Part shown: piece after piece, positions 1 through 64,000 of the stretch
Layout: every line of letters begins with the position of its first letter
How positions within the stretch are numbered: the stretch's first letter is position 1
NCBI RefSeq assembly: GCF_024713975.1
Contig: NC_091107.1
Location: 19,893,501-19,957,500 of the forward strand
DNA from: Paralichthys olivaceus
Lineage: Eukaryota > Chordata > Actinopteri > Pleuronectiformes > Paralichthyidae
Direction: 5' to 3'
DNA length: 64,000 bases
Made by a program: the position numbers and the translations under genes
The notes under the pieces: generated by a model
What the model was told of the DNA's origin: nothing
Seen by the model: only the letters and a program-made list of their open reading frames with translations
Databases searched by the model: none

Positions 1-3000
1 AAGGTCAGGAGAGTGTTCAGAGAGAGAGGCCGAACACACCCACAAGAGAAACACTCAGGGAGTCCAACACGTGCAGAGAGGAAAGAAGTTGAGAAAAGAA
101 AAACAGTCGCACACTCTAGGGCTTCATGGACGAGAGAATGTTCAGTTTTTACATTTAACGGGTTAGAATTTTGATTTGTTAAGTAACCTTGTCCTCTGGG
201 CAGCACAGGGTCGGACAGGGGAGATCACTGCATAGTTGCTCATAAATCATATGTGTGTGCTGCTGATTGCTGCTCAGACACATTGCCCAGGCATGTGGAG
301 AAGGAGGAAGTACGCTAGTTTGATTCCCCGGCACGGCAGTCCGTGTAGAACAGAGAGGTTTTCTGACTCATTGAGCTTTTATTAGCAGCAGCCGCAAGTT
401 CTGAAGGTGCTAATTGATTCTGGCAGAGGAGCTCTGGTTTGCAGTGAGACCAACATCTAAATGTAAAGAAATGGAACGTAGCTAATGTGGAATGTCTTTA
501 TTACCTGATACGGCCATTAAAAGGATCAGTGCCACTCCAATAACAGAAAATCAAGAGATGGTCCCCTGGTCTGTGTCGTTTCAGCCAATCCAGTTTCAGC
601 TCACTCGAACAAATGCATCCAGGCCACGTCCGACATGATGAGCGAGAAGAAGTGAAAACAGCCGCGAGAAAACTATCATCTGTCAAAACAAAAGTGGGAC
701 ACAAACAAACAAAGATGCAGCCTGAGATCACTAAAACACACATGAAATGGTTCCTCCCAGTCAGGGTGAGCAGTGATCAAAGGAAAGAGCCTGGCGGGGT
801 CTTTCATGTGGGGACCATCTTGAGTGCCCCTCCCGCTTTCAAGGCCAAAACATTTCTTCCTTCTGACTGGCGGCAACACAGACAGATAATTTCTTCCGCT
901 GCACCCCCCAACCCAAAGTTTAGCTCAGCTCCAAAAGTCTCATTGCAAATAATTAGTTTCCCTTGTTCCGGCGCTGCCACAGTTAAAATACCTCAGTAAC
1001 CCTGGTCGTGTTTGGCAGAGAGACAGACAAATCTGAGAGCAATTGAGGGTCTTGGCACTTTCCAGAATTATGACCCAGAGAAGATTTCCGACCTGCTCTC
1101 TCTGACTTGCAGCTAAAGGAAGAAGGACTTCCTTTGCCAAGGTTTTGGTTGCAGATGTTTGAATCAAATTTTTACAAATTGCGACAAATGGATAGTGACA
1201 CAGTCGCAGCTGAAAGAGTTAAGCAGGAGAACTCAGAATGAATAAAAACTTTACAGATTCTGTTGAAATTAAGGACGACGACATAATGGAGAGCTGAGGC
1301 AGAATATGCATGAACAAAGGGCGGGATTTCTAGTTCTCAGGCAGTCCAAATCACCTCCAGTCCTCCGTTTGTCTTCTGTTCATCAGCCTCTATTAGGGCT
1401 GTTGAAGGGACATATGTGCTGCGACCCTCACCTCAATAGAAACCAGCCGATTGAAACTGTGTGCACATGTGAATGTGTGTGTGTGTATGACAGAAAACGT
1501 TACACAGGCAAAATATGGACATTTAACAATTTCCATTCTTTGAAACAGCTCTCACGCCAACACACACCCAAAATGCAGCCAAGGTCAAGAATGTGAATAC
1601 ACAGAATCAACGTCTGACTAAGTCGTTCTGATTGGCCAGAGGCACAGAGGAAAAATGCTGCGAGGAGACTCATTTCAAAGTTCTCATCAAAGCCTCCTCA
1701 ACTACCCCAGCCAAAATAAAGCTGGACACACAGCTGCACCTTGTTGAGGAGCTGGGTTGATTTAATCTGTGCTAAACATGATCTAATTTAAAGCTAATAA
1801 GGCCCTTGTGTGGTCGAAGTGCAGCACAACTTCTGCCTATCAAACTGATAAGAAGAGGTGACCTCTGTCAAAGAAGGACACTTTCTGCAGGCTCTTCCAG
1901 GCCCCCAGGGGCCTTTTCATTCTCCATGATGGATTACCTGTCACTTTTGTATCATTGGCTACATCCATACTTCAAAGTTTTCTTTCTTTCATTTTGGCGT
2001 TTCCAAACTAAAACAATCTATGTCCACACAAGCATTTAGGCAGTTTTTATCCCGCTCCATTCTAACACACCTGAAAACATATATCACTTGACCACTTATG
2101 TACATGGGGTGTGCACATGCCAGTGTAAACAGAAATTGCTCGAATAACAGTTCATTTCCAATGTAAACAGTACTGCAAAATTTAAATACACAATGACAAC
2201 AGGGTCCATGTTGCGTTCTACACTGGTAGTCAAGGTTAATGATGATTGTTTTCTTCTGCAAAAGGGTCAAGTGATAGGAGCCTGACAAATCAGTTAAGGC
2301 TACATCTTCAATGAAAACATCTTGTCCAATCAGAGAGCAGTCGTATAAGTCATTGTTTGTCTTGTGGACAGTGTATTCTGAAGCAGAGTTGATGCAATTT
2401 CACACGGAAATGTAGTCTGGATGGGCCTTAGTCTGTTCATTTTTGTTTACTCACTAACAAGGATAGTTCTTCCCTGCTCAATCAAATTCTTTGAAAAAAA
2501 AGTATGCTAATACAGATGGCCTTGTAGTGAGCATTCAGCTCAAAGTGGCATTTCCAAACCAGAGCCAGGTGAAGGGTGGGACACCCCCTGGCGCTGTATC
2601 CACCTGTCACAGCCAGGGATGGTTGAGCAGCAGTAATTGTACCACGCTGGCATGAAAGCCCACAGGAAATCCCTTCAACAAAACACCCGCCAGGCTGGAA
2701 TGTTGGCACTGCGCTGGTACTCGAATCTCTCGGCCCAGGGCAGCACCGGCGGAGCTCGTGGGCCATGTGACGCACAGAGGAATGCTGGAGGCCAACACTG
2801 GGTCGAAGGGAGGGAGGGGGACGGGTCAGTGGTTGGAGGACAGTGGTGGGGAACCGCCGAGGTTAGCGGAGGATTTGGGTAGGGGATTTGGGGCCAGCAG
2901 CCGAGGCTGCAGCGCTAATCCCCAATTGGCAGGCTAAGGAGAAGTGTGAGGGCCTCTATGCTGCAGAGGCCATCTGTCACCGTGAAGTGCCCTGCATCCT

Positions 3001-4100
3001 TTCTGTCAAACACACTTAAGGAGTGAGGGGTGTTTCTGCCTTGACTCTGGGTTGAGACACAACGAGGAGTCCACTGATGGAGAGGGTCAGATACATCTAA
3101 TTTCATCGCAGATTAGCAACTGAGATTAGCAACTAAGAGGAAAGGGAAACTGTAGAGTTGGTTATAATGTGATGTCAAAAGTTTCAAGCTCATTTCAGCT
3201 TTAATACTCAAATAAAAGTTTGCATTATTTTTTTATATCAACTTCATGTTTTTACTCATGAAATGAAAAGAAAGTTAGTTAGTAAATTATACATATTCAC
3301 ATTATTTTTTTAAGTAAGCACTGGTTCCATTACACAATATCATCAGGAGAGGATTCTGATCCATGCCAATTTTCTGCAGCATGACAACGACCCCAAACAT
3401 AGCCAGTCATTTACTTGGTTCTGTGACAAGCCAAGTCACTGCCATTAGAATCTGTGATCACAGCTGCCCAACCAGCTCAGCTATAAATTGTGGTGCACAT
3501 TGGAACAAACACTTCCATGGACATTCTCCAGGAGACATTTTCACATAGGAATGCAATGTTATCTAACCACCCAGTCAATAAACCAAAGAGAGGGATGAAG
3601 AATAATGGAAAATGAGAGGAAACAATCTGTTGTACATCTTCATCTTGATTTGTGAAATGGCCTGATGGGAAGAGGAAGGACAAACTGCAGTAATAAACAT
3701 AACATGACAAAACTGTACATCATTTATAATGTGCTGGACAATGACATAAACACACCTCCAGTGAGAGAGTGGAGGCAGCGTTGATCAGATATCTCGCTGT
3801 GAACTGTTCCACACTGCAGATTGTTGATGTCTTTGTTTGTTCATGAGACATTAGTGCTGACAGAGAGAAAAGAAAGCTTCCTTAATCATTTACTTGACGT
3901 AGGATAAACATTAAATGTGCCTTCATTGCTGCCCCCACACTAAACAGTGGTTATGGAAATTCAGTTATGTTCAATCCATTGTTATTGTCATTTTACTGGG
4001 ACACAAAAAAAATGTTACTCCGAGGTCACAGTGCTCTTTAAACAAGAACAGTTAGAAACATACAAGATAGAAAGAAAAGACAATGCAACACAACTACAGA
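1..4100. other. Gene-free stretch downstream of wnt11
   Basis: I see no exon here that belongs to a recognisable family. The open frames are short, overlap each other and lack matching splice phases. The stretch is AT-rich with scattered low-complexity runs. A GC-rich patch at about 2560-2940 contains a G-quadruplex-type run (2808-2825) and a homeodomain-like CTAATCC/CCAATTGG patch near 2916-2930. It could hold distal regulatory DNA for wnt11, but nothing in the sequence proves that. Confidence 0.6.
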
Positions 4101-4124
4101 TTTTTACACTGACACGACCCAGAT

Positions 4125-5250
4125 AGTATACAGATGTGGGCCACTTCAGGCTTAAAAGTATTACTTCGGGCCTTCTTGTGACCCGGACAAAATGGATGTG
4201 AGCCTAAAGTGGTCCACTTGTAAAATGTGGCCCAAATATTGCAAAACAATTTTGGGACTTTTTGGCAAACATGCAGGCTAGGGAAGGTCTAATCGGAATG
4301 TGAACCTAAAGTGGCCTGTGTGGTTTATGATGAATGTGGCCTAAACAACGCAAAACAAATTTGGGCCACCTTTGGCAAATATATGACACAGTCACCACTG
4401 GCTGATCAGACAGTGAGCCTAACTTGGCCCACATATGACATGAGACATATGGCATGAATATTGTTGAACAGTATCTGGCTGTGAGCCTTAATGGTCTACA
4501 TATAACAACAAATAAGGCCCAAATATTAATATCAATAGTATTAATAGTATTGGGCCACTTTGGGTATAAATATGGCACAGTCACCACTAGTTAATCAGAC
4601 ATGGAGCTTAAAGTGGTCCACATATAATGCAACAAATGTGGTCATGTTATAAAAAAAACAAATATTTGTCCACTTTTGGCAAACATATGGCACAGTCACC
4701 ACTGGCTAATCAGAGAGTGAGCCTAACATGACCAACATTTGACATGGCAAATATAACAAAGCCGCAATTGTGTCCCACCTTTCTTAAAACATATCTGGGC
4801 CAGTTCTAGTTTATGTGGTTTCTTCTTGGTTGACATGAGGTATTACTATGGCTTACATGTGGCCCAGATCTGGCAAACAGGAGCGGATCACCCAAGTGCA
4901 ATCATTCCATTTGGTTTGTGGGCCGGATGAAGATAGAATATGAATAGTGGGCTAGATATGGTCCAGTTCAAAAATGTACTATGGCCTGAATCTTGGCCAC
5001 AATGAAATTTTTATCTTGCTCAGAACTGGCAAACAGCAGTGGACCGAACAAGTGCCATCATTCAACACAAATTGTGGGCCAGATAAGGATATGGAATGTG
5101 GACCAAATCTGGGCGAGACTAAAAAAGAGTGTGGCCCAGTTTCAGGCCAGTTCTAGTTTATGTGGTGTTGCTATGGTATTCGGTGTGTGGGCCAGATGAC
5201 AGTGTTCAGTGTGGGCCGAATCTGGGCCAAAACTATTTTGCTATGTGGGA
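4125..5250. repeat. Degenerate satellite-like tandem repeat
   Basis: Related phrases recur in order. 'gtgagcctaa' followed by 'gtggtcc/ggccc' appears near 4198, 4300, 4412, 4490, 4602 and 4718, mostly about 105-116 bases apart. 'cacagtcaccact' plus 'aatcag' recurs near 4388, 4576 and 4690. The right half (4780-5250) is a second related series of 'tggcccagatctggcaaac' and 'gtgggccagat' phrases spaced about 160 bases. Copies have drifted strongly, so this is an old array rather than an active satellite. No coding potential is visible. Confidence 0.75.
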
Positions 5251-5458
5251 AAGCTCTGTTATTGTACTTGAATATTAAATAATAATAAAAAATAATAATG
5301 TGTAAATGTGTGATCTATGTGTTGGGTGTAGTAGAAATCAGTTTGTATGAAATTACAGCCAAATAAAACCAAAACATTAATTTTATTGTAAAGAATTTTA
5401 CAATACTTTGTATTTTTTGTATTGTAAGTCTGCCATTGGATAACAGTCAGGATTGGCT

Positions 5459-5486
<28 letters not shown>
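5459..5486. repeat. (CA)n microsatellite
   Basis: Uninterrupted CA dinucleotide run of about 14 units. Confidence 0.95.
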
Positions 5487-5489
<3 letters not shown>

Positions 5490-8400
5490 TCAAACATGAA
5501 CCCATCAAATAAGACCGCTCCTGTCAGTCTATAGCCGCACCCCTCCACAAAGTCACACAAGGCCCTGAAAGGACAAATGTTTGTTTCCCCCAGCAGAATT
5601 AATGAGGGCATCAGTTCCTGCCACCTCCGCTCTCCTGCACCGACAAACTGCACCCAGCTCCCGCTCTGCCTGGGCTTGAAAGCGAGAAGTAAATATTAGG
5701 ACTTGACTATTTAGAAAGAGCTGGAAGAGTGCAGCCCACAGCAGGGCCATGAGAGGGGCAGCAGGAGAAATGAGCAGCTCCACTGGCAGAACATCAGAAA
5801 TCTGCTCAACAGCAGGATGTGACAGAGATGTGTGCTAATTGCTTTAACCCTTCACACTTACTTGCTCCATGTAATGGCCCTCCAGTTATCCCTCTTCAAA
5901 TGAGATGAAGCTGGCCTCTCTGGCACACATATGACATTTGTTTCAGTGTAATAAGAATGTAATTAGCCAACTCTGAGAACAGAAAAGTGATGAAGGTATG
6001 TTGTGTTTTTATAACATCTGTTCCTTAGGCAAACTCAAGCAACTGCAGATTGTCATCTTACTGTCGTGCATGAAGAATTTGTCCTCTGGTAAGAGCCAGC
6101 TAAACAGGCCAATGCTTAACCACAGCAAACATTATTGTCTCTGCTAATAAGAACATAAGCTCTATAAACAGATTCTGCATGTGAATATGTAGACTGTGTT
6201 GGTGAGGGGTGAGGCCAGGATGTCTGCTGACCGTTTCTAGTTTGACCAATCACGTTTGAGCATACAAACAGTCCGTGTGAAGAGCAGGAGAGGCTGAACA
6301 CATTGACGGGAATGCTATGGGCGTTACATTCATATGCAAACAGTTTTTAATAGATATTAGAGAAATTGTTGTCAGGACCTAAAACACGTACAGAAAAGTT
6401 TGACTCATTTAATGAATTAAATTTAAAAAAAAATGAGTGTAAGCAGTGTACGATGAACAGAAGACAGAGTCCAGATGTCTACATTAGAAGCTTATAAATA
6501 TTTGCTGTTGTCCCCAGTGGCTAAGTGTGCGTTCATTTGTTATGGTGATAATTAGAAAAAATTGTTCCTGACTGGGAGAATTCATGTGAACGCCATCTCA
6601 AGGCCAAAGAACAACTTGGAAATTCTGAGAAAATGTTGGTACACAAGTTGCTGACATCATCACTGACAAAAACAATTTACATGACTTTATAATCACCTAA
6701 AGTACCTTCAAATGTCAACTGTTACACATTTCTCTCAAAGTTTTTAACGAATACAGATATTCTTCCACACATTTAAAGTTTTTTATGTGTCCGTCCTGAT
6801 GCCGTTTTCCTTGCCCGTTATTTAAAAAATATTAGAAAGAGGTAACAATGTTTAAATGCCGAACACATGAATACAACACATTTAGTTTTCAACCTCCATT
6901 TTTATTCCACATTCAGACTTTGAAGCACATGAACACACTAAAGTGTCATAAACACACGTCACATCACAACTTCTGAGAAGCACATGAACACATTAAAGTC
7001 TGAACAATGCCGCACATTGCAACTTCTGAGAAGCACATGATAGCACAGTCAGTCGTCATCAGACGATAGCCGATGGGCTCCGAGATTGATGAGAACACAT
7101 CATGTATTTGTGTGTAGTCCTAGTTTAAACATGCATCTTTAAATCCTGAAACTACATCTGATTGATTTGGCCCTTGTCTTCGTTGCTTGTATAAATGATC
7201 AAACTGTCCATCTCATCCCAAACCTGGAAAATTTGCCAAAACTTTGTTGCATTATGAACTTTTTCCATGCTACTTCTGAAGTTCTCTGTTGCTCCGTCTA
7301 CTTATCCATTATTGGGTGTTGATCTAACCCTAACCCTGACATATGTGTGTCTAATGTAGGCAGGAAATCCTTGATGCTTTCATTCTGCCTTTACAGTCGT
7401 TTATGACCATGCGTGACCAACTCCACATATGATTTGTGTGGGCAAATTCTCTCTGCATCTTGATTGTGTTCACACCTGTATATTTACACCTGTGTGTGGT
7501 TGTCACTGCACAGAGCCACTGTTGTGTTTCTGTGTGTGTGAGTTTTAAAGACAGCCTCTGCAGGAGTTTTTATCGATCCACCATTGTTAGGTGAAACAGG
7601 TAAGTGAGCAGGGGGTATCTGGAGGTGGAGCCGCAGTGGCTGCTCCCCTCTTGGCTACACCAGCGTGTAGATTTTACAGCCCAGCCGAGGGTTGAGTCCA
7701 TTCCAGCTCTAATGCAGGCCAGTAAATCAGTCTGGCGTCAGGCGGCAGGTATAATATAGTGGACCTGTGGCCTGTGGCTGAGGTCTCCAGGTCAAACACA
7801 GCACAGCGGATGGTTTTCTGCACCATCAGCGTTCCTCAGGTCTCCACCCATAAGAACAGGACAAAACCAAAGAAGTCAAATAGTTATTTTAGTCACTCAC
7901 CTGTGAAAAATAAGGGTGGAGAAAACAGAGGCCACATCCATACAACTCTGATCTGTGTCCTTATGGCTCCAAATCAGTTTGAATCCCCATCTTCTAACAC
8001 ACCTAAAAACACTTGTGTACACTGGGCCAGTAGTGTTTCTCAACTTCTCTGTTTTAGCAGCTGTAAAGCTTAATATCTGTTGTAGTAATGATGAGTTTTC
8101 AAATACAAATGCATTAGTGTGTAATGTATCCTTTGTAAACTATTAACTCATTTAGAAGCAATATCTTAGTAAATATACTCAATTTATTTTTATTCAGTAA
8201 AGTTATTGTTGCTAAATTATTTTAGTATAATTCTGTTTTTTTTTTTATAGTTAGGAGCATCATTTCTTTTGACAGTGAAAAAAATGCTTTCTGTCTTATT
8301 CTGCCTTTGCTCTGGATTCCATCGTAGCAACACGCCTTCAATCAAAAGTTAACATGGAGACGACAATGTCATCAGAACTGATATAAGTTTACTTGTCATT

Positions 8401-9760
8401 TGACAAAATTAAGAAAATTTAAGTAGATATATAAAGTTAAGACATCTTGGCACTAATAGTTAAAGTAGTGTTACTTGTTCCAGGCGATCAGTAAGTAATC
8501 ATTTCTTTGTAAGTAAGTAGTGTTTCCTCACAGTTACAGGAACTGAATCCTCAGGTGAGTGCAGCTGGTGCTTGGAATTGTTGACAAGCTGGATCTAAAT
8601 ATTTCAGCACCAAGGAAAATGTCAGGAGCAGTTAGTTTCCAGTTGGGTATCCCTATTTTAAATGTTTTAAACTTTTTTCTCCCCCGTCAAACCAATGCAT
8701 TGAACAGTGCAAATCACACATAATGGCTCTGCTGGCTGCCCATCTCAGTAAATAAAAGTTTTTACCTCATTCAGGCTAGGGAATATGGAAGCAATTACAT
8801 AGCAGGGGGGTAATCTGGCTACCACTCAAAATGACCCTCGTGTTGGAAATGTAGAAGAGATTGGAACAAATATGCATGTGTATAAAGTTGTTTCCCTCCT
8901 CACATCTATCGCTCTCTCTCCCTGTAAAAAACGTCTCTTTTAAACGAGAGCTCGAGTTGAAAGATTTGTGAGGGCGAAAGATTGATTTACTGTGTCGCGC
9001 TTGAGTTGCAGCAAGAGGAGAAATATCTGAATTTCATGGCTGAGCCGTTCATTCGGACAACTTTAGAGAGCTGCGGCATTTAACCACATCATGGGGGATT
9101 TGAGCCGTGCACTGAGCTCACATGGTGCGTCTGTTTTAAGCCGAGGCTGTGTGTGTACGTTCCAGCCACTCAGCGACTGTGGCTGTCAAAGGAAGCGGAG
9201 GAGCAATTTTAGCACTTAGGCTTATACTCTTCCTCATGTTATAGTGATCGGCAGCCTCGTGAAATAAAAAACCTCCAAGAAGAATGATTTTCAAATTCAA
9301 CCTTCGGGTCACAGTCAGGGTGAACTTTTTTTTTGAAATAAACAGAACTCACATCTGTTTTCAATATGTCAATATATATGACAAACAAAGTCCTCTCCCA
9401 ACAATATCTGCTTATGCATTTCTTTATAAAAGTGGACAGTGAAACAAAAGAACGCTCGAGGTTTGCCGTGTTTCAAATGAAGATCCAGAAATCAGTACAG
9501 CGTGGGACGCTTTTATTGTCCCGCTCTAAATGTTTCCAAATTTTTTTCTCATTTAACAATGAACGAAAAAAATCTGTTCCTCCGTTTATAGAAACATTGA
9601 AAATAGAATAAGTGAATTAACCATGAACATCTGAGCATCTTGCATCTAAGAACAAATGAAAAAAGTGAAACCTTTACAAACAGAAAAGTAATAATATTAA
9701 TTCTTGTGAAACATCAAGTCCCTGTTCTAATGTTTCCTTCATATCCCAGCATTCTTTCAT
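5490..9760. other. Gene-free stretch, no coding signal
   Basis: No family-level protein similarity and no consistent splice-site chain was found. It contains an old dispersed repeat copy (about 6168-6380) and a two-unit telomere-like 'taaccctaaccct' near 7326. A moderately GC-rich patch at 8930-9200 may be regulatory. I see nothing else. Confidence 0.5.
6168..6380. repeat. Old dispersed repeat, copy 1
   Basis: It shares several blocks in the same order with 51568-51775: 'agattctgca' + 'gtgaatatg', then 'gtttctagtttgaccaatca' followed by 'ttgagca', then 'attcatatg', 'tagat-tta' and 'ggacctaa/ggacctgaa'. The spacing between blocks is similar. The copies are diverged, so this is an old interspersed element of a family I cannot name. 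Confidence 0.6.
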
Positions 9761-9769
9761 ATCTACCAT

Positions 9770-10060
9770 CAACCAGTTTCCTTTGATGTGTTTGCGTGAC
9801 GTCAGTCAACTCGGCAGCACACGGCTGCTGACTGTTGGATTAGGACAAAGCAGAGGGAAAAAATACTTCACGCAGGGTGATGAAATGCAAAGGCAATTGA
9901 CCTGACGCCTTAACTGATCTGTGGTTGTGCGGGGGGCCGGGCCGCTCCATTTATCGGATCATCACAGCTGATCTTGGCTACGTGAATGTTTTTCATCATT
10001 GGCCCTCTCGCTCGGGCCTTAAACAGTGGGAGGTTTCACGTCAGGGGTGGTTAAAATAGT
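9770..10060. promoter_or_regulatory. Possible conserved non-coding element with a perfect CRE
   Basis: A perfect cAMP-response palindrome TGACGTCA lies at 9797-9804. It is followed by a GC-balanced stretch with no open frame ('gccgggccgctccatttatc', 'tgatcttggctacgtgaatg') that differs in texture from the AT-rich surroundings. It lies about 5 kb beyond the wnt11 stop codon. An enhancer role is inference. Alignment to other fish genomes would decide. Confidence 0.25.
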
Positions 10061-10069
10061 ATCCGCCAC

Positions 10070-11560
10070 CACGCTCTCCACAGGACTCACACACAATAAA
10101 AAACTGTGACTGAAGTCATCTTAACTTTTGTGACCTGATGTCTTTCCTTGAATTATTTGATAAAGTTTACTTTGTTTAAGTCAGCCAGACAGCGGGCAAA
10201 CACGGCGGCATTTCACTAATCTTCATATGAATGAAGCCGTGCCGCTACCCTCTTTAACCCCTCAGTAATGTTAGTTAGTTAGCTATTTTCTTCCTTTGGG
10301 TTTGTTGACTCCTTGACTGAGGGCGCAGCTCGCTCAGTCGGCTCCTCGGCCAGATTTACTGTGATTACACGGAGCCGTGTTTGCTTTTCCCAGAGTACTT
10401 AGCTTGCTGTGTCTTTGATCCATATTAATTCAGTCTCACTCTCTTTTCATCTATCCTGCCTTTCACAGATTGAACTGAGGGTCTGCCCTCCAGATAGGCC
10501 CCCATTCACTGTAATGTCATGAAATTATACATTTATTTGTTGCAGCCTTTTAAATTAGTTTTTATCCCGAAGAATGCACCACTTTATTTAGCTTATAAAA
10601 ATAGCTTCTACTCATAGGAGGGGTGTAAACTCGAAATACTTTTTAGACACAAACATAAGAATATAATACAGATGTTTATATTTAAAAAGGTCAACTATGG
10701 GGATCATTTAAAATCATTTAACTTTGCTAGTAAAGTTTTACAACTTGAGTTGACTTAATGTGCTTATATATGGCCAAGCTTTTCAACTCACTGCCCCGAC
10801 CTTACTAACAAACATACTCTCTTGCTTTGTGTGGTGTGTTAAATTATAGGCATATTGCAATTACCTTGTGCTGGAATTGTATTGTCCTGTTTGAAATGTC
10901 TGATCGCAACAAAAATGAAAAAGTGATGCCACCTCAAGCAAAAAGGATTACAAATGATTGCTTTCACATGTTGACATATGGTCCATGTTTACTATATTGC
11001 TTTTTGTTTCTCTGATGTTACAGAATTAGTCTCAGATAAATAAAAAAGAATACAAAGAGTGGATAAAAGATTTGTTAATTTTTTTGTCATTAATATGACA
11101 TCTGTTCCAGGGTTTGGGTTCAGTGTAATTTAATCTTAAAGAGTAGGATCACTCAAAATGTACTTAAAGTTTGGTTCTATTCAGTCATTGTCATCCTAGA
11201 CATGTGTAAATATTCACATAACAAAAAAAAAGAAGAAAAAATAAATTAAAGACACATGGACCTGGACATTCAGAGACAAAAAATATCAAATGAAAAAAAA
11301 AGAAAACAATCTGTAGAGTATGAAACACAAACAAGATGTTGGCAGATAATTAAAGGATGATGTATAACAAAAAGACTTCAATTTATTGTTTTTACTATTA
11401 TTGTTATTTGGATTGGCTTAAAGATCTTCGGACAAACTAGTTTCCGACTAAACACCATAAAAAACCTGGAGGTGTGTCAGTCCTCTCCTCAGTCATTTGC
11501 CAGTTTGTCTTTATCTAGAGAGGTGCATGCTTTTCATGATCTGCTATCTCCCAGCAACAC
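10070..11560. other. Gene-free stretch
   Basis: AT-rich, without coding signal or recognisable element. Confidence 0.5.
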
Positions 11561-11561
11561 A

Positions 11562-11584
11562 GACACACACACACACACACACAC
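11562..11584. repeat. (CA)n microsatellite
   Basis: Short CA dinucleotide run. Confidence 0.9.
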
Positions 11585-11639
11585 CAAAACAAAAAAAATG
11601 GCCTTAAACAGCATATACTACTTTGGTTCCTATTTAAAG

Positions 11640-11865
11640 GCTGGAGGGTGAGGGTAGGGGTGGTGTCCACTAAAGTCCATTTACAGTACGGGTCAGTTCA
11701 TCTGAAAGCCTTTACCACTCCTGCCAAATTCTTTGTCTCCCTCATTCACAGCGAGGTTATCTCGACTGCAGGCGACACAAAGGCAATTGGCTTTATATTG
11801 TCCGGGCCGACATTAACCCCTGATATTTTCACTGCTCTCCATTAAACTCCTCTTTTCCTTCTCTA
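11640..11865. promoter_or_regulatory. Possible conserved non-coding element
   Basis: A non-repetitive stretch that contains TCF/LEF-like 'ctttgtctc' and 'cacaaaggcaa', then 'tatattgtccgggccgacat', 'cctgatattttcactgctc' and a homeodomain-type 'ccattaaact'. It carries only a short, unconvincing open frame. The texture resembles vertebrate conserved non-coding elements, but that judgement is by eye only. Confidence 0.25.
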
Positions 11866-11869
11866 TTAC

Positions 11870-12928
11870 CAGGCAATTCCCACAGAGCGTGGGGTCACAC
11901 CAACCACTGAGAGATACTTATATACTTTCTGACAAAGACAGAAAGAAAAAAAGAAGGAACGTATTCTGTGGAGGCGATTAGTTCCGTTTTTTTGTTGTCT
12001 TTACTTTTGTTTGGTCTTCGCCTCGGACACAAAGGTCTGCACAGCCCGGATGAGGGCCGCTCTAAAGCCCTTTTTTACCTGACCCTGCCCAAAATGGCGG
12101 CCCATTCATGTCCCGTTCACTCATGCGGCCACTGTTCCGCTGCATCACAGCCATGTTGTGTTGACAGACAGAAAACAGAAGAATGTGGAGGAAATTCATG
12201 TTTAACAGCATGTTCCGATTGTTGGCCCATTCATTCCTCACATGAAATCTTTGGTTGTGCAGACCACGGTATTTCCAAGTGAGATATTTCAGAGGGGTTA
12301 GACGGGGGTCAGCTGTATAGTCGCACGGCATCATGATAACAGCGGTTGCAGTTGGCCAGGTTCAGCATTTCCAGACTGAACAGGTCAAACTGGAGGCCCT
12401 ATCTAATCTCCACAGGCATGATGAAATTACTCCTGAAATTACAAATGTCATGCTTTGCTTTTGGTTGGGATTGTTTCACGTGGCTTCGGTGTGTGGCAAC
12501 GAATTTCTCAATTTGAATTAAACATTTACCTTTTTTTAGCACAATTTCTTGACGTTAGTGAATTCTTAGACGTGACTGAGGATCATTTTGTGAGACATAC
12601 CCTTGGTCTTAGCTCGGCACTTTAGAGGGTCAAGAGTTCACCTCATTGTCAGACCCTTCTTTCAGAACTGCTCTAAACATTCCACAGAGTATTTGATGTG
12701 TTTTAAATACGTATTTAAAGAAAAAAAAAGAAAAGCACGTCTTGATTTTTTAGAGTGGAATCTGCACAATTCTCACACATACACTCAGACGCACTAATCG
12801 ACTCTGGTGTCCTCATAAGTACTTTTTCCATCCTCGTGCTCTGGTGTGAGACAGTGTGCACGTCCTCAATCAGCAGGTGAGGCTTCTACACCAATGAACT
12901 CACTGACAGACAGCAGTGTGTGGACTCG

Positions 12929-12962
<34 letters not shown>

Positions 12963-14150
12963 TGGACTCCCTATTGAGCCCAACTGCCAGGCTGAGGAAT
13001 GCCAGTGACTGAGGAGTCCTTAAGGCTGTCGACGGACAGGCCTGTGTGCAGACCCCCGCTCACCTGCACACAGCAGAACCTCTGTGCCATCCTCACTCAC
13101 TGCTCCTGTTTTTGAACTGCCACTAAACACCAACAGGAGTGCACCAAGCTTATTAAAGAAGATTTAGATTTCCTTATTCATTTACTTCCCAAAGTCGTGC
13201 ATCATCTTTGCTCCTCCAGCTAGAACATTAAAGTGTTAAAGTTTGTTTATCTTGCATCTTGGCTTTCGTGCCGGAGTCACATTTCTCCTCATTATCTGAA
13301 ATAGATGAGCCTAATCAACTCTGCATAACCTAAGTCCGTATCCAAAAATAAAATTGGATGAAAAGGTCAACTGTGAGACAAGCCCAGCATCACAAAATGT
13401 CTGAACGACTCGTGGTAACACTCCCTCCACAGCCCGAGCTTTAGTATGTGTGGTTGTTTTGGCAGTTTCTATGTGTACGTCCACAGGCTCGGGTCAAGAA
13501 GTGTTACAGCTCCAGTGAGTGTGCGGCTCGGCGCTGCGATGTATCATGTGAGCTCACAGCATGGGGCCTATATCTTCCACAGCTATTTCTGTCGGTGTAA
13601 AATCATGAGAACCACTTTAACCAACACAAGGCTGGTCAGAGGGTGATATCTCAGTTCCTCACAGCGCCAAGTCTGTTCCCTCTGACAGAACTACAGTCTG
13701 GCTTTATGTTCTAAATAAATTAGATTTCTACCTTTTTTTTTATTTGATGTTTGTCCACTGGAGGTCTGGCTCTAACACAGATGAATGTTTGAGAGGTAGA
13801 GCCGGGATAGGAGTGACAAAACACCCTTTGTGATGGCCTTTGTGAAGAGGTGGAATGTCCAAACAAACACTTTCCCAGGGTTTGGGTGATTCAGAGAACA
13901 AGCCCAATAGGCTGTCAGGTTGAACCCTGCAACTCATTACTGACTGTGCTGAGCTGATTTACAGTCACTGTGGTGGTAAACCGCTATTTTATAAGGCTGT
14001 GAATTATACTAAATGTTACTTAGAAAATAATTAGCTTTAGAGGTTATAGGTTCTGTAAGAAAAGCTTTATAATATGTTCTTAAAGGAAAAGGACAAAAAC
14101 ATGTGATATTAAAAGTAAAGATCATGGTGAAGATCATTTAATTATTTTAT
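11870..14150. other. Gene-free stretch before the wnt11 3' end
   Basis: It contains a (CA)n run at 12932-12961 and assorted short frames with no family similarity. No gene is supported. Confidence 0.5.
12932..12961. repeat. (CA)n microsatellite
   Basis: AC dinucleotide run of about 15 units. Confidence 0.95.
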
Positions 14151-14163
14151 AAATACTTCTTTC

Positions 14164-14169
14164 TTTATT
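14164..14169 (-). terminator. Candidate polyadenylation signal of wnt11
   Basis: AATAAA on the minus strand, about 830 bases after the wnt11 stop. It is one of several candidates in this AT-rich stretch; no transcript end is visible. Confidence 0.3.
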
Positions 14170-14998
14170 TCAGTATACAAAATAACAGTATGTACATCCA
14201 CACAGAAGTGGTTTACAAAATCCATGAGTTCAGCTCATATGCTCTAAAAATAGAATATATTTTTGAATTGACTGCACGTCAGTCAGACATGGAGGAGATA
14301 ATGCATCATTTCAAAAAGTTCTTTAATAGTCCCCTCTAAATCCACAGGGATGCAGGCGAGTCAGGATCCCCACACAGGACCCACGGTGAGAGTCCAAAAA
14401 CATCAACCATAAAAGAATGTCCATGATTGAAAAGTTCCCTTTATGTTCTCTTTTTCCTCAATAGTCCATTTCTCTGCAGCGGAAAAAGTTTTAATAGTAC
14501 CTAAAAAAAAGTACCACGTGGTTCCAACAGAACCGTTCGAATCCCGTGGAATGAAGTCAAACATTAGTCTTGGTCGAGTGAAGAAAAAACACAAAGTCCT
14601 CTCCTCCAGCATAAAATCCAATATTATTTCTTTTTAATAGAGATATAATAAAATAGACTTTCAATATCCCTGGTTGGGAATTTATGATCATTAAAATGGA
14701 AAAACTAAAGAAAAAGAACCCAAGAGGACGGCGGTCTTCACGCAAGCCCACTGACTCTGTTGCCACACTCTCCACATCCAGGTTTGTGACGCGAAAAGGT
14801 TTAGAAGCCCGATTGGCAGCTCGGACATTCAATACAAAAATGATACTGACAAGAATAGACGACTTGTTCGTTGAGATACACATGCTAAAGCTGAAGGCCA
14901 GATCGAGCCTTCTCGGAATTGGTAGTGCTTTGGTTAATCTGCTTGCCCCCGGGTGGCTGACTACATGCAGAGGACTGATGGTGTGGCCGTCAGCGGAA

Positions 14999-17900
14999 TC
15001 ATTTACAGACGTATCGCTCCACGATCCGCTCGCACTTCTTGCAGGTCACGTAGCAGCACCAGTGATACTTGCAGTGGCAGCGCTCCACCAGCTTCTCGCT
15101 GTACGGGTTGTAGCCACGGCCGCAACACATCAGGTCACAGCTGTCACTGCCGAGGGACGTTTTGTTGCACTGCCTGAAATTAGCATAGAAAAAGAAGATA
15201 TTAAATAAGACGTGGAGCTAATGTTTCCTGCCTAACACAATGAACTTTACAGCCTCGTTCTAAAACATTTTGCACAATCTCGCAGCCTATAGAGAGACCA
15301 CAATAGTCCCTTAAAAGTGCTCGACCGACCGGCGTGCCTTAACCTTTCGTGCACTCCTTCCTCCAAACATGTTTTTCATTCATTTGCTTTTTGTCTCGTC
15401 GTCTTTAGGCAGTGGAAGCTATGGAACCTCTCGTTCCAGAAGCCAGGGGCATCTTAAATGAGAGAGAGAATAGCCCCGCCGTAAATCACACTGAATGCAC
15501 AGGGCTGCCCTCCCTCTCTTTAGCTTGCCCTCTTCACATAATTGCATTGTTTTACGATGGCAGAGTGTTAATGACCAGTGTGCTGAGAGCAAAGCTGAGC
15601 TGATGGCTCCTGTGGGAGTGAAGGAGGTGGAGGAGGAGGAGGGACTGGGTGTGAGACAGGTTTATTACATTGCTGAGTGCTTGGAAATAGACAGAAACTC
15701 CCACACAGTCATGGTTTGTCAGGAGCAACAACTTGTTATGTCACTGCTGTGCTGGAAAGTGAGCAAGCGGACGGGACTGTACATTCTGTAGCTCACATCT
15801 ACCGCTATAGAGGCAGAGACCCAATAATGTAATTTAGGACTAAAGGACAAAATTCCCTTCCCAGGGCCATGACATCTCTTTGTTGCACAACTGATCACAC
15901 TTTGTTCATCAGAACCTGCTGCTAAAACTCACTTTCCCTGCTCCACATACTCTCATTAGACCAAAGATGTGACTCCAGAGCACGACATTGAAACCCATGC
16001 ACTAGAACAAACACACACACACTCACTCACAGTTACTCAAACCGAAACACGTTCATGTCATGACGGGTGACTCGTCATTTGGCAAAAGCCCAAAGGTTGC
16101 AGACTGTGCATGGCTGTTGTGTTATCATGCAAGGGACACATCAGGCTCAGTGAGTGTCCCTGACATGAGGCATGTCTCCTGGTTATCTGTAGAGCGGCCT
16201 CAGGCCGAGGGACACGTAATGTAGCCAGTCCCACGATGCATGACATTTACAACATACAACACCACCACGTGCCATTCGGTGGAGCTCATCGTAGAGTCGG
16301 CTACGTGACAGAGCTGCACCTTCAGTATCAGTCTATAAATGAGTATAGTACAGTATAAATTAGTTTGAACAGTGCAAGTAACAAATCCACACATCTGCAG
16401 GCGTCTGATGTTAAAGGTTAAGGTACTGTGCGGTCAGCCAGAACTCACCATGAGGCAGACCCTTATTCCCACAATGTTCTAACTGTTTAACCACGTTACA
16501 TGCAGGCAACAGCGTTGTGAAAGTTACTGTTCATGTTATTGATCACATACTTGCTTAGAAAAGCAGAGGATACTACTGGAGGATTACAATAGAGGGCACA
16601 CAACAGAAGTTAGACTATAACCTGAAGAGTGGTCAGCTTTATAACCTTTGATGTTATAGAGACAGAAAAAAACAACAATCACCAATTTGTAAATGGATAA
16701 TTCTGGACCTGGTCACACAGCTTGTCTCCAAAACTCTTCACCATTTCTGATAACATGCCCACTGACCCTGTCATGGACTCACAGCTTTACGTGGTGCTAT
16801 TGCGTCTTGCACACACGTCGCATTAATTTCTAAGGACGTGCAGAACCTATTCAGCAAATAGACGCAGGATACGCGAAGCAGCCATCTTGTGTACACATAA
16901 TTAACAGCAAGTATATTCTGACCCTTTGACAAAGGGTTGACTTACTGCCCACTACCTTCTCACAGACCACACACTGGATCTGAGTGGTGTAAGTATGTTT
17001 GCTTTATCTTTGGGGACCATTAACTGTTTCCCCATTTGTGTGGCCCTCTCCAATCAATATCAGCTCTGGTGCACTCAGCCCTAAGAATAACTTCATTAGT
17101 CATTGTTTCAGATAACAGGACAAACACTCCAGTCACAGTGGCCTTTTCACTGACACATGCTCAGACAAGCCACAGACGGAGCACTCTCAGGGGCCACTGG
17201 TTGTTATCAGCCAGTCTGCAAACTAAACGGTGCCACCACGTAGGGCGGCACTTCACTAGAGTCAACATCCTGGATGAGCAGACATCCAGGATTGGTCATT
17301 TCCTGTTTTTCAGCTGTGTGGGTCTGTCAACAATGGCAGTCATGCCAGCAAATCAAACCCCAAACAATAGATCATTACCACCAAAAACCCTGTTTCATCT
17401 CATGCACTCATGGTCAAACCCAGTTGACGTGACGGTCTCACCTGTCCTGTGTGCCGACAGAGCCTTGCTTTTCATTTTTGCTGCAGAAGTCCGGGGAGCT
17501 CTGCAGGTAGACCAGCTCGTTCTCCCTCACCGGCCTGATGTCGATATCTTTAGGTACCAGCTGCTTGCGTGTTCCCGTCGGCCTGTGGACCACTTTGGTG
17601 GCAGACAGGTACTTGGTCTTCAGGTCCATGGCGATTTCCCTCAGGTCCTGCAGGCCTCTCCAGCAGGTTCTTATGGAGCAGGAGCCGGACACACCATGAC
17701 ATTTACATTTCATCACCAGAGCTTCTCTCAGAACCTTTATATGAAGACAGAAGACAAGGAGGTTAGTTAGGGACTACAGTGTGTGCAAGTAAGATAGAGT
17801 GCAAGCAATGTACGCAAAACTGACATAAATAGAATTAAAATTGAGACGTTTCAAAGGAAACAAGGTGTTTGCATTTTTCCACTTATGCTGAAAATTCTCA

Positions 17901-20900
17901 CCTGTCTGCCGACCTCACTGTTGTGCAGGTGCATTAGTTTGTTGGCATGTGAGCCCGGGCGCTTCATCTTCATGGGAGCATCAGAGAATTTGGAGCCCAT
18001 GAGCAATCCGTAGTGCAGGTTGTCGCCACAGCCTCCCCAGCGATAGCCAGGCTCGGGGATCTCCGCTGGGATGGGACCGCACGAACAGAGGCGCAGATCT
18101 CCAGAAGTGCACGCCCGCGCTATGGTGTGGCTGATGGTCGCGGCGGAGAGGGCGTAGACAAAAGCAGCCTCTCTTGTTCCTGCCAGAACAGACATCAAAT
18201 TATTAAGGTGCGAAAAGTATCCAGGGTTTTTGTCGGCCATGGGCCTGCAACAATGAAATCAATTTAAGATAATTTTGTCTGCAAATACAGTCACTGGCCC
18301 CAACTGAAACCTGATTGGCCCCTGAAGTGCCCCTGTCCTGTCAGTACTAAGTAAATATGACCATTTAAACATTTTATTTTCTAAGCTTTTTTGAAATATA
18401 TAATGTGCTAGAACAAGGAAAGTTTTAAATATATTTAATGTGTGTTTGAGCGTCTTTGCTCAAAGCAATAGAGTTAACAGTGAACAAGGAACAAATTAAA
18501 TGTTCACCTTGCTGAATCAGGAATTGTACATGTGTCAGTCTATAAATTAGTATAGTATAGTTTTTATATAGTATAAGTATAGTACAGTATAAATTAGCCA
18601 AGCTGGAATTTGCAAAAAGGCTGTTTAGGACTTTGGTCTATTAATGATTAATAGTTGCTGGTTCTCTTTTTGGTTTCTAGCTAAACACTTTATCAATGAA
18701 TAATTTCAGCTGTACTAATTATAATTAGTAGAATAATATATGTAAATTCTGATATTTTTATTTAGATTTAGAGGAGGCAAGAATCTACCTCCCTGCTGTC
18801 CATCTATTGTATTTACAAATCTCCCCCTTAGCTTTTCTATTGTCTCAAAAGAAAACGTACTGCCTGCACAAAGTGTATCAATCAAACACAGTCCATCAGT
18901 GGCCGTGCTGTATTGCAGAGTGAGCCCCGAATTAATCGGGGGTGATGTGCTACACTGAAAGCACATATGTTAAAGGCCATGGAGCAATTCAAAGTAAAGG
19001 GAAAAATCATGCATGACCGAGGGCTGGTTAGATCAAAGCTGTGCCGGGACAGAGATGAGCCATTTCCTGTTCAGAGACTGTTCATTTGGCAAAAGGCAGC
19101 TACGTCATTTCTCTGCACGGCTCCCCCAGCAAACTGACTCCAGCTCATTCAAGGTCCTTAAGGCAACAGAGCCAGACTGCGGCGCAAAGAGCTGTGTGGT
19201 CAGATACAGTGATGCTGTATATTTCAGAAATAACAAGCCAATTATTAAATCACCCAGAATATACGCAGGTAGTGAAAGGGGGTATTCTCAAATAACAGCT
19301 TCAGTACAAATCCCCTGTGACGGCTCCTCAGGAATAAATGTTGGAATAAACGGAACAATGAGGCCAGATGTCATCGTAAAACCAGAAATAATTTTTGAAA
19401 AGGCACACGATTTTGTAAGTATCAAAATTCTTTAGAAAGCAGTCGTGTTAATAAATATCAGAAATTGATTGTGGCGTCGGAGCACAGACACCATTTACTA
19501 TAAACTGAACCGCAAAGCAGTACTCAGTGACCCTGCTTTTGGATATTCACTGAATGTTGAGTGTGAGTATAAACATCAGACTCTTTTGGAAGAAAAAAAA
19601 CTTGGAATGGCTCTTTGGAAACAATAGTTTATCATTCCAATCTGTTTATGACTGTACCTCGGTCGAGGTCAGGACGATACTTTGGGGCATCGATGGGGAC
19701 ATCGATGGAGGAGCAGTTCCAACGCATATCAGCAAAGGTCTTCTGACACGTTTTCTTGACTTCACGGGCAGCTTGGATGATGGTCTGCATGAGCTCCAGG
19801 TTGCTGCGGCACAGCTGAGCTTGGGAAGACACAAGGCCGGGCAGCATCTTACAGTGTTGGGTCTGGTTGATGTGTAAAGATGTAGGAGCGTGCGACAGAG
19901 CTCTACAAGAGGGGAGAGATAACAACACAGGGGAATAGGTCATTTTGGGTGAAACAATATATGTAGTCTGCTTATTTGCAGTGGTGATAATTGCTTAATA
20001 ACATGTCCTTCGCTTTATGTGTTGTGAAACTGTTACATTTACGGGAATACCAACGCATGCTGTGAGTTTTATTTACAAAGGTGTGTTAGTGATTTGAGTT
20101 TCATCTGTGCACATTTTTCAAGCCTGTGAGACGCATCAGCATCGGACAAACGCTGAAGGATTCGGAACAGATAATGCTTCAGGCAGGGAAATATTTTGGC
20201 CTCAATCACAGAAAAGAACCATCTTATCAAAGTGAAGATCCCAAGGGAACATCAGCTGTGGATTCATAAAATATCAGTGACACCTTCTTGGCAGAAGGCT
20301 TTTCTTTTGTTAAAGCATAGAAGAGGCCTCAAGATAAAAACATATATAAAAACCCTCCAAGTTTTGATCCACAGGCAGATGAAAAAATACATAGATGTCT
20401 CACGTTTTCCACCACAGGAAGCATCTTGCTCTGTGGCCTCAGTTTGACACGAATCATGTGTTTACACTATTAAAGGCTGCTCACATTTGACTTAATTCAA
20501 ACCGTTAGAATTTATTGGGGATTAACTTAATAGAGAAACCACAAGGCGAACAGGTTAGCTCTGATCTCTGCTTTCTGCGTCCTGCACTCTGCTGAGAGTT
20601 CGTGAGAACCACTGCACCCTGGCCTGTTTTGCATTAGGGGCCGAGGGGCCGCGACTCTGTGCCCAACGATAAGCTGTGACTCCACGGGGCTTGAGGTAAC
20701 CCAGCACTCACAGGTGTTTACAACTGCATCTGCTTTGCATTGCGCTTTTCGGCATCATCCGAACTGTAAGACTTCTCGCTTAGATTTAGCACATGCCATC
20801 CCAGAGCTCATGGCACATCTGCTTAAGTCTTCCATGCACCACTCACGCTGATGAGGCGCCATGCATGGTTGAGGTAAAGAAAGTCGTGTTTTCACAGTGA

Positions 20901-21688
20901 TCGACACAAAAAATCTGATAAAAAAATAAAGAACAGAACAAGCAAATTGTAAGGGAGACCTCCAGGGGTTTATGAGAATACTAAACCAAAAGTAAAAAAC
21001 CAAAGTAAAAACAAATTCCAAAATAGCAACTTGGCAACCTTATGTACTTTCCAAAATTATTGTGCAAATGATCGCTTACTTTTGCTGCACCATAAAAACA
21101 GTGTGGTGTTCAGTATGAGCAATCAGCCTTTGTGTCATAGCTTCCTTCTGCAGCCACTATATTTACACGGATGTGAGGCCTGACCAGACTGCACACAGTG
21201 AGCAGTGACATCACTGGCGCTGTCTGCGGCACCGTGACGCCTCGTCGTCTTATTTTCTGTTCTCATCTTTTTACATTTATACAGCAGGAGGTCAATTCAG
21301 TGTGAGATCTTATGACTGAAACATTTTATTTTATTGAAGCTGCATCAAAGTTAATAAAACAAAGAGTAAAACATTCATAAGGTGAAGTACTGCCTGGTTA
21401 TCTACTGTCTGCTCCATCAGATAGACGTGTACACAACACTTCCCCTTAACCAGAAGCAACCTGAATATTGGGGCCCATTTCAAATCTGCCATGGGCCCTT
21501 CACGCCATAAAACACAACAAAGAGCCACACAAACATAATGCATCTTCAGGACAACACGTTGTGAAATGGATGAATGGAAATGGCGGCGATGGTGAGAATA
21601 CTTACAGCCATTTGATGCCAGAGCAGACCTGAGACAGCAGCAGAACCGTGAGCACACTGAGAGGCAGGACATGAGAGCTGCTCCTCAT
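14999..21688 (-). CDS. wnt11: Wnt-11 secreted signalling glycoprotein
   Basis: Coding exons, 5' to 3': 21606-21688, 19658-19902, 17902-18179, 17442-17734, 14999-15173. All have GT-AG introns in phase, giving 357 aa; vertebrate Wnt11 is about 354. The N-terminus is a signal peptide (residues 1 to about 24, leucine-rich core, ending VCSG). Next come Asn-glycosylation sites (NQT, NCS) and the Wnt blocks [17 protein letters not shown] and [19 protein letters not shown] follows, with the acylated serine at about residue 218, and the C-terminal cysteine-rich knot ends in VERYVCK. Wnt11 is palmitoylated in the ER, secreted, and mainly drives non-canonical Wnt/planar-polarity signalling in gastrulation and heart. 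The motif [17 protein letters not shown] and the tail match Wnt11 rather than other Wnts. Fish carry two wnt11 paralogues (wnt11 and wnt11f2). Linkage to thap12 favours wnt11, but I cannot settle this from one window. No disabling change is seen. Confidence 0.95.
16326..16379. repeat. AT-rich 'tatagtacagtataaatta' repeat, copy 1
   Basis: In the last wnt11 intron, 'tcagtctataaat-agtatag' and 'gtacagtataaattag' occur in the same order as in a longer copy at 18534-18598 in wnt11 intron 2. The two are probably fragments of one dispersed repeat. Confidence 0.5.
18534..18598. repeat. AT-rich 'tatagtacagtataaatta' repeat, copy 2
   Basis: It matches the segment at 16326-16379 but has an internal 'tagtataag' expansion. 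It lies in wnt11 intron 2. Confidence 0.5.
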
Positions 21689-21801
21689 GGTTGGACTGTG
21701 GCTCCAGTTCACACGAGACGAAAAAAATACAAAGGGTTTGTTCGGCTTCTCGGTTCAGACTCAAAAGTCAGCGCTCATGGCACGGCCTCCTCCTCTAAAC
21801 C
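21689..21801 (-). other. wnt11: 5'UTR part of the wnt11 start-codon exon
   Basis: On the minus strand a good acceptor (pyrimidine-rich 'tattgtatttattgcag') lies just above 21801. From there transcript sequence would run straight into the ATG at 21688. It pairs with the donor at 23382. Confidence 0.55.
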
Positions 21802-22534
21802 CTGCAATAAATACAATAAACATTGTCAGTGACTTTGGCTGTGCAACAGCGGCCCAGCTTCAGATTGTGAGTGTTTTTACTGGATGCGCTGATGTATCCT
21901 GAGGCATAGTGAGCTCTGAAACTTCACAAGGTTTAGATGTTGCAGAGATAATTTAAAAACAAATCAAATGCGAATGTGGAGAGTGAATGAGAACAACATT
22001 AAAGGAGGATAATTTTATTCACCTTTAACAATTACTGATTATTTCTCACATTGAATACTGACAGAAAAAAGACTGAAATTCTTTAATAGTTGATGTAGTT
22101 CCTTGTTAATTGACTCACAATATTATAATAAAGTTCAACTTCCTGCTACATAGGAAGAGAAGACAAGACAATTGCTATGTAACCTTTAAGACAAAGTCAC
22201 ATCCTAAATAATAAGAGGACTATCCTTAATCTGTGTAACATCCTCATCACAATACTTACTTTCCTATTTAACTTTTTCAGTTATAGTTAGTTCCACATTG
22301 GATGAACTATTTGCCTTGTTATATCCTATAGAGACAAACACGTTCGGGGCCTATTCAACACGATCCAAGCTCTTTTATTTCAGCCCCGGTTGGTGGCACC
22401 TCTGCGCCCCTTGGAGAAAGGTAAAGCGTCAGAGGCATCAGGGGAGATCAGCAGTAATCTGCAGTCAGGGGACAGGGGCAGAGCATCACAGACTCTATAT
22501 CTGATCAGCTCCGAGCTGTGCGTCTTTGAAGAGC

Positions 22535-23305
22535 GCGTAAAAACCGCAGGGAGCAGATAAGGCGCCTTTTCATCAGCTCGGCGCTGATTGGAGGAGACGC
22601 ACCCGAAAGTGTGTTAAATCCCTGCTATTAATTATTGAAATGAGCTGAGTGAAACCCACCACTTTACTATTGTGTGTTAAACTGCTTTTCACCCACTACA
22701 CAAGTCTGACCTGTGCGTAAAAACAATAAAGACACTAACTCATAATAGAGCTGAAATTGTTTTCCTGAACATTTCTACAGTTTTACTGTCAGATCTGTTT
22801 AAACCAGTCGCGGCCTTTAGTGCTTGAATTTACACTGGTCTTCAGCTCCAGTTTCCCCCGACCAGATAGAGAGCGACAGACTCACACATCGTCCGATGTG
22901 AGTCTGTCATCAGCCACAGATAAGCTGGATCAACCAGGACACATCACACTTCCTAAACATCAGCACGGATGTTACTAACAAGGATCATTTATAAGCAGCC
23001 TAATAATACTGTTACTCTGCAGAAAATAAATCTCCTTTTACTTTCAAAACCGATCGGAATCACCCGAGGAAAATGTATTCACAGAAACATGAAGTTAGAA
23101 TAAGGTATTATTGTAATGTAGTGGAAACTGAATTAAAGGAAGTTCACACGACTTCTCCTATCTTAGAGCGATCTTTGTTACATTTCTTTCCATATTTATT
23201 TTTCAGTCACACCTCTGGAGACGGACCGTGTCTCCAAACAAAGCAATCAGCTTTGCATTCACTGAATAACCCTGCACTCTAAACGCATCCATTGTGCGTA
23301 AAAAC
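22535..23305. repeat. Three copies of GCGTAAAAAC in wnt11 intron 1
   Basis: The same 10-mer occurs on the plus strand at 22535-22544, 22715-22724 and 23296-23305, twice preceded by TGT. The surrounding 22.5-23.4 kb is GC-richer than the neighbourhood and lies just below the presumed wnt11 first exon. A regulatory meaning is not shown. Confidence 0.4.
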
Positions 23306-23381
23306 CAGGCTACTGCCAGTGGAGCAGCAGCCTGCGCGCTCTGACTTTCTCCTCCGTGCAGTCAAGCAAGTTTCCACTCAC

Positions 23382-23560
23382 CTTTGCTGCGGCGCCGGTC
23401 ACTTCTCAGCGCTCAATAAAGCGACGAGGGGGAAAAGAAAGGAGTGAAATATCCTTTGAGAGTGTTGTTGTCAGCCTGACGCATGAGTAAAATCCAGCAC
23501 GGGGTGGTAGAGTAGATCCGGACAGGTACGCATGGTGTGTGTGAGAGAGAGAGAGTGTGA
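23382..23560 (-). promoter_or_regulatory. wnt11: Likely wnt11 non-coding first exon and promoter area
   Basis: A strong donor (AAG|GTGAGT) ends a GC-rich piece at 23382, 'ggcgccgcagcaaag' on the minus strand. It lines up with the acceptor at 21801 to form a 1.58 kb intron ahead of the ATG. Upstream is a GA/GTGA-rich tract (about 23533-23612). The exact start site cannot be read; the outer boundary is a guess. Confidence 0.45.
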
Positions 23561-23612
23561 GAGCTGAGAGCAGAGGAGTGTGAGTGAGTGAGTGTGAGTG
23601 AGTGTGAGTGGG
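23533..23612. repeat. GA and GTGA low-complexity tract
   Basis: 'gagagagagagag' followed by irregular 'gtgagtgagtgag' units; a purine-rich simple repeat beside the wnt11 first exon. Confidence 0.8.
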
Positions 23613-23619
23613 GGCAGCC

Positions 23620-26600
23620 TCGGCTCTAAAGTACCCCTGCCCTGCTTTGATCTCACTGCTGATGTCAGACCAGCATTAACATAAGAAAGCTCCCTGCACC
23701 GGGACCAGAGCGCAGCCACTCGGAAACACTGCGCGTTGGATTGATATCTCACTGTAAGGTGCTCTGCAAAAGTCCAATGATATTCCCACAGGGAGCTGAA
23801 GTGAGTTACTGTGTGTCTGTGATGATGAATAGTCCGCACTGACCTTATTTTAAAGGCATTCATATAGTTCCTCTGGTGTCATTATCTTATACTCCTTTAA
23901 ACATTCCTCAAACTCCCTCAGGACACTTTAGTAGCGACCTTAAAATGATTAAACTTATATAGTCTCATGTCACCAATTATTCTGTAAAGGATATGCAGGC
24001 TGTGACATGTTAAATCAGAGTCAGATGAAGATGGTACTAGAATAAAATAATCTATCTGTGTCTTTGTAAAATGTGCTCTTGGATTACAGTTTTTATTTCA
24101 GCAACAGCTAAATGCCGTGTTTCTCCCTTGTTTTACACGATGCACTGCTGAGACTCAAACTGTTACGTGTTTTGAAGTGACAAAATCCGTTTTAGTGATA
24201 TAAAATTCACATATGACAATGATTTTATTTCAAATATATTATATAACTTAGGATGATATGCAAACTTTTAAACGGCAAACATTAGTGCTCCAAACTCAGC
24301 AATTTAACAAATGCAATGTATCTATTCATTTTAATTTCATAATTACACTTAAGTTAATATAAAAATCCATGTAGAAACAATGTTTTACATCCAGTTGTTG
24401 TCGTGTATCTTTTTCGCTTGTTTTCTGTGCACTCAAGCCGACCAAAAGAGAAGTGCCACCAAAATTCATCATAAGAATTCAGCTGTGGTCGATCTGCACT
24501 GTCCCTTATCTGTGACAAAAGGTAAAAGTAATGTTCATCACACTCACAGTCAAATATAATGTACTTTTTGATTAAATTTGAAACAGGCAAAAATTCTAAT
24601 TGAAAGGTAAATGATGTTCTGACTTCACAATGACTCTAAACTTATTTTATTAAACAATGTGAGTACTCACAAACTGCTATTCACAAACATTGTACGTCTT
24701 TTAAAATCAAATCAAATAAAACCTTCCTGATGTTAAACAGTACAGTTCTCCTGGACTGGCTGATTCCTTCAAATATTAACCACACTGTAAGTGATACGTT
24801 TCCGAGCCAGCTGTGGAAAGGAAAGGTATAGTTTCCCTGAGAATCTGCAGCACCTCCAGCACTCAGACAAAGGCAATAGTGAGCTGTTGTCCAGACCTTG
24901 ACCTTGCAACTGGTATAGCTAACATGGCTGACCTCGTGCACTGCTGGCTGCTCCGCTGGGAGCAGCAGATCAGGTGTTGTCATGCTGTCTCTGGAGCAGA
25001 CACATTTACAGACCACAACAAGCTCTCTTCCTCTGGGAACACCCGGATCCTGTGTCTAAATCTGTTTGCCAAACAGGGTCCACTGCAATAACTTCTACGG
25101 CCTGTGATAGCCCCATATGTACATGTATCTTATTTGTAGTGGGGCCATGATGGTGTATCCAGAGACACACCATGTGTTTTACATGGCACTCAACTGTGAA
25201 TGGGCACAGGTTGGAGTGTGTGTGGGAGTCGTGGAGCTTCCAGCAGGACCGGACCCGTCTGCAGACAAACGTTTTTACACGCAGGCTCTCCATTCCTGAG
25301 CTAGGATCAACACGCAGCCCCTTGATCCTCACGTCTCACCTTCCAAGCAGCACAGAGGAGGGAGGACACCTTCACAGGGAGACAGAGGCGGGGGATGAGA
25401 CGACCGCTGGAGTTCATGATAATGAAATAACTCATGTCACACGACAGCAGAATCAGAGTTGAGTTATGATAGATAATCCACATGTAGGATCAGAAACAGC
25501 CTCCCGGAGATAATGTTACTCTGTCAATGTAATCAGCTTGTGACATGGTTTAAAAAAAAAAGCTCTGTAAAGATGTGCTATGATATCTTTTTAGGAAACT
25601 TTATTGTTTAACCCAGATGTGGTTTGGAGTATTGTCAAATTAGTTTCCATCAGTAAATTGATAAATCATTTTCAATGATTTAGAAACACAAAAATATTTT
25701 AAAAACTCAAAATTTAAATGCACATATAGAAAACAGGCTTGTGTGCAATTTTATATCACATGTTTTGTGTTGCAAAATTAGTGTCATAGTTAAAATCCCC
25801 CAAAAATATGACATTTCTTGATTAGCTGGATGAACAGTGGAGTTATTTCTGCCTCGAATGAAAGCAGCGTCAATATTTGTCCTCGGGCTCAGAGCACCGG
25901 ACCATTGTTCTTCCAATCTCCAGAGGATCGAGCCATTATCATGAATCTGGAGGCTCACTGGGGGTGGAGGGGGAAGTCAGGACACTCAACTTTCACCCAC
26001 GAGGATCAGAGTCTGAATGGGTGCAGAGTTACTATTATGCCCCTGGAAAATTACCCCATGCTCTGAGCAGGGTGCAGATAAAACTAAACTGGGCTGGAAC
26101 TGGTGCAGCAGTCCACTGCGATGATTTCCTGACTGTTTTAAATGTTTCAAGGTGATTTGAAAGGGAGATAAACACAATAAAGTGAATGGTATGTTCTGAA
26201 CTTCAGTTCAGTTTTGATGCCAAACCCTCATTCCATAAAGAATAGAAGAAATATTTAAACCACAAAGATAAATTAATAAAAGATTAACTCTCTGATGAGC
26301 TATGTTCATTTCTGACTATTCAGCCTGCTCTTCATTACCAAGTAAAGCAATCTGACCATAGATAACGTCCCAATCAAAATCAAAACCAGCAGTTTGATTA
26401 GCAGCCATCATAAAAGCAGTAGAGCTGCGAGTTAAAAGAATTGTTTTTATGGAAACAATCAGTGAACCTTAACTGTAACGCTCTCTTTGGCCTCTTATCT
26501 CCAACTAAATGCTGAGTGGGCCTGAGCTCTGCTGCCAGCTGATTTTTTACCAATAATACGAACATTGTGTTAATCATGGCTACTGATCTGACAGGGGAAG

Positions 26601-29600
26601 AACTGTCAGACCTGCAGAGGGACAGTCACAGCTTCAGAGTGGCCATGTGAAAATCCCATCACCCTCCGGTGTCCCCTCTGTGAAGGCCGCCGTACTTCAC
26701 AGCGGGGATCCTCACAGAAACAACAAGCTCCGTCCAGTCTGTCTGACCGGACCCACATCTTTTGTGTACCATTTGTTTATAACCTCTGTCTCTATTGTGC
26801 TTTGAGGACGGAGCTCTTTCAAGTGACAGATGGGTGGCACCTTTGAACACGTCATGTGGTCCTCCAGGAGCGTACATCACACCACGAGTGATGCATGTGC
26901 TCATGAAACTTGCGGAAAAATACCCTGGACAGGAGAGTCAGTCTCGAAAAAACAAAATCACCATGCCTGCTCTGGTGTGGGCGGAGAGTATGACAGTTGC
27001 CTGCATTACAGGTTAACCAGCCGAGAGGGGAGTGATACAGTCCTGACATATTAAAGCATCATAAATCTGAGTTAAATGAGCTCCAACAACAAGTTCCAAC
27101 TGACCTTTGCATCCATTTTCTACTCTAGTGAGTTTTGGAGACTGTGTAACCCAAAATGGATCTTAGAAGCTGAAGCCACTGACTGATGATGTCATCATCA
27201 GGTGACAGGAGATTGGTTTCATCGACAGAAATAGTGAGTGAATGATTTGACTAGTACTTCTTGTAGTCCAGGTTGAGTTATATTTGAATGTAGAGCAGCA
27301 CTTAGTCCTGTGAATAGAACCATTATCCTTCCATTATTTACTGTCCACATGAGCAGCTGCAGGATTTCTCTCATGACATCATCACCACAGTCTATCTCTT
27401 TACTTCTCAGCTGCTCATAGACTCAGCTATACATCACTAAAGAATCAACATGCAAATATTTGGTCTTTTTTTGTGGTTGGATTTACTCTCTGAAAAGAGC
27501 CACTTCCTCCACCATGAAGGGCGGCAGCGCTGACTCACACAGGTCGCTTTATCACAGCGTCTAAAGAGGTTCTGCTGAAGAGGAGCAGAAAGTGCTGAGA
27601 GCGCAGGGTGTCTCGGTTGGACAACTTGGAAGGGGCAATGTCTACATGTCTTCAGCAGCGTCTGGTTTGGATCCGTTCATCTACAGATATAGCACCACCC
27701 ACTCCTCCTGGTGAGCACAAGGCAGAAGAGTGGTAGAGGAATCATCAGCACCAGCCCAGCTGCAGGCCTTTAAACACAACAATAGATAAATTGTGCAGAT
27801 ACATCTGGTTCTCATGAGTTCAGCCCTTTAGATTTTTTGGGTTGGCAGAAAAATCAGAGCTCCAGAGCATTGTTATAAACGATTAAGGCTTAATTCTTTA
27901 CAAAAGAGAAGAATCTTGAATTCCAAGCTCCATGTCCATTGTTCTGTGAAAAGAAATGGAGACTTTTGCACAGGTCAGAGCTGAGCACTGATTTGACAGC
28001 AGCCATTTCAGACTATCAGGTTAAGTTTGTGAGCAATTATGAATTCAATTTGATTCACTGCCTGCTGATTGGATGAATCTAAGCACAGGTTAGCGTGTCA
28101 CACAGTTAAAATTTCTTTAGCTTTATCATGGTAAGTAAAAATGTTATTTAAAGCTACAATCAACAAGTCGACTTCTAAATAATTCAAACCAAACGTTTTG
28201 CTCGTAGTATGAGGAGAATCTGAGTTCAGGCCTGTGCTGCCAATTTTCCCTGAAAGAGAACCTTGAAATAAAACCCACTTAAGCCCTCTGTCTTCCCCTC
28301 CAGAGTGTAGTTAAACCCTGGCTGTGTATGGACATGATTACGGAGTGCCACAGGTTTTACATCAGTGCAGAACCTTGACTTCCAGCAGGAAACCTGGTGC
28401 ACGGGTCAATTACGTCTATACCTTGTTTTGCTTAAAGATGGAGGATGTTCTCCATGCTCAGACACACAAGCTGCACCTGAGATTTCAACTGTAGCAACGT
28501 CCATGTAAATAAATAAAACACAGCTTGCAGGAAGTGTTTTACTCTTGGCAGAAAGCATAGACGTGGGGTTATTGTGAGACGATGATGGCGTGGTGCTGCC
28601 CTGCACATGGCTGCGGCGAGGCCCGCATGTGAGCGCTCGATGCGGCCCACAGCGGAGACAGATCCGTTTGCTCAGCAGCTGAGTGGGGACGCGGAGATGC
28701 TCCTTTCACACTGAGCTGAGCACTGACAATCAGAGCTTTGTCAGGCAGGCATCTGCTGTTACAGCTCACAGGAAGAATACACGTCTCTTTAAAAATGTGC
28801 ACTGTGGGGTTATCAGTGTTAAAGATCAGGTGGCTTCATGTCAACGAACACATTATGTGCGTGGACTTTTAACAGCAGCATTTAGTCAGGCTTTTAAACA
28901 AAATCTAGTTTATTACAGGTTTTACATTTAGTATACAAACTGAACTGTGACTGGTCAGTTACCCTATAAATGGTACAACCATAGAACCAAGCTCTTCTAA
29001 CTGTCAGCACAGTAGCTGTGACTGAAACTCCTTGTTGAGTTTGGATCACCAAATGGCAAATGATTGACAAGAGAGACAGACACCATTCGACAGAAGACCC
29101 ACTGAATACACTTGTCCCTAAGAATTACATATTAACTAACCCACAGCTGAAACAATGGCGCTCCAAAACCTCCATTTGCATGACTGGCAAATACAAGTTA
29201 AACCTGTCTCAGCATTGTCTCGGCCATATGCTTGAAAAAACAGAGTGATGAAATAAATATTAATCAGTGTCTAAAGATAATGAGGTTATATGACCTTATA
29301 CCCTTACTCTAAACTCACACTCTTGTTGTTATGGAATCATGGGAGGAATTTTTTATTCAATACATCCTGACCTGAACTAGTCGGTGGAATGCCTACAAGT
29401 CTGTAATCATTAACACGGAATACTGTTATGCAAATTGACAGACTTTTATTAGAGAGCATAATTGAAGTGAGACATACCTACAGCACTGGCAGTCAGTATG
29501 GAAAAATATCTTAACTATTCAAATTAAATCATATAGATCTTTTGTAGCAACGTATTATTATTTTTTACCCCAAAACAGTGATACGAGCATAAGTGTGAAT

Positions 29601-29840
29601 GTAGTTCAAGCAGCTGTAGACAATCAAACTCTAGAACGTCATTCTGTCTGGCTGGACCTGATAAACAAATCAAACATTTGAATTCTTCCTGTTTAAAAGT
29701 CCAACTACATTCAGTTTACTCCTGTAGGCAAATCACAGCCTCACTGCACCATCTAGTGTTGACTCATACACATGACTACACATTTGACACATGAACGTTT
29801 ATCTAACTTGAGGAAAAAGTCAAAAGCCAATAACTTATTT
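23620..29840. other. Gene-free stretch between wnt11 and the THAP12-like gene
   Basis: The open frames here (longest about 130 codons) show no family similarity and several are antisense pairs of each other. No tRNA, rRNA or array structure was seen. Local GC-richer patches at 25.84-26.13 kb and 28.59-28.76 kb might be regulatory. Otherwise I see nothing. Confidence 0.5.
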
Positions 29841-29849
29841 TTGGAGCAT

Positions 29850-29855
29850 TTTATT
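29850..29855 (-). terminator. Candidate polyadenylation signal of the THAP12-like gene
   Basis: AATAAA on the minus strand, about 620 bases past the stop codon at 30474. The region between is AT-rich and plausible as a 3'UTR. Confidence 0.35.
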
Positions 29856-30473
29856 ACTTTTCTGACAAATATATATACGAAGGTTTTCCTATCAAGGAAA
29901 CATTCTTTCAAAGATACGTTTACAGCAAATTAATTCCTGCAGAGAGACAGGAAACTTGGGAAATCATCAGAGGACATGATCGAACTAACTCTGCTATTTG
30001 TGCCCAGGAAAGGTAAAGGGTGCAATTTCATAATTATAATGAATTTATGACAGGGATACACAAGTCAGTCTTGTCATTTTGGTAATGATAAAAATAGAGT
30101 TGTTTCACAGCCAATGGGACATTTTTAAACAAGTGTATTATCATAATACATGGGGTGAATTATTAGTTTTGCATCAAGGCACACAAGCATTGATTACTGT
30201 CAGTGGAGCATTGCTTTCTTTTGCCAAGATATTGGTCCCATTGGGCAGTACAACTGTACAAACTACAGAATAAAAAAAAAAAAACATAACATGGGGTTTG
30301 GTTTGCAGGAAAACAAAAGGAAAAGATTTTAGATCATAATGTACACAGAAAGATTGAGTTCAGAACTTAGGACCTCAATTTGGATTGAGACACTATAGTT
30401 CTTGAATATGTTTGTCATGACATCTCAAAAGCATTATTCAATCCTGCTAACCGTGATGGAAGACCTTCAACTC

Positions 30474-32005
30474 TTACAGTGCATGGAGCTCAGAGAGAGA
30501 CCTCTTCTCCTGCTGGATGAACTCCTGGAGGCTTCTTTTTCCTTGCCTGAAGTTGCTCTCCTTCCTGGAAAACGGCAAGATGACCTGGAGTCTGAGGAGA
30601 GTCTCAATGTTACTAAAACTTCTAATCTGTGACGTCTTCAGGGTGTCGAGCACAGTAGTAGGAAGATAACCGGCTAGGGGATCCAACCATTTTTCCTTCC
30701 ATGATTTCATCTCGGACTGAAGGGAGGCCTCGTCTGGCAAGTCCTCCTTGTACAGGCGGAACACGAGACCACTGAGAATGCTGGTTTCTAATTTGGACAT
30801 TGCGTAAGGCACAATCTCCAGACACCTCAAAGTATCCAATACCTTTTCTGTGAAGAGGTCATCAATCTCTGCTATTGAGTGCTCTATAACTCCCATGCTT
30901 ACTGATTCTTTGTAAAACTCACTCAATGGCTCTAGGAGCACTGAATGCAACATTGTGACATGGAGCTTAGAAGCCAGTGCGACAGCTTCCTCAAACCAGG
31001 CCTTGTGATGGCTGTCAACATCACTCTTCAGTTTACTAAGGCATGCTTTGAGATCAGACAAATTATTCACAGCAAGTAGCATGTCTAATGGTTTGCCCTG
31101 AAGAGACTGGCTTAGCTTCTTCGTTACACTCAGGGCGTTTTTCTGCGCAACTGTTGATAGGATGAACTCAAAGTTTCTGATTTCATTGAAGAACTGTGAT
31201 GCTTGCTGCTGGTTTGAAACACTTCCCTCTCCTTTCAGCTCATTCAAGCAGAGCATGACTGACTCTAAAATCTCTACCATCACTTCGTGCATGTCATGAC
31301 TCTTCTCCCAGCTCTTGATGAGTTTGTCCCGCAGCTCGTTGCCCTTTCCTTCGTCATCCTGGAACACGTGAATGATGGTGTCTTCCAGTTTGTTCTGGCG
31401 TTCTGCATCCTCTGTGAGCCAATGTAATATTTTACTAATGAGAACTGCTCCATCAGCTACTTCTTGAGAAGGAGAGGATTTAGCCAGCCATACATTAAGA
31501 GACAAAGAAGAGCTAAAACTTCTTACAGCCCGAGGAAATTTCTCAGCTATAGCTAAACTTACAGCCTTCATCTGAGTTCCTACTTCACCTACACTCAGCA
31601 AGGCCTGTCCTCTACAGTACTCCATGTTGAGCCCCCACTTCTCAGACAGGGTAGTCACAATAGCATCTGCAAGAGCAGCATGGTCTTCACTGAAAGGGAT
31701 GAAAGCCAGTGTTTCCTCACACTGGACATCCTCTTTGTTTAGGTACCTGATGCACAGGGGGACATAGAGCTCCCTGTCAATTTCAACAGCTTGCTCAGTT
31801 ATGATTGTGAAGAACTGAGAGTCCCAGAGTTCCTTGAGGATTTGTTCACGCAGCTGTGGCTCATAGAAGGACACTGCTGTTCTTGGTTCCTGAGCGACCT
31901 CTAGTATCTCTTCATTATTAGCCAGATTCCCCTCTCCATCTGCAGGCTTTGCTTCACTGGATGCCTGCAATTCTGTTGGTGTCCCTTGATTTAATTCAAA
32001 GACTC
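30474..32005 (-). CDS. hAT-derived module D (terminal) of the THAP12-like gene
   Basis: One exon of 509 codons plus the stop, preceded by a 37-base exon at 32149-32185. Landmarks: SQFFTIITEQAV, PLCIRYLN, CRGQAL (about residue 2073), LNVWLAKSS, FILSTVAQKNA, FYKESVSMGV, CLEIVPY and EMKSWKEKW. The segment before FFT is about half as long as in the other modules, so an N-terminal helical part has been lost. The first catalytic-type Asp is Glu. A hydrophobic stretch just above the exon is intron sequence, not a signal peptide. Confidence 0.82.
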
Positions 32006-35000
32006 CTGATGGCAACAATAAAAAAAAAGTCAATAACACAACTTCAAACTCAGCAAACATTGAGCTGATTAACTGCTCATTGTCTTTTTAATAATCAGAA
32101 CTTTACATATTGGTACCTTTATTATCTGGTTGGCATGAATGTACTTACCACTGTCCAACTTTAGTCCTTGCAAAGTTCCCATTACCTATAAAATAAGACA
32201 AACAACTTTGCTTATTTAATGTCGACAAAGGCTATAAAAATAATTATGTTTATATTTCCTACACAGTGCAAAGGCAAAGTATAATCTAGGGCTACAATCT
32301 ATCCATTATCACTTAGTATTTTCTTTATTAATTGTTTGGAGTCTAAAATATCAACTGAGGAAAAACTGTCCAATATAAGGCCCAATAATCAAAGGTTAGT
32401 TTTATCTCATATACCCCTAAACTCAAAATATATTCTATATACTACCAACATTTTCTATTAGATTTCCATTTGGGTAAACAGTTCTTGCCAGGAAAATCAC
32501 CTTGACAATGAAAATTGTTAACAATTGTTGGTCATTCTATTAACTAACTGTTGCAGCTCTTTTGTAATGTTAAGGAAACAAATTCTTAATTTACCTGGGA
32601 AAGGCATGGACTGCTCTCTGGATCCACCTCCATACACTTCTGAATGACCTCCGGTAGTCTCTGCAGTGTTGTGCAGTGAGACCGGAGCATCACATGATCC
32701 ATTCTGCTGCCTTTGCATAGAGTGTTTCTTAACAGATCCCTCATGGAATTCAGCGTTGTCTTCATCAGATCACACTCCATACTGACACTGGGCAGGACAG
32801 CGACAAGCCTCAGCAGTAAGGTAACAGTTGGGTGGCTCTTTGACTCAGGATGCAATAGAGTTTCAGCTATGGATGATGGAGGAGCAACATCCTGGTATTT
32901 CTCGCTCCACACAGTTGCCCAGATGTTGATTTCCTGCTCAGCTACTTCTGGCTCAGGAAGCTCTGTAAGATAGATGCTGAACGGCTTGTCTGTGGAATCC
33001 GCCAAAATCGGTTGTGGATTGCAGGAGGGCAGCAATGACAGGACCGACAGGGCCTTTAAGTGGCTGTCTGAGAAACTGTACTTCATCTCATCAACAAGAC
33101 TTCTGAGGAGAGGAACACTCAGATTTTCTCTGTAATATAACTCAGGAGACTCATAGCTCTGGGCTTCCTCTGAGAAGCACACTTGCTCAGGAGCTACCTT
33201 GGTTGCTAGCTGGAAGGCCTGTTCAAACCAGGTAGTGTGTAGAAAGCTCACATTCTCTAACATTTTGTTAAGAGTCTCTATGATTGAGGGGATTTTTTCA
33301 ACTTCACAGAGAATGTCAGCAGGGTTTCCACAGCGGAAGACAGTGCTACAGTTACGAAGAGGAGCACAAGCGTTCTTCAAAATCACAAGGGTGACAATGA
33401 AGTCCATGTTTCTTAGAGCGGTAGAGAGAACTTGTGCATGCATCGACTTGGCTCCTGTGGCAGTAGAGCTAACAGCATCTAGGCAGCTGAGAACACCCTC
33501 TAATGTGTCAGTGAGTATGTCAAAGAAGTCCTCTCTCTTTTTCCACCTTGAGCAACATGTTTCTGGAATTTCCTCCAGGGCCTCTCTTGGCATATTTAAA
33601 AGCCCATCAACGGCCTGTGCTAACTGTCCCTCCAGAATAGGAGAGTCATCAAAAAACAGCATCAAGTCTTCTGTGATATCCAACATTTTAGCTACTGAAG
33701 GGCAAGGCACACTTCCTGCCAGCCAGTGGGCAAGGCCACACGACTCGCTGGGCGTTACAACAGAGAGTGGATAATTCTTCAAGACATCCAAAGACATTTT
33801 CTTCAGACTTTGGTAACCTGAGCCCAAATGCATGAATGCTTGCCCTCGACACTGAGACATCGGTAAGCCCCAGTCTTCAGTGAGAATCTTTGCGAGGTTA
33901 TTTGCTTGCGAGTCAACATGACAGTTTTCATCAAATGGTAAGAAACCCATGAGCTCCACTTTCGGGGCTGATTCTCCAACATACCTGACAAAAACAGGTA
34001 GGTGCGTCTTGTCAGCGATCCTCACAGGTTTGTCTGTGATGAGTGAGAAGAATGGAGATTCCTGTATTTCCTTGAGTATGACATCCCTGATTCCATTTAT
34101 GAGGAGGTTCACCATTTCACCATCACCTATAGAGGGCATGCATTTGTTCTCTCTTCCAAACCAGTGGCACATGCTTAGCTCCTGGATGAAAAGATCTTTC
34201 TCTTCTTCTGACAGGTCAGAGAGACTGCTATTCTTTTTTCCCAGTAGTGCAGCCAGTCTGAACACTGTCGCCAGACTTTGACGATTATCTCCTGTGTGTC
34301 CATTCTCATCTGCAGGTTTCATGTCTTGGTCCTCCATCTTGTCAGGTGATTGCTCAATTTTGGGCTGCTCTGCCTCCTCCTTTATAGAATCAACTAAATC
34401 AGAGAGAACATCAGACAACGTAAGCGAGCTGTTAGGGCTAACATTCAAATAATGTAATGACAACAGTTACATTTTGTACTCTTATTACTATAAATATGAA
34501 GTTAAAATTTTTATTTGAACAGCCATACCTTCCATATTATTTTCAGAACCCCTGATTAAACTTTTGGATTCCTTGTCCTGTTGAGTATACACAGGAAAAT
34601 TTGTCATTCATATAATTAATAGAAAAAGAGAATAAAATAAGAATAAGAAAATAACTTTACACACTATCACTTTAATTAAAGAATACAAATACATACCAGA
34701 CAGATACCCTCCAAGGCTTGTGGTGTAACCTTCAAACACTGGGTCACCATGCGGTCAAGGTCTCTGCTGAAGTCGGTGCCCACCTGCAGCATAGCCAAAC
34801 ACGGGGACCTGTCTTTAGGGTTTGTATTTCTCAGGTACTCTTGGAAAGTCTTGTGGCGCATTACAACACCACAGTCCTCCAGTGCTGTGCTGGGTAGCAC
34901 AGACATAATCCTCAGCAGTGCATTGATGTTCCCAAAGTACTGCATGAGGGGCAGACGGAGGGTGTGAAATATGGAGCTTGGGATGGTCACAGATGCCACT

Positions 35001-38000
35001 TTGGTCTTCCAGGTTACTCTCCAACAGCAGAGCTCTGTGGAGAAGTTGTCAGCATCGGGAAGATCACTGCTGTAGAGAGGAGGCTTTGACTTCAAGCTCT
35101 CAAACATGTAGCTCACTGTGACTGAGCAAGGAACCAGGGAGAGGAAGTTGAGAGCCTCTTTGTGGTCTTCTGAAAAATGATCCTTCACAGCATTGATCAA
35201 GTTGTCTACCAGGGGCACACTTAAGCCATCTTTGTAAAACCCAACTGGCTTTATCATTGCGTCTCTTGGCAAAGAGTTTTCAGGCACTTCAATCTGCACT
35301 CTTAGGCTCTGTGCCATTGCACAAGCCTCATCAAACCAGTTCTGATGAAACACCTTCATATTTGTCTTTACTCGGTTCAGAGTGGACACAATACCACTGA
35401 TTTGGCAAAGCTGGGATGCGGCACTGAAGTGGTCCTTCTGGAGACCTGCACTCAGCTCTCTGGTAAAAGAGGATGCATTCTTTAAGACCACCATGGCAAT
35501 GATGAAATCAAACTCCATTAACTTGCAGAGAAGGGCCCCAGCCTGTGTAGACACAGAGGATTTCCATCTCTGTGGGTTGTTTTTAATTTTCTCCAGACAT
35601 TCGACCAGGGGCTCCAGCATCTGCACAAACACCTCATAAGAATCATGCTTCTCTTGCCAATGGCCACAGAACTTCCCTTGTAACTCCTGGACCTTTTCAT
35701 AGCTCTCTCTAAGACCAAACGCTATCACATGGTCAAGCTGTTTTTCTAAAGTAGCACTGCTGCCAAAAAGCATCAAAACCTCTTCAAATGTATCCAGGGC
35801 TCTTTTAATAGCAGGCACTGGGATGGATTTTGACCACCATGTGTTGAAAGAGTAGGTAGAGCAGTGTGTGCTTATAGCGAGAGGATATTTCTCCTGGACT
35901 TTGCAGGCAAAGGCTTTCAGCTTGTAGGAGACATCACCAGAGCCTAGGTATGCTTGACCTCTGCAGTTATTCAAATCAAGACGCCACTCGACAGTAACCA
36001 TTTCCAAGAGACGCAGCACCATGAGATCACAATCAAGATCAGCCTCCAGGAATCCCATCAACTCCAGACGCATGACATCAAAACTATCCACAAACCGAAG
36101 GAAAAGAGGGAGAAAATCTCTCTCCCCCAGTTTCACAACACTGTCAATGAACAAGGAAAAGAACGAACTCCCCACTTCTGTGAGGATTCCTGCCCTGACC
36201 GAGTTCTCGCACACAGTGAGAACCTCTTTCATTTCAGACTTGGTCACATAGTCGACCTCTCCATCTTGAGCAGAAGTGTCCCTCTGTAGCCTGCTTTGAC
36301 TGCTGTATGCAGCAATCACTGCAGATTGCAAAGCAGATTTGAGCGCTTCTCTGTCAGTCTCGGCACACTTCAATTCCACAAGCCTTTCCGCATCCATCTC
36401 TAGGTTTATGAGTTGTATTTCCTCCTCAGTGTCCTTTTCAGCGTTGTTTCCATGAGCTGCCACTGAAATGAAAAGCGGGAATGGTTTTGTAAGCAGAGAT
36501 TACTTCATCATTAGTCAGTGTGGGGCATACTGGGGAGAAATCAAAAAAACTTTGAAAAAATTTATTTTTCACTTCCACAATTCAAATATTTCTAAAACTT
36601 GTACATTTACTTTTCTTTTTGTTCAAAATGCACTATAGCCTTCATTCTTGAATCTTTGTGAGTGACAACAAACCTAATATTTTTAACTGTGATCATATGT
36701 GATAGAATAGACTTGTCATTAACCACAAGCGGCAGCATGTTGAATTGGGAAACAGATTTTAAACATTTCTCACCTTTGGTTGGCTTCTCTTTTGTGTCAT
36801 CATCCTGTAACACACACAAATGTTAAAACACACACAAAACACACGTACACATTTTAAACCGAATTCTGCTTATAGTCGACTCACCATTTGCAGAATGTGC
36901 AGGATGTCTGGGTGCTTCTGGACATATGAATCCACCATTTGCTCTACATTGAAGTGCACGTCTTGGTTTACATAGACATATGCCATGCTGCACTGTCTTT
37001 GGTCTTCTGGTGTGGCTCTCAGGTAGGAGTGGCAGCGCTCCAGAACCATATGATATTGGCCATACACATCTGCCTCTGCATTTACACATGGAACAGTGCC
37101 TAATACTCTCAGCAAGCTCTGCACATTCGGGTAAAACCCAATGTCTGGGATCTTGAGGGTAGCAAACACTGTGGTTGGTAGGATTCTGCGCTTGCTTGCA
37201 TGTCTCCATTTCACTTCCCAGCAACCAAGCTCTTCGTAAAATGTGTCAGGCCTTGCAAGGTTGTTCAGGTTGGCATCTGCTACTTTATCCCTGCGAATGC
37301 TGAAATTGTGGTCAGCCATGTAAGACGGCACTAATGAGAGCCATCGTAGAATCCTCACCATCTCAGTGCTGAACACTCTCTTCACCTCTGCAACAAGATA
37401 CTGCAAGATAGGTCGGCTCAGAGTTTCTCTGTAAAAGTCCTCCAGTGGTGTTTCAGCTGTGTCCCCTTGGTCCATCTCTGGTTTGGTGACCTCAACTCCC
37501 AGCTTCTTGGCTCGGCCGACTGCATCTGAAAACCATTTCCTGTGGAATATTGCAAGCTCCTGTTGATATTTGTTTACCAGCTTTAAGGCATTGGAGATTG
37601 TGTACTGCAAGGTACTGCTGATGCTAATTATTCCCCTGAGACTTGAGTTGAGTATGCTCACACAACAGAGAGTGTTCTTCAGAGCAACAAGCGTGATAAT
37701 GAAATTAAAATTCTTCAGCACTGGCTTGAGCTTGGCCATCTGTTCGGCAGTGTCTTCGTCTACCTTTGAAATCATCTCATTGATGCAGTTCAGGAATGGC
37801 TCCAGAATATCCAACATGGTCTGGAAGGCATCAGTGCTATGTTCCCAATTCACACTGACAGCTGCTTTGATCCGATCCACTTCTCCTTTTAAATGCCCAT
37901 ATGTTATCTGGATCTTTCCTTCCAGTCTTTTGGAAAGCTCTGGTGTTCTCCTGAGTAACGAGGCTACCTCTTCCACGGTGTCTGCAGCCTTCTGGGTGGA

Positions 38001-41000
38001 GGACATGGGCATGCAGCGAATAATCCATATGTTGAAGGCATATGGGTCACTTGGCGACAGGACTACTTGAGGAAACTCCTGCAGAATTCTGCTGGTAAGG
38101 TCTCGCATTTTCTGACACATGCTGCCTGTAACCAAATAAGTGAGTCCCCTGCAGTGCTCCATCCTCAGCCCCCACTTGTTTCTCAACTCAGAGAGAAGCA
38201 TGTAAAACAGATTCTCTGCATCCACGTCACATGGTAGGAACCCAATGAGGTGCTTTTGTGGGAACCCATCAACGGTGACAGACCTGATGAAAACCGGAAT
38301 CTGCTCTTTTCCTTCTATGCTCGTCACATCCTGAAGCAGAATGGAGAAGAATCGTGCCTGTATGAGGCTATTTTGGATCTCCTCCCGCATGAGGTCTTCG
38401 CTGAACTGCAGGATTTCTCTCTTGTCAATTTTCTCCACACAGATACGATTGAGTGCTTGCTGACCCCTAGCGCTACCAATCGACTCATCTGCATTTGCAC
38501 CATTGATGCTGAAACCAGTCAGTGCCAGAATTTCCTTAAAATACACTTTTAGAGTCTCTTTTGCTTTAGAGCTGGTCACATCCTCTTGGGTTTGGTTATC
38601 GTTTTGCAGTTCAGGCATGGCACTCTGCTCTCCACAAAATTCTTTTGTCTCCTCTGTCACTTCTGCTGTGTTTTCTAGTAGGAAAGACAAATACAACTAA
38701 TTGAATTAGGAAGATGATTTTTTGAAATTGCAAATTCAGTCAGTGAATAATTACTTATAATAATTACTTAAAACAAGGGTGAATACATTTGAACATAGAC
38801 TAAAACTCAAGTCTTATTCAAATTTATATCTCAAGAGGCTTTAATGTGGAACTTTTTAAGGATGAATTAATGCAGTACCTTTTGTTTTCTTCACAGAAGA
38901 AGGTTCCTCTTCCGACTAGGAAAATGAAAAGGGTAATTATATACTTGCAGTTTTCATGTATCATTACAAAAGCAGCCATTTTAAAAATTGAAGCACTTAC
39001 AGGATCTCTAGCTCGTTTCCTGTTGCAGGGCAGTTGATTATTCTCCAGTGTCGTTAAGTCAAATATTGTTGGAACAGCATCATCACTTAGGACACAACTA
39101 GAGGCGCTCTGAAAAAACAAGAACAGACCTTTATGCAAAGCTTCAATCATCAACTTCAGACCATGTGATATTAAAACTAAATCAAATTATACTGCATGAC
39201 ACATTTTATTAAATCTAATTATTATAGGAACTCTTAATCAACATAGTCTGATGAATACCTTAAAAAAAGTAACCAATGTGTTGTTTGCAATGTAAGTTGG
39301 TGTAATTCTTCAAATGACCTTGATATTTTTGACAAATAAATGCTTATTGTCTCTTATATACAGTATTTTACTTTGTTAATTATATTTGTAAAGTGTATAT
39401 CTTCCCCATATTTGTTCCTTTCTGATTCCACTGAAGCTCACAGAAAGTCTGTCATTCCTCTTTCAAAATCATTTTCTCTGAAAGAATATTTCAGGTTTGA
39501 GCTCGACATCTGTAATCTTTCACTCTGCTTGACAGACATTCTCCCTGGTTTATTTCTGCAGTGAAGCCAAAAGGACATGCCATTGACTCGTTTATAGTCG
39601 TAACCTCCTGCAGGTTAGACGCTGACTAAAACTGGAAGACCTACTATAGACTCAGAGCTTGAAGCTTACACTCAAGCTCAGAGTGACTTTTGGGTTGTCA
39701 GTGTCTCTTTTTACCTGGTTACTCATTTTGGATGGATAGCCATCTTTATATCAAGCCCTGGTGTTTCCAAACTTCTTGCATTTTGCAAACAACATTTGTT
39801 GTAACATTATAAGCGTCACAAAGACAGGAATTAGAGCTGCTACTGTTGTATCAAATTGAATTTGGCTGTTCAGTTGTGCCTTCTAAACTGGTAATTCTGG
39901 TTGCCCTGGTTAAGTTGTGACAATAGAATAATGTGTTCAGGTTTTAATAAACGTTTGAGTACTGACTCACCAAGAACAACACAACAGTGATATACTGGTA
40001 CTATAATAACAAACCAAATAAGATTGGTGTCTTACCTGTTGGGAGATCATTGAGGGCTCAAAGTGCTTTGCACAAAGTCTGTAGAGTTTATGCAACTGCT
40101 CAGCAGGTTCTGATGACAAGTCCTGGCGACCGGTGTTGATCAGCCATTGTTTACAGCTGAAAAATACAGAAGGGACAGATATAAATCATTGAGGTCACAA
40201 ACAAACGCACATTTATTTTCTTCTGTACTCTACATAGTACTGCCTGTATGGAAAGTGGTGCAGATACAAATTAAAAATTTGAATGTAGTGGATTTAAATG
40301 TGGTTTTATAAGGGGACTGTTGGGCCTTGGCAATGACATGCACTCTAATGGGTGCCTTTCTACTTATTGCTGTGAAACAGTATAGCATGGTCTATTGTGA
40401 TGCACCAGTTAAATAATGATGAGCAAGGTGACACTTTACATCAATATAGACAGCAATCAGCAGAACTGCTCGATCGAGGCTACTGTCTTGATCTGGTTAA
40501 CTGGTCTGTGACACACACATAAGTTGCATCCAAAATAGCAACTTGTATTATTTGTTACTTATTAGAAATTTACACTTTTTTTTATCTGAGAGCATTAAAC
40601 ATGCACACTGAGTGAAAAACTGGATATTAATGTTTGTTTTACAGTATAGATAAACACTATTATTAAATTGGGCTACCATTTTAATCAATCATTACCAGCT
40701 CTTATGCATGGACTGAGTCACAGTAGATCGTGCAAAACAAGTTTTATTTACAAATTGGGTTAGATAGTTCTTTATTCATGGCGCCTCCTGGTGGTAAAAT
40801 ATCCCAAAACAACCTAGCAAAGCTATTACCTCTCATCCAAACATGTTGTTTAGTTACTAGAGCTTTAATTTCGATTTATAGACACAATTAACAAATATTA
40901 AATAACTTGTTTCATCCATTGATGTTTAATTGTGCGAGAGTTGGTTGATCCACCTCAAACTAGTTTGTTGTGCTTTCACCTTTTTGAATAAAGAGGCTAA

Positions 41001-42442
41001 ATGACGAATGCATTTTGACTCCAGACCAAGTTATTTTCTTGATAATTGGGAAAATGGAAAACTAATTGTTACAGCACCACCTTGAGGTCAGTGACTGTCA
41101 TTCTTTGGCACCTCAGAAGTGGGTCGACTTTTTCAACACAGCCACGAAAAGAAGCAAGCAAGACAATACTTGGGCCACTAAAAAAGCCAGTGGTGATGAT
41201 TGATGACTTCATCGCCGGGTGAACGCACACGAACGTGACATCAGAAGCTCTTGGTGTGTTTTACACGTGCACAGGTGAAGTCACGTCTGCAGCTCCTGCG
41301 GGGATCTGTCAGACTCACCTGACTCATGCAGACCCGCTCCGGTTAGCTGCATCACAACAACCCTGCCTCGGTGATACCACAACTTAATCGCGATTTATTA
41401 CTGACCCTCCACTTTACACGGTCCCTTCATTTTTGCCCTGTCTTCCATCATTCATTCTCTTCTTTCTCTCGTGCTGTGTGTCATTAACGCACGGAGAAAA
41501 TACGGGTGGATTAGAACGCCTGAGGGGGAATGGGCTTCACCTCACAGCAACATTAGCAGGGTGCTAGTTCGAAGACGAGCACGCGGAGCAGAATGCTGGT
41601 TTAGAAAGCACTCACTCACTGCAGGGGTGTGATGTATTAGTCGGTGGTGGCTCTGGTTCTGAGGTTAGATTTCCTGTGAGTCAGAACTGCAGCTGCTACT
41701 CAAACGCACTTCTTGAACTCATCTGACTTTTCATTGTTTAATCGCAAACACTGAGCATAATCGTGCAGAATGAGCCTGATCTCAGTGGATTGACCTGAGT
41801 TGCGGAGCGGCCACAGGATGCAGGAGGCGCTACGGTGTTATTTATTCATCACCTGTTAAAATCACGCAAAACTCGGTCTCAATTGACATCCATGTAAATG
41901 CTCCGTGTCTTAGTTCGAGCAGAAACAAGCACAACCACCGCTCTGTGGCTGAGGCGGTTTCATTTCCCTGGGCTAACGTCAGTCACACACCTCTGAGGCG
42001 GTAGGTGTCGTGCACCGATGGCGATTTAGATTACAACACAAAAAAAGTTTTTAACTACGGTTTCTTGTTGTTTGTGAAGCCACCGGACACAAAGACACGC
42101 GGACAGAAACATTAACGATCAGCAGCGTCCGTCTCCGGCTCTGAAGGACCGATCGGAGCCTATTTCACTCGTTTTTTTCCTCCTCTCAAGTGTAACTAGT
42201 CTGCGCCATTTTCGACGGAGTTGTGTCACTGTTAGCCAACATGCTGCGAAGCTAACGCTACCAGTGCTAACAGTTGGGAGCTAACGCATTCATTGTGCAG
42301 GCTCGCGGCTCGTTTTCAAACCCCGAGTTCAGTGAAATAAACGCGGCTCTTACCGCTCCGGGTCCGCAGGGAAGCTGAAAAGTGTAGTGGTCGAGTCCCC
42401 TCGCTGGTAATCACAGCTCACCGCGGCGCAGCAGTCAGTCAT
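30474..42442 (-). CDS. THAP12-like protein with four tandem hAT-transposase-derived modules
   Basis: Exons, 5' to 3': 42354-42442, 40036-40156, 39001-39108, 38879-38915, 36885-38674, 36774-36804, 34697-36462, 34529-34577, 32595-34393, 32149-32185, 30474-32005. Every intron is GT-AG and every junction keeps frame, giving 2452 aa. Residues 1-86 form a THAP zinc finger (ligands C5, C10, C58, H61; AVPTIF at 81-86). Four diverged copies of the thap12 transposase body follow (about 119-715, 726-1314, 1331-1930, 1943-2452), each preceded by a short exon of 10-16 codons. Thap12 (PRKRIR/DAP4/p52rIPK family) was named for regulating P58IPK, an inhibitor of the kinase PKR, and has one body of about 600 aa. 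The extra copies are all open, which argues for selection on protein. It is probably a nuclear DNA-binding protein; its function is unknown to me. The alternative, four separate genes, is unlikely because only the first copy has THAP exons and the internal copies end in donors, not stops. Confidence 0.85.
32595..34393 (-). CDS. hAT-derived module C of the THAP12-like gene
   Basis: One exon of about 599 codons, preceded by a 49-base exon at 34529-34577. Landmarks: SPFFSLITDKP, PVFVRYVGE, CRGQAF (about residue 1512), LAHWLAGS, FIVTLVILKNA, YYRENLSVPL, VLSLLPS, and a weakened EINIWATVW segment in which the CW pair is lost. The open frame continues 71 bases above the exon, but only the acceptor at 34393 (CTGATTTAG|TT) joins the previous exon in frame. 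Confidence 0.82.
34697..36462 (-). CDS. hAT-derived module B of the THAP12-like gene
   Basis: One exon of about 588 codons, preceded by a 31-base exon at 36774-36804. Landmarks: SSFFSLFIDSVV, PLFLRFVDS, CRGQAY (about residue 892), FNTWWSKS, FIIAMVVLKNA, FYKDGLSVPL, FLSLVPC and ELCCWRVTW. The opening 'MAAHG' of the open frame is not a start: the exon begins at an acceptor (TTTCAG|TGGCAG), and the G carried over makes a valine codon. It ends GICL|GTATGT. Confidence 0.85.
36885..38674 (-). CDS. hAT-derived module A of the THAP12-like gene
   Basis: A single exon of 597 codons, phase 1 to phase 0, with the 37-base exon 38879-38915 in front of it. Family landmarks in order: an acidic/helical lead, ARFFSILLQDV, PVFIRSV, the CRGL motif at about residue 293 of the full protein, FNIWIIRCMP, FIITLVALKNT, FYRETLSRPI, WLSLVPS and EELGCWEVKW. 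CRGQA is changed to CRGLT, and the first catalytic-type Asp is Gln. The exon ends ILQM|GTGAGT where thap12 would reach its stop codon. Confidence 0.85.
39001..42442 (-). CDS. THAP-domain exons 1-3 of the THAP12-like gene
   Basis: Three exons encode the C2CH zinc finger: C-x4-C in exon 1 (C5, C10), a tryptophan four residues into exon 2 (W34), C-x2-H as LCAKHFE (C58, H61), and the AVPTIF box in exon 3. Exon boundaries and phases match those of the neighbouring thap12. The proline usually found in the CAAP stretch is valine here (CAAVSC). THAP fingers bind DNA in a sequence-specific way and need zinc. Exon 3 ends with a basic patch (NRKRARD) that could act as a nuclear localisation signal. Confidence 0.85.
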
Positions 42443-42640
42443 TTTGGACTGCAATGTAGCTAGCTAGTAAGTTAGCTAGCTTAGCAGGCGGTTGCAAGCG
42501 GGCTAGCCTACTCTGAGCAAACCTGCAGCAGAGTCTACAGGCTCATGCCGTGGGAGCAACCTGCAGCCCGGCCTGTCGAGTCTCACTGTTGTTTACGCGC
42601 AGCGTCTCTTCGGCGAACTAAGAACCGACTAAGTCCATGC
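41900..42640 (-). promoter_or_regulatory. CpG-rich promoter and first-intron region of the THAP12-like gene
   Basis: GC- and CpG-rich DNA surrounds the ATG at 42442. It contains clusters of GCTAAC/GCTAGC words (42231-42286 in intron 1 and 42457-42485 just above the ATG) and a YY1-like CGCCATTTT near 42204. The same word clusters mark the other promoters in this window. The start site itself cannot be read. Confidence 0.5.
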
Positions 42641-42649
42641 TTCCAAAAG

Positions 42650-43591
42650 TTGATGTTGCGCGGTGAGTCGCCGAAAGCGTGTTATCCCATCAACCAGGAA
42701 CTACACCGGGCAGTAACACGTGTTCCCCAGCAGAGGGCGGAGTGGCTCCAACAGGCCTGAGCAGAGGTCCAGGGTGAAGAGATGAAGAGTGCTCCACTGT
42801 GGGAGCATGATCCAGCAACACACCTTTTTATCAAGATGGGGTTTTATTCAGGGAAATGCTTGTGCCAGCCTGCTCCAGATGACAGCAACACACTATTCAA
42901 TAATAAATAAAACATGAGTATATTTAATCATAATTATGATTTCAAGCAGGTTTTTCTTTTTCATTATTTTGTCACATGCAGCACCAGATAATGGTTCCAT
43001 TCTCGGTTCACTTGGCAAAAATCTTCCTCTCAAATATTTTCATCAGCCTCCTATATGTGACAAAGAATAATTTGACCGACAGAAGAAATATACGAAACGT
43101 ACTGTACTGTGCCTGATCAAAAACATATATAATAAACTTACAAACTTCTTGTTTATCTATCCATCCACCCAGTCATAATATATTAATGTTTTATATACTC
43201 TATGTTGTGTATAAATGTATAGGGGAGAAGAAACACAAACACTTATTATTCCAAAGAATTGATCTCTTTATTTACATGTTCAGTGAAGGTCAGCAAATCC
43301 ACTGGTGATAGACACACTGATAACATTTATAACTCTAAACCCAAACTAAATCGTTTGCAACTGATTTGAGCAGTGAAGAGAAGGAACATTACTGAAGACA
43401 ACAGTCACTGCTGTCCAAGTGTTTGTTCATTTATTTACATTATATAAAAAAACATCCGTTTATGGGCTAGGGAGAAAGAGACACACACAAAACTTACATC
43501 TACCTCACATTAAAGATAACACAACCTGCGCATACTAACAAAGCAGTGGATAATGTGTCCAGAGGCTGAACCACATCACGACTGATTTCAT
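42650..43591. other. Space between the two THAP genes, including the thap12 3'UTR
   Basis: The part nearest 43592 is AT-rich and plausible as the thap12 3'UTR, with minus-strand AATAAA at 43267-43272 and again at 42843-42848. The part nearest 42650 is upstream sequence of the THAP12-like gene. No separate gene is seen. Confidence 0.45.
43267..43272 (-). terminator. thap12: Candidate polyadenylation signal of thap12
   Basis: AATAAA on the minus strand about 320 bases after the stop codon. Other candidates lie further downstream. Confidence 0.35.
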
Positions 43592-46105
43592 TCACACCTG
43601 CTCCTCTCTGGTAGGGTGTGTGTTCATGTAGACCTCAACCATCGAATCCAGATCATACCCAACATCATAATTCATGTTCAAAACAGCCAGACTTTTTGAT
43701 TTGAACTGGTCAGGCGTGTTCTCCATGTACGTCCTGAAGCACTTGAATGCCACATTGCAGCTGTCCTCCAGAGCCAAGGTAGGTAGGACGCCAATCTGTC
43801 TCAGGACCGCAAGCACGTTTGGGAAGAACTTCACATCGGCCAGCTGCAGCGTTTCTTGAAGGCTGGATGGCGACGTCTCACCTTTGACCTTTTTGCTCCA
43901 CTTAACCCACCAGCAGTGGAGCTCGGCAGAGAGGGTTGCTGCATTAGGGATCAGATTTTTAAACGCCTGTATGCTCTCCTCCTCAGGTTCACTGGACTTG
44001 TGCAGCTCTATGATGGTGGGGATCAGCGACAGACACTTCAGGGTCTTCAGGTGGTCCTCACTAAACAGCTCGTCCATTTCTTTGATGATGTGGTTCACCA
44101 CGGGAACAGACAGGTGGTTCTTGTAGTAACTGTCTGGTTGAATGGTTCCTGATTCTGACTGATACTTCCTCAAGAATGCACGAGGAAGCTTAACCGGGAT
44201 CTCCATCGCAGCGGCTAGGTTAACGGCCTCATCATTCCAGAACTCGTGATACACATCGATGTTGTCCAACACTTCCTTCAGGGAGTGCGATACAGCTTTT
44301 AAACTGCTCGCAGCAAAATGGGCGTCTGGTTCGTTCCCCTGCACGTTCTTCCCAAATGCTCGAGTAAGAGTCATCGTGTTTTTCAGCACGACCAGCGCAA
44401 TGATGAACTCAAAGTCAGTTAGTGCTTTCGAAATCTCTAAGGCGCTGTGTGCGACTTGGTCGTTCCACCTCATGTCTTCGTTATCGTGCACGCTGTCCAC
44501 ACATAATAGCAGTGCCTCTACGATGTCCACCGCCACCTCAAACGCATCGTGTTGTCTGGTCCAGTTGGAGCCACAGATCTCCTTCAGTTCATTAGCTTTC
44601 TCCTCCTTGTCTGGGTAGAAAATCGAAATAGCATGCTCCAACTCCAGTTGGAGTAACTCGGACTGACTGAAGAATGACTCAATTTTCTTAAAGATCGACA
44701 TAACGAGCTGAACCCCAGACAAAGCCATACTACTGGCAAGTGCCACATTCAGTGTTTGAGTAGATCTCAGTGCAACTACTGCCAATGGATATTTCTCAAT
44801 CAGTTTGGTAGAAAAGGCTTTTATTTTGCTAAAATGTGTCCCAGAGTAGGAGTGTGCTTGACCTCGACACTGTTCCATATCCAGGCCCCACTTGTCAGTC
44901 ATCTCAGACAGCAGTTTCTCTGCCAGGGCATCTCCATCTCCTTCAAAGCCCAGGAATCCAAAGAACCTCTCCCGCCGGTAGTTAGACTGGTCCACAAAAC
45001 GGACAAACACAGGGAGGAACCATTCTCCTGAGATCTTCACGACATCATCAGTGAGTAATGAGAAGGAGCCGTTTTGTTTTACTTCCTCCACCAGCTTACT
45101 GCGGATGCATTTTTCACACACCTCAATCAACTGACTGAGCTGAGCTGAGGAGCAACCCTCCCTATTCTCATTGTACCTCTTCTTCAGGACTTCATCTCCA
45201 CTATTCATGCGATATTCTAACAATGCCTGAAAGTTGCTTGACCCAACACCATCTTGTTTCACATCACCGGGCCCTGTAGGAGGAATGCTCTGCTCTCCCA
45301 AAAGCACAAGAACTTCAAATAACGACTTAAGATACTCCTTGTGTTCATCTTCCTCAGTCACAGTCGGGATATCTTCCTTTGCTGCATCTGTTTGAGACTT
45401 CTTCATTTCTGAAAGGGAAACAGAAACAGTTGCAGGACAGAAACCAAATGATTATTTCTCATTTTCAGTTTCAAGAAATACATTAGTGTGTATTTGTTGA
45501 CATTTCTTCTTACTTTTTCTCCCCCTAGTTTCTGTCTCATCAGTTTTGGTCTACAGAATTAAAGAGACAAGAGATAAATTAGAAATATTTTTACATGTAA
45601 ACGCCAAAAATCAAATAGAACAAAACCTTTTCCCCTGTTCAAAACGATTCATTTTACCCACCGTCTCTTTGTTCCGCTTCACCTGTCCATTTTGAGACTG
45701 GCTTGTCGTGTCGAAGATAGTCGGTATGGCATCATCCTTCAACACTGTACCTTGTGCATCCTGAAAGCAGTTAAGACAAAAAGGCTCATCACATAACACA
45801 TATGTAGACTTCAGAATAATGCAAATGCACAACAAAATCGGTGTATTTAACTGACAATTGGTTAAATCATATGCAGGGCTGAATTCTGGCTGAATGACTG
45901 GCAAGTAAATTAAAAGTACTGCAGTGTCTTTGGTCAATTTGTCCACAATGGCCAGAAATCATGTGCAACTCGAAGAAATCACTTACACTGTCAATCAAAG
46001 ACGTTTCAAAATGTTTTCCACACAGTCTGTAGTATCTGTACAGATGATCTGCTGATCTGTCTGCCAGGTCTTTCCTCTGGCATTTCTCTACCCACTTCTT
46101 GGACC

Positions 46106-46137
<32 letters not shown>

Positions 46138-46944
46138 AATACAATACATTAACACATGTCAAAAGGATCAAATATACAAAGCATCCTCCTAACTTATTAG
46201 AATGACTGATACACACTCATGGAAATGATTAAGCCAGTATGAACCTCACAATGTGACGAAAGGTTACCCATCAACCTCTAATCATATCAAATAATTGTCT
46301 CATTTGCATCTACTTGCGAGATATATTTTGTTAAGTCACTGGTTGTATAGCTGTCAACTTCTAAATATTCAATGCAAAGTTTTTTCTATACATATAGGTA
46401 TATTCGTTTTAATATATGTATATGTATGTATATATGTACATATTTATATATAAGTGTTATATTTTTTCTTCGCATGGTTTTCTTATACCAGGGTTTGGAT
46501 GTTGTTGTTTTTCCGTCTTCATTATTCCAGGTCAATTCAATATTACTCTTATTATATTATTATTCGATCATCCCCTTGTGACTAACTGTAAATACCCACA
46601 TGGTTACAAATGTCTTCTCTGGAACGACACGCTACACAACTGATCAACTCTCCGTGGCTTCACTTTAACAAAATACATTCTAATGCGCAAACATTTAGAT
46701 CACGAGCAGGTGACACTTATATGTATATTACGTTAGCACGTTGTAAAGTTACGAGCTGCGTGTGAGCGTGGAGCAGCTTTAATAAAAGTAATAACAGAAC
46801 GTTCTCAGCGGGCAGCTACAACTAGCATTAGCTTTAGCACGGTGTTAGCATGAGTTACCTTTCTGCATCGTGAGGGAACCTGAAGAGTGGCTGATTGTCT
46901 GATTTACTACTCGTGCAGCTCGGTGCAGCGCAGCGGCTCTGCAT
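43592..46944 (-). CDS. thap12: THAP domain-containing protein 12 (PRKRIR-type)
   Basis: Exons, 5' to 3': 46859-46944, 45987-46104, 45662-45760, 45514-45550, 43592-45408; 718 aa against 761 in human. Residues 1-84 are the THAP finger (C5, C10, C57, H60; AIPTIF). The giant last exon carries the domesticated hAT body: KEYLKSLFEVLVLLGEQ, FQALLEYRMNSGDEVLKKR, FSLLTDDVV, PVFVRFVD, CRGQAH (about residue 294), FIIALVVLKNTMTLTRAFGKN, YYKNHLSVPV, KCLSLIPT, AELHCWWVKW and KFFPNV. The second hAT catalytic Asp is absent, as in human THAP12. In mammals the protein was described as p52rIPK, a repressor of the PKR inhibitor P58IPK. It lies next to wnt11 in human too, with the same relative orientation, which supports orthology. 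Fish may carry a and b copies; I cannot say which this is. Its first intron has an odd 3' end (see the C29 tract). Confidence 0.93.
46107..46135. repeat. 29-base G homopolymer inside the thap12 intron 1 acceptor
   Basis: On the minus strand this is C29 followed directly by AG and exon 2, so it forms the whole polypyrimidine tract of the splice acceptor. Length is likely unstable and hard to sequence. Confidence 0.9.
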
Positions 46945-47060
46945 TGTTGTTACACAGTCTCAATCGTACGTGTGTTTGGCTGTGAGGCTACTGTGAGTAG
47001 CCAACTGCTAACGCTAGCTGTGATGTCACTTGAAACAAGATGGCTTCCGATTATTAATTT
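46945..47060 (-). promoter_or_regulatory. thap12: thap12 promoter-proximal region
   Basis: The sequence above the ATG at 46944 includes a YY1-type AAGATGGC (47037-47044), a motif often found at start sites of housekeeping genes, and a GCTAACGCTAGC cluster (47008-47019). A matching TTAGC cluster lies just inside intron 1 (46821-46857). Confidence 0.4.
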
Positions 47061-48230
47061 CAAAATAAAATGCACGAGCGGCACAACCACAACGCAGCTA
47101 ATAAAGAATTTCACACTACGTCTTGATAACGTCATTGCAACTATGTATTGTTTTACTTGTCAAATGTAAGTCATAAACATAACATCGGGGCTTTTCCCAT
47201 CAAACAACTCCACAGAATCCACATTGGTTCACTTGTCCCCATTTCTAAGTGTCTGTGGAGACAAATAGTAGTTTATACGTTTATTTTGAAGGGAAAGCGG
47301 CTTCCTTGTTTAAAAAGATCTCTGGAGCTTGACGTAACGAGGAGCGCGCGAGTTTCGGTCTGCTCCCACAATCCTTAGCGGTCTTTTCAAATGCGAAGGA
47401 TAGAAACCTGATGAAAACATGTCAGGACAAATTCTCCAGGAACATGTCATCGCATGTTTGTTACACGACGTGATATCAGTGATCCACCAATCACTGATGT
47501 ACGGATGTGATCACGTCTTGCTTTACTATTAGTGATAAATAATAATATTGAATATTGAATTGAATATTTGTGTGCACTAAAGATCCTTGTATGTGATATA
47601 TACATGTATATATCATTTCAGTGTATTTATTATGATCGTTTATGTGATATTAGTGTTATTCATATATATTTTTTCCAAACTTAAGTGATAGAAACACACT
47701 ATGTTACATATCTTTACTTTAAAACTAAGCTAAACAATGGCTCACGATTGTGTTATACTACTTAATGATAACTGATCTATACTAATAATACAAACAATAA
47801 TAATTATCATAGCAGTGTTGCATTTTTCTACTTGATATTTTCAACAGTTTATTTGGTGTGGCCTTATTTTTAAAATCAATGATTCATTAGTATATCACGT
47901 CGTGTTATACTTGTGCTACTGATAAACGATATGTAATAATAATATTACAAATAATAATTAGAGGAATATTCTACTTGATATTTTCAACATTTTAAAATAA
48001 TAGAAGAATATTCTACTTGATATTTTCAACATTTTATAATAATAGAGGAATATTCTACTTGATATTTCTCATCAACATTTTCTTCGTCTTCTGCTTCTCT
48101 CCCTTCATAAAGCATCGTGAAACGAACACGTGATGGATCCTGAGAATCACCGCTGATGGAGGTTCCAGCGGTGTTTACTGAGAGCTGAGGCCGAGTCCCG
48201 GCGGTCACACCCTGGGTGGAGCTGTGAGCA
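47060..48230. other. AT-rich space between divergent thap12 and the CKAP2-type gene
   Basis: Mostly AT-rich, non-coding, with a short tandem repeat at 47961-48085. No gene is seen. Confidence 0.55.
47961..48085. repeat. Three-copy 42-base tandem repeat
   Basis: 'aatattctacttgatatttt' recurs with a period of 42 bases ('attctactt' at 47968, 48010 and 48052). A looser fourth copy, 'tttctacttgatattttcaac', lies further up near 47825. Confidence 0.85.
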
Positions 48231-48339
48231 AGGGACCGGTATCACTGGAATCCTATTTGCTTTCAAACATTTGAACAGAAGCAGTGAAAAGTTGTGCGAT
48301 CATGAGAAATGCGCCTGTTCTCCCACTCTCGTCCTCTCT

Positions 48340-48506
48340 GTGGAGACATCCTATTGGTCACCCCCGCTCTCTCGCGATACTAGTGTGGCCAATCGCAGCG
48401 CAGCAGCGCCAAGTCAAATCGAAGTTTTGTTTTTCCGCGATCAGAGGAGCGAGTGTCACTGATCCGGAGCTGCCTCCTCGTGCTGTCCTACAGACAACCA
48501 CAGCCG
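48340..48506 (+). promoter_or_regulatory. Promoter and non-coding first exon of the CKAP2-type gene
   Basis: Two NF-Y type CCAAT boxes about 36 bases apart (ATTGG 48353-48357; CCAAT 48389-48393) are followed by an E2F-like TTTTTCCGCG (48430-48439). Paired CCAAT boxes of this spacing are usual in genes switched on in G2/M. A donor CCG|GTAAGT ends a first exon at 48506, which joins the acceptor at 48833. Confidence 0.55.
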
Positions 48507-48845
48507 GTAAGTTAACACTCTGTCGTTAACGTGAATGTACTGGATGTATAAGTAATACAGGTGATAACAGCTAATGCTCCGTACCGACAACACTCCCTGT
48601 TTCCCTTCATGTCCGTTAATTCTACGCTGGGAGCAACGATAACGTTTCGCCCAATCGCCCATTGCTTTATTTATTCTTTCGTTGAAAAAAATCGCGATCA
48701 GCTGCTTAATATCGGCACAATTTGAACTTTTAGATTACAATATATTTTTCAACTATAATCATGACATGCTAAATGACTCGGTTCATTCACAGTTGTAGTT
48801 TTATCGTATTTATTGCCTTCTTCATTTTCCAGAAAACGCTCCAGA

Positions 48846-51096
48846 ATGGAAAACGTCGCAGTTTCAAGTCGAAAGTGCACAAATAAAGTAAGTTTATGTC
48901 AGTGAACATCACATTAAAAGATTGTCATGGTGTGTTGATCAATGAGTACTTCAGGGTGTCCCCTGCCTGCATAATCGTGTCATTGTTTGACATTCATTAG
49001 GGAAACAAGGAGAATGCTCAGCCTGCACATGGAAGCAAATCCCTCATCAAGAGAGATAAAAAGCCTGTGGCTCCCTTTCATCTGAAAATCAACGGAAAAG
49101 AGGAGATCTCAGCAAATCATGGTCCTCTTAAACCCAAGGCCAAACCGGCGGACACAAGGTCCACATGCAGTGATGCTCTAAAAAAGTCAAAGACTGCGCA
49201 GAAAGACGGGAGAGGAGCTGCTGCTTCTGATGTTGCACGACGACAAACTCTCAGCCGGGCCTTCCTCTCAGAGCAGGCTGTGAAGCAGAAAAAAATAGCT
49301 GCAGAAGCTCCAAAGCGACCAGCTGCAGCGCTGTCCTCCAGATCGGCTCCTGGCATGTACAAAGGAAAGATTGTTGAGTCGAAGATAGGATCCATTTGGA
49401 AGTCAACTACTAGTCTGGACAGGGCAGACATCAAACCATTGGTGCCAAAAGCTGAGAGACAAAGGGTTGAGAATGTGAAAAAAATAAGGTCCAAATCTGT
49501 TTCTGACTTACCTGCACCTGGCACAAAAAAACCCGCACCAACCGTGTCCAAGTCAGCGTTCAATAGACCTGCCCAGGTGTCCAGGCCTGCTGTCACCAGC
49601 CGCCCTCCTGCTGGATTCTACTCTGCCCGCCCTTCTACCAGAACCGTCCCAGCCACCAGATCCAGAAACCCCACTGTGACCGCCGCCAAGGGAAGTGGGT
49701 CACTGAGCTCCAAGCCAAAGATTCCAGTGAAAGACAAGGTCAACAAACCTGCAGTCTCAAGCAACCTCAGTCAGTACCGATTAACCACGGAGACCACTGA
49801 GGAAAGAAGGTAACATTTTACATTCCACGCACGCACTTCATGTCTGCCCTGTGCATCGGAAACAGCATAAAAATGTTTTGTGTTTTGTCTGCAGAGCAAA
49901 ACTGGCTGAGTGGCTGGCTTCCAAGGGCAAGACGTTCAAGAGACCGGCCATGACCACAGCAGCACCTCCTAAAACCAACGCCTCCAAACCCGGAGCTGAT
50001 CTCACATCCCAGTCTCGTGCTGAACCTCGGCCCGCTGCACAGTGCAAACCTGAAACCCAAGCACCTAAAGCAGACTCCACTGCAGCTGACTGCACAGATA
50101 CACAGGAAGCAGCGATGACAACATGCAACCAAACTCCCAAGATCATCAACGCCACACTGGAGCTGCTGATGTCAGACGTAGATCTGCCTGTCGACCCACA
50201 GGACAGTGTGGATGATGTAAGGCAACAGTTTCTGCTGCTTTAGCTGCATTTTAAAATATTACCTCACCCCCAGTCACACACCTGCATCTTTTCTTTATTT
50301 TCTGTAATGACAGATTGTTGTGAACCTGTGTGATGCTCTGGAGGCAATGGCCACTCCCTCCAGATGCAGTGAAGGTAAGTTTATGTTTTGCTGTTCAGTC
50401 TCACACTTGTTGAGTAAATTCAGTTCTACACAGATGTGCAAATTTACAGACTTATTTTTTGTTTCCATACGAAGCCTCACAGGTGACAGAGGAGTGTACT
50501 GATGTAACAGAGGACGGTGAAGTGACAGATAAATGTAAAGAAGAGGTGAAGAATGACGCAGAAGAAAGAGTTCAACACAAAGTGGAGACGGATGAAGAGG
50601 AATTAGAAAGTGACGACGATGACGAAACTGATAATGATGACGTGGTGGAGACCACACCACAGATGCAGGATGCTTCAGTAGTAAAATACAGTGTGAAGAC
50701 AACTCCATACTTGCAAAGGTGAGAATATTCCTTAGTCAAATCATTTTACTCAGCTGTTTCATCAAATTGCCAAAAGGTGATTCGTTTTCACTTGTGATAG
50801 TATTTTGTTTCACCCGTAAAATATCTTCTTCGTGTAGTGTCAAGAGGACAATCGAAGGTGAGGTCAGTTCGTCCAGGAATAAGGGCAACATCAAAGATCT
50901 GAAGTTTCTGACACCGGTTCGTCGATCCACGCGCATCCAGCGCAAATCCTCCCACCTGCCAATGATGCTGGTCGACCGTGACCCCTGCGTGTCATCACTG
51001 GCAGAGCTGGTGAAGCTGGACGATGATCCCAATGCCTACATCTACAGAAAGAACCCTGCTCTTCTAGAAGATCTGCCAGACCATCCCAGGCTGTGA
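48846..51096 (+). CDS. ckap2: Cytoskeleton-associated protein 2 family (CKAP2/CKAP2L)
   Basis: Coding exons: 48846-48887 (exon from 48833), 49001-49809, 49895-50216, 50314-50374, 50475-50718, 50838-51096; 578 aa, all junctions in phase. A KEN destruction box sits at residues 17-19. A long basic, Ser/Pro/Ala-rich part (about 20-280) is typical of microtubule-binding linkers. AKLAEWLASKGKTFKRP (about 285-301) is the family signature, followed by a very acidic run (EEELESDDDDETDNDD). The conserved C-terminus has YSVKTTPYLQ, FLTPVRRSTRIQRKS and PCVSSLAEL. Family members stabilise spindle microtubules and are destroyed through APC/C at mitotic exit. The TPYLQ and PCVSSL pieces look closer to CKAP2 than CKAP2L, but I am not certain. 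At 578 aa it is shorter than the human proteins (about 680-745). It starts divergently from thap12, about 1.5 kb away. Confidence 0.88.
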
Positions 51097-51330
51097 GGAG
51101 CTCTGTACTTTAACTGTTACTAAAAGAAGAGACGGGGGCTAATGGACATTAAATACTAATGTTAAGATTGTGTTACTAATATGCATTTGTTGAAGGAATT
51201 TTAACACTCATTGAATTCTATTATACTGAGGTGCAAACACACCGCTCATGTCTAATTATTCTGTAAAGACTTAATTCTAATATCTTTTACTTTAATGTAA
51301 AGTTGATATACATTTTGCAAAATGCACTAC

Positions 51331-51336
51331 AATAAA
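51331..51336 (+). terminator. Polyadenylation signal of the CKAP2-type gene
   Basis: AATAAA about 235 bases after the stop codon, in AT-rich sequence with a T-rich stretch beyond it. Confidence 0.65.
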
Positions 51337-51359
51337 GTATTGCCTTATTATAATCAGTT

Positions 51360-52195
51360 GCGCTTTCATATTAGCCTTCTGAACTTTTGATAAATGTGGA
51401 AATATCAAGAGGTGAGGATCCAGAAACATAAGATATTTTTTTCCTCACTAAACTATTTTTCCAGGAGTGGGTGAGGCAAAATGGCCGACAACACAAGTAT
51501 AAAAAAAACACTAAGTGGAGAAAGCAGCCACTTGATTTTAGTCAGCCCTGGGCTCTGCACAGATTCTGCAGGTGAATATGAAGGATCTGTAGGAAAGGTC
51601 CTCTGGATTCAGTTTCTAGTTTGACCAATCACATTTGAGCAGGCTTTGGTTGTCACAGGTAAATGTTCAGAGCAGAACAGGAATGAATCAACTATATGAT
51701 TTCTCATTCATCAATATTCATATGAGCTGTAGCTGTTTATAGATTAGCCTAAATGCATCTGGACCTGAATCAGAGTGTCACTGTTTTGTTTGATGAAACA
51801 AATGAGAGGATGGTGTCTTGGTGTGGACATCTGCTGTCTACACTGGAAAAATGAACCAAAGAATGTGGATTTAATTAACTAAATATAGCACATGGGCTAT
51901 CACAGAATCCTTAACTGTATTTATGGCATTATTTAGCATTCTGTGCTTTCATTGCACCTGAAGCCCCAAATATTGGCCGTCGCCTCCTGAGACTAATTCA
52001 TCATAAAATGATGATGGGCTCTGAGATTTAGTCAACTCCAATAATCAGGAGATGAGTACAGATTTTCCAAAAAACTATTTCCCAATAACAATATTTCACT
52101 ATTGTGATTAAACGACAGAATATCAGCTTCAGATGTTCCAAATTATTCAGTACATTTCTTTTGTGAGGAAAAACAAAAGACAACAAATCACATTT
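51360..52195. other. Gene-free space between two convergent 3' ends
   Basis: The ckap2-type gene and stt3a converge here. The space holds a diverged dispersed repeat (51568-51775) and otherwise nothing recognisable. Confidence 0.6.
51568..51775. repeat. Old dispersed repeat, copy 2
   Basis: It shares ordered blocks with 6168-6380, including 'gtttctagtttgaccaatca'. The family is unknown to me. Confidence 0.6.
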
Positions 52196-52202
52196 TTTCA
52201 CG

Positions 52203-52219
52203 TTTAATCCCACTTTAAT
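52203..52219 (-). terminator. stt3a: Candidate polyadenylation signals of stt3a
   Basis: Two ATTAAA variants on the minus strand (52203-52208 and 52214-52219), about 300 bases after the stop. Confidence 0.35.
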
Positions 52220-52517
52220 TGACCAGATTATAAAAATCTAAAGTGCTCAAATGAACAGCACTTTCTTTTGACCGCTTCATGGCGAACTCCTGACATCAGA
52301 CTGGATGTTTTGACACTAGCTTCCTCTGATCCCAGATGAGACATTTCATTATAACAAAAGAAAAAAAAAAATCATCCACAAAACAAAATCTCTGATGCAA
52401 TTTTCTTCCCCGAAACAAAAAGTATAAAAAAGTACTCTTTTCCCACTCATCTGCAGACCACAGGGGAAGGTGTTCAGTGCTGTGCGCTAAAAGACTCTTC
52501 ACTGCCATCTGAAGGTT

Positions 52518-59445
<6,928 letters not shown>

Positions 59446-59477
59446 TTTGGCGAGGTTAGGGACAGCTCACCGTACAA

Positions 59478-60420
59478 CCTGCAGGGAGGAAGACCAACAC
59501 TGTGACAACTGTGGACAAAAGCACTGAAATGACGTCTGTGGTCCCACACTGACTTGTCCTGGGGACATGTTTTCACGATCCTAAAGAAACAAGCCGCGTG
59601 TTCAGAGGACCACTCAAAGGAGGCAACCTCCACGTCCAGCCCAACCAGATAAGGCCACGCACTTAGATCCAGCGTCAGGAACCAGGAAGCAGCCAGTGTG
59701 GAAAACTTCTGCAGTAACTCGTATCTCTGTGCGTCTCTCCAGATTTGATATTTAAATAAATCCGTTTCCAATGTACAAACCCAACAACTCAGACTGACAG
59801 AGCCGGGGTTAAAGCTCACTCTGGAGGCAGCACTTTCAAACAGGGGGCATTAGAAGTGCTGTCAGCTTCCCGGCACCTCAGAGCAAGGCACCAGCGGCAG
59901 CTAGCATGTGCTAACTACACGTCCCCACACACTTGTACGATACACAAACACACGCATCGCTACGGATCGTCAGCATCAGGCCGGTTCGTGCTGCTGCTGC
60001 TCACATCCAGGCACAAATGTGTGAGCGGCTAGCGATGCTAACCTGCTAGCCGCAGTATAATGGACCCCTCCTGCTCCGCGTCTCGTCGCGAACGTGCTCA
60101 GTGAAACCCCGGAGCCTCCATCTCACACGTCAGCGGCGGAGCAGTTTGAATTAAAGGCCGCTGCTCCACAACTCCGCGCTGTTTAGGAGAAAAGGCTCAT
60201 TCAGACTCACCCGCTCCGCTCCTGCACTCCGACGCGTCTCTCACACAAGCTTCACGGCCAGCACCGTCCCGCCCCCCCTGCCGCGCCACTGGGCGCGTTT
60301 ATTGGTCGAGCGTCAGTCAACAGGAAACCCGCGCCCATCTGATTGGCTCCTCGACCTGCTGCTCAAAGCCTCTTCCCTGCATTGTAACTGTGGTGTAGTG
60401 ACGTGTCCTTAGTGTGAGGA
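59478..60420 (-). promoter_or_regulatory. stt3a: stt3a 5'UTR intron, first exon and CpG-rich promoter
   Basis: An acceptor just above 59478 (CCTGCAG|GTTG) starts the ATG exon. A donor CGG|GTGAGT ends a GC-rich first exon at 60211. Above it, two minus-strand CCAAT boxes (60301-60305 and 60342-60346) sit in CpG-rich DNA, the layout of a housekeeping promoter. GCTAGC/GCTAAC clusters lie at 59898-59918 and 60026-60052 in the first intron. Confidence 0.6.
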
Positions 60421-60429
60421 CACGTGTCG

Positions 60430-61510
60430 CCCCCTGCTGGTTGAGAACACGCACGACCAGAAAATGCCACTAGTGTCATTACTTGTCACAGAAATCCAGT
60501 AAATATATTAAAGGTTTCAGAGACTTATATCAAATTATACAATAATAAATTAACAGTTAATTTAGTATGATAAAATATGTTTATTACTGAATATATAACA
60601 ACGATATAATAATGCTCTTAATTTAAAAAAGAAGTGTGTTGTCTGCTTCTCCTTGTGATCACATGAGACTGATGGTAATGATGATACACATAATTTAGAT
60701 TTTTGGGGGATTGCCCATCCTAATGTTTAAAATATTGAATATGGCCCAGTTTTTTTTTATTATTAGACATTACAATATTGCACATCATGTTAAAATCAGA
60801 GCATTCCCTCTGATGAGTGAGTGAAAACACGGGGACTGGGCTGCTGCGTGGTGGTGGAGGGCTTCTGGCTGAACATTCAGGATGTGTTTTCTGGGGGAAA
60901 AAACTAACGCAAGCAGGATAAGGTTGAATACCTGATATAAGGCTCCTTCCTTTATTACAGAGTGTAGCACTGTAGTGGTCAAACAAAACAAAGACATCGC
61001 AGTTTGGCAGTGTTTATCTCAACTATCATCTACTGAATTCATACAGACTGAAAACACTGAGGCAGCTTCTTCTTCTTTGCTGGTGTCACATTGTCGTTTG
61101 CAAAATGTAAATCTCATTGGGATGAGACACCAGGCAAACCTTTAGTTAACACACAACAAGAGTTTGAGGAAGAAAGTTTGGTTTATACTACTCATCTGTT
61201 CTTTTTAGATTGACTTGATATAGATTTGATTTGTGAATTCTACTAAGAACAAAGCTGTAACAGGATAAAAATACAGTTTCCCCATCAACCATACAAAGTG
61301 ATTCCTGGAACTGCTTGGACACCATCATTTGACAAAGGGACACGGATCCATGTGCAAGAAAGCATTCAACCCGAGAGGAAGGAATGTGAATCGCAACATG
61401 AAGAAATGATAGTTGTCAACAGGTAAAACAGGAGTGTGCTTTGCTCCTGAATGCAAACAAGCTCATTAAAAGTAAAATAAATCCTCTAGTCACAAGTTTG
61501 CTCCAACATA
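60430..61510. other. Space between ei24 3' end and stt3a promoter
   Basis: AT-rich, with no gene or recognisable element; part may be ei24 3'UTR if a distal polyadenylation site is used. Confidence 0.5.
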
Positions 61511-61524
61511 TTAAAACTAGGTGA

Positions 61525-61545
61525 TTTATTGTGCTGTAATTTATT
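61525..61545 (-). terminator. ei24: Candidate paired polyadenylation signals of ei24
   Basis: Two minus-strand AATAAA hexamers (61525-61530 and 61540-61545), about 330 bases after the stop. Confidence 0.4.
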
Positions 61546-61865
61546 AAAGGAGATTCACTAAAATGGCACATTATACAAAAAAACAATGAAATTCACAGAA
61601 AAAAGTCGAGAGTTGGGTATATTACGTGTTTCGAGTGTGAGGCACAGGGCAGTCGATTTTGGTGTCACACTGAAAATGTGTCTGGTGGTTTTACTTCAAA
61701 TGAAAAACCAAAGGGCCAGATATTAGATTAAAAACATGGAAACCCTTCGTCTTAAACCGCGTATCATCATCTTCAGGGGAAATCCATCGGGAAGAATCCC
61801 TTTTCTTCACACTGAGTGAAGCCACTCTGCTGTTTTGCCATTTCGTCTCCTTCAAAGTAGCTCCA

Positions 61866-64000
<2,135 letters not shown>

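Follow-up and report, generated by a model that had tools for sequence, protein, structure and literature searches.

Human THAP12, also known as THAP0, PRKRIR and p52rIPK, is a protein of about 750 aa with exactly one transposase-derived body. The window analyzed here, a 64,000-nucleotide stretch of Paralichthys olivaceus DNA (NC_091107.1, positions 19,893,501 to 19,957,500; coordinates below are counted within it), contains a relative, gene B, in which four such bodies appear to follow a single THAP finger. This raises the question of whether gene B is one gene and, if so, how four bodies came to lie in one chain and what they may do there.

Exon structure of gene B

Gene B occupies the minus strand from 42442 to 30474 and is predicted to have 11 exons, with GT-AG boundaries at all 10 introns. 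Exon 1 (42354..42442, 89 nt) supplies the start codon and the first part of the THAP finger, exon 2 (40036..40156, 121 nt) continues the finger, and exon 3 (39001..39108, 108 nt) holds its end together with a basic stretch. The remaining exons form four units, each made of a small exon that runs from phase 0 to 1 and a giant exon that runs from phase 1 to 0: exon 4 (38879..38915, 37 nt) with exon 5 (36885..38674, 1790 nt; body M1), exon 6 (36774..36804, 31 nt) with exon 7 (34697..36462, 1766 nt; body M2), exon 8 (34529..34577, 49 nt) with exon 9 (32595..34393, 1799 nt; body M3), and exon 10 (32149..32185, 37 nt) with exon 11 (30474..32005, 1532 nt; body M4, which is shorter at both ends, and the stop codon). 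The units measure 1827, 1797, 1848 and 1569 nt, all divisible by three, and each is entered and left in phase 0. The inter-body introns are 80-409 nt long, and the linkers between the bodies are acidic, hydrophobic-poor stretches of 52-107 residues. A first-pass annotation, made from the letters alone, had proposed four minus-strand giant exons of 1532-1799 bases, each preceded by a small exon and joined in frame to one set of THAP exons. We reproduced this model in its lengths, coordinates and phases, with the junctions 36885/36804, 34697/34577 and 32595/32185 exact to the base, and the joined predicted coding sequence of 7359 nt stays in frame and encodes 2452 aa plus the stop.

The joined exons match the THAP Pfam model PF05485 (E 6.3e-17), and visual inspection of the translation shows C5, C10, C58, H61 and AVPTIF, which we take to be the THAP motif. 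A scan of 30000-38600 for a further THAP finger found none (best E 0.11). As a positive control, the heads of two relatives described below, gene A and a contig-11 gene, recovered the THAP exons of gene B in 38600-42500 with E 1.6e-11 to 1e-3. Examination of the splice signals placed the six inter-body donors 4th to 76th among 720 GT sites by U1 pairing, alongside the donors of the THAP part at 2nd to 73rd. By pyrimidine tract, the acceptors of exons 6-11 ranked 417, 12, 153, 74, 32 and 32 among 977 AG sites, which makes the exon 6 acceptor a weak one.

A CpG-rich, promoter-like stretch covers exon 1 (41800..42799). Four 400-nt windows there have CpG observed/expected ratios of 0.73-1.19, and a shoulder starting at 41000 has ratios of 0.60-0.86. 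Between the bodies there is no such stretch, the maximum being 0.49 in windows starting at 29800-40800. CpG content does not mark promoters perfectly, as a ratio of 1.02 occurs in one window within gene A's giant exon. Taken together, we consider it highly likely that gene B is a single gene with one THAP finger and four bodies.

Kinship, constraint and lost catalysis of the bodies

Gene A (43592..46944, minus strand) is a single-body thap12 relative of 718 aa that lies head to tail with gene B. It has five exons (46944-46859, 46104-45987, 45760-45662, 45550-45514 and 45408-43592), the first four of 86, 118, 99 and 37 nt, and it resembles gene B in body family and, as far as the first body, in the number and phases of its exons. 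Gene A matches Pfam THAP (E 6.3e-19) and DUF4371 (E 6.6e-8). The gene on contig 11, which we take to be THAP12 from the start of the human sequence and from the exon pattern, encodes 752 aa with one body. Its exons 1-4 have the same lengths as those of gene B (89, 121, 108 and 37 nt) and the same phases (2-0-0-1), and it shares with gene B the THAP finger, a hAT-type giant last exon and the loss of catalytic residues. Gene B therefore has the exon structure of the THAP12 family (89/121/108/37/giant), its finger and its DUF4371/hAT-type body, but four bodies instead of one, so we file it as a relative or variant. The bodies of gene A and contig 11 are 45.7% identical to each other; those of gene B are only 25-31% identical to the contig-11 body and 25-33% to that of gene A, M2 being the nearest of the four to gene A (33%).

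The annotation had described the four giant exons as akin to the body of the neighboring gene, and BLASTP bears this out, with all four aligning to the gene A body over 446-619 positions (E 1e-101 to 9e-67). Self-alignment, suggested at the same time, shows that M1-M4 are mutually homologous at 24-28% identity. In the 485 columns filled in all six thap12-type rows of a nine-row alignment, 50 are identical in M1-M4, compared with a mean of 0.21 and a maximum of 3 in 1000 column shuffles. That alignment, which also served for the identities to the contig-11 body and the hAT ORFs, for codon positions, for catalytic residues and for the THAP scan, includes a wrongly chosen low-complexity frame of L018 that the trees cited here exclude. 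Without an outgroup the tree pairs M2 with M3 (86/88) and M1 with M4 (72/78), but these pairings do not persist once an outgroup is added. Misassembly through repeated copies can be set aside, as alignable DNA among the giant exons is limited to patches of 34-56 nt.

The giant exons contain open frames of 608, 607, 626 and 537 aa. In 640 kb of Markov sequence the longest such frame measured 287 aa, and the probability that 510 codons are all open is about 3e-13, which rules out chance. Across the six pairs of M1-M4, matches amount to 51-57% at codon position 2, 40-42% at position 1 and 28-33% at position 3, where 25% is expected by chance. This order, with third positions near chance, means that amino acids have been kept while silent sites are nearly random; matches at third positions still exceed chance a little, so that saturation is near but incomplete, and silent sites cannot date the bodies. 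These data bear on the reading that the modules are four separate genes or decaying pseudogenes that are joined on paper only. The bodies, at 25-32% identity to the contig-11 gene and gene A, are indeed more diverged than the THAP head (45%). However, none of the four giant exons, each some 510-600 codons long, carries an in-frame stop, the codon positions are ordered as under constraint on the protein, splice sites are found at every join, small exons of 31-49 nt have been kept in phase, and promoter-like CpG is absent between the bodies, which together make this reading very improbable.

The Pfam model DUF4371 matches M2 at E 2.6e-5 and M1 at 0.077, none of the four passes the cut-off, and M3 and M4 have no match at E 1; the contig-11 body also falls below the cut-off (29.4 vs 32.1 bits). 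At E 1 the hAT dimerization model (Dimer_Tnp_hAT) matches 0/6 thap12-type bodies, and a PDB search with the body profile gave no match. By contrast with these single-model matches, a profile comparison by hhalign relates M1-M4 to two hAT transposase ORFs with 99.2% probability over 461 columns. One hAT ORF, L027 (731 aa), matches both DUF4371 and Dimer_Tnp_hAT, and aligns with Hermes chains over 41 residues only (E 0.0036). DUF4371 proteins are described as including hAT transposases, usually with features such as an N-terminal THAP and a C-terminal hAT dimerization region (PMC3985635).

Gene B differs from these hAT transposases, and from Hermes, in having four bodies in a row behind a THAP finger and in lacking catalytic residues. 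Among the six thap12-type bodies, the first Asp of the D-D-E triad is present in 3/6, the second Asp in 0/6 and the Glu of the AER motif in 0/6, with a Glu two places ahead of that position kept in 6/6. At CxxH/RW, the Cys is found in 2/6, the His in 0/6, the Arg in 1/6 and the Trp in 6/6. hhalign puts the second Asp and AER Glu of M1 in the same columns as the nine-row alignment. The choice of the catalytic Glu follows Hermes, and the loss of the second Asp does not depend on it. The gene B bodies thus lack the catalytic motif of an active hAT transposase, and the gene has introns and the thap12 exon pattern.

Could separate hAT transposons nevertheless have been captured into gene B, in place of copies of one thap12 body? 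At least nine open frames of 731 aa in this genome do belong to one hAT family. However, the bodies of gene B share 25-32% identity with thap12 but 16-19% with the two hAT ORFs used for comparison, and the tree splits the six bodies from these ORFs at 100/100. A phase-1 intron precedes every body and the second catalytic Asp is gone in 6/6. Given the tree, the common intron phase and the common catalytic losses, we reject this possibility.

Proposed origin and transcription of the four-body arrangement

Searches of the genome with M1, M2 and gene A each recovered the same six thap12-type bodies, five in the window and one on contig 11 (6/31, 6/30 and 6/42 matches, respectively); the remaining matches were at E 8.6e-12 or weaker. 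Open frames from 30 kb of the contig-11 locus match the window, on contig 15, only inside the thap12-type genes, and no wnt match lies on contig 11 among at least 79 matches. The contig-15 locus itself has wnt, CKAP2-like and STT3 genes as neighbors. An origin of the two loci in the teleost genome duplication is thus unsupported. No relative was confirmed in the viral and prokaryotic contig collections scanned.

On balance we favor the explanation that gene B is one old tandem relative of thap12 whose last exon pair is present four times, perhaps encoding a non-enzymatic DNA-binding scaffold. In this explanation the small/giant exon pair of a thap12 duplicate would have multiplied inside the gene to four copies, a history we infer. 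Because the unit phases are symmetric (0-0), such duplication was possible without repair of the frame.

The same product could have arisen by fusion, if complete thap12 genes standing in tandem shed both THAP exons and stops and came to be spliced as one. Genes A and B lie head to tail on one strand, so tandem gene duplication does happen at this locus, and at the present divergence of the bodies (24-28% identity) no trace of lost exons would be expected to survive. Against this, the region 30000-38600 yielded no THAP remnant (best E 0.11), the introns are only 80-409 nt, and every unit begins with the small exon, so that exons 1-3 would have to have been lost three separate times. We therefore regard fusion as unlikely.

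A different question is how much of the gene enters any one transcript. Every unit can be skipped without a change of frame because each is phase 0-0, and the lengths are divisible by three; AATAAA or ATTAAA hexamers occur in introns 6, 7, 8, 9 and 10, and the exon 6 acceptor is weak. It is conceivable, if improbable, that one to four bodies are produced by unit skipping or early intronic poly(A) ends, with the four-body form perhaps minor. However, symmetric phases are expected from duplication anyway, M1-M3 end in splice donors, and a stop within the exon is found only in M4. Introns 1, 2 and 4 also carry the hexamers, which are therefore common at this gene. That a single transcript carries all four bodies is, like the duplication history, what we infer. 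The interpretation in the first-pass annotation accordingly stands in part: a THAP12 relative with one finger, four hAT-derived bodies, the last exon pair as the repeated unit and one CpG-rich start are borne out by the analysis, whereas the transcript and the internal duplication hold at the strength just given.

Putative function and wider meaning

Human THAP12 is described in a preprint as nuclear and acting by direct promoter binding, and is linked there both to a human disorder and to mitochondrial complex I (PMC13404843). By analogy, the gene B protein would be nuclear, non-enzymatic and THAP12-like, with the finger selecting promoters and the four bodies providing, within one chain, a series of surfaces for protein binding or self-assembly. 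As a function for the predicted protein, this scaffold role is tentative, a little short of even odds. Because the hAT transposase Hermes is described as assembling as a tetramer of dimers (PMC10368747), linked bodies could fix an oligomer in one polypeptide. A more speculative extension, which we think doubtful, is a covalently linked assembly in which a one-finger, four-body scaffold replaces hAT oligomerization and each body has its own partner after long separate constraint; the skippable in-frame units would then perhaps give scaffolds of graded size.

Other transposon-derived transcription factors, as presented in one account, likewise combine a DNA-binding domain with transposase-derived parts, but as separate-gene families and expansions, in contrast to the four full bodies per chain of gene B (PMC10027918). 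In line with the first-pass annotation, which knew of no described THAP protein built this way, no report of a four-body THAP architecture was found among the literature matches listed. If the four-body transcript is real, gene B would represent a domesticated transposase that became a large modular protein through internal duplication. Transposase bodies stripped of catalysis would then serve as repeatable building blocks, and the gene would offer a natural single-chain system in which to ask what role the hAT body plays in THAP12.

Anatomy of the gene B model

The minus-strand THAP12-like gene, gene B (42442-30474), is assembled from exons of 89, 121, 108, 37, 1790, 31, 1766, 49, 1799, 37 and 1532 nt with GT-AG at 10/10 introns, and its joined coding sequence of 7359 nt gives 2452 residues and a stop. 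The first-pass annotation had proposed one THAP finger followed by four hAT-derived bodies; each number checked (coordinates, giant-exon lengths, junctions and product length) proved exact, and as a gene model the proposal has good support. The predicted protein consists of a THAP head (residues 1-106) and four units (107-715, 716-1314, 1315-1930 and 1931-2452), each of which pairs a small exon, entered in phase 0, with a giant exon that ends in the same phase. Units are therefore addable without a frame change; they are also skippable in frame, and shorter isoforms are possible.

The bodies, M1-M4 in transcript order (exons 5, 7, 9 and 11), lie behind acidic linkers of 97, 88, 107 and 52 residues, with hydrophobic residues making up 23-25% of the linkers compared to 37-41% of the bodies. 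M4 is shorter at both ends, and may do something different from the other bodies. A basic stretch, read by eye as KRAR...KKTK, follows the THAP finger. The finger is split between exons and was detected with these joined; it is not listed singly among the 36 matches of a whole-genome THAP search. Judged by predicted finger, exon pattern and body, we would file gene B in the THAP12 family, though not as a plain THAP12, since it has four bodies and not one.

One gene or four

The single-gene model, a predicted transcript, is well supported, and an arrangement of four separate genes is an unlikely alternative. Separate genes sit poorly with the single THAP head: no THAP-like stretch was detected in 30000-38600 (best E 0.11), whereas in 38600-42500 the THAP exons of gene B itself were recovered (E 1.6e-11 to 1e-3) by the heads of gene A, the adjoining single-body thap12 relative, and of a single-body thap12 on contig 11. 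Likewise, introns between bodies measure just 80-409 nt, and by U1 pairing the six inter-body donors rank 4th-76th of 720 GT sites, alongside 2nd-73rd for donors of the THAP part. Also in favor of one gene, a CpG-rich stretch spans 41.0-42.8 kb, peaking at 41.8-42.6 kb, and windows starting at 29.8-40.8 kb are all at or below 0.49; however, a CpG-rich window (1.02) also falls inside the gene A giant exon, and CpG alone is therefore no proof of a promoter. Set against this, introns 6-10 contain poly(A)-signal hexamers, as do introns 1, 2 and 4, and the exon 6 acceptor is weak, ranking 417 of 977 AG sites by pyrimidine richness; the acceptors of exons 7-11 rank 12, 153, 74, 32 and 32.

As a separate observation, the bodies of gene B are CpG-poor (o/e 0.05-0.49; 30400-38600) compared to about 1.0 at 44200-44599, within the giant exon of gene A, and the two genes may differ in germline methylation.

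Origin and divergence of the bodies

The four long open frames of gene B (537-626 aa) exceed chance: 640 kb of Markov sequence matched to the local composition yielded none longer than 287 aa. Self-alignment of the modules, as called for in the first-pass annotation, gave pairwise identities of 24.1-27.9%. Identity to the gene A body is 25.5-33.4% (BLASTP E 1e-101 to 9e-67), and DNA of the bodies is alignable merely in patches of 34-56 nt (E 0.01). Among the columns filled in all six rows taken from a nine-row alignment, 50/485 are identical across M1-M4 (shuffle mean 0.21, 1000 shuffles). Codon matches in the six M-M pairs are highest at position 2 (51-57%), then position 1 (40-42%), and near the 25% chance level at position 3 (28-33%), an order indicating prolonged amino-acid-level constraint on all four predicted bodies.

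Size (588 Mb), contig number (25) and gene content suggest that the genome belongs to a teleost. Searching it with M2, M1 and gene A returned one and the same set of six thap12-type bodies, five in the window and one on contig 11, representing 6/30, 6/31 and 6/42 matches, respectively, among the best candidates scored. Other matches had E 8.6e-12 or weaker, and the two that were read, L015 and L027, are hAT-type transposase frames. Gene A (46944-43592, minus strand, 718 aa), the upstream neighbor of gene B, has one unit with the same phases; the contig-11 gene (752 aa) has exons of 89/121/108/37/1904 nt, the first four equal in length to those of gene B. The contig-11 body shares 45.7% identity (281/615) with that of gene A and 25.3-30.6% with M1-M4. 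The three THAP heads are near-equidistant (45.5, 45.3 and 44.6%); the gene B head is therefore no more diverged than that of gene A, whereas the gene B bodies are. A tree with two hAT frames as outgroup pairs contig-11 with A (98/99) and leaves the order of M1-M4 unresolved. The multiplication of the bodies may predate the A/contig-11 split, or their evolution may have been faster after it, and the long branches allow no choice between the two.

The alignment of an M1-M4 profile with two hAT transposase frames from the same genome extends across 461 columns (hhalign 99.2%; for that pair, E 1.2e-19). The 731-aa frame, L027, matches DUF4371 and Dimer_Tnp_hAT, and Hermes chains (PDB) at E 0.0036 over 41 residues. 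A published classification groups DUF4371 with the hAT transposases and records, within the family, THAP fingers at the N terminus and a hAT dimerisation region at the C terminus (PMC3985635). The second catalytic Asp is replaced by K, S, L, L, M and L in contig-11, A, M1, M2, M3 and M4, indicating that no ordinary DDE transposase is present among the six bodies. The first Asp is kept in 3/6 (A, M2 and M3); the AER-motif Glu is lost in 6/6 and a Glu two places earlier kept in 6/6, where which Glu counts as catalytic is our assumption from Hermes. Separately, nine 731-aa hAT frames are listed, at L027:805-3000 (contig 2), the copy whose sequence was read, and at eight places on contigs 1, 2, 5, 6 and 10; seven of the nine score identically, which suggests that the family spread recently in this fish genome.

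Neighborhood and proposed role

The gene A exon 2 acceptor is preceded at 46107-46135 by an unusually pure pyrimidine tract, 29 consecutive C (G on the plus strand), which may be length-variable or assembly-prone. Gene A is divergent from a plus-strand CKAP2-like gene (weak CKAP2_C match, 49785-50240, E 0.0002, under the Pfam cut-off); the DNA between (46400-48999) is largely CpG-rich, and a shared promoter is possible. Also in the window are minus-strand Wnt (PF00110, 17441-18258) and STT3 oligosaccharyltransferase (54426-59134) genes, the former reminiscent of the human WNT11-THAP12 neighborhood.

Among the listed matches in the open literature, mostly titles and abstract openings, there was no report of a multi-body THAP12, and no papers used the names thap12a, thap12b or thap12-like. 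Automatic annotations of fish genomes may well already include a comparable gene, labeled as THAP12-like. Human THAP12 is described in a preprint as located in nucleus and cytoplasm and binding promoters directly, with complex I restored by nuclear, not cytoplasmic, THAP12 (PMC13404843). Gene B retains the THAP finger and the basic stretch behind it, and homology supports DNA binding by its predicted product. We propose that this product would act as a scaffold that binds DNA, its four bodies, each after an acidic linker, offering linked surfaces for binding or assembly.
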